A stretch of DNA of 64,000 bases from a virus, in the IMG/VR virus record IMGVR_UViG_3300025769_014365, positions 32,196 to 96,195 of that record. One strand, written 5' to 3'. The notes beneath the pieces are model-generated. The model was not told where the DNA came from, did not search any database, and saw nothing but the letters and a program-made list of their open reading frames with translations. Below, piece after piece: positions 1 through 64,000 of the stretch. The position numbers and the translations under genes are program-made. The stretch's first letter is position 1. Each line of letters opens with the position of its first letter.

Positions 1-81
1 CCAGACGCAGTGGAGCAGAAGGCACCAGCCAAGAAAGCAACCAAGAAAGCGGATGCCAAGACGACAGCCGCCAAAGAATAG
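1..81 (+). CDS. C-terminal end of a protein cut by the window edge
   Basis: Reading frame 1 is open from the first base to a TAG at 79-81 and gives the last 26 residues of a protein that starts outside the window. The tail is rich in Lys and Ala (several AKKAT/KKAD-like units), as in disordered basic C-termini of phage structural or DNA-binding proteins. It overlaps the next gene by 29 bases. The fragment is too short to identify the protein; I am confident only that a coding frame ends here. Confidence 0.5.
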   Translation, partial: PDAVEQKAPAKKATKKADAKTTAAKE

Positions 82-397
82 CACTTGGGTACAGTTGACG
101 AAGGATTTCGTCAAGGAATGGCCGGAGGTCCTGGAGGGACTACAGTTCCAGAACATGCCGGTCAAGTACCTAATGTACGTGAATATTATCCTCAAGAACA
201 ACATCACCATACACTACGACATAGCCAAGGAACTTCGAAAGAAGAAGCAGGCCACTATAGCAAAATTTCTCAAAGAGACCATAGAGACACACTACCAGAA
301 GATCAAGACGGTGGATCTCAAATTTGACATTCCCGCGTTGAAACGGGACATGGAGTCTAGGACTTCTCTGTTAATGGATAAGACTTTTCGAAAGTAG
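53..397 (+). CDS. Small protein of unknown function
   Basis: This encodes 114 residues, soluble and mixed alpha/beta by appearance, with a basic central segment (KELRKKKQ) and no membrane segment or known motif. The start ATG at 53 lies inside the end of the preceding gene, which suggests coupled translation; a later Met (MPVKYLMYV, near residue 35) is a possible alternative. Its 3' end overlaps the convergent oxidoreductase gene by 27 bases (371-397), so there is no intergenic terminator. Its position beside head and late genes fits a small T4-like structural or late-expression gene, but I cannot name it. Confidence 0.6.
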   Translation: MPRRQPPKNSTWVQLTKDFVKEWPEVLEGLQFQNMPVKYLMYVNIILKNNITIHYDIAKELRKKKQATIAKFLKETIETHYQKIKTVDLKFDIPALKRDMESRTSLLMDKTFRK

Positions 398-1246
398 ATC
401 TAAATTTTTGGCCACTTCGATGGCATTGTCTACGTCTGATAAGGGTTTTCTTTTATCTCTTACACATTCGACAAATTCTATCAGCTCATTGCGTAGAGGA
501 TTTGATTCTATGATAAATTGTTCAATTGTCGGCTCATAATTCATTCTATCTTGGTTCCAGATGTTGGTTGTGAGTTTGACTGTTTTCTTTTCTTCGTCCC
601 AAAATATCATGCCCCTGGTGCCAATTATAGCAGTGGTGCGCACCTTTTCGGGATAATACCAACTGAGATTGAATTTCACAGGAATGTTATTACAAGTGAA
701 TTCGAACTCGTCCCTGTCATTCTGTACCTTTGCACTGAACTTATGCCCAATGTGTTTGACGTTTTTGAACTCATGCGTGCCCAACCAATAGTGTATGATG
801 CTGACATCATGTGGTGCCAGGCTGTGTAAGGTACTGATCTTGGTCTGGAACCGGCCCCAATTCAACCTGTTCATTTCAACATGTTGTATTTCACCTATCC
901 TTGGTAGCAGTTCTTTAATTTTTCTCACCCTGTCATTGTATAGGAATATGTGTCCCACCATCAATGTCTGTTGTTTTAAAAAACTTTTTATAACACAACA
1001 GTCAGTACACGTCAAAGCCAACGGTTTTTCAACATACAGGTTTTTATCTTTCTGCAGGAGAGATATCGTCTGACTGTAGTGATCCCAAGCGGGTGTGGCA
1101 AGTATGACATTTTCGAAACTTATGTCATTCAAATCCTTTCCGTCCTTGATATCTATTACCTCTATCTCGTCCACTCCAGGTATGGTTTCCAGTTCTGTTT
1201 TGAGTTTGGATCCCCAGTAGCCCGCTCCCACAAGACTAATTCGCAT
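371..1246 (-). CDS. Gfo/Idh/MocA-family NAD(P)-dependent oxidoreductase
   Basis: This is a 291-residue dehydrogenase expected to oxidise or reduce a sugar or sugar nucleotide. The N-terminus carries a Rossmann fold with the dinucleotide motif GAGYWG (residues 7-12). The family's EKPLAL motif, whose Lys contributes to the active site, is present near residue 94, followed by the usual alpha/beta substrate domain. The length is slightly short for the family (about 330-350). Its start overlaps the end of the aminotransferase gene by 11 bases. This enzyme next to an aminotransferase is the classic pair for making amino sugars: oxidation to a keto sugar, then transamination. The substrate is not visible from sequence. 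Confidence 0.85.
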   Translation of the reverse strand: MRISLVGAGYWGSKLKTELETIPGVDEIEVIDIKDGKDLNDISFENVILATPAWDHYSQTISLLQKDKNLYVEKPLALTCTDCCVIKSFLKQQTLMVGHIFLYNDRVRKIKELLPRIGEIQHVEMNRLNWGRFQTKISTLHSLAPHDVSIIHYWLGTHEFKNVKHIGHKFSAKVQNDRDEFEFTCNNIPVKFNLSWYYPEKVRTTAIIGTRGMIFWDEEKKTVKLTTNIWNQDRMNYEPTIEQFIIESNPLRNELIEFVECVRDKRKPLSDVDNAIEVAKNLDLLSKSLIH

Positions 1247-2357
1247 AGAACTCCTTGATAGATTTCACTATGAAGTCTTGGTGATGTTCAGGAAGAGTGT
1301 GGTAACATGGCAGACTGACTATGTTCTCACAGATGCGTTCAGTCACGGGTAATTCTGTGCCGTCGGCAAACGCCTTGGTCTTGTGGGTGGGAAATTTGTA
1401 GTGTATGTTTGTCTGTATTCCTTTTTGTGCCAAAAAATCTTGTAAGTCGTCACGAGTTCCCTCGGGTGTCTCTATAACATAAACGTAGTAGGAGTGTTTT
1501 GACCATGGTGCTTCTTTGGGGCACTTGACCACTTCCTTCAATTGCTCAGTGTATTTGCGACAAATTAATCTCTTTTTGTCTAACCATTCATCTATCTTTT
1601 TCAGTTTGGCCTGAACGATCACCGCTTGTAGATTGTCTATCCTGGCATTGTATCCCACGGTGTCATACTCGAACTTTGTTTTCCTGCCATGGTCCCTATA
1701 CATGCGCACTTTGTCTATCAAATCCTTGTCACCAGTGACAGCACCCGCATCTCCCATGGCACCTAGGTTCTTTACAGGATTGAAACTGAAGCAAGTGAGG
1801 TCGACTAGGCTTCCAACTTTTTTGCCGTTGTATTCCGCGCCAAAGCTCTGTGCGGCGTCCTCTATCACTGCGAGATTCCACTGCTTTGCGAATTCCATTA
1901 TCTTGTCTATGTCCGGTGTTTGTCCATAAAGGTCTACGAAAAGTATGGCCTTGAGCCTGCTGGAGTATATGAGCTGATCTGTGTCTATGTGATAAAATTC
2001 ATTAACGTCGATGAACCTGGGTATCGCTCCTACATTCACAATTGATTCTGTGGTTGATACAAAAGTGTGTCCTACCGTGAGCACTTCGTCGCCTGGTCCG
2101 ATATCTAATGCTTTCAAGGCACAAGTTAGCGCGTTCGTTCCCGATCCAATACTGGCACAGTCCTCTGCCCCAGTGTATTCACTGATTGCTTTTTCGAACT
2201 TGTCCACAGTGGGTCCTGTTATGAAATCGGAACGTGTGATGATGTCCGCTATGGCGGCGTCTATGTCAGACTTGACCTCCTCATACTGAGGATACAAGTC
2301 AACGAACGGTATTTTCGTATTTTGATTCATAATGTTGTTTAAGCCATTCAAAGTCAT
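1236..2357 (-). CDS. DegT/DnrJ/EryC1/StrS-family PLP aminotransferase
   Basis: This 373-residue enzyme belongs to the sugar aminotransferases that convert a keto nucleotide sugar to an amino sugar using PLP. Visible signatures are IPFVDLYPQY near the start, the GSGTNAL phosphate-binding turn, EDAAQSFGAEY and SFNPVKNLGAMGDAGA, which contains the Lys expected to form the internal aldimine. Length is typical. The ATG used here lies 59 bases inside the upstream gene; a second in-frame ATG at 2330 would begin MNQNTKIPFVDL and fits the usual family start better, but neither has a clear ribosome site. It probably works with the flanking oxidoreductase and the epimerase upstream. Confidence 0.88.
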   Translation of the reverse strand: MTLNGLNNIMNQNTKIPFVDLYPQYEEVKSDIDAAIADIITRSDFITGPTVDKFEKAISEYTGAEDCASIGSGTNALTCALKALDIGPGDEVLTVGHTFVSTTESIVNVGAIPRFIDVNEFYHIDTDQLIYSSRLKAILFVDLYGQTPDIDKIMEFAKQWNLAVIEDAAQSFGAEYNGKKVGSLVDLTCFSFNPVKNLGAMGDAGAVTGDKDLIDKVRMYRDHGRKTKFEYDTVGYNARIDNLQAVIVQAKLKKIDEWLDKKRLICRKYTEQLKEVVKCPKEAPWSKHSYYVYVIETPEGTRDDLQDFLAQKGIQTNIHYKFPTHKTKAFADGTELPVTERICENIVSLPCYHTLPEHHQDFIVKSIKEFYAN

Positions 2358-3618
2358 ATGATAGCATTAATTTTTCGTTATCGCGATGATATTTTTGGTA
2401 GTATTCGTGGGCGTCATTGGCTCCTCGGAGACACCATTCAGAGTTTTTTCCTTCGGCCACATTCAGCCATTTTTTCAGTCTGTAGTTTGTTTCTACTGTG
2501 GGTTTTGATTGTTTCAACTTGACAACTTCTCTAAACGCTGTCCTCCAAGCAAGCCAGGGAGTTTCGTTGAAGTGATTGATAGCGGATAGAATAGGCACAC
2601 GATCATGCGGTGCCGATAGCGTGAAGTCTAAACCTGGATTGGTTGTCTGCATGACTAATTCTTTATTGTACAAAAGCACTGCGCCATGTCCATATTCCAG
2701 TCCGTTCACTGGATTTTTACAGTTGAAAATGTAGTGACAAGGATTTTTTAGCCTATTTGGCTGGAAGTCAAATTTGAAACTGTCTAAAATTTCAAGTTTA
2801 GGAAACACGGCAAAAAAATAATCTGTTTCACTCATAGACGCCGCTGTCATGTAGGCTAGCGTTTGCCCTACAACATTTTTACACCATTTGGCTCTGGGAT
2901 ATTTTGATTTAAGAATTGAAAACCTCTGAGACGCACTGGGTTCATCGTAAGAAATGAATATTATGTCCATCTGTCTAGATTGGTAGTCAAGATCAAAGTG
3001 CACCATTCTGTCTATGTCATGAAATTGCTTGATGTCCTTGCCCCCAGGAACCAACATTACATCGTTGGTATGTCCCCAACAGTAAAGTTTTTCATCGTCC
3101 CAAAAACTGGGATAAAAGTTGGGCAATTCTAAATCTTTAAGATCTTTATTGACCATCCAATAGTAAAAAGCCGAAGCATCATTGTTGTATGCCTCCAATG
3201 GATTTCCTAGTTTGAAGTAAATCTTTCCTATAGGTCTCTGGAACAATGTGCTATGAGCATGGTAATTTATGTCTTTGTAATCCCTAAGAAATCTTATGTT
3301 GTGCATCTGCTTTTTGAATTCTTCCGTGGGTATCAACATCACGTTCCCTTCTTTGTTCAATCCCCCTGACTTATGCGTTGTATACCAAACATGTATTTGA
3401 CTCCTTTCATGTTTCTCTGGTATGAAATCTGTATCTATGTCTGTGATGTCTACGAAATTTGAAAAAAACCAAAAATGTTCAGTCTTTACATCATTCACCA
3501 CGGCTTTCAATACCTCAAGATAGTTTTCAACAAATGGTACCTGTCTCGTGTTAGCAAATGGAGATGGTATGTGTTTAGTGTTTTTAAATCTTACCTGTAT
3601 ACTGTCGAATCCAGTCAT
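2299..3618 (-). CDS. Glycosyltransferase-like protein lacking the usual DxD motif
   Basis: This 439-residue protein has a C-terminal half (about 215-360) that resembles the putative glycosyltransferase at 15128-16051. Shared landmarks are DIIFISYDEP against DFVYISFREP, KYPRAKW against VPWAKR, a conserved SETDYFF/AETDFFI strand, and NPVNGLEYGHGAVLL against NNVNGLVYGNGGLVG. At the spot where the other protein has D-G-D, this one reads FAVFPKLE, so the predicted metal and nucleotide-sugar ligand is missing. The N-terminal 200 residues are extra and repeat the same style (EHFWFFSNF, GKIYFKLGN), suggesting a duplicated domain. It may be an inactive or structural partner of the active paralogue. 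It overlaps both neighbours. Confidence 0.55.
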   Translation of the reverse strand: MTGFDSIQVRFKNTKHIPSPFANTRQVPFVENYLEVLKAVVNDVKTEHFWFFSNFVDITDIDTDFIPEKHERSQIHVWYTTHKSGGLNKEGNVMLIPTEEFKKQMHNIRFLRDYKDINYHAHSTLFQRPIGKIYFKLGNPLEAYNNDASAFYYWMVNKDLKDLELPNFYPSFWDDEKLYCWGHTNDVMLVPGGKDIKQFHDIDRMVHFDLDYQSRQMDIIFISYDEPSASQRFSILKSKYPRAKWCKNVVGQTLAYMTAASMSETDYFFAVFPKLEILDSFKFDFQPNRLKNPCHYIFNCKNPVNGLEYGHGAVLLYNKELVMQTTNPGLDFTLSAPHDRVPILSAINHFNETPWLAWRTAFREVVKLKQSKPTVETNYRLKKWLNVAEGKNSEWCLRGANDAHEYYQKYHRDNEKLMLSYDFEWLKQHYESKYENTVR

Positions 3619-4543
3619 GATAACTTTCTAGTCCCTGCCTTAGAGAGAATTTGGGTTCGTAGCCTAAAAGGTCCTTGGCCCTGCTGATGTCCAGTGTGCC
3701 ACGCAACGGATACAACTTGTGCATGCCAATGTCTTCCAGTTCCGACTTGCTTCCGGTTATGTCTACGATGGTCTCTGCCAGCGTCCTGAGACTGTTAGCG
3801 TTGCCCGCCGTCATGTTGAAACTGGTATTGGCTACTTCTGAGGTCGCGGCCTTGATTATGCCATAAGCGGCGTCCTGCCTGTACGTGAAGTCCACTTTGT
3901 TGTCTCCATTGTGTAGTGTGATGGTCTTGTTGTTCATAGCCTTGTCAAAGAACTTGGACACCACCCTGTCTGGCAGGTCTCCTGGCCCGTACACCCCACT
4001 GGGCCTGACTATCACGTAGTTGAGTCCATCACGTTTCGCGAAAAGTTTTGTGAGCCTCTCTCCTGTGAGCTTGGCCTCACCGTATATGTTGGTGGGCTTT
4101 GTGGTCGAGTCTTCACGTGTTCCGTCTATGAAGTCCCCGTACACCATGCTACTGCTGATGTACACGAATTTCTTTGTGCCGAACTTGGAAGCGTGCCATA
4201 ATAAGTTTGTTGTCGTGTCAATGACCTTGGGTATGCCCAGTATGGGATCCTCATCCACTATCTTGGCACGTGGATACGTGGCCATGTGTATGACAATGTC
4301 TGGTTGCGCCTTGAAAGCCCTCAGGCACACATCGCGATCAAGCAGGTCACCGTTGATTATGGAAACGTTCTTGTGGTCCCAATTCCTGGTCCTCCAGGCT
4401 ATCAGTTTGTTCAACTCCACAGTTGATATTATTCCGTATGTGTCTTTGTTGTCTACACATGTTATAAGATGTCCATCCTGTGATAATTTTTCTATGACTT
4501 TGGTTCCTATGAATCCCAGTCCGCCTGTTATCAAAAATTTCAT
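3584..4543 (-). CDS. NAD-dependent nucleotide-sugar epimerase/dehydratase (extended SDR)
   Basis: This 319-residue extended short-chain dehydrogenase probably acts on an NDP-sugar (4-epimerisation, dehydration or reduction). The N-terminal GGLGFIG motif (residues 7-13) binds NAD. The catalytic pattern is present: YISSSMVYG supplies the Ser region and YGEAKLTGE the Tyr-x-x-x-Lys pair. RPSGVYGPGD is the usual substrate-domain signature. Length is normal for the family. Its ATG shares a base with the stop of the small lipoprotein gene (TAATG), and its 3' end overlaps the next gene by 35 bases. The sugar cannot be deduced from the sequence. Confidence 0.88.
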   Translation of the reverse strand: MKFLITGGLGFIGTKVIEKLSQDGHLITCVDNKDTYGIISTVELNKLIAWRTRNWDHKNVSIINGDLLDRDVCLRAFKAQPDIVIHMATYPRAKIVDEDPILGIPKVIDTTTNLLWHASKFGTKKFVYISSSMVYGDFIDGTREDSTTKPTNIYGEAKLTGERLTKLFAKRDGLNYVIVRPSGVYGPGDLPDRVVSKFFDKAMNNKTITLHNGDNKVDFTYRQDAAYGIIKAATSEVANTSFNMTAGNANSLRTLAETIVDITGSKSELEDIGMHKLYPLRGTLDISRAKDLLGYEPKFSLRQGLESYHDWIRQYTGKI

Positions 4544-4692
4544 TAAAATTCCTTCTTTACACCAACGGTTGGGTTTTCAACACAACTGTCTGTGATTTCC
4601 TTCATTGTTCCTTTTTCTAAATTCACACTACAGGTTGCCGATGGTTTGATCCCGCAACCTACCACTAATACTAACACAATTAGATATCTCAT
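4543..4692 (-). CDS. Short predicted lipoprotein (49 residues)
   Basis: This very short gene fits exactly between two enzymes. It reads MRYLIVLVLVVGCGIKPS and then 31 more residues. An Arg and a hydrophobic stretch are followed by V-V-G-C at residues 10-13, which matches a signal-peptidase II lipobox and would leave a mature lipoprotein of about 37 residues with two further Cys (21 and 38). The ATG overlaps the upstream carbamoyltransferase stop as ATGA, and its TAA overlaps the epimerase start as TAATG, so both junctions look translationally coupled. Such lipoproteins can act in lysis (spanin-like) or superinfection exclusion, but nothing here decides the function. Confidence 0.7.
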   Translation of the reverse strand: MRYLIVLVLVVGCGIKPSATCSVNLEKGTMKEITDSCVENPTVGVKKEF

Positions 4693-6161
4693 CCTAGTAC
4701 TTTAACTCCGTACTTGTTGGTAAATGCTCGACCGTCCTCCCTGTCATTGACTATCGGCTGTCCTTTTATGTTGAGACTGGTGTTGAGCAGTATGGGACAC
4801 CCGGTCTGTCGTTTCCATTCTGTGAGCAGTGCGTGGAACCCTGGATTGTCCGTCTTACGCACGGTTTGAACCCTGGAAGTGTGATCATGGTGTATTATAG
4901 CAGGAAACTCTTTACCATGCGTACACGCCGCTGTAAACTGCATATAAGGGGTGTTTTTGACGGCTTTAGGCAGGGTAAAATACTGGTGTACATCCTCTTC
5001 TAATATGGCTGGTGCGAATGGTCTGAATTGCTGTCTCTTCTTTATGGAATTAACCAGATCCTTGATGTCCTCACCCCTGGGGTCGGCCAGCAGTGATCTA
5101 TTACCAAGTGCTCGTGGACCAAACTCTGCCCTACCACTGGCCACACCCACCATCCGGTTTTCCTTAAGTTCTTTTATCAGACTGTCCACGGGATATTCAC
5201 CTTCTATGTTGTGTCCTAGGAACGGATGCTCCCAATTCAAGTGGGATTTCTGGTGTGCGGCTATACACCCTAGGCTTGACCCCGCATCACCGGGATTGGG
5301 TATGATCCATATGTTGTCAAACAGGCCCATGTTTGCCAATACTCTGTTTGCGGCACAGTTCAGTGCCACTCCTCCGGCATACACCAGATTACGTGATCCG
5401 TATCGGCTGGCCCTGGCCCATAAGTCTGCCAGGCATTCTTCCGTGACCTCCTGTATGCTGGCCGCTATGTCCATCACATCGGCCTCCGGGTGCCAGTCAT
5501 TCAATCCTCTGTGTAAATTTTTCTTCAAACTGAACGGTGATTGGTTCACGAAATCGTTGTATATGTCTTCCTTGTATTTTGGCTTGCCATATGCGGCCAT
5601 GCCCATTAGGATGTATTCCTCTTCCGCAGGTTTGAGTCCACAACGATGTGTGAACGCACTGTAGAGTATTCCTATGCTGTGCGGATACTTGATGGTCTCT
5701 TTCCTTTCGATCCATACCTTGTCTGCTGTGGATATAGACACGGTGTCCCACTCTCCTATGGCGTCCACGGTCAGTATCGTGGCCCCTTCGTCCCGGAACG
5801 GTGAAGTGAAGTAGCCCGCCGCCGCGTGTGAGTCATGGTGCTGGACGTACTCGTCTATCTTTATGCCGAAGTGATCCAAGTGCCACTGTGGCATCTCTGT
5901 GTAGCTCATGGCAAGTCCATACTGTCCCGCGTAGAACTGCCTGGTCTTTTTTACCAATGGCTTCTCGTAGTACACCACCTTGTCGAAAGGTCCAAAGGTA
6001 CGTGCCTCGTCCACGATCCTCTGGTTGAGGTAGTGATCGTTCTTGACCTTGCTGTATCTCTCTGCGTGTGCGGCCCACAGGATCTCTCCTATGCCGGAAC
6101 TGTAGTCAACTACCGCCATGGCGGCATCATGATTCATGCAGTTGATGCCTAGTATTTTCAA
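4689..6161 (-). CDS. O-carbamoyltransferase (NodU/TobZ/CmcH family)
   Basis: This enzyme is expected to transfer a carbamoyl group from carbamoyl phosphate, through carbamoyl-AMP, to a hydroxyl of a sugar. The N-terminal Kae1-like domain has the nucleotide motifs GINCMNHDAA and HHDSHAA, and DAIGEWDT further on. The C-terminal YrdC-like part has EFGPRALGNRSLLADPR and QFRPFAPAIL, both strong family signatures. I place the start at a TTG at 6161 (490 residues): an AGGAGGA ribosome site lies five bases upstream, the protein then begins LKILGINCMNHD as relatives do, and the TTG overlaps the cupin stop. A longer frame from 6188 would run into the cupin gene and adds nine unlikely residues. Confidence 0.9.
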   Translation of the reverse strand: MKILGINCMNHDAAMAVVDYSSGIGEILWAAHAERYSKVKNDHYLNQRIVDEARTFGPFDKVVYYEKPLVKKTRQFYAGQYGLAMSYTEMPQWHLDHFGIKIDEYVQHHDSHAAAGYFTSPFRDEGATILTVDAIGEWDTVSISTADKVWIERKETIKYPHSIGILYSAFTHRCGLKPAEEEYILMGMAAYGKPKYKEDIYNDFVNQSPFSLKKNLHRGLNDWHPEADVMDIAASIQEVTEECLADLWARASRYGSRNLVYAGGVALNCAANRVLANMGLFDNIWIIPNPGDAGSSLGCIAAHQKSHLNWEHPFLGHNIEGEYPVDSLIKELKENRMVGVASGRAEFGPRALGNRSLLADPRGEDIKDLVNSIKKRQQFRPFAPAILEEDVHQYFTLPKAVKNTPYMQFTAACTHGKEFPAIIHHDHTSRVQTVRKTDNPGFHALLTEWKRQTGCPILLNTSLNIKGQPIVNDREDGRAFTNKYGVKVLG

Positions 6162-6481
6162 TGATTCCTCCTGCCGTCGAACACACAAAGGAAATGCAGT
6201 CCATCTGCTCCTGTTTCCACCCTATGGTGCACTCCGTCCTCGATTAGCACCACATCTCCGGCGTGTACATCATGCGGTTTATCATCGAGATATATTTTAC
6301 CAGATCCTTTCACAAAGTAATAGACTTCTTCCTGTCCTGCATGTTTGTGCCCCGAAGTACTTTTGTGGGGATTTAATTCTGTGGTGCTGACAACAAGATT
6401 CTTGAGGTGCGTGTTGTCCTTGACCACGTATCGTTCATCCTGTTTTACTATGTCACCTATGTTCTCTAGATTTATCTTCAT
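6158..6481 (-). CDS. Small single-domain cupin
   Basis: This 107-residue beta-barrel protein carries both cupin motifs. Motif 1 is H-K-H-A-G-Q-E-E-V-Y-Y (two His plus Glu as metal ligands) followed by VKGSGKIYLD; motif 2 is AGDVVLIEDGVHHRV with the final His. All four expected metal ligands are present. Small cupins like this include sugar epimerases/isomerases and sensor-type proteins. The start is taken at 6481, where ATGA overlaps the acetyltransferase stop; an upstream in-frame Met at 6526 would lie deep inside that gene. It is probably part of the sugar-modification operon, with substrate unknown. Confidence 0.8.
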   Translation of the reverse strand: MKINLENIGDIVKQDERYVVKDNTHLKNLVVSTTELNPHKSTSGHKHAGQEEVYYFVKGSGKIYLDDKPHDVHAGDVVLIEDGVHHRVETGADGLHFLCVFDGRRNH

Positions 6482-7041
6482 GCTATCTTCAATGCCTCTT
6501 TGGTCTTCTCCAGGTATTTCTCCCACTGCTCTAGCGTGATGTCGTACTCGAAGTTCTGTGTGTGTTCATTCTTCCTCAACAACTTGGCTCCGTTCTTGAT
6601 GTGGAACCGTTCCGCCATCTCTGTGAGTGGACTAAGGGTGATCAATCTTTCTATGTGATGTTCCCTCTTGAATTTCTTATATACTTCGTTCAATATATGT
6701 TTGCCGCCACCCTTCTTTCGTGCCCACACAGTGTAGGCTATGGCTATCCTGCCCACCAGGCCACCACGCAGTATGCTCTGGTTGTAGGCGTCATGCGACA
6801 TCAACGCCATCTCCTCCACGGATGCTGGCACGTCGTTGGTGAACGCTAGACATATGATCGCCGCAATTTCTCCCGCCTCGTCTCTTAACCCTAGTATTCT
6901 CTTGCCATCACTAATTCGGAAATCAACAGAAAGTTCTGGACGCACGGGATCCTCTGTGATGTCTATGTGTTCTAGATCCACAAGCTCAAATCGTGGATTG
7001 CGTGTGAACAGATCTTTTAACTTCTGTTTGATCTTTTCCAT
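6478..7041 (-). CDS. GNAT-family N-acetyltransferase-like protein
   Basis: This 187-residue protein has the order of elements seen in GNAT acetyltransferases: a strand pair around AIICLAFTNDVP, then GRIAIAYTVWARKKGGGKHI, where RKKGGGK matches the acetyl-CoA pyrophosphate loop (Q/R-x-x-G-x-G/A). A late strand and helix follow (RLITLSPLTEMAERFHIKNGA), with the typical 'helix after beta-5' reading. It could acetylate the amino sugar made by the aminotransferase downstream or a protein. The stop overlaps the cupin start (ATGA); the short basic-protein gene ends three bases upstream. The family assignment is moderately strong, the substrate is unknown. Confidence 0.7.
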   Translation of the reverse strand: MEKIKQKLKDLFTRNPRFELVDLEHIDITEDPVRPELSVDFRISDGKRILGLRDEAGEIAAIICLAFTNDVPASVEEMALMSHDAYNQSILRGGLVGRIAIAYTVWARKKGGGKHILNEVYKKFKREHHIERLITLSPLTEMAERFHIKNGAKLLRKNEHTQNFEYDITLEQWEKYLEKTKEALKIA

Positions 7042-7044
7042 GTG

Positions 7045-7149
7045 TTATTTGTATATGAAAGGATCCTTCTTCTTGAGTTCTTTCAATCTCTTCCTATACC
7101 GGATCTCTTCTCTGACCTTGTTCCACATCCTTTTAAACCATCTGATCAT
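7045..7149 (-). CDS. Very short basic protein (34 residues)
   Basis: This reads MIRWFKRMWNKVREEIRYRK followed by 14 more residues ending in DPFIYK. It is strongly basic and amphipathic, likely one helix. Evidence that it is a gene: ACAGGAGG stands seven bases before the ATG, the ATG overlaps the stop of the SGNH-like gene as ATGA, and the TAA ends three bases before the acetyltransferase ATG, so it fills the only gap in the operon. A membrane-active or nucleic-acid-binding peptide is conceivable. I do not recognise a function. Confidence 0.65.
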   Translation of the reverse strand: MIRWFKRMWNKVREEIRYRKRLKELKKKDPFIYK

Positions 7150-7943
7150 CTTTGTCCTCCTGTTATTTTTTCAAAAGTTGGTAACATTAATTTTACAGCA
7201 TCTGAGTGTGCTTGGTCAAGCGGATGTGTTGTGGCACGTTCATAATCGTTTAACAGTGCCCATTGGTTGAATCCCATCATCCTGTCCCCAAAAGAGTACC
7301 ATTTGTCAAGATCTATCTCGGTATGAAGTGCGTTCATCAATCCATCCATCTCCTTGTGGTGTGTAAACTTGTTGTAGAAAAGTGTGTTGTCAGCCAACGT
7401 GAAAAAGAATGGTATTCTTTTCTTCTCCAATATATTCTGTAGCCACGTGATCGATTTCCAACTGAGGTAAATCTCATGATACTCGTTGGCCGCATATTTG
7501 TACAGGCTATCTGCGAAATCACGCACACCAGTTTTTAACATACTATCTGTCCTCTTCTCCCAGATCTCCTGTTGTATTTGTGACTTGGCCAATTTGTCCA
7601 TGGCTTCATCATGTCCTGCCCTAGTGTCCCATGGCGACACAGAAACCCATCTATCACGTCCCAACATCTTGTGTTCTGGCATCGCCCAGTCATACCTAGA
7701 TGGGAAACTCCACATCACAGCCACCGCACCTATGTCTTGTGTATCGTGCACGGCAGTGAAAACACGCCTGGCTATGGCCTGATTGCCCAATCCTCCAACA
7801 GCAGTGCACACGTACTCCATGCCTGCGTGTTCACACAAGCGATGTGCCCAAGTTTTGCGTGATGGTGTGTTGCCGTTCACATCGTCACTAAGCTCATTGC
7901 CAAACGTGAAACTGCAACCACCTGCTATAAATTTCTTATTCAT
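7146..7943 (-). CDS. SGNH/GDSL-like hydrolase
   Basis: This 265-residue protein begins MNKKFIAGGCSFTFGNEL, in which GCSFTFG replaces the classic GDS(L) block and gives the nucleophile Ser11. GGLGN supplies the block II Gly, and THPLDQAHSDA near the C-terminus gives the HPxxxAH region with an Asp and His. SGNH enzymes of this type act as esterases or acetyl-transfer/acetylesterase enzymes on polysaccharides. A second member lies at 13032-13778 in the same operon, and they bracket four radical SAM genes. Its start overlaps the radical SAM stop by eight bases. Enzymatic activity is inferred from the triad only. Confidence 0.68.
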   Translation of the reverse strand: MNKKFIAGGCSFTFGNELSDDVNGNTPSRKTWAHRLCEHAGMEYVCTAVGGLGNQAIARRVFTAVHDTQDIGAVAVMWSFPSRYDWAMPEHKMLGRDRWVSVSPWDTRAGHDEAMDKLAKSQIQQEIWEKRTDSMLKTGVRDFADSLYKYAANEYHEIYLSWKSITWLQNILEKKRIPFFFTLADNTLFYNKFTHHKEMDGLMNALHTEIDLDKWYSFGDRMMGFNQWALLNDYERATTHPLDQAHSDAVKLMLPTFEKITGGQR

Positions 7944-9102
7944 ATATTCTTAAAACCTTATTTAAAAGGGGAAACATGTCTCCAAAATTTTCATTTCTGT
8001 ACCTATCTGTCTGCAGTATGCGTGCCTTCCTCTGTTCTCTGAGCTCGGGGGTGTCCCTGTCCGCCGCGTTCATGAAACGTATGCTGGGCTGGTAGTCAGT
8101 CAGCATGTGATATCTATCTGTAACAATCTCCTTGACCTGCCGCGGCAGTGTCTGTATGTTGAAAACGTCAGGATCAAAACAAGTGTTGACGTAAAAGAAT
8201 TTGGGCTGGTACTGTGCGACCCACAAAGCCATTTTGGCCCAGTTGAACACGTTGAATATCGATACTGTTGAACATATCTGGAAGTCCATGTTGTCTGTTT
8301 TCATTTCTTTGAATTTAACCAGATTTTGATTCACTTCCCTCCACTTGGCAGGATGTCTCTGGTACTCGAAAGGTGCCCCAACGTCGTCAATGCTGAACGC
8401 CACTTCCACGTGTTTGAAATAACTCCACAGGTCAAATATTTCCTGTGGTGGTAACTGCGTGCCGTTGGTGTTGTAGTGTATGTCTATTTTCTTGGCGTAT
8501 CCTTTCTCAACACAGTGCATCAAGATCTTGAAGTGATCTTTGATCATGAACGGTTCTCCTCCTGTGAACTCGAAATACTCCACGTGCTTGAGATCTTCCT
8601 GCAGGTCCTCGAAGAACTGTGGGTTACGCTTGGGCCATCCGCCCTCTTTTAAATTTTGCCTTGCTACGGGATTCTCACCGTAGTCCAATTCCTCCTGGGC
8701 CCATTTCGAAGAACTCCAAGATCCACATATCCTACACTTGAGGTTACACACGTTGCCCAACTTAAAGTCAATGAACTTCAGCGTTGGCTCGCTATCGGGT
8801 GTCCAGCCCGTCAGGCTCTTCTGCATCTTGTATATGCTGTTCTGTCTCTTGGACGTCTTGCCCGCGTCCTCCTCCTGCCAACAGCTCTGGCAACCTGCCG
8901 GGCGTTCTCCTTTACGGAACTGTTCGCGGAGATCGGTCATGTATGCCGTGTCCTGTATGGATTTGAGGCTCTGTTTATACACCTTCACGCCAGGCACACT
9001 GCCTTTGTACAGACAACACGGAGATGCGCCTCCATTAACATCCACTTCCAGGTGCGTCCATGGCAACGGGCACACGTTTGATTTTATATACTTGTCCACC
9101 AT
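7936..9102 (-). CDS. Radical SAM protein with N-terminal twitch-type Cys domain (copy 1)
   Basis: This 388-residue protein has two Fe-S regions. The N-terminal part has Cys11 (CPLPWTHLEV), Cys29-Cys30 and Cys71/Cys74 (GCQSCW), the pattern of a twitch (half-SPASM) domain that normally binds an auxiliary [4Fe-4S] cluster. The core then has CNLKCRIC (Cys119, 123, 126), the CxxxCxxC motif that binds the cluster cleaving S-adenosylmethionine, and FTGGEP for SAM binding. Placing the twitch domain before the core is the arrangement of N-twitch radical SAM proteins known from phages and marine bacteria; their substrates are not established to my knowledge. It overlaps both neighbours (8 and 19 bases). 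Confidence 0.88.
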   Translation of the reverse strand: MVDKYIKSNVCPLPWTHLEVDVNGGASPCCLYKGSVPGVKVYKQSLKSIQDTAYMTDLREQFRKGERPAGCQSCWQEEDAGKTSKRQNSIYKMQKSLTGWTPDSEPTLKFIDFKLGNVCNLKCRICGSWSSSKWAQEELDYGENPVARQNLKEGGWPKRNPQFFEDLQEDLKHVEYFEFTGGEPFMIKDHFKILMHCVEKGYAKKIDIHYNTNGTQLPPQEIFDLWSYFKHVEVAFSIDDVGAPFEYQRHPAKWREVNQNLVKFKEMKTDNMDFQICSTVSIFNVFNWAKMALWVAQYQPKFFYVNTCFDPDVFNIQTLPRQVKEIVTDRYHMLTDYQPSIRFMNAADRDTPELREQRKARILQTDRYRNENFGDMFPLLNKVLRIYE

Positions 9103-10448
9103 TCCAATGCTTTCTTGTTCTTGCGCAATATTTTCTTTATGTCTGTGCCACGTATGCGATCTAGCCTTTCGATCTCTGCCTTGCCGTCCTTTTGACCTTT
9201 CTTGTACACACCCTCGTCATAGACTAGTTCATTGTTCCTCTTCTGTCTCTGCATCTCATCCAACTGTGAGAAGAAATTGTTCAAATTCTTATTCTTGTAT
9301 TTGATCGTTTTCTCCCTCACGTCGTCTATGATCTCACTCATGATGTCGTACGGCATGAACAACGGTGCCATGGCATTGTCCTCTGAGAAGTTGAAGACCT
9401 GCTTGGTCAGGAGTTCTATATCCAGTTCATTGCTGAGCAAAACCATGTTTTCAAGATCAAACAATCCTGGCATGGTTATCGTGAGGTCCAACTGTATCCG
9501 CTGATGCTGGCCTTTTACATACTTCAAACCATACCTCATGTTTTCTAACCATTCCGAGTACTTCAATCCTGTCCTGATGTACTCTCCCACCTGCCCTGTA
9601 CCGTCAATGGACGCACAGATCTGGAATTGTGGATAGTGTTTCAGTATGTCATCAAACAAGTTTTTACCATAGAAGTTTATTCGGCTCATGTTGGAATTAT
9701 ATCTGGCCAGCACCCTGTCTGAGTATCCTAGTTCTTTGATCCGCTCCATTGCTGTCCAGTGTATTTTCCACATTAATGGCTCTCCTCCACACCAGTACAA
9801 CTCCGTGATCCTTTTTTGCTCAACCGCTGACGTGAACTCTTTGACCACTTGCTGATCATGAAATCTTTCTAATTTTTCTTTTATGTCTTTCCTACCCCAT
9901 ATCCTGTGGTTCTTGTAAACGTACTCTGGGTCGATTTGCACTCCCTCCACGCCCAGACCGTGCTTCTTGTTCTCGGCCTCCCACGTACTGCTCAACATGT
10001 CACCACACATCCTACAACTGAAGTTACAGAGATTAGAGAAACGATAATCAAAACTCTGCACCTTCATGCTCGTCGCACCAGTATCATCCGTAGTGTCAAA
10101 CGCTTCGTCCACTTTGTGCCTGTACAAGTGGTTGAAGTGTTGCCTGTACACTTGTTCGTTCAACAACTTGTCATTGCACACAGCACACTGAGGTATCTCC
10201 TCTCCTGCGAGCAACTTCTGTCTCACACTCCTCATGTATGGCGAGTTCCAATGCTCGTCGAGTGTTGATAGATTGAGGGTATCGTTGTGCCCCGAGGGAT
10301 CCATGGTGTCAATGTACTGTTTGAAGTTTGTCGATGATTCCCTAGAACTGCAACACAGTCTTCTTTCCATCTGCGGAGACAGGTATGTGTGGGTCCACGG
10401 CGCCATGCAGAAGGTCTTGTTGCCTTCTGAAGGTTTAATCCGTTTCAT
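9084..10448 (-). CDS. Radical SAM protein with N-terminal twitch-type Cys domain (copy 2)
   Basis: This 454-residue member has Cys14 (FCMAPWTHTY), Cys32-Cys33 and Cys88/Cys91 (CAVC) in the N-terminal domain, then the radical SAM motif CNFSCRMC (Cys141, 145, 148) and WCGGEPLM. The first domain keeps the same C-PW / CC / CxxC order as copies 1 and 3, so these three form subtype A. A long charged C-terminal extension (about residues 370-454) is not found in copy 1. It is coupled to copy 3 by a 14-base overlap and to copy 1 by 19 bases. The copies differ clearly in sequence, so this is an old paralogous array. Confidence 0.88.
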   Translation of the reverse strand: MKRIKPSEGNKTFCMAPWTHTYLSPQMERRLCCSSRESSTNFKQYIDTMDPSGHNDTLNLSTLDEHWNSPYMRSVRQKLLAGEEIPQCAVCNDKLLNEQVYRQHFNHLYRHKVDEAFDTTDDTGATSMKVQSFDYRFSNLCNFSCRMCGDMLSSTWEAENKKHGLGVEGVQIDPEYVYKNHRIWGRKDIKEKLERFHDQQVVKEFTSAVEQKRITELYWCGGEPLMWKIHWTAMERIKELGYSDRVLARYNSNMSRINFYGKNLFDDILKHYPQFQICASIDGTGQVGEYIRTGLKYSEWLENMRYGLKYVKGQHQRIQLDLTITMPGLFDLENMVLLSNELDIELLTKQVFNFSEDNAMAPLFMPYDIMSEIIDDVREKTIKYKNKNLNNFFSQLDEMQRQKRNNELVYDEGVYKKGQKDGKAEIERLDRIRGTDIKKILRKNKKALEWWTSI

Positions 10449-11718
10449 ACAATTCCTTCAATTCTGGAAAGGTATCCAGCATGTCCTCGTCTCGGATGTC
10501 ATCTAGCCTTTTCATCCAGCTCTTGAACTGATCTATGTGCTCATAGTTGTCCCTGCGCATCATGTAATCTATTCCTGACTGGAAACCCTTCGTGGCCCTT
10601 GTTAGTGGATCCAGGGGTGCCAGCCATTCCAAGTGCTTCTCTATCTTGGCCTTGATTTTCTCTTTGTATGACAGAGGGGCAAGGTCTATCCTCTGCCCAA
10701 AAGGAGACTGCAACAGATTGAAATTGAAATCCTGTGGTTTGAGCAGACCCATGTCCACCCAGTTCCTGTGGAAGTCAGTTATGTGCCAGGCATTGATAAG
10801 TCCCACAGTGGAACTGATGTAGAAGTCCACCTGCGGACACACTTCCAACATCCTTTTCCTGTTGGCCACCACGTCCTCCCATACTGTGCCTTTCCTCATG
10901 AGTTCTGCACGTTTTCCTTCCGCGTCTAGGCTCGCACCTATAGAGACCGTGTCAAACTTTTTCCACAATTCTAGCACGTCCATGTCCTTGAACTTTGTCT
11001 TGGTGAAATTGGTGTTGTATATCAGTCTCACGTGATACATCTTTCTCTTGTCCAGTTCTTTCAGTATCCTGTAGTGTTCCTCCATTATCAAAGGTTCACC
11101 ACCTGCGAAATAGAACTGTTCCACGTGATCGAACTGTGCCAACATCTGTTGCCATATGTCATCGGAATTTCTGCCAACACGCAATATCTTGGCATGTTTT
11201 GGAGGTTCACCCGCCAGTTTCTTATGGTCCTCGTACCAGTTTGAACTGAACCATGTGCCACAACTCCTGCAGGCCAGGTTACACAGGTTGCTGAATCGTA
11301 TGTCCCAATACTTGATAACGAAGTCTGCGCTTCCGTCCTCCTTGGTGTTGTCCACCATTCCTATGTTGTGTCCAAAATGCTTGTTGGAACTCATACGTAG
11401 ACTGAAGAATCCTGACTTCTCTTGATCATAACACTTAGTGCAGTTCTTACTCGGTTTGTTTGACAGCATGTTCTGTCTCAACTGCCTCATGTCTTTGCCA
11501 TTGAATACCGTCTCCATGGAATCTTCGTTGAGGTTGCCAACTGGGTATTCGTCTATGGCGAAACAACAGGGATAGGCCCGTCCATCGGGGAAGGCATGAA
11601 GATGCAACCATGGCATCATGCAGAACGTTTCACTGTCTATCAACAGCTCGCGCTGTCTGTCGGTCATGTCTTTTATTTTTAACTTCTCGGGCTCTTTGGC
11701 CCCATAATCATATGCCAC
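10435..11718 (-). CDS. Radical SAM protein with N-terminal twitch-type Cys domain (copy 3)
   Basis: This 427-residue member has Cys33 (FCMMPWLHLHA), Cys51-Cys52 and Cys93/Cys96 (CTKC) as auxiliary-cluster candidates and CNLACRSC (Cys146, 150, 153) as the SAM cluster, with AGGEPLI following. The start is a GTG at 11718 with AGGAG nine bases upstream; the first Met-equivalent is followed by AYDYGAKEP. It overlaps copy 4 by 11 bases. Of the three subtype A copies, its spacing between the CC pair and the CxxC pair (about 41 residues) matches copy 1. Confidence 0.88.
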   Translation of the reverse strand: MAYDYGAKEPEKLKIKDMTDRQRELLIDSETFCMMPWLHLHAFPDGRAYPCCFAIDEYPVGNLNEDSMETVFNGKDMRQLRQNMLSNKPSKNCTKCYDQEKSGFFSLRMSSNKHFGHNIGMVDNTKEDGSADFVIKYWDIRFSNLCNLACRSCGTWFSSNWYEDHKKLAGEPPKHAKILRVGRNSDDIWQQMLAQFDHVEQFYFAGGEPLIMEEHYRILKELDKRKMYHVRLIYNTNFTKTKFKDMDVLELWKKFDTVSIGASLDAEGKRAELMRKGTVWEDVVANRKRMLEVCPQVDFYISSTVGLINAWHITDFHRNWVDMGLLKPQDFNFNLLQSPFGQRIDLAPLSYKEKIKAKIEKHLEWLAPLDPLTRATKGFQSGIDYMMRRDNYEHIDQFKSWMKRLDDIRDEDMLDTFPELKELYETD

Positions 11719-13051
11719 GGTACCATTCTCCTATTATTGGGAAAGTCTTTTCAAAGTCTTTTCCTGATCGCTTGTCGTATTGGCTGTAGAACGCCTTGAA
11801 GTCTTTTTGTAACTTTTCCTGGGTGGCCGCACCCGCATGCGGTGTTTTGACAACATCCAAGTAATCTATCAGCCTCTGTGTTTGATTCACTTCCATGCCC
11901 TCCAGCCATTTCTCATGGGTATTTAAAAATTTTACCAAGTCCCCTTTAAATTTATTCCTCAGGTCGTCTGGTAAAACAAGCGGTGATTGAAAGCTCGGAA
12001 ATCTCAGTATGTTCAGTGTGTAGTTCAAACTCGGCCCATACACCTTGGCCGCATTTTTAAACCATACAATTTTCTCAAGGAATTCAGGTAATGTTTCCAA
12101 GCAAAGTGCGTTGATCGTTGCCATGTTGTGTATTTCAGAAGGAATTTTATCAACCATCATGTGTAGCAGATTGGAATGCCATGAACTGAAGTCAAGTCCG
12201 TCCCTGATGTATTCAGCCTGTGAGAAAGTCGCTTCACAACTGGTGTACAGATGGAAGTTTTTGAAATCTTTGAGTTTTGTTTTGAACCTATCGATTATGC
12301 TCTGCTTGGCACCCAAGTTGGAGTTTATCGCTATTCGCATGTTGGGATTCATTTTGTCGCCCTGTGTCTCTATCCAATCCAACAGTCTCCATAGGTTAGG
12401 TGACATCATGGGTTCTCCGCCAGTGATCCGTAATTCATCCAAACTCTTGTGTAGATCTGATTCCCACCATCGGTAGAACGCCTCCACGTAGGGATTGGTC
12501 TCGTCCTTCTTGTATGGTTCTGCGGAGTCGTGTGCGTGTGTGAAATGATCGCGCCCATCTGTGGCCAGCCCTGTGTATGGTCCTTGTCTCTTGATATTGT
12601 TTGCCCATGTGGAACTGAACGCGGGGTTACAGTATGTACAGGCAAAGTTACAGGTCCTGTCAAATGCTATCTCCAATGTTTTAAGATTCACGTTATCCTC
12701 ATAGGGTGATTCATAGGCCTTCTGTAGATCCTCGTTGGAGAAGATTTTTGATTTATATACCCTGTCACTGATGTTGTCCCTGGCTATGTCCTCGATCTTC
12801 CAGCAGTACTCACACCCTGCAGGTCTTTCGCCACACTGCATCTGTTTGCGTTCTGCTTTCTTTTGTTTTGTGTTGTGTATCGCACTCGGATTGGTCTTTA
12901 TCTCTTCCAGGTCTATCTTGTGTGGCAAAGGATGGTGACAACTGGTGGTCATGCCACTGCCAAGCCAGATGGTTGCGTTATACCACTTGGCTCCGCAAAA
13001 ACTCGCGCTCTTTGTGTCTAGTATTTTCTTTTTATACTCGAGATCTTCCAT
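11708..13051 (-). CDS. Radical SAM protein with variant N-terminal Cys domain (copy 4)
   Basis: This member (447 residues) belongs to a second subtype, B. Its N-terminal domain has Cys19 (FCGAKW instead of C-x-x-PW), a single Cys38 in SCHHPLPHKI where subtype A has a Cys pair, and Cys80/Cys83 (GCEYCW). The SAM motif is CNFACTYC (Cys134, 138, 141), followed by TGGEPMM. I start it at ATG 13051, four bases after GAAGGA; a TTG four codons upstream has no ribosome site. It shares the HNT...GERPAGC style of segment with copy 5, and an SGNH-like gene lies between the two. Confidence 0.86.
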   Translation of the reverse strand: MEDLEYKKKILDTKSASFCGAKWYNATIWLGSGMTTSCHHPLPHKIDLEEIKTNPSAIHNTKQKKAERKQMQCGERPAGCEYCWKIEDIARDNISDRVYKSKIFSNEDLQKAYESPYEDNVNLKTLEIAFDRTCNFACTYCNPAFSSTWANNIKRQGPYTGLATDGRDHFTHAHDSAEPYKKDETNPYVEAFYRWWESDLHKSLDELRITGGEPMMSPNLWRLLDWIETQGDKMNPNMRIAINSNLGAKQSIIDRFKTKLKDFKNFHLYTSCEATFSQAEYIRDGLDFSSWHSNLLHMMVDKIPSEIHNMATINALCLETLPEFLEKIVWFKNAAKVYGPSLNYTLNILRFPSFQSPLVLPDDLRNKFKGDLVKFLNTHEKWLEGMEVNQTQRLIDYLDVVKTPHAGAATQEKLQKDFKAFYSQYDKRSGKDFEKTFPIIGEWYRGI

Positions 13052-13778
13052 CTTTTCCTTCAAAATAATTTTTTAACTTGCTGTATTCGTCTTCCGGACA
13101 GACAATGTCACTCTCGAACATGATGTCCTTGACCCAATGGTAGTGTGCTATTGGCGGAGGGTGGGACTCATTCTTAATGTAATACTCCCTGTAATTATCC
13201 TCCGCAAACTCCGATAGCCCTTGCCTGTCTTTGTAGAAAGTGAATTTCGTCCAATCTATTTCATTGGTCAAGGCACGTTCACTTTCACTGTGAGGTTCGT
13301 CACGTAACACAAACTTGTTGAATATCATCATTGTGTAGGGTATTTTCTTTCTGTCAAGAAACAGTTGGGTCCTCAAAATCTGTTCCAACGTCCTATACTG
13401 TTGATGTTGCTCGTTAAGAAAATGCCTTTGATAGTACTCATGCTTTTCCGCAAGCCTGTGTCCTCCGAACCAGGTGCTCCATTTGTAATCGTCATCCCAC
13501 ACCCTGTAGGTTATTCTGCCATCTAAGTGATCGACGTCTTCATCCAAAGTTATAACTTCATATCTATCTACCCCTGACCACATGACGTACATGTGATCTA
13601 TGTTCTTGTATTTCATCGCACTGTTTATACAGGCACGAGCTATGGTCTCGTTGCCGGACGCGGATCTTCCGTGGTTCAGAATGTCTTTGCCACCGTTGAA
13701 CCATGGCACGAACTTGGGCCAACATGGCCATTTGTACCGCGTGAAACTGCAACCGTGCGCAATGGTCTTGTCAGGCAT
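13032..13778 (-). CDS. SGNH/GDSL-like protein, second copy
   Basis: This 248-residue protein starts MPDKTIAHGCSFTRYKW; GCSFT supplies the candidate nucleophile Ser, SASGNETIA the Gly/Asn region, and SHPPPIAHYHW near the C-terminus the HPxxxAH block with the catalytic His. It is a divergent relative of 7146-7943. In contrast to that copy, the Asp of a DxxH pair is not obvious (the residues before the His are Glu-Ser). It sits between the two subtype B radical SAM genes, overlapping both (20 and 8 bases). An esterase or a binding role on a glycan is possible. Confidence 0.62.
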   Translation of the reverse strand: MPDKTIAHGCSFTRYKWPCWPKFVPWFNGGKDILNHGRSASGNETIARACINSAMKYKNIDHMYVMWSGVDRYEVITLDEDVDHLDGRITYRVWDDDYKWSTWFGGHRLAEKHEYYQRHFLNEQHQQYRTLEQILRTQLFLDRKKIPYTMMIFNKFVLRDEPHSESERALTNEIDWTKFTFYKDRQGLSEFAEDNYREYYIKNESHPPPIAHYHWVKDIMFESDIVCPEDEYSKLKNYFEGKDGRSRV

Positions 13779-15141
13779 TCCTGCACTCCTCCCAGAACTC
13801 TTCCATTTCAGGGAAAATGTTCATGAAGTTCGTACTCCTCCTGCGATCGTGTTCGTTGAAGAAGGCATAGAAGTTCTTCTTTTGCTTGGTTCCTGTGTCC
13901 GCATTGTCTCGCCAGTATTTCAGATTACGTTGCATTTTCTGTATTTCAAAATCATTGAATCTACGGAATCTATTTTCATTGCCAGAATGCTTTCGCATGT
14001 ACTCGATGTTTTCCTCATGAATCATTTGATACGATTCCGGTAACAGTGTTATCTGTTGCCATGCTGGTTGCCTCAGCAAGGGTATGTCAAACCAGATCCG
14101 TTGGTAAGTTGTGCTGTATTTGCCTCGAAGTTCCAGTATCTTTTCTAAGAGTTTGTCAAGGCTGGTCACGCTGAGATTGTTGTATGTGCAGATGAATGTG
14201 ATCGAATTCCTACGTGGTATGCGATCAAGGAACTCCTCCACGTTGTCCATCATGTAGTTGAAGTCCAGCCCATTCCTTATGTACTCTGCTCTTTTGCCAA
14301 ACCCGTCAACACTGACAAACTGCATCATGTGTTCCACTTTGTCCTCCATGCAGATGTTCTTGGCCATGTTGAAATACTTTTGTTTGAGTTTTGGGTCAGC
14401 GGGACACATGTTGGACGTCACGTTCAAGTGCAGGTCATTCTTGGGATGGTCTATTATGTACTGTAATACCTTGTAGGTGTTGGGATCCATCATGGGCTCT
14501 CCCCCGGTCATACGGAAGTGTTTGAGATTCTTGTAAAGGGTGGGCCACCATCTCCAGAACGCTGTGACGTAGGGATTCTCTTCCCTGTTGGGTATTGGTC
14601 TGTTGCGTCCTTGGAAATGCTCTGGCATGTTGTGTGGTGGAGAAGTGGGGTATTCACCATAACGCTCTACTTCTTTGCCCCACGTGGTGGAAAACTGTGG
14701 TGAACAGTAACTGCATTTCAAGTTGCAGGCATGGTTGAAGTTGACTTCTACGTAACGTGGAGTCCATTTGTCATCCAGAGGGTTCTTGCGGATCTCGTCG
14801 AAATCCTGCATGGCCCATGGTTCGCCTGACCTGTAGTGCCTATCACTCATCTCCCCTGTCTTTTCTATGTTCCAGCAGTAGGAACAGCCTTCGGGCTGTT
14901 TGCCCTCCAACATCTCCTTCCTCTGTTGCAGTTTCTCCGCGGTGTTGTGCAGTCCCGCTGGATTGTAGTTGAGCTTGTTTGGATTGATGTTGTGCAGTGG
15001 TGGATGATAACAACTGTTCGTTAGTCCCGTGGGCAGGTGTAGTGACGTTTGGTTCCATTTGGCCAGACACATGGTTGGCGATATCGTGGCGAGTTTTTGC
15101 TTGGCCTTGTCAGCATCAGATTTGTAATCACTTGTACTCAC
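13771..15141 (-). CDS. Radical SAM protein with variant N-terminal Cys domain (copy 5)
   Basis: This 456-residue subtype B member has Cys25 (MCLAKWNQTS), a single Cys44 in SCYHPPLHNI, Cys86/Cys89 (GCSYCW), and the SAM-cluster motif CNLKCSYC (Cys139, 143, 146), followed by TGGEPMM. The start is a GTG at 15141 with AGGAG nine bases upstream, and it overlaps the glycosyltransferase-like stop by 14 bases. The C-SYCW and HNT segments are almost interchangeable with copy 4, so copies 4 and 5 are sister genes that probably act on related substrates, each beside the SGNH-like protein. Confidence 0.88.
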   Translation of the reverse strand: MSTSDYKSDADKAKQKLATISPTMCLAKWNQTSLHLPTGLTNSCYHPPLHNINPNKLNYNPAGLHNTAEKLQQRKEMLEGKQPEGCSYCWNIEKTGEMSDRHYRSGEPWAMQDFDEIRKNPLDDKWTPRYVEVNFNHACNLKCSYCSPQFSTTWGKEVERYGEYPTSPPHNMPEHFQGRNRPIPNREENPYVTAFWRWWPTLYKNLKHFRMTGGEPMMDPNTYKVLQYIIDHPKNDLHLNVTSNMCPADPKLKQKYFNMAKNICMEDKVEHMMQFVSVDGFGKRAEYIRNGLDFNYMMDNVEEFLDRIPRRNSITFICTYNNLSVTSLDKLLEKILELRGKYSTTYQRIWFDIPLLRQPAWQQITLLPESYQMIHEENIEYMRKHSGNENRFRRFNDFEIQKMQRNLKYWRDNADTGTKQKKNFYAFFNEHDRRRSTNFMNIFPEMEEFWEECRNA

Positions 15142-16051
15142 GGTCTTGTACTCCTCTGTTCCTGTGTTCGGGCATTGTGAATTTGAAGAAACGACTGTCT
15201 TCCGCTGTGAAATCCGCTATGGGCACGTCCAACCTCTGTTTGATGCTCTCGCCATACGCCTGGATCTCATCGTCTATGTTGTTGACATCTATTTTGCTCA
15301 AAAACACGTCTTTCATTCCATTGATGTCGCTGATGTCGTGTTGCTCATTGCTTCCTATCACTGTGTTGTAAAGTCCCATCCTGGCACCGAGGATTGCGTA
15401 TTTGCCGTTCTCTACGTCTGCCCCCACCGTCATCCAGGTGCTTAACACACGGAGGTTAGGAGGCCATATCGTTTTATTGAAACCGTTGGCCGGTATTGGT
15501 TTGCCCTTGTCAAGTCCCATCTTCACGCCCTCCCTGTATCCAGCGGTAAACGCCTGGTACTTTTCTGCATTTATCACTGTGGTCGAATAGCAGTTGTGTA
15601 GGTTTTCATGCGGCACTCCCCAACAGAAATCCAACTTGTTCTCTTCGGTGTCCGCGTTTTCGTGTGTCCTCATGGTCAGACAGGTCTGCTTGGGCCATCC
15701 TACTAATCCACCATTGCCGTACACCAACCCATTCACGTTGTTTTTAGCACGCCACCTATGTACCGCTTCCGGATTACTCTTGCTCCAATCCAACGTCTCG
15801 AGCAGGAATTTTTCGTCTATGACGTTGTCACCGTCCACCGAAATAAAGAAATCAGTCTCCGCCAGTTCCGCGGCGGCCTTGTGCGCAGAATCGAACCCCA
15901 CAACTCCGTCAACACGTTTGGCCCACGGCACCTTGTTTTTTAGATCTGCCCAATTCAGTTCCTTGTTGGGTTCTCTGAAACTTATGTACACGAAATCTAG
16001 ATCGCTGATCCTCACACGTTTGGACCTATCTGTGTTAAATGTGTTATTCAT
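15128..16051 (-). CDS. Putative glycosyltransferase with DxD motif
   Basis: This 307-residue protein looks like a GT-A-type transferase. An N-terminal strand (DFVYISFREPN), a helix rich in Ala (AHKAAAELAETD) and then SVDGDN, whose Asp73 and Asp75 form the DxD motif that holds the metal and nucleotide sugar, are followed by NNVNGLVYGNGG. A late FCWGVPHENLH segment may be the acceptor site. Its relative at 2299-3618 lacks the DxD. It starts 11 bases after the 107-residue gene, with AAGG ahead of the ATG. Target glycan is unknown; context suggests surface or virion glycosylation. Confidence 0.65.
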   Translation of the reverse strand: MNNTFNTDRSKRVRISDLDFVYISFREPNKELNWADLKNKVPWAKRVDGVVGFDSAHKAAAELAETDFFISVDGDNVIDEKFLLETLDWSKSNPEAVHRWRAKNNVNGLVYGNGGLVGWPKQTCLTMRTHENADTEENKLDFCWGVPHENLHNCYSTTVINAEKYQAFTAGYREGVKMGLDKGKPIPANGFNKTIWPPNLRVLSTWMTVGADVENGKYAILGARMGLYNTVIGSNEQHDISDINGMKDVFLSKIDVNNIDDEIQAYGESIKQRLDVPIADFTAEDSRFFKFTMPEHRNRGVQDREYK

Positions 16052-16062
16052 TTCTTTTCACC

Positions 16063-16386
16063 TTACTCGTACTCGAGTAACCATGCCTTCCCCCCATCCA
16101 CAATTCCTACGGGCCAATGTATGTCTCCATCCAAGAACACGTAACCTTTGTGTGGGCTCGATATCAACTCAGAATACTGTGTCTTTGCCTTGGGTACTTT
16201 TGGAGGTTTCACGATTACCTCTGTTTTTCCATCCGCGTAAGACAGTGTGTAGTGTTGGGTACCCCGTGACATTATCTCTAATTTCTTGTCCAGTGAGACT
16301 TCCACTTGTTTGCCTTCCACATCAACGAAATGCTTCTTGATCGGCCTGACCTTTAGATTGTCGAGTGCTTTAAAAATTTCTGACAT
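16063..16386 (-). CDS. Protein of unknown function (107 residues)
   Basis: I start this gene at the ATG at 16386 because AAGGAGAT stands just upstream; a longer frame reaching 16434 lies inside the neighbouring gene. The product is basic in the middle (KPPKVPKAK) and seems to be mostly beta strand, with a C-terminal part (YVFLDGDIHWPVGIVDGG) that reads like a small barrel or loop domain. There are no Cys and no membrane segment. It overlaps the preceding glycosyltransferase by 17 bases. I find no family motif. Confidence 0.6.
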   Translation of the reverse strand: MSEIFKALDNLKVRPIKKHFVDVEGKQVEVSLDKKLEIMSRGTQHYTLSYADGKTEVIVKPPKVPKAKTQYSELISSPHKGYVFLDGDIHWPVGIVDGGKAWLLEYE

Positions 16387-17164
16387 TGATCTCCTTGTCA
16401 AAGTAGTGCCATGGCCTCGACACACGTTTCTCACCCAGGTAAACGGCGTCTCCTGTCCTGTTTGGGAATAAGAAGTTGTTTTGGTCCCTGACCCAGTTTA
16501 GATTGTTCACGCCCGGCTTATGGTGCAGGAACTTGAACCAATCATAATTTATGAGCTGTTGGTTCGTGGGGTCCAGTATCCTGTAGGCCAACGCGAACAC
16601 GACATCAGTGCTTGGGTAGGTGTCATGACAGTTTATCAACATGTGCTCCTTGACTTCGTTCCACTTGTATGTGATTTGTTCCGCCAGTTCAAAGAATCTC
16701 TTTGCCCTCTCCGATCTGCGGAAGTACATCAGACCGTTGTATATGTTGGGCAAATGATTCCTCTCGAACAGAGACCTGTAGGGCGTGTGCTTGATCACCC
16801 GATCCTTGTAGTCCCTGCAGTCAACACTGAACACAATGTCATGTTGCCACAGATGGTACCACCACCAGTCCGTGTTGGTCGTCCACAGCATGTCTGCCTC
16901 GAGTTTTATCGTGTGTTCGAACGGCGTCCACCAACAGGCCTTGTGCTCGTTCGCCCATTTGATATCATGGTCTTTGGCGTCATCTTCGTCCAGGACCTGC
17001 ACCACATCGACCGCTTCGTGTTCGAACTTGCTTTTCTCATCGGTGATTACACACACCTTGTTTTCACGATTCCATTTTTTTATGGACTTGGCCAATCTTA
17101 TAGATAATTCCACGTAATCGGTGGTATCGTTGTTCTGGGCGAACCACAGGAATCCTTTAGACAT
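16370..17164 (-). CDS. Glycosyltransferase, GT8-like
   Basis: This 264-residue protein has the order of a GT-A transferase: an N-terminal strand (GFLWFAQNND), CVITDE, then TIKLEADMLW with the acidic pair Glu89-x-Asp91 as the likely metal site, and IYNGLMYFRRSERA, a common GT8-type stretch. The C-terminal HHKPGVNNLNW resembles the family's H-x-G-x-x-K/N end motif, which binds the donor phosphate. It is paired with a second similar gene (17157-17906) that it overlaps by eight bases. Acceptor and donor are unknown. Confidence 0.7.
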   Translation of the reverse strand: MSKGFLWFAQNNDTTDYVELSIRLAKSIKKWNRENKVCVITDEKSKFEHEAVDVVQVLDEDDAKDHDIKWANEHKACWWTPFEHTIKLEADMLWTTNTDWWWYHLWQHDIVFSVDCRDYKDRVIKHTPYRSLFERNHLPNIYNGLMYFRRSERAKRFFELAEQITYKWNEVKEHMLINCHDTYPSTDVVFALAYRILDPTNQQLINYDWFKFLHHKPGVNNLNWVRDQNNFLFPNRTGDAVYLGEKRVSRPWHYFDKEINVRNF

Positions 17165-17906
17165 TGGCTATCTCCTTGTTCAAGACGTGTACATCTTGGT
17201 TGACCGTGTGCATGATCTTGTCATCTCCCCGCCATGCCAGTCCGTTGGAACTGATAGACAACACCTCACAGTCAGGTGGAAGTGTGGGTAATCTCATCGG
17301 CAGAGTCTCGTATTCCATGAATCCATTTATCTGTTCCAACGCTATCGCAAAAGCGTAATCGTTGCGGAAATTCTTGCTGTAGATCCTGTAGATCTCATTG
17401 AAGTAAGGGTAATACTCCTTTACATACCTGACCATGTCGAATATCATTTTGGCTTTTTCAGTTTTCCGGAACACCAACACCGTGGCCCATACCATGTCTA
17501 TCATGCTCCAACGCCTGAGATCAAAACTATTACGTCCGGTCAGGTCATAGGCCTGCTTGGATACGAGGAAATCATACTTGGTGTCCATGAATTGCCTTAG
17601 GTTGTCAGTGAATGGAAGGTAGTCTATGTCCATCACCAATGTGGTGTCATACGGAGACAGGTCATATGACATGTGCCTGTCCACGTTGCGCCATTGTTTG
17701 CCGTTCTTGGTGTTGCCCGTCTCTGGCTTGATGAACCTGTAATCCACCTGATCTAATGATCCCAGATGCTTGTGCGTGTGTCGATCGGTGACCACCGTCA
17801 CGGGCAGTCTCAGATTGGACTTGACCAGTGCTACACAGCGTGTGAGTATCTTATGGTATTTGACATCTGACGTGTCAAAGCAGTAAAGTAGAACTCCCTT
17901 GGTCAT
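17157..17906 (-). CDS. Glycosyltransferase, GT8-like, second copy
   Basis: This 249-residue protein has an N-terminal GVLLYCFDTSDVKYHK, TVVTDRHT, then TTLVMDIDYLPF with the DxD at Asp93-Ile-Asp95, and a region near 140 (MVWATVLVFRKTEKAKMIF) that aligns with the NGLMYFRRSERAKRF stretch of the neighbouring gene. The end motif of GT8 is weaker here. Its GTG/ATG region overlaps the 111-residue gene by one base. The two adjacent genes probably act one after the other in building the same glycan. Confidence 0.7.
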   Translation of the reverse strand: MTKGVLLYCFDTSDVKYHKILTRCVALVKSNLRLPVTVVTDRHTHKHLGSLDQVDYRFIKPETGNTKNGKQWRNVDRHMSYDLSPYDTTLVMDIDYLPFTDNLRQFMDTKYDFLVSKQAYDLTGRNSFDLRRWSMIDMVWATVLVFRKTEKAKMIFDMVRYVKEYYPYFNEIYRIYSKNFRNDYAFAIALEQINGFMEYETLPMRLPTLPPDCEVLSISSNGLAWRGDDKIMHTVNQDVHVLNKEIANV

Positions 17907-18241
17907 CAGTCATCTCTTTTCTCAAAACTCTCAGCCAACTGGTGATACGCACCCAGCGCCTCTTGGTTCCTGGCCACCAGTATGTCCAAGAATTCACTGG
18001 CATCCTTTATCTCCACAGGGTTCTGGTTGCTGTCCAACACGAAGAAGTTGTCGTGCCTGCTTTTGAGTGTGTTTACGAGATTGATTGTCTCAGCATCTGC
18101 CCGGAATATGTGTTCGTTGTACACAACCACCATGCGCGAGTGAGCCTTCTCCAGGGCGTTGCGCTTGGCCAGTGCCCGGTCATAGGATAGTCCGGACTGT
18201 CGTTTCAGTTCCTTCAGTCGCTCGAGTTCTTTGCTGTCCAT
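17906..18241 (-). CDS. Small helical protein beside the fibre genes
   Basis: This 111-residue protein starts with a charged helix (SKELERLKELKRQSG) and continues with a short beta segment (MVVVYNEHIFRADAETINLV) and a C-terminal helix (ARNQEALGAYHQLAESFEKR). Small proteins of this layout sit next to adhesin genes in T4-like phages, where some act as fibre assembly chaperones; that role is only a positional guess. About 50 bases upstream separate it from the first fibre gene, and no late promoter is obvious in that gap. Confidence 0.6.
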   Translation of the reverse strand: MDSKELERLKELKRQSGLSYDRALAKRNALEKAHSRMVVVYNEHIFRADAETINLVNTLKSRHDNFFVLDSNQNPVEIKDASEFLDILVARNQEALGAYHQLAESFEKRDD

Positions 18242-18290
18242 AACACTATTTTACAGTAATTATGGTGCCAGAGCAACCTGAATAAAATTA

Positions 18291-19241
18291 TTATGATTGG
18301 GTGTTGCTTACTTCTGCGTTGGAACTGACCCTGATCGCTGAAGCCAATCCCTCGGTGTTGTTGGGGTATCCTTCAGTCAATGTCAGTGTCATGATCGGCG
18401 CCTCGTTGGGGTTGGCCGGCACACCGTCTGTGTTGCCTGCGGTGTAGGTGGTGTCCGCCGCTGGGTCTGAGGCTATCTGCTTGATGGTCATCGTGACAGC
18501 AGTTCCCACAGCCGCGTTCAGTTTGGCCTGTATCTCCAGTGTGTCTGAAGTGTAACCCGCGTTGTCAGAAGTCAGTTTCAGTATCGTGGTGTATGATGTT
18601 GTCAGGTCATGGAATCCGTTCGCCAATCCATTGGTGGTCAGTGTTTCGCCTGATCCCGATCTGGTCGAAGCATGTGCCTTGATGTCTATGTTGCCCACTG
18701 CTGTGCAGAGGTCATTGAACACAGTGTCCTTGAGGCCGTCGATCCCCGTGGTAGCCGATGGCGTGACCCTGATGTATCCGCCTGCGTTGAAGTAGTGTCT
18801 CATGGTGTCCGCAGATGCGAACGTCACTGATCTCTCAATGGTGGAAGTCGAGTTCCACGTGGCCGAGTTCGAACTGGCTCCCGCCGCCGCTGTCGATATC
18901 GCAGTGGCCGATGGTGATCCCGCCGCTACCGCGGCCGCCAGTGTGGCCAGGTCCGTCTCCAGTGCGGCCTTGATCGCAATGGTGTCACCCGCTGAAACCG
19001 ATGTAGAAGTGATGCTTGAATTTGTGTGATTGGCTATGTTGTCCAGACCAGTGAACAGGCTGTTCCACTGTGATGCCTGTACCGTGTTGCCCGCAGATAC
19101 CGTGGATATCGACGCTTGTCCAAGACCGTACTCTCCAGATCCTGTGCCCGCGAAATGGTTGTAACCGTACGGACTGACCGCACTGCCTACGAATGTGTTG
19201 TATTCATCATCTAATATTGTGTCACCTGCTTGATATGCCAT
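18291..19241 (-). CDS. Predicted virion protein, Ala/Ser/Thr-rich
   Basis: This 316-residue protein is rich in small residues (for instance AATLAAAVAAGSPSATAIS) and is poor in Lys and Arg, as are fibrous phage structural proteins. The start MAYQAGDTILDDEYNTFV shares the MAY-start of the other fibre genes. The middle (TFASADTMRHYFNAGGYIRVTP) is a beta-rich segment, and the C-terminus ends in TLTEGYPNNTEGL. No enzymatic motif is visible. It follows the 401-residue fibre protein by seven bases. A fibre or baseplate accessory role is inferred from composition and place. Confidence 0.6.
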   Translation of the reverse strand: MAYQAGDTILDDEYNTFVGSAVSPYGYNHFAGTGSGEYGLGQASISTVSAGNTVQASQWNSLFTGLDNIANHTNSSITSTSVSAGDTIAIKAALETDLATLAAAVAAGSPSATAISTAAAGASSNSATWNSTSTIERSVTFASADTMRHYFNAGGYIRVTPSATTGIDGLKDTVFNDLCTAVGNIDIKAHASTRSGSGETLTTNGLANGFHDLTTSYTTILKLTSDNAGYTSDTLEIQAKLNAAVGTAVTMTIKQIASDPAADTTYTAGNTDGVPANPNEAPIMTLTLTEGYPNNTEGLASAIRVSSNAEVSNTQS

Positions 19242-19248
19242 GTTTTTT

Positions 19249-20454
19249 TTATTTCACTCCTATCACGCACTCTGTCAGTGCTGTTTCTTCGTTATATTTA
19301 TGCTTAATCAGTCTGCCCAGGGTGTTGAAAGCGGTACATTCGTCCAGATTGGCCACCCGGGCCTCACCATTTCCAGCGGATACTACGCGATCACCTGGAG
19401 CACCCGTGCCTTTCAATTTTACCATCACACGCCCTTTGAGTGCTATCATAGGGTGCGTACTATTGTCCCCAGCCTGTGCATTCATTAAAAAAGCCGGTGA
19501 TTCTGATACCACCCCAAAAACGGCATCGTCTAATTCTTTTTGGCACTTTGTGATCTCCGCGTGTCCGCCAAGGATGACCACTTCACCAACAGTCAACTCA
19601 CAGTCGGCTTCGTATCTCTCGGCGAGGTCGGCGTACTGGGCCTGTGATGCCGTGGTGGACAGCACGTTGGTGCTGGGATTGTAACTCAAGTTCGTGTCCG
19701 TTTCCAGTCCCTGTGTGCCTGTCTCTCCGTCAACGAAGGTCAAATACACGGTCTCGTTGGCTGTGTTGTTGGCGCTCACAGTGACGTTTGTGGCCAGTGA
19801 TGCGGTGCCTGTTAGATCTCCAATGACATCTCCTCTGAACCTGGCGGCCGCGACAGAGGTGGAGAGTTGTATGCCCTGTGCCACCGTGGCGAACCCTGCG
19901 CTTATCAGTGCGGCACCCTTGGTCTCCGTGGAACTGGGAGTGAAGGCCGCCGCCGACACCACCGCCACCACCGCGTCCGCAGTGACTAATTTCAGTATGG
20001 ATTGGTTTACTCCGGTGTTGTCCTCGACTGTCTCTGATATGACCTGTGTCACTCCAGACCCTGCCACTGTAGTGGGACCTATCAAGGTCCAGGTTGCTCC
20101 TGTGTACACGTACAATTGATTGTTTCCTGTGTCAAACCACATGTCTCCCAACACAGCGTTGGTCGGTGACGTGGATGAATTGGTTGTTGAACCCACCGGT
20201 TTCCATTTTGCCCCGGTGTAGACGTTTATCTGGTTGTTGGTCTTGTCATACCACAACTGTCCCTGTTGCTTGTTAGTGGGTGCTGTGGTGTTGTTGAAAT
20301 TCTCCAGGAGTTTGATCAGGTTTTCATTCAGTTTCTCACCGAATCCCGCGTATCCTTTTCCTATAAGTGTGAGGTCAGTTGTCGCTACGTCAATGGTTCC
20401 GTCCGCAAGTGTGACCAATAGTGTGCCAAATGTGTTGTTTAACTTGTATGCCAT
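19249..20454 (-). CDS. Tail fibre protein (paralogue 1)
   Basis: This 401-residue protein belongs to a group of three paralogues (with 23759-25150 and 25161-26339). All begin with MAY or MPY, then a motif of FGKGYAGFGE type and NENLIKLLENF, followed by two repeats of a 'GQLWYDKTNNQINVYTG' type that resemble short beta modules. The C-terminal 150 residues (QAQYADLAERYEADCEL onward) are shared with 25161-26339, including SPAFLMNA. Parts of that end are similar at DNA level as well (see the repeat entries). Its ATG overlaps the stop of the 62-residue gene by one base. Confidence 0.75.
   Translation of the reverse strand: MAYKLNNTFGTLLVTLADGTIDVATTDLTLIGKGYAGFGEKLNENLIKLLENFNNTTAPTNKQQGQLWYDKTNNQINVYTGAKWKPVGSTTNSSTSPTNAVLGDMWFDTGNNQLYVYTGATWTLIGPTTVAGSGVTQVISETVEDNTGVNQSILKLVTADAVVAVVSAAAFTPSSTETKGAALISAGFATVAQGIQLSTSVAAARFRGDVIGDLTGTASLATNVTVSANNTANETVYLTFVDGETGTQGLETDTNLSYNPSTNVLSTTASQAQYADLAERYEADCELTVGEVVILGGHAEITKCQKELDDAVFGVVSESPAFLMNAQAGDNSTHPMIALKGRVMVKLKGTGAPGDRVVSAGNGEARVANLDECTAFNTLGRLIKHKYNEETALTECVIGVK
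19660..19788 (-). repeat. Dispersed direct repeat within fibre genes, unit 1
   Basis: A 129-base stretch inside fibre paralogue 1 aligns without gaps to 25560-25688 in fibre paralogue 3; counting by eye, about 106 of 129 positions are the same. Most differences are scattered, so both reading frames stay open. It encodes the segment around TVYLTFVDGETGTQG. The two units lie 5.9 kb apart in the same orientation. Confidence 0.7.
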
Positions 20455-20642
20455 TAGTCGTTGTTAGAGGCGTTGTCCCTGACCTCTGTCAGGAAGCTAA
20501 CATCTCCCACTAACTTGATCAGTATTTCTGCTAACTCTGGGTTTAGCATCTGGTCGATCTTTGCCTCTTCCTCTGCCGTCCATGCTGATTCGTAGTTTGC
20601 GTTGATGTAGTCTGCCACTTCTTGTTTTGTTGGTGTCGCCAT
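20454..20642 (-). CDS. Small protein between fibre genes (62 residues)
   Basis: This encodes a short acidic, mostly helical protein, MATPTKQEVADYINANYESA and then 42 residues, with no membrane segment or known motif. Its stop shares one base with the start of the downstream fibre gene, and an AAGGAG ribosome site precedes its ATG. It may be a chaperone or small baseplate part, but this is not visible in the sequence. Confidence 0.55.
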   Translation of the reverse strand: MATPTKQEVADYINANYESAWTAEEEAKIDQMLNPELAEILIKLVGDVSFLTEVRDNASNND

Positions 20643-20661
20643 TTAAATGTACTCCTTGTGC

Positions 20662-21126
20662 TTATTTATTATGCTTTTCGATCTGTTCGTCGTCGGAAAT
20701 CCAGGTCAAATCCTGGGAGTATGATCCATCCAGATCACGCAGGAACGTCTTCACATTGCTCTCTGTCAGTACCATTTGATGGTATTTCTGGTATCTCTTG
20801 TGGAGTGCCTGCTCTTTTGTCGCGGTGTACACCAACTTTAGTCCTTTATCCCGGGCGAACTGCATTATACTGTCTATGCATTTCTTCAGTGCCCTGTGCA
20901 CCACCCTCTGGTCTGCGTGTTTATCTGTGACTATCCATTCCATAAAACCAAACTGTGTGCCCTCTCCTATGTACAGTCCGCCAGCGCACACAGGTGTCCC
21001 TTCTTCTTCAACGATGATACCGTCAGGTGGCAGGCATTCCTTGGGCACGACACCAAACTCCCAGTCATTCCACCACTTGACCAGTGTGCTATAGTCCCTG
21101 TCCCTGTCCCAAAATCTAACTCGCAT
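20662..21126 (-). CDS. GNAT-family N-acetyltransferase-like protein
   Basis: This 154-residue protein starts MRVRFWDRDRDYSTLVKWWN, the usual opening of a GNAT domain, followed by TPVCAGGLYIGEGTQFGFME and WIVTDKHADQRVVHRALKK, where the Q/R-x-x-G loop is less canonical, and later strands (KLVYTATKEQALHKRYQKYH). The size is normal for a single-domain GNAT enzyme. It overlaps the dehydrogenase by 11 bases and lies in the middle of the fibre gene block, which suggests it modifies a virion or host surface component. The acceptor is unknown. Confidence 0.65.
   Translation of the reverse strand: MRVRFWDRDRDYSTLVKWWNDWEFGVVPKECLPPDGIIVEEEGTPVCAGGLYIGEGTQFGFMEWIVTDKHADQRVVHRALKKCIDSIMQFARDKGLKLVYTATKEQALHKRYQKYHQMVLTESNVKTFLRDLDGSYSQDLTWISDDEQIEKHNK
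20663..20670 (-). promoter_or_regulatory. Late-promoter-like sequence AATAAATA
   Basis: On the minus strand AATAAATA stands about 20 bases before the ATG of the 62-residue gene and differs at one position from the T4 late consensus TATAAATA. It lies at the end of the acetyltransferase gene. Because a single mismatch in an eight-base AT-rich box is common by chance, this is only a candidate. Confidence 0.35.
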
Positions 21127-21697
21127 TTTTCTGTATCACGATCCTGTTTATGTTGAATGTGGATTCGAAGCAGTAATTGACCGCTTGTGCCACTTCCTTG
21201 GTTGTCAGTTTTGGCAGTGTGGTCCATAAATCCTTGGTCATCTCTGTGTCAACCACGTCTGGACACACATCATACACCGACATTGGTCTGGGCAAAAGAT
21301 CCTCTTGCAACTCTGATATGTATCCTATCAGTTCTCTCTTGTCATCGCAGTACTGTTGATAATCTGCATCGTCAAAATCCTCGTCCCTTCCCTCTGGTGT
21401 GCCTGACGTGCTGGTTATCACAGCGACTTTTTTCCTGTGGTCGTGATATCTTCCATACATGCTCTTTAATAGATTTAGTTGATACCTGCCTGCGTGGGCA
21501 TTGATAACGATGAGGTCACAATCCCGTACGGTATCCACTATTTTCTCTTGGTCCACAGTGATGTCATATCCATTAGACCTGCTCATCCCGATCACTCGGT
21601 ATCCCTTGTCCTTGTATAATTCTGCTATGGCCCGTCCTATGCCGCGGGTGTGGCCTATGATTGCTATGCTATTTGTTTTTCCTTGACTCATACACAT
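21116..21697 (-). CDS. Short-chain dehydrogenase/reductase (SDR)
   Basis: This 193-residue protein has the Gly-rich motif GHTRGIG (T-G-x-x-x-G-x-G class) near residue 15, an N-A-x-A-like NAHAG, a Ser-rich strand (VAVITSTSGT) and the pair Tyr-Cys-Asp-Asp-Lys that gives YxxxK, plus the PDVVDTEMT turn. It is shorter than a usual SDR (about 250), so the substrate-binding end is reduced. A Met three codons downstream is an alternative start. It overlaps the hydroxylase gene by 29 bases. The substrate is unknown. Confidence 0.78.
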   Translation of the reverse strand: MCMSQGKTNSIAIIGHTRGIGRAIAELYKDKGYRVIGMSRSNGYDITVDQEKIVDTVRDCDLIVINAHAGRYQLNLLKSMYGRYHDHRKKVAVITSTSGTPEGRDEDFDDADYQQYCDDKRELIGYISELQEDLLPRPMSVYDVCPDVVDTEMTKDLWTTLPKLTTKEVAQAVNYCFESTFNINRIVIQKNAS

Positions 21698-22337
21698 TCA
21701 CTAGGTTCTCCAACCCCTCGAAACACTCCGAATAGTGCTGGTAATATTCCTCGAACCTTTCCTTAGTGTACTGCGATTCTTTCCAAAAGTCAATCAGAAG
21801 TGTGGTCCTTGGTTTAGGATTGTGGTTGAACCCGTTGTGTAATTGGAGTCCTGGTTGGAAAACGTATGCCTCACCGGTCTTCCAGGTCATAAGTTCCTGT
21901 TCCTTGGTGTCGAGATTCAACACCCACATGCCGCTCTGGTCGCCTCCTCCATCATCCAGGCACATCTGGTATCTCCATCCGCCCTCGTTGTCGGTGTGGT
22001 TGCCTATCTTGGTGTTGGCACCAACGGTCATTATGGCCACGTTGGTCTTGTATGGGAATTTCCTCAGTATTGAGTACAGCATTGGATAGTCATTAAACGA
22101 CTGTCCCTCGTGGTCGCCTGATTGTATGCCCAGTGCCCGCCATTCACCGTGAACGTAATCCCCTGACCTGTCATCGAAGTCCTCGGGCAGTCCCCTCACG
22201 CTATCAGAGAAGTCTTCCGGATCTAGGAATGTCTTGTTGGGCTGTGAGTCGAACTCGTGTTTGATGTCTTGCCAGTGTTTGTCAAGTTGTCGGAAGCATT
22301 CGCCCTGTTGGCCGTGGTAGAAACTGTTATCAAGCAT
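21669..22337 (-). CDS. Aspartyl/asparaginyl beta-hydroxylase-like dioxygenase
   Basis: This 222-residue protein resembles the Asp/Asn beta-hydroxylases (Fe(II)/2-oxoglutarate dioxygenases). IGNHTDNEGGWRYQMCL holds the first metal His with an Arg that binds 2-oxoglutarate, and LQLHNGFNHNPKPRTTLLIDF contains the second His and a further Arg. The intervening GEAYVFQPG strand is also typical. Family enzymes hydroxylate Asp or Asn side chains in proteins or amino acid derivatives. The gene overlaps both the SDR and the Hint-domain adhesin. A role in modifying a virion protein is possible but inferred. Confidence 0.78.
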   Translation of the reverse strand: MLDNSFYHGQQGECFRQLDKHWQDIKHEFDSQPNKTFLDPEDFSDSVRGLPEDFDDRSGDYVHGEWRALGIQSGDHEGQSFNDYPMLYSILRKFPYKTNVAIMTVGANTKIGNHTDNEGGWRYQMCLDDGGGDQSGMWVLNLDTKEQELMTWKTGEAYVFQPGLQLHNGFNHNPKPRTTLLIDFWKESQYTKERFEEYYQHYSECFEGLENLVNVYESRKNK

Positions 22338-23754
22338 TCAGTATATTAACATTTTTACCATGAATCTGTCTATCATGATCTCGCCAATTGCTGAATATCC
22401 CCTCGCCGTGGTTGATAAGTTCTTCCTGTTCGCTCAATTCAAAGTAGTCTGTGAATTCTGTGCCATCTATCATAATTCTTCTGTGTTCTGAACCAAACAC
22501 ATAAACAATGTGTTCATCATCGCCTAGCGAAACTCCATGTGTGCTGTTCTCTACACGTGTCCATTTACCGTCTTCTTTGACCATGTGTGTGCCTGAAACT
22601 TTTATTCCTTTGTAGTCATACAGATTGTCTATGAGGAATTTACCTGTTGCGAATACGAATCCACCTACCGCCACCTCGTCTCGGATGTCTACTTGTTCAA
22701 CAGGTTTCAGTGATCCATCCGCCATGGTGATCATTGTGCCCGCTATGAAACAGCCGCCGCCACCTGATCCTGGTGTTCCTGAACTTGTACTTCCTGTGGC
22801 ATCGCCAAATCCGGCCGCCGTCTCTGTGAATGTTGACAGGGCGAATATTGCTTTCCATGTACCACCCACTTTTGTAAAGGCCGATGTTATCCTTTTCCAC
22901 GCACCACTCACTTTATAATACAACGCATTTGCGATCTTCCACTCGCCGCCCACTTTGACATATCCTCGTGCATTCGTGTTGAATATGACCACTGCTTTGC
23001 CGTCTGCACCTGACCCGCTTGGTTTCCCTCCCACTGCGACTCCTGAAGTGTAATACTGTGATCCCGTGCCGCCTGGTGTGACCCCTGATCCGTTACTTTC
23101 TGTACCACCGGCCGCTAGATTGGCTCCCGAGTACCCGCCGGTTCCGCCATTGTCTCCTGAACCACCGGATCCGCCTCGACCACCTTGGTATCCTCCACCG
23201 CCGGCTCCACCGCCCGCTCCGTCTCCGCTGTGATCGGCTCCGTTCTCCCCCAGTGTGGCTGGAGAATTCGCTGTTGCTAAATTCGTGTTTATACCTGCCG
23301 TGCCGTTTGATCCTGCACCTGCACCTGCGCCACCGGCTCCACCGCCCGCGATCGCTATACCGGTGCCTCCTATCAGTACCGCTGTGGCACCTCCGCCACC
23401 GCCACCTGACCCTGAGTATGGGCTTGGGCCCGCGTTACCGCCTCGTCCTCCTGAGTATCCTGTGATGCTCTTACCGTTTGCGCCACCTGGTGCGCCGCCA
23501 CCTGACGATCCACCAGCTCCGCCGCCACCCACGGCAATGTCCATTGTCTGTCCTATCTGCGCGGCTGAAATTGATATGGAAGTCGCAGTCACGTAGTGAC
23601 CCGCGGCACCTGTGCCACCTGGTCCGCCCGCATCTGATCCACCGCCGCCTCCGGCTCCTCCCCAGAGGTGCACGTCAATAGAGGTCGTTCCTGGTGGTAT
23701 CACCACCTGATTTAAAGTTCCTGTGTAATTGAACGTAAAGACGCTTGCCGCCAT
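22330..23754 (-). CDS. Glycine-rich tail adhesin with C-terminal Hint domain
   Basis: This 474-residue protein has three regions. Residues 1-55 are beta-rich (TGTLNQVVIPPGTTSIDVHL). Residues 34-250 are very Gly-rich, like the receptor-binding loops of T4-like adhesins. After three VKVGGEWK/VSGAWK-type repeats (265-305) comes a Hint domain: Cys335 starts CFIAGTMITMADGSLKPVEQ, VSGTHMV (His390) supplies the B-block His, and the domain runs to the end. Hint domains drive self-cleavage and splicing or ester formation; here the order suggests cleavage before Cys335. The C-terminal Asn of an intein is not evident. Similar Gly-rich/Hint fusions occur in other phages, but processing is not shown here. 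Confidence 0.75.
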   Translation of the reverse strand: MAASVFTFNYTGTLNQVVIPPGTTSIDVHLWGGAGGGGGSDAGGPGGTGAAGHYVTATSISISAAQIGQTMDIAVGGGGAGGSSGGGAPGGANGKSITGYSGGRGGNAGPSPYSGSGGGGGGATAVLIGGTGIAIAGGGAGGAGAGAGSNGTAGINTNLATANSPATLGENGADHSGDGAGGGAGGGGYQGGRGGSGGSGDNGGTGGYSGANLAAGGTESNGSGVTPGGTGSQYYTSGVAVGGKPSGSGADGKAVVIFNTNARGYVKVGGEWKIANALYYKVSGAWKRITSAFTKVGGTWKAIFALSTFTETAAGFGDATGSTSSGTPGSGGGGCFIAGTMITMADGSLKPVEQVDIRDEVAVGGFVFATGKFLIDNLYDYKGIKVSGTHMVKEDGKWTRVENSTHGVSLGDDEHIVYVFGSEHRRIMIDGTEFTDYFELSEQEELINHGEGIFSNWRDHDRQIHGKNVNILNA

Positions 23755-23758
23755 GGGA

Positions 23759-25150
23759 TTAGGCCTCCCTTACGAACCAGAAGTCCCCGTCATTGCCATC
23801 TCCGCTTGTTGGCAGAGAAGTAGAAACAGTCTTCTCCGAACCACCCCATTGGTCTCCAAAGGTGGCAACCTGTGCTATGGTCGGCACTGTTGATCTAGAA
23901 TCTGTTGTTGTGATAGCCGAACCTGGTGTTGCTACGGTCAATGAATCTAAAGTCAATCCACCTGTTGATGATGACTTCAGTGTAGTAGAGTGATTCGCCG
24001 CACCATCATCTGTGGTGTCCGCCAATCTTATAATCTGTGAGTAAGTGGCGTTCTCTCCGGCCTCCCAGTAGTTGCCTGTCACATTATATTTCAATCTTGC
24101 GTCGTCGGTGTCTGATGTTTCCACTATAATTCCTGAATCTGTTTCGGAATTGCCTGTGTTTAATTTAATGAAAGCGTCATTTACTATGTTGATTTCACTC
24201 GAACTGTTCTCAAACTCTCCTGTGATTGTCAAGTTACCTGTGACTGTTACATCACCTGTTAATCCTATCGCCCCTGTGGCGCCTGTGAAGGACAACGGAG
24301 TCTTAGTCACACCGCCATCATTGATCGTGAAACTTAAATCTTTATCCTGTGAAGTCTGTGCTATTGTGACATTGTTGCTTGTCACTGTGATCGATAACTC
24401 TTGTGCGTCTCCAACAACTAATCCTCCATCCGAATCTATTGTCAGTGACCCGGCAGTGGTGTCCGCGGCGTCCGCCCTAAGGAAGTTGCCTCCAGCAATA
24501 AGTGACGCTGATGAATTTGTGGTTGAACTGACGTCGACGAATGTGGCCTGTGTGTTGGTTCCTTCGAACACTGCTCCCAGTGTTGAATTGAGTGTGAGTC
24601 CTGCTTTTATCTCTGCGAATCCCGTCTGTGTGGCAGTTGGTGTGAACGTTTCCTTGGAAAGTATAGCCACCCTGGTGTTGCCCACGTACATGGAAGAAAC
24701 AACCTTGTTGCCTCCTGAGCTGGCCAGTGTCTCGATCTTCCATCCTGACAGTGTCTGACCTGATGTGTAGACCGGTCCCACCAATTGCCATGCCGTGCCC
24801 GTGTAGGCATAGACCTGGTCGTCGTCCGTGTCCAACCAAAGGTCTCCTGTTGACGGTGATGTTGGCTGTGCTGAACTGGCTTTCGCTCCACCTGTGGGTT
24901 TGAAACTGGTTCCGTCATAAACTTTTATCTGATTTGTCGTGGTGTCGAACCACAGTTCACCCCTAAGTGGTGCTGTGGGTGCCGATGTTGAAGCGGCGTT
25001 CTCTAATAGTTTGACTAGGTTCTCATTGAGACCCTCACCAAAACCCGAATATGATTTACCAAACAACTGCAACGAAGTGGTGTTGTCCACCGTTCCGTCT
25101 GTGATCGTTGTTACTACCGTTCCGTCTGTTTTGTTTATTGTGTACGCCAT
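23759..25150 (-). CDS. Tail fibre protein (paralogue 2)
   Basis: This 463-residue protein has the same N-terminal plan as the other two fibre paralogues: an MAYTINKTDG start, GKSYSGFGEGLNENLVKLLE, then GELWFDTTTNQIKVYDGTSF and GDLWLDTDDDQVYAYTG repeats. Its second half differs: it is rich in Thr/Ser/Asn and lacks the ADLAE C-terminal domain, ending instead in TSGDGNDGDFWFVREA. It lies four bases after the Hint adhesin. The divergent end suggests it recognises a different receptor or assembles another part of the fibre. Confidence 0.72.
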   Translation of the reverse strand: MAYTINKTDGTVVTTITDGTVDNTTSLQLFGKSYSGFGEGLNENLVKLLENAASTSAPTAPLRGELWFDTTTNQIKVYDGTSFKPTGGAKASSAQPTSPSTGDLWLDTDDDQVYAYTGTAWQLVGPVYTSGQTLSGWKIETLASSGGNKVVSSMYVGNTRVAILSKETFTPTATQTGFAEIKAGLTLNSTLGAVFEGTNTQATFVDVSSTTNSSASLIAGGNFLRADAADTTAGSLTIDSDGGLVVGDAQELSITVTSNNVTIAQTSQDKDLSFTINDGGVTKTPLSFTGATGAIGLTGDVTVTGNLTITGEFENSSSEINIVNDAFIKLNTGNSETDSGIIVETSDTDDARLKYNVTGNYWEAGENATYSQIIRLADTTDDGAANHSTTLKSSSTGGLTLDSLTVATPGSAITTTDSRSTVPTIAQVATFGDQWGGSEKTVSTSLPTSGDGNDGDFWFVREA

Positions 25151-25160
25151 TTGTGTGTAT

Positions 25161-26339
25161 TTAGCACCTTCCCACCACTATATTAATTGTGCCTATTTCC
25201 TCGGAATCATAGTCCTCTAAGGCTTTTCCTATGACTTCTCCAACCTGTGGGTCGTGTGTCTTTTTTGCTACCCCATGGTGCGTTGGGTGTGACGACAACA
25301 TGTCACCCTTGTTGATGTGTCCCACTACCTTACATTTTACCTTGCCCATCAACGCTACAGGCAAGCCTGTCGCTCCTGCATTCATCAAGTAGGCTGGATT
25401 CTCACTGATAACTCCCGCGATCCTTGTGTCATTGCCTTCCTTGGAGATCGTAATTTCCTTATCGCCACCAAATATCACAACAGTTCCCACTTCATACTCG
25501 GCATCTGATTCGTAGATCTCAGCCAAGTCAGCGTACTGCGCCGAACTCGCTGTCGTGGTCAGCACGTTGGTACTGGGATTGTAGGTCAGTCCAGTGTCGG
25601 TCTCGATGCCCTGTGTGCCTGTGGCACCGTCAACGAACGTGAGGTACACGGTCTCGTTGGTGGAGTTGTTGGCGCTCACAGTGACGTTGGTTGCCTCTGT
25701 CGCCGTGTCCGCATTGCCTGTAACATCACCTATCAATGCTCCTTCCAACACGTTTGTCGATGAATTCAACGTGATGCCGGTGCGAATTGTTGTGAAACCT
25801 GATATGGTGCTCTTGGGTGTGAATGAGTTGTCTGAAATTATGGCTATGAGCGTGTCATCGTTGTACCATTTTGTTATGTTCCTAGAGACATCGCCCGAAT
25901 CTAAAATGGTCTCATAAACAAAACCATTTGTGGTACCTGTTGATGATGGCGGACCCACTAGTATCGAACTGCTTCCGTTATAGAAGTACAGTTGTCCTGT
26001 ATCTGAATCGATCCAAAGGTCTCCTTGATTTATGGCGCTGGGTTCGGTTGCCTGGTATGGTACGTTTCCGCCCGATGGGATGAAGTCAGCGCCTGTGTAA
26101 ACCTTGAGCCTGTTGTTGGCGCTGTCAAACCATAGTTGTCCTTTAATGGGTTTAGTGGGCGCCGTGCTGTTGGAAAAGTTTTCTAGAAGATGTAGGAAGT
26201 TCTCCGCTATGGATTCCCCGTAACCTGCGTACCCCTTTCCTATGAAACTGAGATCAGTCTGCGTGTTTATCACACCATCCTGTACCGTGTACTGGTTTGG
26301 TGATTCTGAATTGTTAGTCTTGTTTACCGTGTAGGGCAT
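25161..26339 (-). CDS. Tail fibre protein (paralogue 3)
   Basis: This 392-residue protein starts MPYTVNKTNNSESPNQYTV and carries the family motif GKGYAGYGESIAENFLHLLENF, then GQLWFDSANNRLKVYTG and GDLWIDSDTGQLYFYNG. Its C-terminal domain (SAQYADLAEIYESDAEYEV, SENPAYLMNAGATGLP) is close to that of 19249-20454, including shared DNA. The C-terminal part resembles beta-rich end domains found on fibre proteins of many T4-like phages; a self-cleaving role is possible but not evident. The ATG overlaps the stop of the preceding 242-residue gene by one base. Confidence 0.75.
   Translation of the reverse strand: MPYTVNKTNNSESPNQYTVQDGVINTQTDLSFIGKGYAGYGESIAENFLHLLENFSNSTAPTKPIKGQLWFDSANNRLKVYTGADFIPSGGNVPYQATEPSAINQGDLWIDSDTGQLYFYNGSSSILVGPPSSTGTTNGFVYETILDSGDVSRNITKWYNDDTLIAIISDNSFTPKSTISGFTTIRTGITLNSSTNVLEGALIGDVTGNADTATEATNVTVSANNSTNETVYLTFVDGATGTQGIETDTGLTYNPSTNVLTTTASSAQYADLAEIYESDAEYEVGTVVIFGGDKEITISKEGNDTRIAGVISENPAYLMNAGATGLPVALMGKVKCKVVGHINKGDMLSSHPTHHGVAKKTHDPQVGEVIGKALEDYDSEEIGTINIVVGRC
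25560..25688 (-). repeat. Dispersed direct repeat within fibre genes, unit 2
   Basis: This is the partner of 19660-19788: same orientation, same length of 129 bases, about 106 identical positions by eye. It encodes the segment around TVYLTFVDGATGTQG in fibre paralogue 3. Similarity fades on both sides at the DNA level although the proteins remain alike. Confidence 0.7.
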
Positions 26340-27067
26340 TAGTATCCTGTGTTAGCACCTGAAGTCGTTCCGCTGACTGTGTTCGATGTTGACAGTGCAG
26401 TCGAGCTGGTCTCAGTAAATGTTGTTAAACTTTGAATCCTTAGAGTGTAATCAATCTGTATCAACCTGTTCAATGACTTCTGTACAGGATGGAATATCAC
26501 GTGTGTTAGTAATTTGTTCGTTGAACCATTTTCCGTTCCTTCCCAACTCTTGAGTCCTAATTCATCGAACACGTAATCGCCATTGAAATCCGTGGTGTTG
26601 TCAAATGCGGCCTGTCCGGTGGGCTCACCATAGTCCAGTGTACAGGTGCACACGATGTCAGTGTACTTGTTACCGGCGGTGTGTCTGATCTCCATCTTGT
26701 TCCTGGTCGTGTCCTTGTTGGTTGCTGAGTTGTCGTCTATCACTTTGTAGTACGTCTGATTGTATAGACTAGCATTGGTTCCTGTGGAATTTGGGGTAAG
26801 GTATGTAATGACACCCGTTGGGTCAACGCTGGTTCCGCCGTTGCCAAATGCCATCTCGTGGACGAAACCTGTTGTTTTGTTTGCTAAGCTGTTTGCCAGT
26901 GCCTGTGACATGTTCTCGTAGTGTATGGCGTTTCTTTTGTCAACTATGACCTCGCCCGTCTCTGGGTCGAAGATCTTGATGTGTCCTGTCATCATGACAC
27001 CCGTGTTGTCCTGTGGCTTCTTTTGTTCCTGCTTTTTAGATTCTTGTGATTTGTCTTGCTGTGTCAT
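26339..27067 (-). CDS. Virion structural protein near the baseplate block
   Basis: This 242-residue protein has a charged N-terminal tail (QQDKSQESKKQEQKK) and then GHIKIFDPETGEVIVDKRNA, a beta-rich opening found in structural proteins of T4-like marine phages. The rest (FVHEMAFGNGG, YTDIVCTCTLDYGEPTG, THVIFHPVQKSLNRLIQID) is beta-rich, with a Thr/Ser-rich end. No catalytic motif is seen. It starts ten bases after the giant structural gene, with an AATAAATA sequence just upstream. A baseplate- or fibre-connector role is likely but inferred. Confidence 0.62.
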   Translation of the reverse strand: MTQQDKSQESKKQEQKKPQDNTGVMMTGHIKIFDPETGEVIVDKRNAIHYENMSQALANSLANKTTGFVHEMAFGNGGTSVDPTGVITYLTPNSTGTNASLYNQTYYKVIDDNSATNKDTTRNKMEIRHTAGNKYTDIVCTCTLDYGEPTGQAAFDNTTDFNGDYVFDELGLKSWEGTENGSTNKLLTHVIFHPVQKSLNRLIQIDYTLRIQSLTTFTETSSTALSTSNTVSGTTSGANTGY

Positions 27068-27073
27068 CTAGTG

Positions 27074-27081
27074 TATTTATT
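27074..27081 (-). promoter_or_regulatory. Late-promoter-like sequence AATAAATA
   Basis: On the minus strand AATAAATA, one change from the T4-type TATAAATA, lies at the very end of the giant structural gene, a few bases before the ATG of the 242-residue gene. It is so close to the start codon that a transcript would have almost no leader; this weakens the case for a working promoter. Confidence 0.25.
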
Positions 27082-30000
27082 CAGGTGCATTTGTGGGCTC
27101 ACTCGCTATGAATTGAGCTGGTTGAGTCGTAGAAGCCTGTAATCCCTTGCCGTCCGCTGGATTACCATCTGCGCCCGTGTACCAGACCTGTCCTTTCTTG
27201 TGTAATATCTTGATCTGCGTGCCCGAAGCGGGTGCGGCGCTCAACGTAACTGCCGTTGTGCTTCCGTCCACAGAGTAGTTTATGGTTGACCCATCCTCGC
27301 TGGTGAGCAACAATCGTTGGCCACCAATGAATATGTCTAACTCTCCAGCGTTGGATGGTGTTTGTGATAGTGCGAACGTCACAGTACTACCATCACCAGT
27401 GAAGGTGTTGGTGTACACTGTGTCCGCGTAAGGGACGGTTTGAGTACCAGACGCGTCTACCACTTCTGTGCCTGATCCGTGCTCCTTAATTCCTGTTCCT
27501 AAAGTTCCACGCCTTAGTTGTCCCAGCGTGTTGCCTGATTTAGTGAAGTATTCTATTCTTTCCTTGTCTATGAAGATAACGCCCGGCGTGTTGCTGGCTA
27601 TGTCTGGTGTTCCCAGCACTGAACCGTCTTCCACTGTAATGGTTTGTGTGCCTTCGATCATGTCGATGGTCAATTTAGTCGTCGCCGTCTTACTGATGCG
27701 TTTGTAGAAGGTCCTGTTCAGCATGTCCTTGAATATCCTGAATCCCGTGGCACCCACCGCTGACTCCAGTGCGAAGTACATCACGTCAATCCTGTCCGAC
27801 GCAGTTATAGTTTTTCCTGTAATTGTCAGTGTTGTGTCTGACACGGTGTAGTCGTACTGCTGTGTCAACTGTTCACCGTTCAGCCACACGTAGGTGTATG
27901 TGGCGTTGAGTGGGGCGAATCTCAAGGCGAACACACCTCCCGGTCTGCCCTCCAGCACCTCACGCCTCTGTTTCATTCCCAGTGCGTTGTTGAATGTTGT
28001 GACCGATATGACGTCTCCTGCGGTCAATGAGTATGGTGAAGTTATGGCACTTGGTTTCAAGATTATGTCCGTGCCCTCGTTGTAGTAGTGATTGTCCACC
28101 AGCGTTGATATGCAGATCACGTCAGTGGCCGTTGGCACGGCACCTGACACGAATTCAACGTTCTGGTTTCCAATGTCCACAGTGTAATCAGTGTTGAGAT
28201 CTTTCTTGGTTCCGTTGACGTATACTTCCACTTGTGCGGCAGATGTGATTGTCTTGGCAGGATCAACCGTTGACCCATCTCCCAGACCAGATGCCACACC
28301 GTAGGTGTATGTGCTACCATCGCCCAGGTAGTATGTGTTGTCTGGACCTCGCAACATCCTGCCGTTGACTTCCACCATTGTGAGACCAGAGAATGGTCCT
28401 ATCGCTCCCGGTGGGTATGTCAGCGTGTGCCTGTTTGTTGATCCATCATAGGTGATTGTGTCATTCCTGATCGAAGCATAACTCCTAGTGGAGGTGGTGG
28501 ATTTGTTGAAGCCTGCGATCTGTATGTACTCACCGGAGGCCGGTGCTGTAGTGAATGTCACAGTGATCGTGTTTGCCGTGGTTGTGGTGGTGTAGGCGGT
28601 TGTTGGCACTCCGTCTATGGTTATGTACATGTCGCTCGAAGTTGAGTCTAGATTGAACTCTCCCCTCGTAGATGTCGTGAACACAGCAGTTGACCCATCA
28701 CCTGTGAACGTGTCGAGAACCCTGTAGTTCTCACCGGATATCGCGAACACTTTAGTTGATATAACGGACAGCGCCGCGGGTGCCGTGGTGAACGTTATGG
28801 TCTTATTGGCAACATCAACAGTGTAGTCCGTGGTCAGTTTCTTTATAACACCGTCTACGGTTACCGTCACTGATCCCAGTGTGCCTGGGAAGTCTCCTAT
28901 GGCGTACTCAGTGGTGTTGCCGTCACCCCTGTAGTTCTTCTCTGTGATGAAAGGCACACCCGACTCAGGTGACGTGTAGACCTTTATGTCCAAGGTGTCG
29001 AACAGTTGTCCCGGCACCGTCTCCTCTGGTGCGTAACTGGTGTCTGGGTTGACGAAGTCGTCACCCTCCAAGATGATGTCGCTTGGCGCGTAGCCCAGCG
29101 CTGATCCAAACAGTCCGCCCTGTATGATGCTCTCCAGTGTCCTGTCGTCCGTTGGCGTGAGAACTCCGTCGTCATCGAAAGGTATGAATTCCACCAACGC
29201 GTTGGCGTCTGGGGTCTCGCTGATAGTGAATGCTGTGGTCGACCCGTCACCCCTTATTACGTCATCCAGTTTCCTCCTAGTGCTGTCGTCTGCCGTGATG
29301 TAGACCTGGTAAACGTCTGACGTGGACGGTGCTGTGTCAAAAGTGTATGTGGCTGTTGAGCCGTCCGCCCTGAAAGCCTTGACCCTTGAATCTCCGTAGT
29401 TGTCCCATGGGAAGTCGTACCATCCTGACCTGTCCCAACCCTGTTCCTGTGAGAACAGCAGTCCTGTTACCATAGTGCCACCATAATCGACACCGGTCAT
29501 GACCTGGTCCAGCTCGTTGCCTGGCATGCCAGAACCTGGTGTGTAGAAACCCTTGGTCCTGTCCGCCGCGGTCAAACCTGTCTCATCTCCGTATACCTTG
29601 TAGACATCTCCGATGTTGTCGTCGAAGTCGGTGGTCGATGTGAAAGCACTCGTGGCCTTGTATAATTCGTTGTTGTATCTGATCAAGTCGTTGTAGGCAT
29701 ATGCCGTTGATGCGGTCCAATCTTGTACCCTAGATGTGCTGGAAACCCTATCAAATTTAATGGTTGTGTCGAAATCTCTCACAAGGTCATTGTTGAGATT
29801 AGCATAGGCTTTGGCCGTGTCTGCGGGAGTTGATCCGTCTGTTCTCCCTCCGGTTATCACAACAGTCGGAGTTGTGGTGTAGTTTGCTCCAATTCCAGTA
29901 ACAGTAATTCTGGTCACAGCGCCGTTCTGGATAGTCGCTGTGGCAGTGGCCGCCGTAGTATTTGGTGTGATGTACATCTTGAATGCAGTTGATTTAGTGC

Positions 30001-33000
30001 CCTGTGCTTCGCTTACCGATGCCGTTGGTCCATAGAACGTTCCAGAGTATCCATCGAATGTGTAGGAATTGGTCGCACCAGATCCACCATTCTGCGAGTC
30101 ATATATCTCTGCCTGCTTCTCGCTGGTGAACAACGGGTAGTAGTATCCAAACCATCCACTGGTCGCACCCGATGAACTTGTGGCCTGTATCTGGAAAGGA
30201 CCAGTGGATCCCACAGTGCCTCCAAGTATCGTGACTGTTGGTGTGGTCTGATAACCAGACCCTCCGTGTGTGACAGTGATTGACTGCACATATTTCTTAT
30301 GGTAGTCGTACCACATCTGCCATGGCAACTGCGTGAGTTTGTCAGTGTCAGAGGAAACATTCAGTGATCTTATCTTACCTGTTGTGTCGTCATAAAACGC
30401 AGGATTATCAAAATCAGTGAACAGGCCATCCTGGGTGTCAGTGCCCGTGTATCCAAGTTTGTAGTCTCTGATCTTGCTGTGGAAAGGTTTGACCTCATTG
30501 ATGTATTCCTCTATCCACGTGTCTACTCCCGTGGTGTATGATTTTCTCTGATCAAGTGGTCTTACACTGTTTTTCGCACTTATGAAACTGGTCTTGAACA
30601 TCCAATCAACATAGGTCTGTTCTGACAACACACGTCTAAGTCCAGTGAAGAACAGTGTGTTGTACTCTACCGCTAAATCATTGATGAACAGATCGTCTCT
30701 GAGCGCTGTCAGGACTTTCCTGGTCTCAATTCTAGGTTCCTGGTCAAACCTGTTGTCGTCGAACGTATCCTCACCCGCGAAACCAGTTGCGTCCTGGCTA
30801 TAATCATACAGTTTGGTGCTCAATCTTATTGTGCCATTTTCTGTTCCGACCAACTCCCACCCCGATGCTGTCCTCATAAACAGTTTCCAACCACCGGTAT
30901 CCGCGCTGGTGACTTTGACATGTGATCCTATCGGCAATTCTAGTGACTCTAGCTCATACTGAAAAGTCACCTGCTTGTCTATCACGGTGTTCTCATCATG
31001 CACCATGTCACCGTCTGTTTTGTACCAATCAGTGTAATTCCAGTAGCTAGATGTGTTGTAGGTCTGTATCCTGGTCCTAGTGAACTCCGTACCGTCCCAT
31101 TGATATATCGACCAGAAGCCGTTGGCGGTCTCGTCTGACCTAACCAGGTAGTTGACGGTGCCTGAAAGGTCAGCGGTGTTGACATATGTCAGTTCGGCGT
31201 ATGTGTCCACTGACGCGTCCCATTCGCCACTGCCCACAGTTGGTTCTGGCTCTTTTGAATCTAGGTTTGTGAGATTTATCTGTCCAACCAGTTGGTTGCG
31301 TTTCAGCACCAGGTTGGCATAGTCTATGATCTCTTTAAGCGCTCCGAATCTATCAACGTACCAACTCTGCCTAGGCCTAATGTTGTTACCGTAACGCTGG
31401 TTGACGGGTAGTGTGATGTCAGGGACCAAGTCACCAGATTCGTTGGAACCTATGAGTGAGTCCCACCATCTTTGTTCTATCTGCGTGCCGGGCCTGTACT
31501 CTTTGTCCCCTTCTCTCGCCAGTTTCCAGACACTGTGCGCATCTCCATCGAAGTCGTTGGTCCTGATGTCAACGTTGAGCACTATGTCGTCGTTGCTAAG
31601 ATCATCGACGTTGTTGATCAATAATTTGTTGGTGTCCGTCACCGAATAGTATTTTTTGTCAAACCTCTCCGGGTTGGCTATCATGTTGGCGACCAAAGCG
31701 GTGGAATTTTTCCTACTTACAACACCGTTTACCGGCACCGTGGCTTTGTTCCTTACCCAGTAGTAGTAGAAGTTTACAAATCTATCTAGCCTAGAATTGT
31801 ACTTCTGCACCACTGTGTATGTCGAATCGTCGCCGTATGCGGCTGTGCCTGATATGCCTTCTGATGCACCTTGTGGTGTGCCGGACCTTGTGTTCCATTG
31901 GCTTGGCAGTAACGTAGATTCCGTCCATTCGTACACATCTATGCTCGATCCTGGGAAAGTTTTACCCCAATTGTTTGTCTTGTATTCCTGGCTGTCCTGC
32001 TCGTACCAGATCCACTTGACCGTGCTTAGGTCCCACCAAGTTTCTCCAACATGGTCATCAGTCCATGCTGTCTTGGAATTGGAAACAGGACCGAAGTTGT
32101 AAGTGGCCGGATCCCATGTGGTCTTGATGTTGATCTCTCTATCTGCCAAACCAAGTATCCTGCCCTTGATCGGATCGTAGAGATCATAGTAGTCTCGTAT
32201 CTGCTTGGTCTTTCTGTTGAAGTCAAACACCTTGCCCAGTTTGTCGACATCTACCAATGCTTCTTCGGTGACCAAATTCTTCCAGGCATATTCTCCCCTC
32301 ACTGTAAGGTCATACCAGGCCACAGTTCCATCATTGGACACACGTGTGCTTCCGTCTGCAGTGGTGTTGCCATCGTCGGCCGGAGCGCCAACGAACACTG
32401 CGTCATCTATCATGCACAGACCACGTGCAAAATCATCATTTGACGTGACACTGTCAAAGTTTAACCTGTCATCCACAACGAACCTAGTGTTGTACACAGT
32501 GGCCGTGTATGCCGCACCTGAATCTGTGTTTAGGTCCACTATAGTGGTGTCCTGTAAGTCAAATGTGGTTTCACCTGAATCAAATTTCATCTCCCTGGCG
32601 TTCGCAAACTTCTCAGCACCTATCACTATCCTCGTGCCGGACTGGTTTATGTCTAGTGTAGTTCCGAATTTCATGTTGTCTTGTGTGTCTGGTGCCGTTA
32701 TGGTCTGCTGTAATGTGTAGGTGTTTGTAGACCCGTCTGCGTTCCATTTGTAGTAGTATATCGCGCCGCCGTCTGTCTGTTCCGCTCCATCAACCCCAGG
32801 TGCACCTATGATCAACGTTGCACCGTCCTTGCTCATCGCAACGGATTCACCGAAAGCGGTGTTGATGCTTGATCCATCACTGTCTACGCCCGTGATTGTT
32901 TGAACCAGTGTGAATGAATTCTGTGTGCTTCCGTCATTGCTCTGTGATGTCCTAACGAATATCTCCACCTTACCAGCATTGCCTGGAGCCACTGAGCTGA

Positions 33001-36000
33001 CTGCGAGTATGTCGCCATTGTCGTTGGCGGCGATCCTGTGGCCGAACCTCTGTCCAGATCCCCCGTCGGGTGCTTCCAGTGTGTAATCTTGTGTCCAGGT
33101 GTCGTAAGTGGAACCGTCGAGTCCTACCCCCCATGTGTAAAGGTAAACACGTCCCGTGTCGTTGTCGTGTCCTGGCGCCGATACGAAAAGGTATTTCTGT
33201 GCCGTTTGCCTTGTGCTTAGTAATGTGGGCTCTGCAATCTTGTGGGCCCAACCAAAATTCTGTGATGCAAGGTCGACCGGTGAAGTCAGTGTGCTCAGTA
33301 TTCCGTATTTGAATGTGTCTGGATCCCAGACATAAATTTTGACCAACCCAGCATCTGAAAATCTTGTGCTTCCATCAGAGCCAAGTGCGTTTGTGTAAGG
33401 CGCTCCCGCCACAACGAAGTTCTCGTCTGTGCTGATGGACAATGACTCTCCCAACCTGCTGGTGTTGTCGTCGCCCTCCGTCATAGTGCCTATGGATTGT
33501 GAAGTGAACAGTGTGCCCGGGTCATGTGACTGTCTGAACAGGAAGTGTAGCTCTCCTTGGTTCTTGCCCGGGGCAGATATAACGAGCGTCCTGCCGTCGT
33601 TCCTCGCCACTATCCTGTGTCCAAACTCTTGGTCAGCGGTGGCCGTGTCAGGTGACAGAATGAGGCCATCTGTGTAGGGGTCCTGCTTCTCGTACACTCG
33701 CCACAGTCCTGTACTGTCCGCGTCCGCGAAAACCTTGTCTCCCTCTCGGCCTATTGCGTCGTCCTTGTCGGTGTAATCCGAGTAGCTCAGCCTATCATTG
33801 ACGTTGTCCATTGATGACAGCCTAACGGACACAAACTTGTAGATGTTGCCGTAACTGTCCGCAGTCGAACCGTCTTCCAGTGTGGGTATGAACGCCGTGT
33901 TGCCCGAGTAGTCTATTATGACCGTCTTGTGGTCTGGTGTGCTGGCGACCTGGTACACCGCGTTGAGTGTTGGTTCCTCGCTGTTGCTGATAGCGAAGAA
34001 GTCGGCCTCCGCCGTTGGTGAGGCTCCAGACAGACCGTGTGATCCGGTGAACGTTATCTCCAACTGTGATGCGTTGTTTATGGTGCGCAGTGTGGCTATC
34101 TTGAAGTCGGCCACCGTCAATCTGAACACGTCCCAGTCCCTGTTGGACTTGTTGGCCACCCAAATCAGATCATTGGCCGTAACTGCGTTGACGTCAAGGT
34201 TGAACAGGTCCGTGATATTGAATGCGGTGTGCTGTACCTGTCGCAGTTGTGGATATCCTGCGGTCTTGTAAACCTGTGCGGTGTCCCTATCCACGCCCGG
34301 TTTTGTGTAATCCAATCTACTGAACGTGGAGGCCGCTGTGTATTCCACTGGTCTATTGTACAGCTCATCTTTGGCTATGTACTCGGATCTAGCGTATTGG
34401 ACACTATCGTTGCTGGAGTCGTACAGCTCTATACTCTGTGGATCGGCGTTTATCTCGTCATCTCGTAATGTGATCTGAATGCTCTCCGTCGAGTCCGTGT
34501 TTCCGAACCTACCAGTCCTTATCATCCATTCCGGATACAGTTGCAGGTCAATATCAGAATTTTCGTACCTGGCCTTCAGTATCTTGTCAATGGCATTCTT
34601 AGTTCCCTTTTCCCGTATGTAGCCCTGATAGAACTTGTACTGTGACACGTCGTTCACGAATAGGTTCTCGAGGTAGTCCCTGCTCTGGTACCCTATCAAC
34701 CTCTGTGCCAACTGTTGCTGTGACTCATCGAAGTTGTTGGACTCTAGGTTATAGAAATCATTGAACTGGGCAATCTTGTAGTCGAAGTTGGGTATCAGTT
34801 GTGGTGCTGGTTTTTCTGCCTTGATCGTCCAGTTTGTTGCATCAAACACCGAACCCGAATTATGGTTCACCTTCGCCACGTAGAACTTGCCTTGGTGCTC
34901 AATCGAATCTCCCAACCTGTAGTCAGTGTGGGCCAACCAGTAAGTGACCTGTGCGGCGTCGAACACGAATCCCGGTGCGTAGTAGTCGCCGTTCCATCCC
35001 GCGGTCTTCCAACCCACCAACTTGAGTCTGGGTTGCCTGAAGCCAGTGAATGGATCATATATTATATCTGAGAACACAGTGGTGTTGTCAAACAACAGTA
35101 TGTGTTCTTTCTGCACTGTGTTTAGAGCTATGTTATACAGTCCCACATCCGCTGACTTGATCGCCAGCTCAAACGTCTTGCCTATGCGCTTGGTTGATAT
35201 CTCCCTGATGTCTATCTTCCTTCCGCCCGCATCCAACAGTGAGTAATCTCCCGCCAGGTTCCTCAATCTTCCAACTATGCTGTTGTCTGTGTCCAGTTCA
35301 AAACCATCCGCGGCCGGTGAAACTGTCACGGCAGATCCTGGTGTCCACTCCTGTGTTGTCCAGAACAGGAACTCCCTGACTGCATTGGCCCAGTTGAGCG
35401 TTTCTTTTAGTTCATTCGAGAACTTGTTGAACTTGAATCCTTGACCTTCTAACCAGTGACCATACCCGAATAGGAAGTCCGCAACGTCTTGTATAGTGTC
35501 AAAAACATATCCGTACGGTATGGTCTGCACTGTCTCTTGGTAGGCGTTGTATTGTGCCACCGTCTGTGATCCTGTAACGGACACTGCCTTGGATGTTGTG
35601 GTTTTAACTGGATAGTTGAACTTGAAATAAGGTTTGGTGGTCGAATACCCCAAGACCTTGTAACCACCCAGGAGCGTTGAACCATCCTGGCTGACGTCTG
35701 TGTTCTTCTCTATCAGCACTCCAGAGTACTGGAAGCTGTCCACTGGGTTAGAGGTCCTAAATAGTATCTTGTAGTTCTCATCAGGTATGAATTTGGATCC
35801 TGACGTCGATCCTGGAGATACCGAATCCGTCAACACCTTGATGTTGTCCTTATCGGTGAAGCCACCCAGTTTGTAGGCCAGTTGTACCGAAAGAGCCTTC
35901 ATCTTGTCATAGTAGAAAGTCTTTGGATCTTGGTTCTTGGATATCAAGTGATTGACCACGAAGGGTTGATAGCCAGCAGTCTGGTATCTGGTGGTTATAC

Positions 36001-39000
36001 CGGTGTTGTTGTCAGTTTCCGTCTCTAGGTGGTACTTGGCTGTGGACAGAGTCTTCCTAATACCCGTAAGTGTGTAAATCTGGTTGCCCGCTGTGTTTGT
36101 GGTCAGGCGTGATGGATCAAACAGATTGCTGAAGAATTTTGCGGGTTTGGTCAGAGCAACTGTCTTCATAACCGTGAATGGATACGCACTAGATCTCCTC
36201 CAGGCGGTCTCTGCTGGTGCTTGGTCTCCAAACTTCCAGGCCGCCTGTCTGCCCGGTATGTCAAAGTTATCGATCAGTCCTGCCGCTATGGGATCCAATA
36301 GGTTCCCCGACGCGTCCACGGGTAGATAACTCCTGATCTCTGGTTTACCGTATCTCCCTGGTTCCGTGGCTATCCTGTTCCATAAAACATCATTACCTGA
36401 CGTGTAGGGTGCAGTGCCGTATGTGGCTTCCCAATCTGAAGGTTTTTCTGAATGACCCAACATCTCCCATGGTCTCACATGTGGTGCGTCTGTGTCATAG
36501 AAATACTTGTATATTGCCCTCCAGTGTCCTGGTAGTCTCTCGCCGGTAAGCCTATCGGTGGAGTTTGCGTAGTTGTAAGTGAAGGGTGATCCCTCTGAGA
36601 AAGTTGTGTTGTTGATGTACTGAACGTTGTTCCTTCCTGCCCAAACATAGAAGTCCGGCGACATCACGCTTTCTATCTCGCCACGTGAGTAATCTGTGGC
36701 AGTGAAGGCACTTGGAAGCACATCGTGTAGGTCCACGTATGTGGCATCATATTCGGTTTTGAGATTGTTATAGATCCTCTTTTCCAGTTCCAATATGAGA
36801 TCATCTCGCTCGTCGCCGTATGCCTTTATTATTGAACCATCATGCTTCCTGATCACCGTGGTGTCGTTGAGGTATGTGTCGTCCGTGAACAACTCGGGCT
36901 TGAATTTTGGATACATTCCCATCTTGGTCGGGGTCACAGGCATGAAACTGCCCGTAGTGTCTCCGTAGTCTTTTATGACGATTTTGTCTCCTTCTGCGAG
37001 AGTGGTCAATATCGTGATACTGTCATCTGTGGTGCTGAACGTGTAGTCTGTGCCCACCAGCAACTGCTCGTCATTCAAGTACACGTAGACAGCACGGTTA
37101 CTCGGTGTGGTTATGTCATGCTGTGAGTCTATGGCGTATTCGGTCTGTGAAACACCCTGCACTGTGTATGATCTTGTTGAAACATTTTCTCCCCATCCTA
37201 CCATGTCCTCGTAGAAGAATGGGAAAGACGAGTTACGACCTTTTGTGATATTAGATATAATCTCATCAACCCTGTCTGCGGCCACACCTTCGTAGGCGGT
37301 GCCCATAGCGTGGGTAAGGAACGCGTTATACCATTTCTCGTACTCCTGGTTCACGTAATCCACGGAGGTGATGACATTGGTGTCTTGGTCTATGAGGCCA
37401 AACACAGCAGGAAGAAGTGGTCCCTCATGCTGGTGTATTGTACCTCCCTTCAACCTCGCATCGGGCTTATCCCTGAGGTTAGACACACCCGGTATTGCTC
37501 CTGTGATATCTTGGTTCTTGTCGAAAATGTCTCTGACGTGATCTAAAACCTGTCCCAGCGTGAAAGTTCCCAACTGTTGGTTGAGGCTGTTGGTGGCTAG
37601 GTTCTCCGGCACTTCGTATATGCCCTTTCCTGTCACTTTTGTGGCGGTGCTGTAGGTTGCCAACCTTAGTTGATCATTTACCGCGAGCTCATTGACGAAC
37701 CTCACGTACCTGTTGGTCGTGCCATCGACTAGTGTGTAGTCAGTGCCCTGCGTCATCCTGTTGCCGTTCACAGACACGGATACCTCTAGGTCAGTCAGCG
37801 CGGCGGAATTCTCGTAAACGTCTATGGGAAACAATCTCTTCTCCGTGTCGTCCACTATGCGGGTCCTTATCACCCTCTGTCGACTCTCGTTGGTCCTCTG
37901 TATCCATGCACTGCGTGAGTTGTGAGTCTGCCTGCCCGTGGTGTAGTGCAGGTGTCCCTCCGCCAGTTTCTTGGTCACGGTCCTTGAACCACTCTTGTAG
38001 GTGAACGTGCCTGAAGTGTGGTCTGACTCGAAAACTATGTCCCCCACGTTGTTGATGGTGTTGTACTTGACCCTTATGCCAAGCTCTGTGTCCACTGTTG
38101 CAGTGTCACTTGTGGCATATTTGAACACTGTGGCTCCCTGGAATGAGCTGTTAGGATACGTTGTCTCGTCATCAAAGGGGGTGTGGTCGTTGTCCCACAT
38201 TCCGAACAGAGGCTGTTGATTGACTCCGTTCTTCTGCTGTGCTTCGGTCCAGGCCTCCGCATTACCATCGTAAAAAAACGTCTTGCCCTGGTTTACTGTG
38301 CCAAACTCTATGAACACGCTTTCCTTGTCTGCTGGCGTGGCGTCGGTCGCCTGGGTGAGTGCTATCTTCTGTGTGGAGTCTCCCGCGGTCACGAAACTGA
38401 CGTCGTAGATCTTGTTGCGCACTATGGGGTCCGTGTCCACGGCGAATATCACCCGCATGCCGTCCGCCAGTGCTATTCCATCTATGATGTAGCCTCCAGC
38501 GTTGACCACCGTGCTGAAAGCATCTGTGGTGATGGTGTCATACAGCGTCACCGAACTCTTGGCCACTGTGCCGTGGTTGTAAAGTGCCAGTCCCGAATCA
38601 AATTCTATTATGGGCCTTTTCGCCCTAGCATCCTCGTCCAACACCGGGGTGAACCCACCTATCCTGGCGGTCTCGTCTATCACGCTCCTGTGGAACCATC
38701 TGTTGTATCTGGACCAGGCGTTTTGATCTTGGCTGTCACGCTTGATGGTTATGTAGTCCTTGACGTCTGGTGTGTAGTAGGCCAAGGCGTAAGGACGGGT
38801 GTCATAGGCCACTGAATCATACAGTATGGTGGTCTCTGTCGCGTAACTGGCGGGAGTGATCAGGTCCTGCACGTCAGTGAGTGTGATTGCGTCTCCCACT
38901 CCCTCCACGTAGTATTCCTTGCCCTGGTACGCTGTAGGCACCAGACTGCTTGTGAATTTTATCTTCATCCCATTCGAGAGATCTAAAGTCCTCAGACTGT

Positions 39001-39922
39001 AATTTTTTACTCCTATTATGTCATTTTCAACATCTATTGCTGTCGTGACGTCAGCGTCCTTGATCTGTAGTATTCCATACATGGCGTCATGGTTTCCACA
39101 CTGGTAGTACAGCGTGTCTGGCGCACCTGTGGTGGGCACAGTGAATGTGACCACGCCTTCGTCCGCGCCATTGTTAGTGACACCCGTTGAATAGATTGTT
39201 GAGGTTGATCCGTCCTCTGCCACCTTGCTCTTGTAGGGCTCCGTCATGATCCAGAATGGATGTCCCTTGGCGTTGACGTTGAATTTGTAGGTGTTGCCCC
39301 TGTACAGTGTCAGGATGGGATTGTTCTCGTTCTCTCTGTGTCTGAACTCATATGCAGATTGTCCCACGTTGGTCACTGTGTACTCCGCCACCGCGCTTGG
39401 CCCCACCGAGTCGATCTCGATAGATGATGGTCCTTCCGGTATCCAGTAGTACTCCCTGTAGTTGACCAACTTGTCATAATCGATGGCTGGATTCCAACTG
39501 TAAACCACTTCCTTGTTGAGACGATCGTGGTTGTCGATCTTCCCGCCCAGGTATTTGATCTGATTGATGTAATCATCATATGTGCCGGTGAATTTGACCT
39601 GGTCCTCTGGATTCACAGATGTGGTGTCCCTGTCGGTGTAGGTCACGGCAGGTTCCAACTGGTACGCGAAACGGTCCCTGTTGGTTGCGGGAATGTATCT
39701 GTCGTTGATTTCCCTGGTATAGGCGTCCTGCCTGCCTATGAAACCATCTAATCTCTCCAGTTCGCCCTTCTGAACTAGTGGGTCTAGTGTGCTGGCCAGA
39801 AATCGCTGGTTGGTGTCCGTCCTGTAGAATGCCGGAAGGTGCTGTACCGTCCTGCGATACTCGTTAGTGCCCTGTTGCACAACCTCGTTATTCGTTAATG
39901 CGTTTGTGGGATTGTCGGCCAT
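27077..39922 (-). CDS. Giant baseplate/tail structural protein, 4281 residues
   Basis: This is the largest gene in the window. It follows gp6 directly (one-base overlap), so it occupies the place of gp7-type wedge proteins, though I see no clear gp7 motif. The start (RRTVQHLPAFYRTDTNQRFL) resembles large structural proteins of marine T4-like phages. Domains visible: a cupredoxin-like module at about 190-288 with His221, Cys275, His278, Met281; a beta-propeller of FG-GAP-like repeats at about 2100-2510 (repeats ending in ISAPG, VAGAP, VSAPG, IIGAPG, FVGAP); and at about 3540-4270 a series of beta modules opened by GDGST-type turns. The rest is beta-rich and low in Cys. It is probably a long arm or plate reaching the host surface. 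Confidence 0.82.
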   Translation of the reverse strand: MADNPTNALTNNEVVQQGTNEYRRTVQHLPAFYRTDTNQRFLASTLDPLVQKGELERLDGFIGRQDAYTREINDRYIPATNRDRFAYQLEPAVTYTDRDTTSVNPEDQVKFTGTYDDYINQIKYLGGKIDNHDRLNKEVVYSWNPAIDYDKLVNYREYYWIPEGPSSIEIDSVGPSAVAEYTVTNVGQSAYEFRHRENENNPILTLYRGNTYKFNVNAKGHPFWIMTEPYKSKVAEDGSTSTIYSTGVTNNGADEGVVTFTVPTTGAPDTLYYQCGNHDAMYGILQIKDADVTTAIDVENDIIGVKNYSLRTLDLSNGMKIKFTSSLVPTAYQGKEYYVEGVGDAITLTDVQDLITPASYATETTILYDSVAYDTRPYALAYYTPDVKDYITIKRDSQDQNAWSRYNRWFHRSVIDETARIGGFTPVLDEDARAKRPIIEFDSGLALYNHGTVAKSSVTLYDTITTDAFSTVVNAGGYIIDGIALADGMRVIFAVDTDPIVRNKIYDVSFVTAGDSTQKIALTQATDATPADKESVFIEFGTVNQGKTFFYDGNAEAWTEAQQKNGVNQQPLFGMWDNDHTPFDDETTYPNSSFQGATVFKYATSDTATVDTELGIRVKYNTINNVGDIVFESDHTSGTFTYKSGSRTVTKKLAEGHLHYTTGRQTHNSRSAWIQRTNESRQRVIRTRIVDDTEKRLFPIDVYENSAALTDLEVSVSVNGNRMTQGTDYTLVDGTTNRYVRFVNELAVNDQLRLATYSTATKVTGKGIYEVPENLATNSLNQQLGTFTLGQVLDHVRDIFDKNQDITGAIPGVSNLRDKPDARLKGGTIHQHEGPLLPAVFGLIDQDTNVITSVDYVNQEYEKWYNAFLTHAMGTAYEGVAADRVDEIISNITKGRNSSFPFFYEDMVGWGENVSTRSYTVQGVSQTEYAIDSQHDITTPSNRAVYVYLNDEQLLVGTDYTFSTTDDSITILTTLAEGDKIVIKDYGDTTGSFMPVTPTKMGMYPKFKPELFTDDTYLNDTTVIRKHDGSIIKAYGDERDDLILELEKRIYNNLKTEYDATYVDLHDVLPSAFTATDYSRGEIESVMSPDFYVWAGRNNVQYINNTTFSEGSPFTYNYANSTDRLTGERLPGHWRAIYKYFYDTDAPHVRPWEMLGHSEKPSDWEATYGTAPYTSGNDVLWNRIATEPGRYGKPEIRSYLPVDASGNLLDPIAAGLIDNFDIPGRQAAWKFGDQAPAETAWRRSSAYPFTVMKTVALTKPAKFFSNLFDPSRLTTNTAGNQIYTLTGIRKTLSTAKYHLETETDNNTGITTRYQTAGYQPFVVNHLISKNQDPKTFYYDKMKALSVQLAYKLGGFTDKDNIKVLTDSVSPGSTSGSKFIPDENYKILFRTSNPVDSFQYSGVLIEKNTDVSQDGSTLLGGYKVLGYSTTKPYFKFNYPVKTTTSKAVSVTGSQTVAQYNAYQETVQTIPYGYVFDTIQDVADFLFGYGHWLEGQGFKFNKFSNELKETLNWANAVREFLFWTTQEWTPGSAVTVSPAADGFELDTDNSIVGRLRNLAGDYSLLDAGGRKIDIREISTKRIGKTFELAIKSADVGLYNIALNTVQKEHILLFDNTTVFSDIIYDPFTGFRQPRLKLVGWKTAGWNGDYYAPGFVFDAAQVTYWLAHTDYRLGDSIEHQGKFYVAKVNHNSGSVFDATNWTIKAEKPAPQLIPNFDYKIAQFNDFYNLESNNFDESQQQLAQRLIGYQSRDYLENLFVNDVSQYKFYQGYIREKGTKNAIDKILKARYENSDIDLQLYPEWMIRTGRFGNTDSTESIQITLRDDEINADPQSIELYDSSNDSVQYARSEYIAKDELYNRPVEYTAASTFSRLDYTKPGVDRDTAQVYKTAGYPQLRQVQHTAFNITDLFNLDVNAVTANDLIWVANKSNRDWDVFRLTVADFKIATLRTINNASQLEITFTGSHGLSGASPTAEADFFAISNSEEPTLNAVYQVASTPDHKTVIIDYSGNTAFIPTLEDGSTADSYGNIYKFVSVRLSSMDNVNDRLSYSDYTDKDDAIGREGDKVFADADSTGLWRVYEKQDPYTDGLILSPDTATADQEFGHRIVARNDGRTLVISAPGKNQGELHFLFRQSHDPGTLFTSQSIGTMTEGDDNTSRLGESLSISTDENFVVAGAPYTNALGSDGSTRFSDAGLVKIYVWDPDTFKYGILSTLTSPVDLASQNFGWAHKIAEPTLLSTRQTAQKYLFVSAPGHDNDTGRVYLYTWGVGLDGSTYDTWTQDYTLEAPDGGSGQRFGHRIAANDNGDILAVSSVAPGNAGKVEIFVRTSQSNDGSTQNSFTLVQTITGVDSDGSSINTAFGESVAMSKDGATLIIGAPGVDGAEQTDGGAIYYYKWNADGSTNTYTLQQTITAPDTQDNMKFGTTLDINQSGTRIVIGAEKFANAREMKFDSGETTFDLQDTTIVDLNTDSGAAYTATVYNTRFVVDDRLNFDSVTSNDDFARGLCMIDDAVFVGAPADDGNTTADGSTRVSNDGTVAWYDLTVRGEYAWKNLVTEEALVDVDKLGKVFDFNRKTKQIRDYYDLYDPIKGRILGLADREINIKTTWDPATYNFGPVSNSKTAWTDDHVGETWWDLSTVKWIWYEQDSQEYKTNNWGKTFPGSSIDVYEWTESTLLPSQWNTRSGTPQGASEGISGTAAYGDDSTYTVVQKYNSRLDRFVNFYYYWVRNKATVPVNGVVSRKNSTALVANMIANPERFDKKYYSVTDTNKLLINNVDDLSNDDIVLNVDIRTNDFDGDAHSVWKLAREGDKEYRPGTQIEQRWWDSLIGSNESGDLVPDITLPVNQRYGNNIRPRQSWYVDRFGALKEIIDYANLVLKRNQLVGQINLTNLDSKEPEPTVGSGEWDASVDTYAELTYVNTADLSGTVNYLVRSDETANGFWSIYQWDGTEFTRTRIQTYNTSSYWNYTDWYKTDGDMVHDENTVIDKQVTFQYELESLELPIGSHVKVTSADTGGWKLFMRTASGWELVGTENGTIRLSTKLYDYSQDATGFAGEDTFDDNRFDQEPRIETRKVLTALRDDLFINDLAVEYNTLFFTGLRRVLSEQTYVDWMFKTSFISAKNSVRPLDQRKSYTTGVDTWIEEYINEVKPFHSKIRDYKLGYTGTDTQDGLFTDFDNPAFYDDTTGKIRSLNVSSDTDKLTQLPWQMWYDYHKKYVQSITVTHGGSGYQTTPTVTILGGTVGSTGPFQIQATSSSGATSGWFGYYYPLFTSEKQAEIYDSQNGGSGATNSYTFDGYSGTFYGPTASVSEAQGTKSTAFKMYITPNTTAATATATIQNGAVTRITVTGIGANYTTTPTVVITGGRTDGSTPADTAKAYANLNNDLVRDFDTTIKFDRVSSTSRVQDWTASTAYAYNDLIRYNNELYKATSAFTSTTDFDDNIGDVYKVYGDETGLTAADRTKGFYTPGSGMPGNELDQVMTGVDYGGTMVTGLLFSQEQGWDRSGWYDFPWDNYGDSRVKAFRADGSTATYTFDTAPSTSDVYQVYITADDSTRRKLDDVIRGDGSTTAFTISETPDANALVEFIPFDDDGVLTPTDDRTLESIIQGGLFGSALGYAPSDIILEGDDFVNPDTSYAPEETVPGQLFDTLDIKVYTSPESGVPFITEKNYRGDGNTTEYAIGDFPGTLGSVTVTVDGVIKKLTTDYTVDVANKTITFTTAPAALSVISTKVFAISGENYRVLDTFTGDGSTAVFTTSTRGEFNLDSTSSDMYITIDGVPTTAYTTTTTANTITVTFTTAPASGEYIQIAGFNKSTTSTRSYASIRNDTITYDGSTNRHTLTYPPGAIGPFSGLTMVEVNGRMLRGPDNTYYLGDGSTYTYGVASGLGDGSTVDPAKTITSAAQVEVYVNGTKKDLNTDYTVDIGNQNVEFVSGAVPTATDVICISTLVDNHYYNEGTDIILKPSAITSPYSLTAGDVISVTTFNNALGMKQRREVLEGRPGGVFALRFAPLNATYTYVWLNGEQLTQQYDYTVSDTTLTITGKTITASDRIDVMYFALESAVGATGFRIFKDMLNRTFYKRISKTATTKLTIDMIEGTQTITVEDGSVLGTPDIASNTPGVIFIDKERIEYFTKSGNTLGQLRRGTLGTGIKEHGSGTEVVDASGTQTVPYADTVYTNTFTGDGSTVTFALSQTPSNAGELDIFIGGQRLLLTSEDGSTINYSVDGSTTAVTLSAAPASGTQIKILHKKGQVWYTGADGNPADGKGLQASTTQPAQFIASEPTNAPE

Positions 39923-42900
39923 TAGTAACCTGCCCCACTACTGCCGGTCGTTGAACCGGAACCTGTTGTAGTAGAGCCTGATACCGCTGATCCTGTGGTG
40001 GTGTTGGTAGTGGCAGTTGATGTGGATGTGACAACAGTGCCAGAGGCCGCCAATTGGTTGGCTCCCAGTGCACTAATGATTGTGACATCATCAACGGTGG
40101 CCCCACTGATGAAAATCTCGTCTGCCGCCGAGTCTATCTGGAACAAGGACCCAAAACCCTGTCCCGACTGGTTTGGAACTATGACTGCGGTCAGTAGGTC
40201 CGGTGCCAGCTGGTTGTGTATGTAGGCGGCAAGTTCCGTGAAGTAAAAAGTATCTCCGAAATCCCAGTTGTCCAATGCGAAGAATTCGTTTATGGCGGCT
40301 ATTACCCTGGTCTTGATAACAGAATCCGTGACATTGGTTTTAGGATTTTTGACTACCTTGAACGTGGCCTGCAGTTCCTCGTCGGCTTGTGTCCCGAACA
40401 ATATCTTGTATTTGACCGGATGGTATATTATCTGGTCAGAAAGTGATTTGAGTGGATTCAACACGCCTGAATAGTTTATCCTCAACTGGTCCTGTGTAGA
40501 AGTTGCTGGTTTCGTGCCACCATCCTGTAGCCATATCCTGAATAGGTTATCGTATGTCCTCTCCAGAAGATAAATGTCCACGATGTTGCTGACGCTTGGG
40601 TCTATACGAGTCTCCTGTCCTGCGAAATGCTTGTATTGGAAACTGATCGAGCTCCTGCCGCGCCTTGCTATGTAATCTGTTGTAGTGGAAAGAGTATTGG
40701 TTGTGGCGCTGTATACTTTTATCACATCCTCGTCTGAGGCGTAGAAGTAGAACAACTGTCCGTCCGTGTAGGTGGCAGTGTTTAGGTCGATGTCCGTTTC
40801 GTTCTCAGTGACCACGAAGTTTGTGGCGGCGTATGGTCTGAATCTCTCAATGTTGTCGTAGGAAGTGTACTTCTCAAAGAACACGAACTTGGTGCTCTCG
40901 GACAGCGTGGGTTCCACCACTATGTCAAATATGTCAGGGTTGTCGACCACTCCGTCATCGTCGTCATCATAGAATCCCACTTTGACCTTCCTGTTGTCCT
41001 GGAAGCCGTCCGCTTCTGTGACGGTGTCCACCACCTGCCAGGTTATGGGATAGCCTATGCTGTTGCCCGTTGACACGATGCTGTTTGTCTTCAAGATCTT
41101 CACTGTGTCCTTAACGCTACGTCCTGTCTGGTAGTCGTATATCCTCTCCTGCGCATCAAAGTGGAACTTGTTCTGAGATTCTGATTCAAAGATGTAATCC
41201 AGTCGCCTGTAGGTCACCGTGTAGGTGTTACCATCGTTCGTGAATTTGAACCACCAGCTGGCGTCAAGATTTGTGCCAGATGCGCTACCGGTGTTTGTCA
41301 GACTGAACACAGCACTGGTGCTTAGGTTGGTTGATGTTATCACCTTCCAGGTCTCTGTGTCCACGTCATATCTCAGACCAAACTCCTCGTAGGCCTCGAT
41401 CCTGTCGATGATGTCCGCTTCTAACGTTGCCGAGAATGAAGTTGTGAAATTGGGTATGACCGCATTGAGCACTGCGCCGTTTGGTATTATGTCGTTTAGA
41501 GTGATCGGCCCCTGTCCTGATTCTAAATTTCCCAGTCCGCCGTTGGCACCGTCCAGTACCACCGCGCCTATCTTGGCCCATGCCCTGTCTTCTGCGTTGT
41601 CAGTGCCTGCCGTGACCAGTGTTCCATTTAGGAATTTCCTGCTGTCTGGTGACGTGAATTTTATCAGCGCACCTGGCTTGGCGAATTTCAAATTTGATGT
41701 GGCGTAGTCACCCACGACCAAAGCACCACCCGAAGTAAAGTATCCGGTGTTGGTGTTGGTTGAAGTTGTGGTGGAATTCCACGTGGCGGTCAAAGTGCTC
41801 AGGTCCTTGGTACCGTACTTGAGATAGTAGAACTGCCTGGCGTATGCTTCTTTCAACTTGGCCTCAACGGAAGTGTCTATCGTGGTTTGGATCTCGCTCC
41901 TGTTGTTGAACGTGAATGTGAACTGCTGGGTGCTCTCCTCCCTGTACAGTATGCCGTCCTCTGCGAACACCGAAACGTTTGAGTACGCACCAGTGGGGTC
42001 TAAAATTTCTTTGGCCCTCGAAATACCCGACGCTGACCTGTTGACCGATCTCACTTTCACTATCTCCTGTGATGCACTCAAAGGTACCACTTGGTAGTCC
42101 TCCGCTGTGATCATCCTGTTCTGTGAGTAGTACACCTGTGCGGCCTTTTCCCTGATACTGTCGTTGGATTCAGTGGCCGCCGCGTTGTACACGCTGGCCT
42201 TGAGGCTCATCGCTATGGTCAGGGTCTGTTGTGCGCCGTTGGCGTCCGTGTATGGAACCGCGACCTGAATGTTCTGCATGTCAGACGGCTGTATGGCGTA
42301 CTTGGCATTGTCACTGATCCTGTGGTAGGTCCTGAAAGAACCCAGTGGTAGGTTAGAGAAATTTCCGTCACCGAACACTAGGTCCACGGCGTCGTTGTTC
42401 TTTGTGACCACGTTGTAGATGTTTCTCTCCGATTCCGCCAGTGAGTTGTAGATGGCGTTGTTGCCTGAGAGTGCGGGCACCTTGGCCCACTTTTCCGCTA
42501 TCTGGCCGAACTGGTCTAACTTATAAAGCCACACGTCTGAGTCGTTGATGTTGGATGCGGCTATGGATCTCACGTAGTTGGTCACCGCCGTGTCCACCGT
42601 GAAGTCCGCGTACTGCATCGTGCCCTGTTTGAACAGGAAGAAGAATCCAGTGTTGTTGCTACTGTCGCCCGCACCGTCTGACCTGTAGGTGTAGGTGAGC
42701 CCCGTGCCCGGTATGGGATCTGACTCGTAGATGGAATCTGAATTGTTTATGGTCGAAGGCACTATCTCGAATGTCCTGCTGATGCCACCCACTGACTTGA
42801 CATACTTGAACAGGGGTAGGTCCGTCTGATTGGAACTGAGCGTGTAGACCTCCGTGTCTATGCCGCCTATGGATCCCGACTCCCTGGGATTGCCGAACAG

Positions 42901-43404
42901 TTGTCCGGTCTGGTTCGCGGCGTTCAGTACGGCCGTGAACTGTTCTCTGTAGTTGGAGTTGGCGGAATCATTCCACACTATTGTCTGTGTGGCCAGGTTT
43001 GTTCCTGTGCTGTCTAATACGTCCTGTGTGGTTGATATTGAATCAATTTTAAGGAGTCCGGTTGCTGGTTTGTTTCTTTTGGCGTTGTAGTTGATCAACC
43101 TCGCCAACCTAAGGACTGAATTTCTCCTCTCCGCGGTCTCTAGGAAGTTCTCCCTGGCGTTTAGGTCCACCCTGAAACTTAATGCCTGTGCTATGTAGGC
43201 TATTAGGTCTATGAGGGCAACGTACTCCGAGCTCTCAACGAAGTCGTTGAAATCATCTGGATAGTTCTCCCTTAAATAGGCCACCATGGTCCTTCTCAGC
43301 GTCTCGAAGTCGTAGGATTTGAAATCTGCCTGTTGGAATGCCTGGTAGATCTTCCTCCAATCTTCCGCGACTAGTAATCTATTTTGTCTGTCTGTAGTGG
43401 CCAT
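39922..43404 (-). CDS. gp6: Baseplate wedge protein gp6-like
   Basis: This 1160-residue protein is a baseplate wedge subunit of the gp6 / baseplate J class. The N-terminus (NRLLVAEDWRKIYQAF, YVALIDLIAYIAQALSFRVD, NARENFLETAERRNSV) matches the gp6 helical opening, and NDSIREKAAQVYYSQNRMIT and EDYQVVPL are baseplate-J-like landmarks. It is longer than T4 gp6 (about 660), with inserted beta domains, as in other marine T4-like phages. gp25 lies 42 bases upstream and the giant protein follows. gp6 forms the dimers that join neighbouring wedges. Confidence 0.88.
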   Translation of the reverse strand: MATTDRQNRLLVAEDWRKIYQAFQQADFKSYDFETLRRTMVAYLRENYPDDFNDFVESSEYVALIDLIAYIAQALSFRVDLNARENFLETAERRNSVLRLARLINYNAKRNKPATGLLKIDSISTTQDVLDSTGTNLATQTIVWNDSANSNYREQFTAVLNAANQTGQLFGNPRESGSIGGIDTEVYTLSSNQTDLPLFKYVKSVGGISRTFEIVPSTINNSDSIYESDPIPGTGLTYTYRSDGAGDSSNNTGFFFLFKQGTMQYADFTVDTAVTNYVRSIAASNINDSDVWLYKLDQFGQIAEKWAKVPALSGNNAIYNSLAESERNIYNVVTKNNDAVDLVFGDGNFSNLPLGSFRTYHRISDNAKYAIQPSDMQNIQVAVPYTDANGAQQTLTIAMSLKASVYNAAATESNDSIREKAAQVYYSQNRMITAEDYQVVPLSASQEIVKVRSVNRSASGISRAKEILDPTGAYSNVSVFAEDGILYREESTQQFTFTFNNRSEIQTTIDTSVEAKLKEAYARQFYYLKYGTKDLSTLTATWNSTTTSTNTNTGYFTSGGALVVGDYATSNLKFAKPGALIKFTSPDSRKFLNGTLVTAGTDNAEDRAWAKIGAVVLDGANGGLGNLESGQGPITLNDIIPNGAVLNAVIPNFTTSFSATLEADIIDRIEAYEEFGLRYDVDTETWKVITSTNLSTSAVFSLTNTGSASGTNLDASWWFKFTNDGNTYTVTYRRLDYIFESESQNKFHFDAQERIYDYQTGRSVKDTVKILKTNSIVSTGNSIGYPITWQVVDTVTEADGFQDNRKVKVGFYDDDDDGVVDNPDIFDIVVEPTLSESTKFVFFEKYTSYDNIERFRPYAATNFVVTENETDIDLNTATYTDGQLFYFYASDEDVIKVYSATTNTLSTTTDYIARRGRSSISFQYKHFAGQETRIDPSVSNIVDIYLLERTYDNLFRIWLQDGGTKPATSTQDQLRINYSGVLNPLKSLSDQIIYHPVKYKILFGTQADEELQATFKVVKNPKTNVTDSVIKTRVIAAINEFFALDNWDFGDTFYFTELAAYIHNQLAPDLLTAVIVPNQSGQGFGSLFQIDSAADEIFISGATVDDVTIISALGANQLAASGTVVTSTSTATTNTTTGSAVSGSTTTGSGSTTGSSGAGY

Positions 43405-43418
43405 ACTGTTTGTACGGA

Positions 43419-43426
43419 TATTTATG
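43419..43426 (-). promoter_or_regulatory. Late-promoter-like sequence CATAAATA
   Basis: Within the 42-base gap between gp25 and gp6 the minus strand reads CATAAATA, one mismatch from TATAAATA, about 14 bases before the gp6 ATG. The gap is one of few in this block, and the element is in the right position for a second start of late transcription. Confidence 0.45.
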
Positions 43427-43446
43427 TGATAGATTATCTACGTATA

Positions 43447-43863
43447 TTAAGATAGACGAAGCAGTGAGTTCTCGTCGAAACTGAACCTCAGTTTCTCCGT
43501 GATGTTGAGTGGCACGTAGGTTATAGTGGCCTGTATGGCTATGCCCTTGTCCGCCTCTGTGACCGTGATGTCCTGCGTTGAGATCCTGGGATCCGCGTTG
43601 AGATTCTGCGTGATGTCCTCCACAATGGCATCCTTGAGTGCCTCCGTGAACGGCTCGAAAAGGGCATCGTATATTATGGTTCCGAACTCGGGATTCTCCA
43701 CCCGCTCGCCCTTGCGCACTGACAGCCTGTTGATCAGATCCTGTTTGGCCACCTCGAAGTCGTACAGTTTGAAGTTCTGACGGTCTGCGCGACTGCTGAA
43801 ACCCTTGAAGGTCACTGTCTTGTTGCTCAATCCGTTGTCTGATCCGTTGTCCCCGTATGCCAT
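43447..43863 (-). CDS. gp25: Baseplate wedge protein gp25-like
   Basis: This 138-residue protein has the gp25/lysozyme-like wedge fold: SVRKGERVENPEFGTIIYDALFEP contains the conserved N-P-E-F-G-T turn, preceded by DFEVAKQDLINRL and followed by an acidic helix. T4 gp25 is 132 residues. In phages and related secretion systems it stabilises the inner baseplate and helps start the sheath. Its ATG overlaps the stop of the gp5-like gene by one base (TAATG). Confidence 0.88.
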   Translation of the reverse strand: MAYGDNGSDNGLSNKTVTFKGFSSRADRQNFKLYDFEVAKQDLINRLSVRKGERVENPEFGTIIYDALFEPFTEALKDAIVEDITQNLNADPRISTQDITVTEADKGIAIQATITYVPLNITEKLRFSFDENSLLRLS

Positions 43864-46445
43864 TAGTGTATCCTCCTGAACTCCACGTCGACCTTGCTGT
43901 AGTCAACCATGTAGTACCCCGTGTCGGTCATTGTGCTGGCCCATGGCACCTCCTGTGCCATAACACCCTGCCACGTGCCCGACGTGTGCTTGTATTTAAA
44001 CTCGTAGATGTTGATTCCCGATGGGGACTTACCAATCAATCTGATGTCTTCCTTCAATCTCACGTCACTGAATCCACTGAAGAAATTTCCTATGGCCTTG
44101 CCCACGGATGAGCCTGCTATTGATTTGAACACTGTGGACTGTCCTATCTTGATGCCCAGGTTGGTGAATGCGCCCACGGTTCCGCCACCCCTTACGATGT
44201 CCTGCGCACTGGCGCCACCCAGTCCCGCAAGGAAACCAGATGCGCGTCCTTTGAGTGCGGATATGGCAGTGGACTGTATAGATGATGTGACCTGTCCCGC
44301 CACCACGTTCTTGAACACGTTGGTAGTGGCCTTGAGGTCACCCGCCGATGCGATGTTGGCGATGTTGATGTTGCCCGTGATTCCAGATATGTCTATGCCA
44401 CCGATGTTTTTGACGGTGCCCTGTCCTCTGGCCAAATCTCTGGCGGACAGATTACCTGTTGATAGTTTGTTCAGTGCGCTCTTGGCCGTGTTGGCCAGTG
44501 ATTGACTGCCCACGTCTGTGGCAAATCCCTTGAAGTCACCTGAGAACAACTTGGTTTTGTTACCTAAGGCGAACAGTTCTCCAGCCTGGTTCACGAACAC
44601 GTTGTCCTTGAACAGTTCAGCCACGTCAGATCCTGTGACAGTGTCTATGACCTGGTCCGCCAGTTTCTTGGTCTGGTTGTTGAGCACATCCGACACGGAG
44701 TCAGACACTTCGAATCCCTTGAACTGGTTGCTGATGCTGGCCGCGGTGTCCCACTTGCCCCTGGCCCCGTTTAATATGTCATAGTCCTTGTCATAATTCT
44801 TGACAACTTCCGCCAGTATCTGTCTGGCCTTGACCGGGTCAGTGGATGTGCCCATCCCTTCCTTAAGTTCTCTCTCCATGTCTGCCTGTGCCTGTGCCTT
44901 TCTTGTGGGAGGATGCGGCGAAAGCCTGTTTCTCTGTTCCATGTACTCCACTGTGCCTGGGGTATTGGCCAGCCTATACCAGGCCTTCCTGTTGTCCGCA
45001 CCGCCTGTGGGCAGTGCGCCCTCCGAAGAAAATCCCCGGAACCGCGGCATTGGCTCGTGTGTAACGAACCTGTAAACTGTCGTGGAAGTCTGTGCGGTGA
45101 AAGGCCTCAGTGGCTCTATGCCCTTCTTGACCAACTCCACGTCGCCCTCCTGTCTCTCAGTCATACCCGCGGCGTCCGTGTCCAACCACTTAGGTCCCCA
45201 GGTGTCGCTGGCTCCTGTTGAGTTAAAGTGCACCTGTGCGCCCGCCAGGTGTATCTGTCCCGCCGCGCCGTGCAACTGCTGTCCGTCCGTGTATGAGGTC
45301 AATCCGTCCCTGGCGTAGTCCCTTATGCTTCCTTTCTGTGAGCTGTTGAACATGCCCTTCTCTGCCAGGTTCAACATGTAGGTGCCCGCCGACTTGACAA
45401 TCTCGTTGGTGGCGCTCATCCTGATCTGGCCCGAGGCGTGCATGTTGATGTTGGCGTCCGAGTGCAGGTTGAAGTCACCCTGCGTCCTCATGTTGATTCC
45501 GCCAATGCCGGAGTACACGTCTATCCTGCCCTCGCGGTCCATCTCTATCCAGGCGTTTCCCGATCCGTTGGCTATGTACACCACACCTTCCGTGTCGTGC
45601 ATCAGCAGTTGGTGTCCTGAAGCGGTCCTCAATCTGGTAAGTTGATTTGTGCCGTCCGCGGCACCGTCGTCCATCACGAACGTGTGACCTGACAGCCTGT
45701 CCACTATAGCCGTTGCCTCGGCGTCGTCTGTGCTGACCTTCTGTGGGGTTGAACCAGGATTCAACCTACCAGGGGTGCTCATGCCGAAAACTTGGCTGGG
45801 CGCTTCCCTTTGCGCTGAGGACGTGGTGTTTCCCCTGACATCATCCGCACTCAGACCTTGTCTGAGCAAGGTGTCCGCCAATGGGTGTATCGGCTTGTTT
45901 TTGTTTTTATAATTGATCTCGTCTACTCCGGAAAACCTGTTGACCTCACCCGCGGGGAGGTTGCTAGAACCATAATCCTCTGTGGGGTCTTGGTTAAGAT
46001 CGTCTTTGACTTTGTTTGAAGACGCTATGCCCGGTGTCATGTGGTTTGTCAGTGGTTCCTGAACACAACCTATCCAGAATGCCTGTTCCATCTTGCCCTC
46101 TGCCAGTATCACTAGTACCCTGGTCTCTAGGTCAGGTGGCACCGCCCAGAAGCCGTAAGAGAACTGTGAGTCCGTGTGCTTGGTCCCTGGCTTGACGTGC
46201 CTCAATCCCTTGTTGCCATAGAACGGTGACAGGTAGTCGCAGTCGATGAGACCATCGAACTCGGACTTGTACGTGCCCCTCAGTGACGGGATCAGCACCT
46301 TGAGCCTACCGGCGCGCAGTGGATCCTTGTTGCCCTTCACTATGCCCACGTAGGGTCCGGGGAATATGTTACCCCAGTCCTGATTGATCTTGGGTGACCT
46401 GGGTGTTGAAGCATCTCCTTTGAGGTAATCGTGCAGTCCCGCCAT
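43863..46445 (-). CDS. gp5: Baseplate hub/spike protein gp5-like, without lysozyme
   Basis: This 860-residue protein starts with an OB-fold of the gp5/VgrG type (PYVGIVKGNKDPLRAGRLKV, FWAVPPDLETRVLVILAEG). After about residue 260 it has VgrG-like spike sequence (HQLLMHDTEGVVYIANGSG, MRTQGDFNLHSDANINMHAS). In T4 a lysozyme sits between these parts; no lysozyme-type E/D/T pattern is visible here. A long Ala/Gly-rich part follows, and the C-terminus (SDVRLKEDIRLIGKSPSGIN, WQGVMAQEVPWA) resembles the S74 intramolecular chaperone end with a candidate Ser/Lys pair. It punctures the outer membrane in relatives. One-base overlaps join it to gp25 and the 727-residue gene. Confidence 0.82.
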   Translation of the reverse strand: MAGLHDYLKGDASTPRSPKINQDWGNIFPGPYVGIVKGNKDPLRAGRLKVLIPSLRGTYKSEFDGLIDCDYLSPFYGNKGLRHVKPGTKHTDSQFSYGFWAVPPDLETRVLVILAEGKMEQAFWIGCVQEPLTNHMTPGIASSNKVKDDLNQDPTEDYGSSNLPAGEVNRFSGVDEINYKNKNKPIHPLADTLLRQGLSADDVRGNTTSSAQREAPSQVFGMSTPGRLNPGSTPQKVSTDDAEATAIVDRLSGHTFVMDDGAADGTNQLTRLRTASGHQLLMHDTEGVVYIANGSGNAWIEMDREGRIDVYSGIGGINMRTQGDFNLHSDANINMHASGQIRMSATNEIVKSAGTYMLNLAEKGMFNSSQKGSIRDYARDGLTSYTDGQQLHGAAGQIHLAGAQVHFNSTGASDTWGPKWLDTDAAGMTERQEGDVELVKKGIEPLRPFTAQTSTTVYRFVTHEPMPRFRGFSSEGALPTGGADNRKAWYRLANTPGTVEYMEQRNRLSPHPPTRKAQAQADMERELKEGMGTSTDPVKARQILAEVVKNYDKDYDILNGARGKWDTAASISNQFKGFEVSDSVSDVLNNQTKKLADQVIDTVTGSDVAELFKDNVFVNQAGELFALGNKTKLFSGDFKGFATDVGSQSLANTAKSALNKLSTGNLSARDLARGQGTVKNIGGIDISGITGNINIANIASAGDLKATTNVFKNVVAGQVTSSIQSTAISALKGRASGFLAGLGGASAQDIVRGGGTVGAFTNLGIKIGQSTVFKSIAGSSVGKAIGNFFSGFSDVRLKEDIRLIGKSPSGINIYEFKYKHTSGTWQGVMAQEVPWASTMTDTGYYMVDYSKVDVEFRRIH

Positions 46446-48628
46446 TAGTTCCTTCCTATGTTAAATTTTGCTTTTAATAGTTTTATCTTGCCTTCGAGAT
46501 ATGATGAAAATTTTTCTTTGATCAACGACACCTCATTGACGTACTCCGCCTTGGGCACCAGTTTGTCAAACGTGTCCACGTGTGGGTTTGGCCTCACGAA
46601 AGTGGCGGCCTGCGGTGCGTAAGGCTTGTCGCCTTGGTTGTTGAATCTGACCAACTGTAGTTCCTGTATGAACTTACCGTCCTCGAACATGTTGTCCACC
46701 TGCACGACACGGTAAAGTCCGGAGAACGCTATCTGCTCGTCCTTGGCCAGCTCGTACACTCCGGTCTTGTCGTTGATGTCTGTTGGTGATCTGAAATTGA
46801 GTTTGATTATGGGATCACCGAATCCCATGTTGAAGTTGCCGTATATCTCGTTCCAAACATCACGGTTCCCCTGTGAGAACGCCAGTTTCTTGCGATTGCT
46901 CTCCAGCACGTTTCCACGCCTAGCGGTCGTTGGTATGAACTGAGACTGTCCCAGGTATGCGGGATCTCCCAGTATGCTCATCCTCACGAACACCATGTCC
47001 GCGGTTGGGTTGGATAAAGCGTCCAATCTTTGATCCAGTTCCGTGGCGTTGCCCTTGTTGATACCACTGGTCACTGATGTGGTTGTCCCCACTTCAGACT
47101 GGTGTATGAATGATGGATCCCTGAATGCGTCCTTGGTCGCGGGATCGTCCACTTCCACGTCAGGCTCATTCTCTCCCAGCGTCTTGGAGAACCTGTCCGA
47201 TGCACTCTTGCCCTGTATGTCCTTGAGTCGTGTCTGGAAGTAGGCCACCCTGTAGTTGATGTTGAGGTCCAGTATGTCCAGGTTGTCGCCGGTGAAGATG
47301 TAGTTGTAGGTCTTCTTGACGAACTGCTCGAAGTTGGTGCCTGTGCTGGATCCTGGATCGGCGAGAGCGTAGGCGTGTATCTTGTAGGGCACGATGTTGT
47401 ATATAATCTTCCTAGGGTGTTTGCCCCTGATCCTGTCGAATCTGGACGAGTCTGGTATCACGCTGGATTCTATGAAGAAATAGTTGAAGTACATGTCCTC
47501 GGGTTTGATGTTCTTGCCTGATTTCTTGATCTTGTTGTCGAACTCCTCCAGTGAGCGTTGCCTTTGGAACCGAGGAAGTGATTTCATCAGTTCCGTCATT
47601 ATGGTCAGCAGGCTGTCGTTCTGTTTGACCTGACCGGCCTTCTTGAGTATGGCGTTCTCCCTGGCGTCACTCTGTCCACCCACACCTATGTCACCCATGC
47701 CCAGTCCCTGTGCGGTGGCCTGCTCCTGAGCGAATTCTGGGTCAACGATGATCTCGTATGTGTCCGGTATCTCCACCAAGGACTGCTTGGATTCGTCCTC
47801 CGTCTGCCTGTTCATTATGGCGGCCAGGCTGTCCATGGTGTCCTGGATGCTGTTGCCCTGCTTGATCACACCCGAAGTCCTCAGGTATATGTGGTGGTTC
47901 ACAAAGCCGTGCTCGTTCATGGGCACTGCCTTGACCGAATAGGTGGTGCCACCCTTGTTGACGTCCAGTTCCATGTTGACCAGTTTTATCGGTATCTTCC
48001 TCTTCAGCATCTGTTGGTCCGCTTCCGGTATCGGCTTGCCGAACTCATCAAATCCCCTGAATTCCATTGTGAGCATGTAGGGTGCGCTGATGTGGTCCAG
48101 GTAGTTGCAGTTGGCGGCGGCGCCGCGTATCTTGTCCAGTAGGCTGATGCCCATAGGCTCCACTATGTCCATCTCTATGGTTGTGACTGATGTCAGCCTA
48201 CGCTGTGCGTTGAGGCTGGGCACGTTCAACATCCTTACCTTGGAGAAGTACAGGTCCCTGCCCCTGCGCAGGTTCTCCCGTGCGTCTCGCAAAGATTCGG
48301 TGGCCCTGTCTGACTTCAGTATCGCCTTGTTCTCCGCGGATAGGTTATCCGTGGGGTTGGGATTGCCTATGCCCGAGCTCCTGACGATGATGTCGTGCTC
48401 GGTGCCTTTCAGCAGTGTCTGTGGATCCTCCAGTTCCGCCTGCGTGAGCGCACTCAGTGTGAATATAACATTGTAACTGGCGTACTTGAACAGGGGGTTT
48501 GGCACGTTGTTGGGATAGTCCTCCACGCTGGGTTTCTTAGTCGTCTTCTTGCTGGCGAAGGTGTCGTCGTAGTCGTAGGCGGGACTGTAGGTCACGTGTG
48601 GATTGTTGCTATAGACTTTGTTGGCCAT
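46445..48628 (-). CDS. Large baseplate structural protein, gp27-position
   Basis: This 727-residue protein lies directly upstream of gp5 and next to gp53, where T4-like phages carry hub proteins. It has a long N-terminus (NPLFKYASYNVIFTLSALTQ), a beta-rich segment (APYMLTMEFRGFDEFGKPIP, KIPIKLVNMELDVNKGGTTY) and a C-terminal part (FSGLYRVVQVDNMFEDGKFI), a pattern found in proteins that pair with the spike. I cannot confirm homology with gp27. The length is about twice that of gp27 (391). It could be the hub ring that holds the spike and tube. Confidence 0.6.
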   Translation of the reverse strand: MANKVYSNNPHVTYSPAYDYDDTFASKKTTKKPSVEDYPNNVPNPLFKYASYNVIFTLSALTQAELEDPQTLLKGTEHDIIVRSSGIGNPNPTDNLSAENKAILKSDRATESLRDARENLRRGRDLYFSKVRMLNVPSLNAQRRLTSVTTIEMDIVEPMGISLLDKIRGAAANCNYLDHISAPYMLTMEFRGFDEFGKPIPEADQQMLKRKIPIKLVNMELDVNKGGTTYSVKAVPMNEHGFVNHHIYLRTSGVIKQGNSIQDTMDSLAAIMNRQTEDESKQSLVEIPDTYEIIVDPEFAQEQATAQGLGMGDIGVGGQSDARENAILKKAGQVKQNDSLLTIMTELMKSLPRFQRQRSLEEFDNKIKKSGKNIKPEDMYFNYFFIESSVIPDSSRFDRIRGKHPRKIIYNIVPYKIHAYALADPGSSTGTNFEQFVKKTYNYIFTGDNLDILDLNINYRVAYFQTRLKDIQGKSASDRFSKTLGENEPDVEVDDPATKDAFRDPSFIHQSEVGTTTSVTSGINKGNATELDQRLDALSNPTADMVFVRMSILGDPAYLGQSQFIPTTARRGNVLESNRKKLAFSQGNRDVWNEIYGNFNMGFGDPIIKLNFRSPTDINDKTGVYELAKDEQIAFSGLYRVVQVDNMFEDGKFIQELQLVRFNNQGDKPYAPQAATFVRPNPHVDTFDKLVPKAEYVNEVSLIKEKFSSYLEGKIKLLKAKFNIGRN

Positions 48629-48629
48629 G

Positions 48630-48929
48630 TTACAATCCTAGGTCTCTGAGCACGTTCTCCTTCTTGGGCAACTGGACAGTAACCCCTGGACGGAAATCGT
48701 ATATAGGATCCTCTATCTGATCTGGATTACGCTGTGCGAACACCCACCACAGCCTTGGCGTGCCGTAGAGGTCATAGGCCAACAGATCAGGCCTGTAGGC
48801 GTATGTTCGTTCTATTGTGTATGATTGGTCGTCGTCCTCAGCCGTGATGGTCCTGGGATTGAGCACGTCCAGGTACTCAGACTGCTCCTGTGTTTCAAAG
48901 TAAGGTGAGGTGTTGGAATATTTTGCCAT
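48630..48929 (-). CDS. gp53: Baseplate wedge protein gp53-like
   Basis: This 99-residue protein has the gp53/LysM-like signature YDLYGTPRLWWVFAQRNPD followed by DPIYDFRPGVTVQLPKKENV. T4 gp53 is 196 residues, so this is the compact form seen in marine relatives. gp53 helps close the wedge ring around the hub. One-base overlap joins it to the 281-residue gene. Confidence 0.78.
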   Translation of the reverse strand: MAKYSNTSPYFETQEQSEYLDVLNPRTITAEDDDQSYTIERTYAYRPDLLAYDLYGTPRLWWVFAQRNPDQIEDPIYDFRPGVTVQLPKKENVLRDLGL

Positions 48930-49774
48930 TAGATGAACCCTACCTCGTTGGTGCCCTTGCCGTTGAGTTCACCCCTGACGAATTTCTTCATTGAGAAGTT
49001 CTTCACAGATTCCCTGCTGTAGATCGGAGTAACCAGTACCGATATGTTGGACAGCGTGGGCGCCCAGGTCTGGTCTATGCTGTTGGGGTCAAAGTTGATC
49101 TGGTTCCTCACAGGACTTGGCCTGAACTTTCCGGTATCCTGGTACACAGAATCCTGTTTGGTTGATATGTAGTCGATGCCGGGTCGCAGTTCCACGTTGA
49201 AGGTGTTGATCACAACCGGAACCTTCTGGAACATGTGATCCCCGTAACCTGATAGGTGCAGTATTGGCGGAGGATTACCTTTTAATCCATTGAGCCCTTC
49301 GTCTGAGCCAAAGAACATCTTGGTCGCTGTCCTCAGGAAGTTTACCGTGGCCACCCAGTGCGCCGCGTCCTGTTGGTTCTGTACTGGGAACTCACCTATG
49401 ATGTTCATTGAGTCCACCTGCGAGGCACTGTAGGCCTGGTGTGGATAGTTGCTGTGCGTCATTGACATGGCGTCATAGTTGGCCGAATGCTGGATCACCA
49501 CAGCCGGAGTCAGTGGCCAGAATATACCTTCTGCATCCTTCAATGGTGCCAGTATCGGATTGTTGGTGAAGTCAAAGAACTGTCTCAGCGGCCCGTCCGG
49601 TACCTGTAGCCTCACGCGCCAATCACGCTTGTCGTTCCTGCCTGACCACTTGGCCCTGGCGTTGACTATTCTCGAATCTGTGGAGATTCCTGCACCGAGT
49701 AATCTTCCCAGGGTACGGTTGAATATGCCCTGTCCGACATCTTTTATCACGTTACCAATCGTGCGTTCAGCCAT
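48929..49774 (-). CDS. gp48: Tail tube cap / baseplate tube protein gp48-like
   Basis: This 281-residue protein resembles the gp48/gp54 proteins that cap the baseplate and start tube growth: RDWRVRLQVPDGPLRQFFDF, then IFWPLTPAVVIQHSANYDAM, HQAYSASQVDSMNIIGEFPV and HLSGYGDHMFQKVPVVINTF. T4 gp48 and gp54 are 364 and 320 residues; I cannot tell which it corresponds to. It is the first gene of the minus-strand baseplate block, and a perfect late promoter box lies 46 bases upstream of its start. Confidence 0.62.
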   Translation of the reverse strand: MAERTIGNVIKDVGQGIFNRTLGRLLGAGISTDSRIVNARAKWSGRNDKRDWRVRLQVPDGPLRQFFDFTNNPILAPLKDAEGIFWPLTPAVVIQHSANYDAMSMTHSNYPHQAYSASQVDSMNIIGEFPVQNQQDAAHWVATVNFLRTATKMFFGSDEGLNGLKGNPPPILHLSGYGDHMFQKVPVVINTFNVELRPGIDYISTKQDSVYQDTGKFRPSPVRNQINFDPNSIDQTWAPTLSNISVLVTPIYSRESVKNFSMKKFVRGELNGKGTNEVGFI

Positions 49775-49820
49775 GTGTTATAGGTTGCTTTCCATAGTAA
49801 AATTCTGTATACTTAGACTA

Positions 49821-49828
49821 TATTTATA
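49821..49828 (-). promoter_or_regulatory. T4-type late promoter TATAAATA for the baseplate block
   Basis: The minus strand reads TATAAATA, the exact T4 late-promoter consensus, upstream of the gp48-like gene. In T4 the box is recognised by gp55 with the host RNA polymerase, and gp55 is itself encoded divergently just beyond this box. It lies in the only sizeable gap between the two transcription units (49775-49925). Confidence 0.75.
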
Positions 49829-49925
49829 GGCACAATTTTAGGCGCACTTAATTACTCTAGCGGCACGATTCTAACAGACCTGTTTGTGGTCACTTTACAC
49901 TACATTATATAAAGCAAAGGAATTT

Positions 49926-50906
49926 ATGAAGAGAGTAAAATATCTTAACAACAGGGATCTGCTGGCACAGATACACGCCAGCAAGAACACCTACTGCTCG
50001 TACGTGACGCCAGAAGACTCACAGTACGACATCATTGTGCCCAATTTGAAAAAAATCAATGTGAGGAGCATAGCGGAGGCCAAGAAGAACAAGGCCAAGC
50101 GTCTCACACAGGAGGCCTGGGAACAGGCCAAGGTCGAGGGGAAGAAGAAGATCAAACTGGTGGACTACACCGTGTCTCCCAGGAAGATCGACAAGACGGA
50201 CCTGGTGTTCCGTGTGATGATGTTTGACCATGTGCCCATGGACGACACCCGTAAGAAGAATCCCAAGCAGACCGCGGACCACCACTCAAAGGTCAACTTC
50301 CCGCCGTTCCAGCATTACCGTCTAGACAAGAAGGGCAAACCGGTGTGCGTGGGTAAAAGTCACTGGGTCGGTGGAATGAGCAACGGCCACTTCTCAGCGG
50401 ATCATGGCAAGATGACCAACCAACTGGCACTCATGTACATGAAACTTTGCGAAAGATACGGTACCAGGGCAAACTGGAGAGGTTACACCTACAATGATGA
50501 GATGCAGTCTCAGGCCCTGATGCAACTGTCACAGATTGGTTTACAATTTGATGAATCAAAATCAGACAACCCGTTCGCCTACTACACCGCGGCGATCACG
50601 AACAGTTTCACAAGGATCCTGAACATCGAGAAGAAGAACCAGGCCATCAGGGACGACCTATTGGAGTTCAATGGCATGATGCCGAGCTTCACTAGACAGA
50701 ACGAGAACGAGACCACGGGTCCTTCATACAAGAAGAAGATGAAGACCGCACACGGTGAGGCCAAGATAGTGAACAAGACCGGTATAGCCAAACTCAACAA
50801 GAAATTCAAGAAGACGGGCAAGATAGACGCGGCGGATTTCGAAGAGGTCAACTACAAGAAAGTGGACATGACAAATCACAAACCCATAGTAAAGAAGAAA
50901 TGGTAG
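49926..50906 (+). CDS. gp55: RNA polymerase sigma factor for late transcription, gp55-like
   Basis: This 326-residue protein is a gp55-type sigma factor. The recognisable core is RANWRGYTYNDEMQSQALMQ, then NPFAYYTAAITNSFTRILNI and EKKNQAIRDDLLE, the sigma region-2-like helix that contacts the core enzyme and the -10-type TATAAATA box. T4 gp55 is 185 residues; the extra N-terminal part is typical of marine T4-like phages. I place the start at ATG 49926, which has AAAGGA ahead of it; an upstream in-frame Met at 49884 has no such site. gp47 begins three bases after its stop. Confidence 0.85.
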   Translation: MKRVKYLNNRDLLAQIHASKNTYCSYVTPEDSQYDIIVPNLKKINVRSIAEAKKNKAKRLTQEAWEQAKVEGKKKIKLVDYTVSPRKIDKTDLVFRVMMFDHVPMDDTRKKNPKQTADHHSKVNFPPFQHYRLDKKGKPVCVGKSHWVGGMSNGHFSADHGKMTNQLALMYMKLCERYGTRANWRGYTYNDEMQSQALMQLSQIGLQFDESKSDNPFAYYTAAITNSFTRILNIEKKNQAIRDDLLEFNGMMPSFTRQNENETTGPSYKKKMKTAHGEAKIVNKTGIAKLNKKFKKTGKIDAADFEEVNYKKVDMTNHKPIVKKKW

Positions 50907-50909
50907 ACA

Positions 50910-51935
50910 ATGGCATTCTTTAACAAGGTAGCCTGTTTCACGGACATACACTTCGGACTCAAGGGCAATTCAAGGATACACAACGACGACTGCGAATCTT
51001 TCGTGATATGGTTCATAGAGCAGGCGAAATTGCATGGTTGTGAGACCTGCATATTCCTGGGAGACTGGCACCACCACAGGTCCGCCACCAACGTCAGCAC
51101 GATGAACTACACGGTATCAAACATAGAACGGTTAGGAAAGGCATTTGAAAAGGTCTACGTGATAATGGGCAACCATGACCTGTACTACAGGGACAAGCGA
51201 GAGATCAATTCAATGGAGTACATTAGGAACATACCCAACATACACATCGTTAACGAATGGTTGATGGAGGAGGATGTCGCGATCATACCATGGGTCGTGG
51301 AAGATGAGTGGAAACGGATCGAGAAGATGACACAGAAATATGTTTTCGGCCACTTCGAACTGCCCTACTTCAAGATGAACGCCATGGTGGAAATGCCAGA
51401 CACAGGTACTGTCAAGGCAGAACACTTCGCAGGTTGCGGTAAGGTGTTCTCCGGACACTTCCACAAGCGACAGTACATGAAGAACATCACATACATGGGC
51501 AACGCCTTCCCACACAACTACGCGGACGCTGGCGACGACGAACGTGGCATGATGGTGTTGGAATACGACAAAGAACCAAAATTCATCAACTGGCCAGACA
51601 TGCCCCGATACAGGACCATAAAAATCAGCGACCTTTTGGCGGATCCGGACAAACATCTGTTGCCCAAGATGTACGTGAGGGTCACACTGGACATAAAGAT
51701 CTCATACGAGGAGGCCAACTTCATCAGGGAGACCTTCATAGACAAATACCAATTACGAGAACTACAGTTGATACCAGAGCAGATAGATGCCGCACAGCAA
51801 CCACAAGTGGAGATACAGAAGTTTGACAGTGTGGACCAGATCGTGATCAAACAACTACAGGGAGTGGATTCAGAGGTGTATGACAAGAACATACTCACTG
51901 CGATCTACAATGATCTAGATGTCGAGAATCAGTAA
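50910..51935 (+). CDS. gp47: Recombination nuclease subunit gp47-like (Mre11/SbcD)
   Basis: This 341-residue metallophosphoesterase is the nuclease half of the gp46-gp47 complex, which resects DNA ends for recombination and helps degrade host DNA. All phosphoesterase motifs are present in order: DIHFG (D-x-H), GDWHHH (G-D-x-H-type), GNHDLY (GNHD) and SGHFHKRQ (GHxH). The size is close to T4 gp47 (339). The gene overlaps the next small gene by 17 bases, and gp46 follows. Confidence 0.92.
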   Translation: MAFFNKVACFTDIHFGLKGNSRIHNDDCESFVIWFIEQAKLHGCETCIFLGDWHHHRSATNVSTMNYTVSNIERLGKAFEKVYVIMGNHDLYYRDKREINSMEYIRNIPNIHIVNEWLMEEDVAIIPWVVEDEWKRIEKMTQKYVFGHFELPYFKMNAMVEMPDTGTVKAEHFAGCGKVFSGHFHKRQYMKNITYMGNAFPHNYADAGDDERGMMVLEYDKEPKFINWPDMPRYRTIKISDLLADPDKHLLPKMYVRVTLDIKISYEEANFIRETFIDKYQLRELQLIPEQIDAAQQPQVEIQKFDSVDQIVIKQLQGVDSEVYDKNILTAIYNDLDVENQ

Positions 51936-52152
51936 ACGTAAATTGATCAAGGCGTTGAAAGGCGACCTAGAGGTGCCAGTGAACAGGAAAACACTGTTGG
52001 ATCACCTGGCGAAACCCGTCACCCAGGAGAAGTGGCTGAGAGGATACAGGGAATGGGTCGAACAACAAACACTTTCAACTCCTCTAGAAGTGTATGAGGC
52101 AATAGAAAACATAGGCAAAAAGAAACGTAGAAGAAAAAATGTTAACGATTAA
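51919..52152 (+). CDS. Small basic protein between gp47 and gp46
   Basis: This 77-residue protein starts inside gp47 and ends 14 bases into gp46. It is basic and helical (MSRISKRKLIKALKGDLEVP; EVYEAIENIGKKKRRRKNVN). T4 also has small genes between 46 and 47. Placement suggests a DNA-related role, but no motif is seen. Confidence 0.65.
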   Translation: MSRISKRKLIKALKGDLEVPVNRKTLLDHLAKPVTQEKWLRGYREWVEQQTLSTPLEVYEAIENIGKKKRRRKNVND

Positions 52153-53914
52153 AGAAATAACGGTCAAGAACTTCATGAGCGTGGGCAACCAGGCACAGGC
52201 CATCGATTTCTCCAACAAGAGTTTGGTATTGGTGATAGGTGAGAACATGGACCTGGGCGGTGATGATGCTGGCGCCAGGAACGGTACTGGTAAAACAACC
52301 ATAATCAACGCATTAAGTTATGTGTTCTACGGTGAGGCACTCACGAACATCAGGAGGGACAACCTTGTGAACAAGACCAACGAGAAGGGCATGCTGGTTT
52401 CGGTCAAGTTCATCAAGAACGGTGTCACCTACACTATAGAGCGTGGACGTAAACCACAGATATTCAGATTCTACGCCAACGACATAGAACAGAAGGCGGA
52501 CAGCAACGAAGCACAAGGCGAGAACAGGGAGACCCAAGTAGAGATCAACAAATTATTGGGCATGACACACGCCATGTTCAAGAACATAGTGGCTCTGAAC
52601 ACCTACACGCAACCTTTCCTGAGCACCAAGCAGGCTGAACAGAGGGAGATCATAGAACAGTTGCTCGGTATCACTTTACTATCACAGAAAGCGGACCTAC
52701 TGCGTGAGAAACAGAAGGCAACGAAACAGTTGCTGACGGAAGAGAAGATGAGATTAGATGCCAAGGTAGCGTCCAACGAGAAGATACAAGAGTCCATAGA
52801 GAGCCTCAAGATCAGATCCGCCGCATGGAGCAAACAGAAGGCACAGGACATCGAAAGTTTCCGAGAGGCAATCGCGGAACTGGAGAAGGTGGACAGCGAG
52901 ATCGAGATCGAGAAACACAAGAAACTGCAGAAACACAACGAGGCACAGACAGCGTTGCGCAATCTAATGAAGGAGAAGGCCTACCACGAGGACTCTTTGA
53001 CCAAGGCTGAGAGCACAGTGGAGAAGACCGAGAAGGACCTGGAATTCGCGGAAGCGGCCAAGTGTCCCACTTGCGAGCAGGCGTTACACGACGACAAGCA
53101 CGAACACCTAGTTGGCAAACTGAAAACCAATCTAACAGAGAACCGTGAATACGCAGACAAACTAGGAAGTGATCTTGCCCAAATACAACAGGCGATAGAT
53201 GACATAGGAGACCTAGGACAGGTGCCAGACACCTACTATGACACCATAGACGAGGCCTACAACCACAAGGGATCACTGCAGGATCTCAAACGACAGTTGG
53301 AACACACGGAGAAGAAAGAGGACACCTACGCAGAGCAGATCGCGGAATTAGAAAGTAAGGCCATACAGCAAGTGGACTATGAGAAAGCCAACGAATTGGA
53401 AGACCTGCACAGGCACCAGGACTTCCTGTACAAGTTATTGACCGCCAAGGACTCGTTCATCAGGACCAGGATCATAGAACAGAACTTGACATACCTGAAC
53501 CAGAGACTGGCGTTCTTCTTGGGCAAGGTCAAACTGCCACACACTGTGACATTCCAAGCGGACCTGAGTGTGCGCATCGAGGAACTGGGCAGGGAGTTGG
53601 ATTTTGACAACCTGAGCAGGGGTGAACGTAACAGGCTGATACTAAGCATGAGCTGGGCGTTCAGAGACGTGTGGGAAAGTCTTTATCAACAGATCAACCT
53701 GTTGTTCATAGACGAGCTGGTGGATGCTGGCATGGACATATCCGGTGTTGAGAGTTCAATGGCAGTGCTGAAGGACATGGCGAGGACGCAACAAAAGAAC
53801 ATATTCCTGATTTCACACAAGGACGAGTTGGTAAGCAGGGTGAACTCCGTACTGAAAGTGGTAAAAGAAAACGGTTTTACCAACTATGCCAATGATGTCG
53901 ACATAATAGTGTAG
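52139..53914 (+). CDS. gp46: Recombination ATPase subunit gp46-like (Rad50/SbcC)
   Basis: This 591-residue ATPase pairs with gp47. Visible motifs are Walker A (GARNGTGKTT, near residue 44), a long coiled coil on both sides of the zinc hook CPTCEQ, the signature NLSRGERNRL, Walker B FIDELVDAGMD and the H-loop FLISHKDEL. It uses ATP to control opening of the gp47 active site. T4 gp46 is 560 residues. It is downstream of gp55 and gp47, so these late and recombination functions form one transcript. Confidence 0.93.
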   Translation: MLTIKEITVKNFMSVGNQAQAIDFSNKSLVLVIGENMDLGGDDAGARNGTGKTTIINALSYVFYGEALTNIRRDNLVNKTNEKGMLVSVKFIKNGVTYTIERGRKPQIFRFYANDIEQKADSNEAQGENRETQVEINKLLGMTHAMFKNIVALNTYTQPFLSTKQAEQREIIEQLLGITLLSQKADLLREKQKATKQLLTEEKMRLDAKVASNEKIQESIESLKIRSAAWSKQKAQDIESFREAIAELEKVDSEIEIEKHKKLQKHNEAQTALRNLMKEKAYHEDSLTKAESTVEKTEKDLEFAEAAKCPTCEQALHDDKHEHLVGKLKTNLTENREYADKLGSDLAQIQQAIDDIGDLGQVPDTYYDTIDEAYNHKGSLQDLKRQLEHTEKKEDTYAEQIAELESKAIQQVDYEKANELEDLHRHQDFLYKLLTAKDSFIRTRIIEQNLTYLNQRLAFFLGKVKLPHTVTFQADLSVRIEELGRELDFDNLSRGERNRLILSMSWAFRDVWESLYQQINLLFIDELVDAGMDISGVESSMAVLKDMARTQQKNIFLISHKDELVSRVNSVLKVVKENGFTNYANDVDIIV

Positions 53915-53922
53915 ATTTCCTA

Positions 53923-53952
53923 TTGACAGAACCACTTCTTACGTGCTTTAAT
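53923..53952 (+). promoter_or_regulatory. Sigma-70-type promoter ahead of the small basic gene
   Basis: TTGACA at 53923-53928 is followed after 18 bases by TTTAAT at 53947-53952 (one change from TATAAT), about 54 bases upstream of the ATG at 54006. The -35 box is perfect, so this could serve the host polymerase directly, in contrast to the late TATAAATA boxes. Confidence 0.6.
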
Positions 53953-54005
53953 TACACTGACGTTAATTAATGTTATCGTACGACAACAAAGGAAGGACGT
54001 AAATT

Positions 54006-54200
54006 ATGTCAAATGAAACACATGAATCAATCATGACCGAGATACAGACTTACTCAGAAGAGAATGGTAAGTTCGTAGACAAGGGTGTGAAAGCATCTGC
54101 GACAAGGGCCAGGAAGGCACTTGCGAACTTGGCTAAATTGATCAAAGCAAGAAGAAAAGAGATTCAAGAAATCAAGAACGCGGCAAAAGAGTCAGCGTAA
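54006..54200 (+). CDS. Small basic, histone-like protein (64 residues)
   Basis: This encodes MSNETHESIMTEIQTYSEEN followed by a basic helical part (KASATRARKALANLAKLIKA, RRKEIQEIKNAAKESA). The Lys/Ala/Arg-rich second half suggests DNA or RNA binding, as in small histone-like phage proteins. GGAAGGA precedes its ATG. It has its own sigma-70-type promoter and is followed by a strong terminator hairpin, so it forms a single-gene transcription unit. The function is a guess from composition. Confidence 0.65.
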   Translation: MSNETHESIMTEIQTYSEENGKFVDKGVKASATRARKALANLAKLIKARRKEIQEIKNAAKESA

Positions 54201-54225
54201 CCGATAATTGGATTTTGCAAAACCC

Positions 54226-54257
54226 AAACCCCCGGCTGGTGACAGTTGGGGGTTTTT
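54226..54257 (+). terminator. Rho-independent terminator, probably working both ways
   Basis: AAACCCCC (54226-54233) pairs with GGGGGTTT (54248-54255), closing a 14-base loop, and is followed by a T run. It ends the 64-residue gene. On the minus strand the same stem precedes a weaker T-rich run, and the radical SAM gene stops at 54258, so it may end both transcripts. Confidence 0.8.
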
Positions 54258-55274
54258 CTATAGTAAGTCAAAAAGTTCAGGTAAAAAATTTTCTTTTTGA
54301 AGTCCGGTAAATTTGTCTTGTGCTTGTAAATTTTGTTTTGCGGCTAATATAGATTTTTCTGTTCCGATCCACTCAATTTTCCTATTTTTGAAAAAACCCG
54401 GGTTTAACTTTTCAACAGTTTTCCCCACACGCTCGGGCAAATTTTGGTAATTGAATTCGTCTTCGTGGACAAAATTGAGTTCTATCTTCGTGGGCAATAG
54501 TTTGAACAGCTCTATCATTATTCTATCTATATACAAAATATTCAAATTACTCACAGTGAAATATATAGACAACCTATCCCTGCCAAAATTATCTATGTAC
54601 CTGAGAACATTGTCTCGGACCTGATTCCATTTAGCGGGTTGCCTAATGTATTCAAATATCTTACCGTACCCGTCAAGGGAAAAACAGATATTAAATTTAT
54701 CAAAACTTCTCAACAACTCTATTTGTTTGCTATTGAGCGTCACTGTTCCGTTAGTCTGGAGAGAAAAACTGGTTGATTTTTTTAAGTTAGAAAGAACTTT
54801 CCATAAAGAAAAAGATTTTAAGGTTTCGCCCCCAATGAATTCTATGTGTTCTAGATTTTTTATCTGGCTAATATGAGAGGGATCTGTTTCCAATACCAAC
54901 CCATGTTCCGTGATAATTTTTTCTTTTGGATACATGCTGGAGGCTTTTTTCCACCATGCTGTGCTGGAATCGGGATGACACATCACACAGTAAAGGTTAC
55001 ATAAATTGCCCGTAGGAATCACTACGATTTTTACATTCCTTTTTGACAATCCTAGATACCGTTCATAGAGTCTGTTTGAAACTAACCTTTTACTAATTCC
55101 TCCCTCATCTTCCGTCTTATAACAACGTCTGCAGAATTGACTTCTTATTCCTTTATTATGATCAGATAAAAGTTCAGGAAGTGATTGCTTTTCGTAATTT
55201 TTTCCCAACATACAGCATGGGTTATTGGTTTGATAATCGTGGGCAATGAATGGTCTCACACACTTATTTGACAT
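54258..55274 (-). CDS. Radical SAM protein with N-terminal twitch-type Cys domain (copy 6)
   Basis: This 338-residue member stands about 39 kb from the other five. It is the shortest and has Cys5, Cys20-Cys21 and Cys48/Cys51 (CRRC) in the N-terminal domain and CNLYCVMC (Cys92, 96, 99) as the SAM cluster motif, with IGGETLK after it. The CC pair makes it subtype A-like. Its DNA looks more AT-rich than the flanking genes (many A and T runs), which suggests a separate origin. It overlaps the GIY-YIG gene by 11 bases. Confidence 0.85.
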   Translation of the reverse strand: MSNKCVRPFIAHDYQTNNPCCMLGKNYEKQSLPELLSDHNKGIRSQFCRRCYKTEDEGGISKRLVSNRLYERYLGLSKRNVKIVVIPTGNLCNLYCVMCHPDSSTAWWKKASSMYPKEKIITEHGLVLETDPSHISQIKNLEHIEFIGGETLKSFSLWKVLSNLKKSTSFSLQTNGTVTLNSKQIELLRSFDKFNICFSLDGYGKIFEYIRQPAKWNQVRDNVLRYIDNFGRDRLSIYFTVSNLNILYIDRIMIELFKLLPTKIELNFVHEDEFNYQNLPERVGKTVEKLNPGFFKNRKIEWIGTEKSILAAKQNLQAQDKFTGLQKENFLPELFDLL

Positions 55275-55674
55275 TCTTTAGAATTCCTTTGCCGTGCACA
55301 CGAACACGGATGTGTCCGTTGTAGTAGTCATTACTCTCCAGAACTTTACGAGCGAACTGCTCTCGGGCTTCAACGTATGAAAGTTCGGCTTTGGAATGAC
55401 AATAAAACAAAATCTCCCTCTTAAATTTTTCCCGGCCTAGTTTAAAAACGTCGGCTGTGAGTTCATCACTGCTACCGTAATAATCCTGCCAGTCGGAATC
55501 CACCTTATATCTACGCTTGTTCTTCCTGCCTTTCAGTGGCGGACGGGATCTTTTGAATCTTGCTAGTTTTTTTCCTATGTACATCCTACCGTTTGTGGTG
55601 TTTGTTATGAGGTACACAAACCCCACAACTTCTTCCGGAATATCAGTAATTTCTTTTCCTCGATACGTCCACAT
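55264..55674 (-). CDS. GIY-YIG-like endonuclease
   Basis: This 136-residue protein contains VGFVYLITNTTNGRMYIGKK, in which GFVYLI and MYIGKK stand in for the GIY and YIG strands of the nuclease fold, followed by conserved basic residues (KGRKNKRRYK) and DYYGSSDEL. Small phage GIY-YIG proteins include mobile endonucleases and repair enzymes. The active-site Tyr and Arg positions look plausible, but the Glu is not certain. It overlaps the radical SAM gene and precedes a glycosyltransferase by 12 bases. Confidence 0.7.
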   Translation of the reverse strand: MWTYRGKEITDIPEEVVGFVYLITNTTNGRMYIGKKLARFKRSRPPLKGRKNKRRYKVDSDWQDYYGSSDELTADVFKLGREKFKREILFYCHSKAELSYVEAREQFARKVLESNDYYNGHIRVRVHGKGILKNVK

Positions 55675-55686
55675 TTGAAAGATTTC

Positions 55687-56796
55687 CTATAGGTTCATCC
55701 GCTTGTACACTGTACTTAATAGAGTATCGCCGCCACATATCAAATCAAATATGGTCTGTGTGTGTGAATAGTATTTGTTCTTACGTTTATTCCAAAATGT
55801 TTGGTAATTGTGCTGTGCGGTTTGTGCCAACTTGTCCCGAGCGGTCTCGGAATCGTGTATGTGATCGAGGAACGCTGTCAGGCATGATAATTTTTCCTTT
55901 GTATCTGACTCAGAGTGCCACTGTTCGTAGAAACCATTGTCATACAGAAGATATCCGTAGTCCAGCAAACGATCATGCTGTGGTCTGTGTCCCAAATGCA
56001 CTATAGGTATACCAAGCGCTATGGGTCGGAAGGTCTTTTCTGTGAAGTGCCAATCACCGGTGACTCGTGTTTCCAACACCAACTCGCAGAACGCCTGTTC
56101 GTAGATTTTGAAATTTGGCAAACCATTGCCAAATGCTCTCAGAGCGTTGATGTATTGTCCGGTACCATGCTGTCTCTCTAGGTCTTGGATCAGTTTTTGT
56201 TTACCAACATCCAGCGACTCGCTCGTGTTTGTGCCCACGGAGGTGGCAAATTGGTGCCATATCTTTGAACCACGAAGTTGATCGCCTATTGCTTTCCTGA
56301 AAGGATCTTTGAACACCGTCTGTATCATGAAGGTCTTTGTAGGTTGTCGACTTTTGTGTAACTCCTGTGCCAAAAGCAGGTTAAAGTAATGACTTATCAG
56401 CTGTTCCCAGGCGTCTATGTTGTGCACCTTGATGTTCCTATATGTTCTTTCGAAATAGCCATTGACAATTATAGTTACAGGACAGGACATGGCCAAGTTA
56501 TCCAGTTTATTCATTATCGATGTGGGTATGTGCCATGGATGGTTGCTGTACACTATTAACGCACGAACGCGGCCTTGCTCCATAAGGTCAATGACCTTGA
56601 TGTGCGGACTATCTGATCGTTTCTCATCAACAAAACTTTCGTCCACAAAGAGCCTATCTATCGTTTGATGTTGACAAATCTGTGACAGTTGAGTCAAATC
56701 GATTTCTTGGAGATTTACTCCGCCCGATTCTCGGAAAAATTCCGCCACCCAGCTGGGCAAGTCCAGTCCATGATTCAAAAGATTGTTCTCTACCAT
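55687..56796 (-). CDS. Glycosyltransferase-like protein, exostosin/GT10-like
   Basis: This protein (369 residues from ATG 56796) has a C-terminal half with LVLETRVTGDWHFTEKTFRP and ALGIPIVHLGHRPQHDRLLD, similar to the acceptor-proximal motif of GT10 and exostosin-type glycosyltransferases (V/L-x-E-T...F-x-T-E-K...A-x-G-x-P). A further downstream region (DNGFYEQWHSESD) is also typical. I use ATG 56796 because GGAAAG precedes it; the longer frame starts with TTG at 56823 and has no ribosome site. Donor unknown. Confidence 0.65.
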   Translation of the reverse strand: MVENNLLNHGLDLPSWVAEFFRESGGVNLQEIDLTQLSQICQHQTIDRLFVDESFVDEKRSDSPHIKVIDLMEQGRVRALIVYSNHPWHIPTSIMNKLDNLAMSCPVTIIVNGYFERTYRNIKVHNIDAWEQLISHYFNLLLAQELHKSRQPTKTFMIQTVFKDPFRKAIGDQLRGSKIWHQFATSVGTNTSESLDVGKQKLIQDLERQHGTGQYINALRAFGNGLPNFKIYEQAFCELVLETRVTGDWHFTEKTFRPIALGIPIVHLGHRPQHDRLLDYGYLLYDNGFYEQWHSESDTKEKLSCLTAFLDHIHDSETARDKLAQTAQHNYQTFWNKRKNKYYSHTQTIFDLICGGDTLLSTVYKRMNL

Positions 56797-57119
56797 CAGT
56801 TCTTTCCGCAATACATGTCGCAACGATATAGTCTTCCTTCCTTAATTTCCAAATCCAGAGACATTATTTCATTCACAGACAGCATGACTGGTATTTAAAG
56901 CCAAAAAGATTGACCCAGAAAGAAAACTCGTATAAACAAGTGCGATAGGCAAACCACAACTTCTCAAAAAAATCTCATAGGCAAACATAGCATCGCAACC
57001 AGTGAGCAAGGAAATGCGGCTTAACAGCGACAGGTGAATCCTTTGATGCAAACGGCAAAAAATGATGGGGCTCTTAGAAAAAGATAATCCCTAGGTCTGT
57101 CATGGATTATTATACAAAG
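56797..57119. other. Non-coding stretch before the structured RNA candidate
   Basis: Apart from the last bases of leader for the glycosyltransferase, this stretch has no credible protein gene on either strand. It contains two identical ten-base words, ATAGGCAAAC, at 56945-56954 and 56977-56986. Open frames here lack ribosome sites and continuity with neighbours. It may hold the promoter or the 5' part of the RNA. Confidence 0.4.
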
Positions 57120-57193
57120 ACATGGCGGGCTCGCGTTGTAATGAATGAGCTAACGGGTACAGCACAACCGCCCGACTACGGTAGCGATGTATA

Positions 57194-57270
57194 GTGACTG
57201 CGAACTCACCACAGGGTTCAAGTCGGTTCGGCTAGAAATAGCCGAATTGTGACTGCTCATCTACCACAGG
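57194..57270 (+). repeat. Two 22-base direct repeats around the GAAA hairpin
   Basis: GTGACTGC...ACCACAGG occurs at 57194-57215 and again at 57249-57270. The first eight and the last eight bases are identical, while the central six differ (GAACTC against TCATCT). The units are 55 bases apart from start to start, and the perfect GAAA hairpin lies between them. Confidence 0.75.
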
Positions 57271-57271
57271 C

Positions 57272-57295
57272 GACGCATAAATGCGTCACTTTTTT
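57272..57295 (+). terminator. Terminator-like hairpin with T run
   Basis: GACGCAT (57272-57278) and ATGCGTC (57281-57287) form a seven-base stem; the minimal two-base gap would open to a four-base TAAA loop with six pairs. ACTTTTTT follows on the plus strand. It would end the RNA candidate about 90 bases before the next gene. Confidence 0.6.
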
Positions 57296-57385
57296 CCACA
57301 ACTGCGTAAGTTAAAAAAAGAAACGAGCGCTAGCGAAGTTTCAGATGGCGTAAGCCGTCTCTGACAGGCCATTAAGTACACTACA

Positions 57386-58156
57386 ATGGAACTACTCTGG
57401 GATCACACTCTGGGCAAACAGGAACACACGGACGTGGTGCTGTGCCGACCCATGGCCAAGGTGGACTCTGACGAGGAACACGAGGCCCTGGATCGCGGTT
57501 GGCTGGCGCTGGACCACCCTGTGATGAATCAGGAGGTGTGGTACCAGTCACGTAGCACACGCATAGACCTGGACCGCTACAAGCCCAGATACACCAAACA
57601 CCAGTGGGACGGCCGTGACATCGGCACCAAGATAATAGACGCCAGCGAGATGGTGAGGCTGTTGGGACTGCCACACATATACGAACAGTACATGAAGCGC
57701 AAGGGCTTCTCGCAGGACTACACACCGTTCGCCCACTACCACGACAGGGACCAGTTCATGATATTCTACGTGGGCACCGCGGACAACATAATAGGATTCA
57801 CCAAGCAGAAGAGGTACAAGTACGAGATGGACCACTACAGCACCATCGACACCTACGACAGCCGGGACCTGGCGGGACTGGAGTCGGTGATACACGCCAA
57901 CACCGTGGCAATATCAGACATCACGCTGGACATGGAGATCGAGTGGGCCTCCATGAACGATGTGGGTTACTTCTACATGGGTTCGGGCTATGAGCGGAGT
58001 AGCCTGTACAAGGCCAACTTCAAGGGCTTCGAGTGGTGGACGGGCACGGAGTGGAGCCGGGACAAGAAGCAGTATCGCAGGCTGTGTGAGCGTGACTCTA
58101 GGATCGATCGGTTTTCGGATCTCGGAAACCTTTCACTGATTCCAGATAAGACCTAG
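57386..58156 (+). CDS. Acyltransferase-like protein (GNAT / arginyl-transferase-like end)
   Basis: This 256-residue protein has a C-terminal part (DVGYFYMGSGYERSSLYKAN, FKGFEWWTGTEWSRDKKQY) that recalls the end of aminoacyl-tRNA-protein transferases and related GNAT-fold enzymes, where a Y-x-G-x-x-Y-K-A stretch lines the active site. The N-terminal half (DRDQFMIFYVGTADNIIGFT) is beta-rich. It stands alone on the plus strand downstream of the structured RNA and overlaps the convergent gene by 59 bases. A transferase role is a suggestion only. Confidence 0.6.
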   Translation: MELLWDHTLGKQEHTDVVLCRPMAKVDSDEEHEALDRGWLALDHPVMNQEVWYQSRSTRIDLDRYKPRYTKHQWDGRDIGTKIIDASEMVRLLGLPHIYEQYMKRKGFSQDYTPFAHYHDRDQFMIFYVGTADNIIGFTKQKRYKYEMDHYSTIDTYDSRDLAGLESVIHANTVAISDITLDMEIEWASMNDVGYFYMGSGYERSSLYKANFKGFEWWTGTEWSRDKKQYRRLCERDSRIDRFSDLGNLSLIPDKT

Positions 58157-58631
58157 ACCAATTTTTATAATAGGGACCTTTCTCTAACATCTCAGAATAT
58201 CTGTTCAGTTTAGACAATCTCTGTGCGAGGAACAGTGTGTAATGGCCGTTGTTCAGTTTGACGTCTTTCACACGTTCATCTATCTCAGGGTGGTCCTCCA
58301 GTATCACTATGTCCCTGCGCATGTAGTATCCGTTGAGGTCATGGGCCAACCGTTCGGTCTCGGCCGCCGTGAAGTGGTCCGGTTCCGCTATCATGACCAG
58401 CACGTCCTTCTCATCGAAGTCGAAGTCCGCGATGTGTTGCGACAGCGTGGGGTAGTCAGCAACTCCGTCCAGTTCCAGGAACTCCACCCTGCCATCTATG
58501 ATGGCCTTCCGCGCGAACGGGCAAGGCGGTAGGTCACCGAAAACGGGATTTGGTCGTGTGACGAAATCACTGATCCAGTGCTTGATCGTCTGGGTGGGTG
58601 TCTGTTTGTTGTTCTTCGGTTGAGTCATCAT
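58098..58631 (-). CDS. Protein of unknown function with PCPFA motif
   Basis: This 177-residue protein contains NPVFGDLPPCPFARKA near its start, followed by an acidic region (HIADFDFDEKDVLVMIAEPD) and a helical C-terminus. The PCPFA segment appears in a conserved family of unknown role, and it has one Cys only. It overlaps the coiled-coil gene by 65 bases and the convergent transferase gene by 59 bases. No function can be given. Confidence 0.65.
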   Translation of the reverse strand: MMTQPKNNKQTPTQTIKHWISDFVTRPNPVFGDLPPCPFARKAIIDGRVEFLELDGVADYPTLSQHIADFDFDEKDVLVMIAEPDHFTAAETERLAHDLNGYYMRRDIVILEDHPEIDERVKDVKLNNGHYTLFLAQRLSKLNRYSEMLEKGPYYKNWSRSYLESVKGFRDPKTDRS

Positions 58632-58893
58632 TTATGTCCTTGATCCGCTGTAGCGCCTCCTGTAGCAACTTCTCCTTGGTGTCCAGTTTGGCCTCCAGGT
58701 TCGCTATGGTCTTGTTGAGTTCACCTATCTTGTGTCCGCAACTTTGAACATCGTCGTTGCTGTGTTCCAACTTGATCATCAACTGCTTGATTCGGCTCTC
58801 CTTGCCCTTGGCGTTCGCCAAGGCGTCATCCCTGTCCTTCGAGATGTCCTGGATTGTGGCCTTGAGTTCTTTGACTAGATCGTTAGTCGACAT
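58567..58893 (-). CDS. Coiled-coil protein (108 residues)
   Basis: Most of this protein is a long charged coiled coil (DLVKELKATIQDISKDRDDA, KIGELNKTIANLEAKLDTKE), ending in an acidic tail (DDSTEEQQTDTHPDDQ). It may be an assembly or scaffold partner. It lies between the hub genes and the PCPFA gene. There is no motif to name it. Confidence 0.6.
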   Translation of the reverse strand: MSTNDLVKELKATIQDISKDRDDALANAKGKESRIKQLMIKLEHSNDDVQSCGHKIGELNKTIANLEAKLDTKEKLLQEALQRIKDINDDSTEEQQTDTHPDDQALDQ

Positions 58894-58944
58894 AATGTTC
58901 TGTAATTATCTGGTTTTTTGCGCACCATAATAGTATACTATATT

Positions 58945-59157
58945 CTAGAAGAAAGGCTGACCGGTTTTTTTTGTGGTTTCCATATTTTCCTTTACCAATT
59001 GTGATACCACGCCGCGTTCATCTGGTGAGAGGTTGAGTGCCTCTTGCCAGGTTATACCGCCACGCATGAACCAACACACCTTCATTGTTTCCAGTTTGAG
59101 ATTTTTGACCTGGTTATCGAAATCCTTAAGGTAACTCACTATGTCAGAGTCCCCCAT
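58945..59157 (-). CDS. Small baseplate-hub-associated protein, possibly gp51-like
   Basis: This 70-residue protein ends in METTKKTGQPFF and contains VCWFMRGGITWQEALNLSPD, a segment I associate with small proteins beside gp26 in marine T4-like phages, where T4 has gp51 (hub assembly). Homology to T4 gp51 is not evident from sequence. It lies 11 bases downstream of the gp26-like gene on the same strand. Confidence 0.55.
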   Translation of the reverse strand: MGDSDIVSYLKDFDNQVKNLKLETMKVCWFMRGGITWQEALNLSPDERGVVSQLVKENMETTKKTGQPFF

Positions 59158-59168
59158 TGACAGTAGTT

Positions 59169-60038
59169 TTACCCGAAAAAATTTGAGTTATCGTATGTCA
59201 CCGGTACTTCGAAAGAAGCAGGTGCACCCTTTTTTATTTGATCCTCTGTTGATTTAATCTTCAACGGAGGTATCTGTGCCTGTAACCTTAGGTTAGAGAG
59301 TTTATCTTGTATCTCTTTTATGGTCTTGGTGTCTGCCTTGTTGCAGAATTCAATTATTTGTGCCCGGTCAACTACTGTGTTGCCCTCGGGTGTTGTTATA
59401 GACTTGATTGAATCCACCAACAGTGAGAAGTTTACCATGTTCAATGTTTCGAAACTTTTGGCGAAAGCGGTCTGCTTCTGCTCTTCTGTCATCGCACTGC
59501 TGTCTATGGTGCCGTACATCTTCTGTTGTTCGAACCTCGCGATCTGGATCTTTGTTAGCGTTCTGTAGTCAAGAGGTCGTATCTCTATCTTGAATCCTTT
59601 TGACGTGGTGGTCTCGTCCTCTATCTTGGCCTTGCCTAGGTCCTCTAGTAGTGCTGGCAAGTTGAGTGAATGGGATTGCTCCTCGTTAGTGCCCGGCACA
59701 CGGAAACTGATGTCCATTGTCTCGCCATAGGTCGCTATCCTGATAGCCAACAGCACCGCATCGGTGTCGTAGTTGACCATCTTCCATGGATCTAAAAGGT
59801 TTGGCACACAGCTCTTGATGACATCCACAGTGGCCTGACCGTTGATCATGGCGTCAGGTGTCTTGAATGCCAACTCGTCTTTTACAGTCATGGGCAGTAT
59901 GGGTATGTCACCGGTCTCGGTGGGCGTGAACACATCCTTGGGATAATATCTGCCACCACTGGGTAACTTGATGTATATGGCCGGTTGCCTGTAGTATTTC
60001 TGTAATGGGTTAGAATTTTCCATATTTTTTGTATCCAT
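59169..60038 (-). CDS. gp26: Baseplate hub assembly protein gp26-like
   Basis: This 289-residue protein has QPAIYIKLPSGGRYYPKDVF, then ILPMTVKDELAFKTPDAMIN, GQATVDVIKSCVPNLLDPWK and YDTDAVLLAIRIATYGETMD, the landmarks of gp26-type hub assembly proteins in T4-like phages; T4 gp26 is shorter (208). It helps build the central hub before wedges attach. The ATG used is at 60038, with an alternative at 60023. A perfect TATAAATA late box stands about 30 bases upstream on the minus strand. Confidence 0.75.
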   Translation of the reverse strand: MDTKNMENSNPLQKYYRQPAIYIKLPSGGRYYPKDVFTPTETGDIPILPMTVKDELAFKTPDAMINGQATVDVIKSCVPNLLDPWKMVNYDTDAVLLAIRIATYGETMDISFRVPGTNEEQSHSLNLPALLEDLGKAKIEDETTTSKGFKIEIRPLDYRTLTKIQIARFEQQKMYGTIDSSAMTEEQKQTAFAKSFETLNMVNFSLLVDSIKSITTPEGNTVVDRAQIIEFCNKADTKTIKEIQDKLSNLRLQAQIPPLKIKSTEDQIKKGAPASFEVPVTYDNSNFFG

Positions 60039-60068
60039 AAATATACACTAAAAGCGTATAGGCGTCAA

Positions 60069-60076
60069 TATTTATA
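60069..60076 (-). promoter_or_regulatory. T4-type late promoter TATAAATA for the gp26 block
   Basis: The minus strand reads TATAAATA, identical to the T4 late consensus, about 30 bases before the gp26-like ATG. It lies in the gap between the divergent hub and tape-measure genes, so it is well placed for late expression. Confidence 0.7.
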
Positions 60077-60080
60077 TGCG

Positions 60081-60088
60081 TATAAAAA
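60081..60088 (+). promoter_or_regulatory. Late-promoter-like sequence TATAAAAA for the tape-measure gene
   Basis: TATAAAAA, one change from TATAAATA, stands about 18 bases upstream of the ATG at 60107 on the plus strand, five bases from the opposite-strand box. The pair would drive the two divergent late units. Confidence 0.45.
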
Positions 60089-60106
60089 AGCGAGAAATAA
60101 AACCGT

Positions 60107-62086
60107 ATGGACAGAGAATTAGAACAGTTGCTTAAAGAACTAACCAGTGAACTAAAAGGGTTGGTCAGGGTACTAGGCAGTACCAACAAAAAAGTCATAG
60201 AAGGCACACGAACCCAGAAGGCCGAGAACGAGGCCAAAAAGAGATCCATACAGATATACCAGAAATATAAAGAAGCACTAATCGGACAAGGTAAAATCAC
60301 TGATGCTTTAAGCATGGAGTTTGATGACCTTATTAAAGACACTAAAAAATTAGGAAGATCGTTCAGTAGCCTGCCGTCACCAATGGGATTAGTGGTAAAA
60401 GGACTGACCTTCTTGAAAGACGCTGTCATCGGCACAGGGGTGGCCATGGCCAAGACTGCGCTGGCACTGTCGGACACGACAGCAACGATTCAGAGTCTAG
60501 AAGACCTGGTTGACCAAGGATTTGGCGAACTACCATACGCAGGCAAACTGCTGAAAGAATTCTCACGTGAAATAGATTCAAACGTTGAATCGTTTTCACA
60601 ACTGGCCAAATCAGGGGCATCGTTTGGATCTTCCATAGTTATGTTGCGTAAGGCTCAGGCCGATTCGATGATGCCGCTGGGTAAATTCACAGACCTTGTC
60701 GCGAAAAATTCAGGCACACTTGCCAGACTGTTTGGAACTGTTGACCGAGGTGTGCCTCAGATAGCGGGACTGATGAACAATCTAGGAATACTGACCAAGA
60801 ACGAGTTTGCCAAGTTCGGTCTTACACTAGACGATACATCCGAATACCTCGGAACATTCCTCGAACTACAGAGGGCGAGGGGAAATGTGGAACAGATGAC
60901 TCAGAGTCAACTGCTACAAGGCACGAAGGAATACACAAAAAATCTCGTGACACTGTCCAAGTTGACCGGAGAGAGCGTCGACACGTTGAACGAGCAGAAC
61001 ATGGCCATGGCCGCAGATGGTGTGTTCCAATCACAGTTAGCCAAAATGAATGCCGACGATGCTCAGACACTGTCCCTTGGAATAAGTCAACTGCCCGGAC
61101 CATTAAAACAACTGGCAAAAGAATTTGTGGGTCTCGGAGCACCAATAAGTGAGACCAGCAGAGAACTTGAGGCCATGTCGGCCGGTGCTTTTGGTGACGC
61201 AATCAAAGTGTTCCAGAACACCGGGGACCTTGTGGCATTCCAGAACTCGATCAAGTCAATATCCGCCAGCGTGATGCAGAACGCAGAAGCGTTTGGTGAT
61301 GCCGCACTTGTCGGTGGAGGATTCGGTGAGGCCTTGAATGCAGTAGCGGCCGCGATAGGAAATGTTGTGGACCCAGAGATAGTAGAACGTGAGAAAGCGG
61401 CCAGGGGCGACAATATTGTCGAGCTAGTTGCACTGCGTACTGAAACAGATCGTTTGAAATCTGCTTTCGAGACCACAAGATTTGAATTGCTTAGAGCATT
61501 CATATATGACGAAAATTCATTGATCGATGTCGGCGAAGGATTGGGCAACCAATTTGAGAAACTGACCACCATAATGAAGGAACGTCTCACACCTGCTATA
61601 CAAGGGTTTGGCAAGGCGATAAAAGGTGAAGAAGTTAAAGAACCAACAAAATTCAAAGATTCGGCGGCCAGCTTTTTTAGTTCTCCGGACGGTGGGTCCA
61701 TCATAAGCGATTTTGCGGCGTCGGAAATGCCCATGGAATTATTCAACACAGGATCGAAGGGATTCAGGAACTTTGGTGACGGAACACCTGCCATGCTACA
61801 TGGCGTGGAAGCGGTTGTGCCCAAGAACGACATAGGACAGTTAGCCAACCTACTAGCGGATGCGGGAATAATCACAAACAACAACACCACAGCGGGTGAC
61901 ACAATCACCAATAACACTACGGCCATGGACATGACGACATTGAATTCAAACACAAAAGAACTGATAGATTTGAACAAAAAGGTAGCACAACACTTAAATA
62001 CGCTTGTAACGATAGGTGCCATGACAGAAAAGAATACCAAAAACTTCAATAATAAACTTGCGAACATGGGCGGAAGTCTAGTATAA
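60107..62086 (+). CDS. Tape-measure-like tail protein
   Basis: This 659-residue protein has an N-terminal coiled coil (DRELEQLLKELTSELKGLVR), then a mostly helical, Ala-rich middle, and the end motif GFRNFGDGTPAMLHGVEAVV, which is common in tail tape-measure proteins, followed by NNTTAGD-type repeats. T4 gp29, the tape measure, is 590 residues. It lies directly before portal gp20, an order differing from T4. The protein would run down the tail tube and set its length. Confidence 0.65.
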   Translation: MDRELEQLLKELTSELKGLVRVLGSTNKKVIEGTRTQKAENEAKKRSIQIYQKYKEALIGQGKITDALSMEFDDLIKDTKKLGRSFSSLPSPMGLVVKGLTFLKDAVIGTGVAMAKTALALSDTTATIQSLEDLVDQGFGELPYAGKLLKEFSREIDSNVESFSQLAKSGASFGSSIVMLRKAQADSMMPLGKFTDLVAKNSGTLARLFGTVDRGVPQIAGLMNNLGILTKNEFAKFGLTLDDTSEYLGTFLELQRARGNVEQMTQSQLLQGTKEYTKNLVTLSKLTGESVDTLNEQNMAMAADGVFQSQLAKMNADDAQTLSLGISQLPGPLKQLAKEFVGLGAPISETSRELEAMSAGAFGDAIKVFQNTGDLVAFQNSIKSISASVMQNAEAFGDAALVGGGFGEALNAVAAAIGNVVDPEIVEREKAARGDNIVELVALRTETDRLKSAFETTRFELLRAFIYDENSLIDVGEGLGNQFEKLTTIMKERLTPAIQGFGKAIKGEEVKEPTKFKDSAASFFSSPDGGSIISDFAASEMPMELFNTGSKGFRNFGDGTPAMLHGVEAVVPKNDIGQLANLLADAGIITNNNTTAGDTITNNTTAMDMTTLNSNTKELIDLNKKVAQHLNTLVTIGAMTEKNTKNFNNKLANMGGSLV

Positions 62087-62092
62087 TAAAGT

Positions 62093-63826
62093 ATGGCTTG
62101 GAAAAAATACTTCAAAGACGCTAACCTGTCTCCCATATCAGGTGAGAAGGTGCCCAACTTCGCCAAGAGGAACTACAGTTCTTACCTGCCGGACGTGTAC
62201 ACGGGACACCCCAACAGGATACAGAGATACTTCCAGTATGACCAGATGGATTCTGACTCCGAGATCAACGCGGCGTTAGACATACTCGCGGAATTCTCCA
62301 CACAGACCAACACCGAGAACGAGACACCGTTCGACATAGTGTTCAAGGACGAGACCACGGAACATGAAGTCAAGTTGTTGAAGAAGGCACTACAGCAGTG
62401 GACCAAGTCAAACAAGTTCAACAAGAGGATATTCAGGATATTCAGGAACGCACTGAAGTACGGTGACTGCTTCTTCGTGAGGGATCCAGAGACCATGAAA
62501 TGGTTGTACGTGGACAACGCCAAGGTGGACAGGATCGTGGTCAACGAATCAGAGGGCAAGAAGCCAGAACAGTACGTGATCCGAGACATCAACCCCAACC
62601 TACAGAGATTGAGTGCGACACAGATCACACCAAACCAGACCTATGGTGGCGCAGGAACCACAGGTGGTGGTACCGCGGCATACGGATCAAGTTACGCCAA
62701 TGCGGGTGCCACGGCAAACATGAGTGGTTTCGCCGGAGGACAGGGCGGAAGGTTCTACAAGACCATGAACGCCTACAACATCAACGCGGAACACGTGATA
62801 CACATGAGCATGTCTGATGGACTAGACAACCTGTTCCCGTTTGGACAATCAGTGCTGGAACAAGTTTTCAAAGTTTACAAACAAAAAGAACTATTGGAAG
62901 ATGCCATAATCATCTACAGGGTTCAGAGGGCACCGGAGAGACGAGTGTTCTACATCGACGTGGGCAACATGCCAACACACTTGGCGATGCAGTTCGTTGA
63001 GAGGGTCAAAAACGAGATCAACCAGAGAAGGATTCCGTCAACAGCAGGTGGTACGAACTTCATAGACGCCACATACAACCCAATGAGCATCAACGAGGAT
63101 TACTTCTTCCCTCAGACTGCGGAAGGTAGGGGATCTAAGGTGGACACGCTACCGGGAGGTACCAACCTGGGTGAGATAGATGACCTGAGATACTTCACAA
63201 ACAAACTGTTCAGAGGATTAAGGATACCAAGTTCTTACCTACCAACAGGTGCTGAAGATGGACAGCAACAGTACAACGACGGCAGGGTTGGAACCGCCTA
63301 CATACAGGAATTGAGATTCAACAAGTATTGTGCCAGACTACAATCAATGTTGGCCGGAACGTTCGACGAGGAATTCAAACTTTGGATCAAAAGCAAAGGC
63401 TACAACATCGACAACGGAATGTTTGAACTCAAACTGAATCCACCACAGAACTTCGCACAGTACAGACAGACCGAGATGGACCAAGCACGTGTGAACACGT
63501 TCACAGCAATTGCCGATCTGCCTTACATGAGTAAGAGATTCGCACTGAAGAGATATCTTGGACTATCCGAAGAAGAAATGGCGAGGAATGCCGAGCTTTG
63601 GGCAGAGGAAAACAACGTGCCACAGAAAAAACAGACCAAGTCCAATCAATTACGTAGCGCAGGAGTCACACAGTCTGGCATAACGGGAGACCTAGACCAG
63701 TTCGAGGAACCAACAGCGGAACCAGAATCACCAGAACCGGGCTCACCACAACCGGGACAGCCGGGACAGACGCCAGGAGGCGGTGGTACCACACCGGGTG
63801 GGACAGGTGGCGGAGGCCAGGTCTAA
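62093..63826 (+). CDS. gp20: Portal vertex protein gp20-like
   Basis: This 577-residue protein is the portal that forms the dodecamer at the head vertex where DNA enters. Signatures include VYTGHPNRIQRYFQYDQMDS, SEINAALDILAEFSTQTN, NALKYGDCFFVRDPE and VFKVYKQKELLEDAIIIYRV, then PERRVFYIDVGNMPTHLAMQ, all typical of T4-like portals. T4 gp20 is 524 residues; the extra length is the Pro/Gly-rich tail (after about 525). The next gene starts 18 bases later. Confidence 0.95.
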   Translation: MAWKKYFKDANLSPISGEKVPNFAKRNYSSYLPDVYTGHPNRIQRYFQYDQMDSDSEINAALDILAEFSTQTNTENETPFDIVFKDETTEHEVKLLKKALQQWTKSNKFNKRIFRIFRNALKYGDCFFVRDPETMKWLYVDNAKVDRIVVNESEGKKPEQYVIRDINPNLQRLSATQITPNQTYGGAGTTGGGTAAYGSSYANAGATANMSGFAGGQGGRFYKTMNAYNINAEHVIHMSMSDGLDNLFPFGQSVLEQVFKVYKQKELLEDAIIIYRVQRAPERRVFYIDVGNMPTHLAMQFVERVKNEINQRRIPSTAGGTNFIDATYNPMSINEDYFFPQTAEGRGSKVDTLPGGTNLGEIDDLRYFTNKLFRGLRIPSSYLPTGAEDGQQQYNDGRVGTAYIQELRFNKYCARLQSMLAGTFDEEFKLWIKSKGYNIDNGMFELKLNPPQNFAQYRQTEMDQARVNTFTAIADLPYMSKRFALKRYLGLSEEEMARNAELWAEENNVPQKKQTKSNQLRSAGVTQSGITGDLDQFEEPTAEPESPEPGSPQPGQPGQTPGGGGTTPGGTGGGGQV

Positions 63827-63843
63827 AGGATTAAATACGCACG

Positions 63844-64000
63844 ATGAAACTATTTGAATTCTTCACATACACAGCAGACGGTTTTGAACAGGACAAGACC
63901 TATGAGCCAGAGAACGACATCTCCATATTGGACTCAGAGGACACCAGGAAGACCAGACTAACACTCAAACAGATCAACTCTATGAGGTTGGCGTCAGAGG
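63844..64000 (+). CDS. Start of the next head gene, cut by the window edge
   Basis: An ATG at 63844 opens a frame to the window end and encodes MKLFEFFTYTADGFEQDKTY, then ILDSEDTRKTRLTLKQINSM. In marine T4-like phages a small protein of this type follows gp20, ahead of the prohead protease. Only 52 residues are visible. AAAGGA lies upstream of the ATG. Confidence 0.65.
   Translation, partial: MKLFEFFTYTADGFEQDKTYEPENDISILDSEDTRKTRLTLKQINSMRLASE

Follow-up and report, generated by a model that had tools for sequence, protein, structure and literature searches.

A window of 64,000 nucleotides of viral DNA, the whole stretch analysed here, carries on its minus strand, between positions 7146 and 16051, genes for five N-twitch radical SAM (rSAM) proteins and two SGNH-type proteins arranged in a tightly overlapping operon. 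All genes of the window described below lie on this strand. The source of the array is a relative of the marine giant phages, a large phage of the T4 superfamily. The array is tentatively, and with somewhat less than even confidence, interpreted as a glycan-tailoring cassette that would remodel host lipopolysaccharide (LPS) sugars in the cytosol and thereby alter the phage receptor. This reading draws on bacterial relatives of the rSAMs, on an analogous block in Vibrio phage K566, on the glycosyltransferase (GT), carbamoyltransferase, epimerase, DegT and Gfo/Idh genes of the locus itself and on a constant GT backbone. The identities of the genes, their orthology and synteny, the conserved cysteines and the glycan setting of the relatives were all observed directly.

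The five array rSAMs, R1 (7936–9102), R2 (9084–10448), R3 (10435–11718), R4 (11708–13063) and R5 (13771–15141), give full-length matches to the NCBIfam profile NF033640 (N_Twi_rSAM; cut-off 170 bits) at 368, 305, 408, 292 and 329 bits, respectively, R3 being the best of the five. Each contains a CxxxCxxC motif and an N-terminal domain with four or five cysteines, which bears out the preliminary description of five N-twitch rSAMs with an extra N-terminal cysteine domain. The conservation of the core cysteines, proposed at that stage as a check, is complete: counted over distinct homologues (61–116 per family), the cluster cysteines are 100% conserved in 62 homologues of R1, 61 of R2, 78 of R3, 79 of R4 and 116 of R5. 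The N-terminal cysteines, five in R1–R3 and four in R4 and R5, are also 100% conserved, and in R1 eight cluster-type cysteines and C277 are invariant across all 62 homologues, C277 being a candidate hydrogen donor. The division into two subtypes holds as well: subtype A (R1–R3) is characterized by the pattern CX17CC...CX2C and subtype B (R4 and R5) by CX18C[HY]H...CX2C, and R4 and R5 are supported as one clade. PF13186 scores above its cut-off only in R1 and R3, with R2 below it and R4 and R5 giving no match. In the tree R1–R5 are each monophyletic (support 0.99–1.0); on the sequence evidence they are five ancient orthologous lines of paralogues maintained side by side. A sixth, divergent N-twitch-like copy, R6 (54258–55274; PHROG 14086), was not listed previously; it lies apart from the array and scores 167.7 bits, just below the NF033640 cut-off.

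NF033640, to which all five proteins belong, is a family name without an assigned reaction, and no reaction for N-twitch rSAMs was found reported in the literature searched, whereas the array presents five fixed paralogues of the family. The predicted model of R5 (pLDDT 85) is matched by Foldseek to SkfB, the best match, and to BlsE, viperin and anSME; its profile retrieves only MoaA among PDB sequences, and weakly (E 0.007). BtrN, BlsE, SkfB and anSME resemble R1–R5 in combining an rSAM barrel with an auxiliary-cluster domain, SkfB and BlsE heading the fold matches of R5. In twitch and SPASM rSAMs of sugar and peptide pathways the twitch or SPASM domain comes after the barrel. The auxiliary-cluster domain of R1–R5 precedes the barrel, in contrast to those BtrN/BlsE/SkfB/anSME-type enzymes that have a twitch or SPASM domain.

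Between S1 and GTa there are seven gene junctions, and at each of them the neighbouring genes share 8–32 bases, in line with the coupled operon described earlier. The T4 late promoter TATAAATA was considered for control of the array and discarded: it has two matches in the window and none at the array, with no excess. The SGNH-like pair consists of S1 (7146–7943), identified by fold, and S2 (13032–13778), identified by a profile–profile match to S1 (hhalign, 99%), so that this part of the preliminary description also stands, with a non-canonical catalytic triad. The best PDB matches of the S1 AlphaFold2 model (pLDDT 83) in Foldseek are all SGNH/GDSL esterases (CE2, TesA; E 9e-5); S1 gives no Pfam or NCBIfam match, and its profile finds only chance matches among PDB sequences. 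The motifs GxSFT, GxxN and THPLD..H are conserved in S1, and Ser11, G51/N54 and H240 are invariant, and S2 is similar in this. In block III the sequence is MW[ST]F, which does not include the customary Asn, and S1 lacks the Asp of DxxH.

Dozens of contigs from uncultivated phages, up to 344 kb long, carry R1–R5 in almost the same order, and this recurrence of five genes in order is more than chance. The anticipated recurrence with SGNH partners is thereby confirmed for the rSAM array but not for the pair as an integral component: the slot between R5 and R4 holds S2, a different SGNH protein of ∼200 aa or no gene at all, and S1 is absent or divergent in other clades. Judging from these comparisons, the SGNH genes are accessory to the array. 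R5 is the most widespread of the five, with relatives in at least 590 viral stretches, and individual phage records contain 5–13 rSAM matches, scattered extra copies included. It is improbable that the paralogues are unlinked morons piled up in a plastic region and serving no single pathway: the scattered copies and the hypervariability, in T4-like marine phages, of the region holding the array (PMC7029224) would suit such an accumulation, but the arrangement of the five orthologous lines has hardly changed across deep divergence, and their cysteines are fully conserved. Single copies lacking the partner genes, which the preliminary description regarded as adverse to a shared pathway, are seen in part, as scattered extra copies in this genome and in others; the array genes are nevertheless separate conserved orthologues, and the scattered copies therefore do not sink the pathway idea.

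The most conserved part of the locus is the backbone that connects the array with tail genes. At its head lies str18291 (18291–19241), a Ser/Thr-rich presumed virion or tail protein, followed by the small conserved protein h17906 (17906–18241), GTc (17157–17906), GTb (16370–17164), the small, fast-evolving h16063 (16063–16434) and GTa (15128–16051); the neighbouring str19249 (19249–20454) is tail-fibre-like, with partial PHROG matches to virion structural and tail fiber families. The order from tail protein through h17906, GTc, GTb and the small gene to GTa is held down to about 42–46% GTa identity, and GTa is followed by a variable cassette of rSAMs, GTs, SGNH proteins and a carbamoyltransferase. 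Of 58 loci, 57 have GTb upstream of GTa and 49 have one or more N-twitch rSAMs downstream; h17906 was found in 41 of the 45 full-length GTa-anchored loci, and nearly all loci have a str18291 homologue upstream of the GTs and a small gene in the GTb–GTa slot. The earlier glycosyltransferase assignments are sustained in part. GTb (PHROG 1903) resembles the GT8 enzyme glycogenin-1 (E 0.001 over 100 residues) and GTc, also GT8-like, aligns with GTb (hhalign, 98.8%) and conserves a DxD at residues 93–95; neither matches Pfam GT8. GTa is only weakly GT2-like: its DGDN (D73-G74-D75-N76) is invariant, and 5 of 12 homologues match PF00535, weakly, with a best E value of 0.012. The GTa and GTc profiles yield only chance matches among PDB sequences, and the assignment of these two as putative glycosyltransferases is weak.

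The tight and deep linkage to tail genes suits glycosylation of the virion as well as it suits remodelling of LPS. In the former case, the main rival explanation and on balance an unlikely one, the GTs and rSAMs would build and tailor a glycan on tail-fibre or adhesin proteins of the phage itself, namely str18291, str19249 or the small protein between GTb and GTa. Apart from the conserved order of the backbone, this proposal can invoke the cluster itself, in which no exporter, flippase or membrane GT was found, the Asp/Asn-hydroxylase and other oxygenase-like genes in upstream slots, and the mycobacteriophages, which glycosylate capsid and tail tube according to Freeman et al. (2023), as cited in PMC12619734. 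Str18291 has 26% Ser/Thr, but it does not exceed the other structural proteins here in this respect, and the Ser/Thr richness was dropped as proof of O-glycosylation. The structural role of str18291, which has no PHROG match, is suggested by composition and locus position; h16063, without a family match, is possibly an acceptor or a structural protein. The bacterial and K566 relatives argue against virion glycosylation, as they point to surface polysaccharide and LPS. Against the LPS reading, T4-like phages commonly carry islands of sugar genes next to their tail genes, which makes proximity alone modest evidence. In its favour, none of the cluster's enzymes shows a clear membrane segment, which fits the expectation for peripheral core-LPS enzymes.

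In one bacterial polysaccharide cluster four tandem N-twitch rSAMs are accompanied by rmlD, an RmlC-like epimerase, an ABC-2 exporter, WbsX and TylF. For one of the four, an in-frame fusion joins the rSAM to Wzt (ABC_tran + Wzt_C + SPASM + Radical_SAM, 854 aa), a single instance in one assembly that could be a sequencing artefact; in another bacterial N-twitch rSAM, encoded near GT2-like genes, the fusion partner is an FkbM methyltransferase. A genome from the family of the Pelagibacter MAG has a subtype B copy among GT-like, epimerase, RmlC-like and SGNH-like genes. In Vibrio phage K566 two GT8 genes and one GT4-like gene are interspersed among four N-twitch rSAMs; LpxC (E 6.5e-19) is nearby, as is a gene that the record annotates as PagP and that has no PDB sequence match. 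The rSAM–GT block occupies 161.5–169.3 kb of the K566 record. The K566/K567 block (OZ196521, OZ196593) thus resembles the array in placing several N-twitch rSAMs beside GT genes, but its rSAMs are not one-to-one orthologues of R1–R5, and SGNH and carbamoyltransferase genes were not seen in the stretch. This sequence context supports a glycan substrate for the array rSAMs. The preliminary description envisaged several enzymes acting in one pathway on a glycan or a small peptide: relatives, fusions and K566 make the glycan most likely, while for the peptide no precursor-like gene is present in the overlapping array.

A RiPP-like role, in which the rSAMs would introduce cross-links or epimerisations into a peptide or tail protein, is accordingly very improbable and was rejected for want of a precursor gene. 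Peptide maturation is frequent among rSAM/SPASM enzymes, R5 resembles SkfB, and a PqqD-like gene is found close to one bacterial relative; yet the array genes overlap and leave no room for a precursor, neither a RiPP precursor nor an RRE was found among the array ORFs, the small proteins beside the GTs are without a conserved core-peptide pattern, and the Wzt and FkbM fusions indicate glycans rather than a peptide.

The downstream flank carries several sugar genes. A GNAT-like protein (6478–7041; named by eye, no Pfam match) is the usual, conserved neighbour of S1 and is followed by a cupin (6158–6526; PF07883), the O-carbamoyltransferase CARB (4689–6188; PF16861/PF02543), an NAD-dependent sugar epimerase/dehydratase (3584–4543; PF01370), GT2299 (2299–3618; GTa-like by eye, no family match), a DegT/DnrJ-type sugar aminotransferase (1236–2357; PF01041) and a Gfo/Idh/MocA-type sugar oxidoreductase (371–1246; PF01408). 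CARB has both the Carbam_trans_N and _C domains, and 246 of its 499 positions are conserved at 97% or more. In freshwater phages a relative of GT2299 directly follows GTa. The cluster unites sugar-nucleotide enzymes and GT-like genes, the GT calls being weak, as do phage clusters for modification of the host surface (LPS). TobZ/NovN/GdmN-type carbamoyltransferases, DegT, epimerases and twitch-type rSAMs are all known in aminoglycoside-type pathways. The locus contains all these enzyme kinds, and CARB has TobZ, NovN and GdmN as its PDB relatives, which would agree with a diffusible small molecule resembling an amino-sugar antibiotic; such an alternative was proposed by Iyer et al. for a different cluster, the carbamoyltransferase/halogenase cluster of jumbo cyanophages (PMC7824862). 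This product is nonetheless improbable: no exporter or resistance gene was recognised in the cluster, the GT backbone is tied to tail genes, and CARB is not universal (34/74 and 2/58 loci, counts limited by locus length).

For LPS remodelling we infer the substrate, step order, chemistry and purpose as follows. The three soluble GTs (GT2- and GT8-like) would use a sugar acceptor at the cytosolic face, with the host's lipid A-core or O-chain precursor as the likeliest candidate. The five rSAMs may catalyse different C–H steps, such as epimerisation, dehydrogenation or deoxygenation, on sugars or nucleotide sugars, with the SGNH proteins, the carbamoyltransferase and the epimerase/aminotransferase/oxidoreductase set adding or removing small groups and making the sugar donor. 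The product would be moved out by the host's own exporters, and the altered surface would no longer serve as receptor, which would prevent both superinfection and progeny loss on debris; the association with tail genes would keep fibre and altered receptor matched. The narrower proposal that the five rSAMs successively modify a single glycan built by the conserved GT trio, in a multi-step C–H tailoring pathway by which a whole uncultivated large-phage lineage rewrites its own receptor sugar, is possible but doubtful. A glycan pathway of this kind, if real, would be a new phage route for altering the surface sugars of bacteria and could supply new sugar-modifying enzymes.

Marine phages with multiple rSAMs are already known, without a mechanism: 12 rSAM genes were reported in one 183-kb T4-like marine virus genome (Nishimura et al. 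2017, PMC5332604), and pelagimyophages carry rSAM cassettes (PMC7029224). Like the array phage, the T4-like viruses have many rSAM genes beside the host-recognition region; these papers list the genes, and paralogue order, partner genes and substrate were not found worked out there. The fixed five-paralogue set with its named partners, together with the Wzt and FkbM fusions and the K566 block, turns 'many rSAM genes' into a testable pathway. Jumbo cyanophage clusters for modifying host-surface or capsular polysaccharide, which according to the proposal of Iyer et al. (2021, PMC7824862) pre-empt other phages, share epimerases, cupins, GTs and carbamoyltransferases with the array locus; no radical SAM is named there, whereas rSAMs are the most numerous enzymes of the array locus, following a tail-linked GT backbone. 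Searches of INPHARED by tblastn with R5, GTa, a distant GTa relative, GTb, str18291 and GT2299 gave no matches, and those with R1 and R3 retrieved no more than two Vibrio phages and an unannotated marine virus. A genome scan with R3 gave five MAG contigs; where the flank suffices, these R3-matching contigs have the gene order of the phages, and such contigs are probably phage DNA that was binned with the MAGs.

The five N-twitch radical SAM (rSAM) proteins of the array, R1–R5, score 292–408 bits in searches with the NCBIfam profile NF033640 (N_Twi_rSAM), all over its cut-off of 170 bits, and every one of their cluster-type cysteines is 100% conserved among the 61–116 distinct homologues of each family: the array claimed in the preliminary description is real and conserved. 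The N-terminal domain keeps a CC pair in R1–R3 (subtype A). In R4 and R5 (subtype B) the second cysteine of the pair is replaced, giving CHH or CYH, and the four N-terminal cysteines that remain would suffice for one auxiliary cluster. Cys277 of R1 lies outside the clusters, is fully conserved and is a possible candidate for a hydrogen donor. The R5 model (pLDDT 85) matches the folds of SkfB, BlsE, viperin and anSME; these predicted matches point to rSAM enzymes generally and fix no particular reaction. A 98-sequence tree resolves R1, R2, R3 and R4 as monophyletic groups (support 0.992–1.0), R5 likewise except for one bacterial-bin sequence, and R4 and R5 together as one clade. Because the tree separates the five lines, a recent tandem duplication is ruled out for the array; five distinct enzymes became fixed early and were then retained. 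A divergent sixth N-twitch-like rSAM, R6, is solitary at 54258–55274, far from any glycan genes, and overlaps the end of a GIY-YIG-like endonuclease gene (55264–55674; endonuclease named by eye).

The array region is encoded on the minus strand and is transcribed in the order tail-type proteins, the small protein h17906, the putative GT8-like glycosyltransferases GTc and GTb, the small protein h16063, the putative GT2-like GTa, R5, S2, R4, R3, R2, R1 and S1, where S1 and S2 are SGNH-type proteins. All seven junctions from S1 to GTa overlap, by 8–32 bases each. After S1, on the same strand, come a GNAT-like gene, cupin, carbamoyltransferase, epimerase, GT2299 (GTa-like by eye), DegT and Gfo/Idh. 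The whole virus record comprises 96,195 bases, and the window runs from its position 32196 to its last base. The portal protein has its closest counterparts, ∼48–53% identical, in large phages of the T4 superfamily: Sinorhizobium phage Phosso, Agrobacterium phage Atu_ph07, Pseudomonas phage PA5oct and ∼350 kb Escherichia phages. Baseplate hub and SbcC-like genes are also present. Positions 27077–39922 form one open frame of 4281 aa, whose product is presumably a giant protein of the tail or fibre. An Asp/Asn beta-hydroxylase (21669–22337), whose slot holds various 2OG-oxygenase-like proteins in other phages, adjoins a structural protein (22330–23754) that is rich in glycine and carries a Hint-like domain, named by eye, at its C-terminus.

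With R5 as query, 69 loci emerge when one sequence is used, and the alignment matches 590 stretches or more. The expected recurrence of the array in other phages is borne out: of the R5-anchored loci that include GTa and extend 6.5 kb or more downstream (n=74), 71 contain three or more N-twitch rSAMs and at least 43 contain five or more, counts that are lower bounds limited by locus length. Anchoring on GTa instead reveals a deeper pattern: in the 58 comparable loci, GTa is preceded by GTb in 57, by GTc in 53 and by tail-type genes in 50; at least one rSAM follows GTa in 49 and five in just 8. The loci sampled are best query matches, with near-duplicate contigs among them. Freshwater relatives have an identical backbone and different cassettes (the variable genes after GTa), some with a GT2299-like gene alone. 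As GTb, GTc and the tail genes are near-constant in GTa-anchored loci while the cassettes differ, a constant tail–glycosyltransferase module bears a variable tailoring cassette. The five-rSAM array is the most elaborate of its common forms. In freshwater loci L067–L070 the backbone is followed by R5 as sole rSAM, SGNH-like proteins and NDP-sugar pyrophosphorylase-, RuBisCO-, kinase- and cyclitol-synthase-like genes (the pyrophosphorylase, RuBisCO and cyclitol-synthase resemblances judged by eye), a set that suggests a phage-made cyclitol or unusual sugar. R5, GTa, GTb, GT2299 and the presumed tail/virion protein str18291 of the window's lineage have no match among 50,697 phage records.

The SGNH identity of the proteins beside the rSAMs is upheld: the top fold matches of the S1 model (pLDDT 83) are exclusively SGNH esterases (CE2, TesA), and S2 aligns to S1 at 99% in profile–profile comparison. 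The motifs with Ser, Gly/Asn and His do not vary, but block III is without its Asn; enzyme activity is therefore no more than plausible. A constant partnership with the rSAMs does not hold, as the S2 slot in other phages contains S2, a different SGNH protein of ∼200 aa or nothing, and SGNH genes, by motif count, lie downstream in 54 of 74 R5-anchored loci versus only 11 of 58 GTa-anchored loci. They are accessory.

N-twitch rSAMs are rare in the bacterial groups sampled (2/296, 3/398, 1/78, 2/297 and 2/197 genomes, query genomes included), and their surroundings, where neighbours are readable, look mostly glycan-related. Genome G384 carries four in tandem; their neighbours include rmlD, an RmlC-like gene, an ABC-2 transporter, TylF and WbsX. 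A single reading frame there (L172 8579–11143) joins ABC_tran, Wzt_C, SPASM and Radical_SAM domains, an in-frame fusion of the Wzt ATPase of an ABC transporter to an N-twitch rSAM; ordinary chromosomal genes stand on the same contig. G735 encodes an FkbM–rSAM fusion with GT2-like genes close by and PqqD-like, HPr-kinase-like and NTP_transf_5 genes in the vicinity, and G1046 a subtype B copy amid GT-like, epimerase and SGNH-like genes. Some bacterial copies (L172 4235–5959, L173 10420–12198, L174 6944–8590) have an extra insert of ∼150 residues within the rSAM domain, possibly beta-rich, which may bind carbohydrate. Vibrio phage K566 has four N-twitch rSAMs, and two GT8 genes that pass the cut-off and a GT4-like gene are interspersed among them. 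An LpxC homologue (E 6.5e-19) and a gene annotated as the lipid A palmitoyltransferase PagP lie 3–4 kb away, at L265 15733–16999.

The substrate of the array is quite probably a glycan of some kind. GT8-type LPS-core enzymes such as WaaJ and WaaO are cytosolic and peripheral, and host MsbA exports what they make. All cassette enzymes are soluble by hydropathy and the cassette has no exporter gene of its own, an arrangement that fits this precedent and places host LPS first: glycosyltransferases and rSAMs would act on it at the cytosolic side and a host exporter would take the product out. Modification of host LPS is, by this analogy, the preferred if tentative reading. Glycosylation of the tail fibre, rather unlikely, is ranked second since linkage to tail genes suits both, whereas host LPS gains some weight from the Wzt fusion and from the LpxC/PagP neighbourhood.

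Marine T4-like genomes rich in rSAMs are on record, one of them with 12 (Nishimura et al. 2017, PMC5332604), and rSAM cassettes occur in the host-recognition region of pelagimyophages, whose GT8 enzymes are argued to change host O-chains (PMC7029224). In East Australian Current viromes rSAM, RmlD and GT genes are jointly prominent (PMC7150976). Iyer et al. 2021 (PMC7824862), whose text nowhere contains the word 'radical', cover clusters for surface modification in jumbo phages as well as a carbamoyltransferase cluster in cyanophages. No report of this gene order, paralogue structure or bacterial fusions was found in the open-licence literature. Judged by its genes, the five-rSAM array would belong with phage glycan-modification clusters as a previously undescribed form.

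Matches to NF033640 total 5–13 per phage record. Loci L175 and L176 (66001–106000 of a 137,583-base phage record) hold six more N-twitch rSAM genes, in no array but scattered between genes for replication and nucleotide metabolism. The slot between GTb and GTa is nearly always filled by a small gene (16063–16434 in the window) that evolves very fast, mostly encodes ∼85–210 aa and differs in sequence type by clade. In a few phages a gene resembling Coq7/AOX-like (ubiquinone-biosynthesis) diiron proteins, named by eye only, is present inside the array: between R3 and R2 in L095 and L108, and also in L114.
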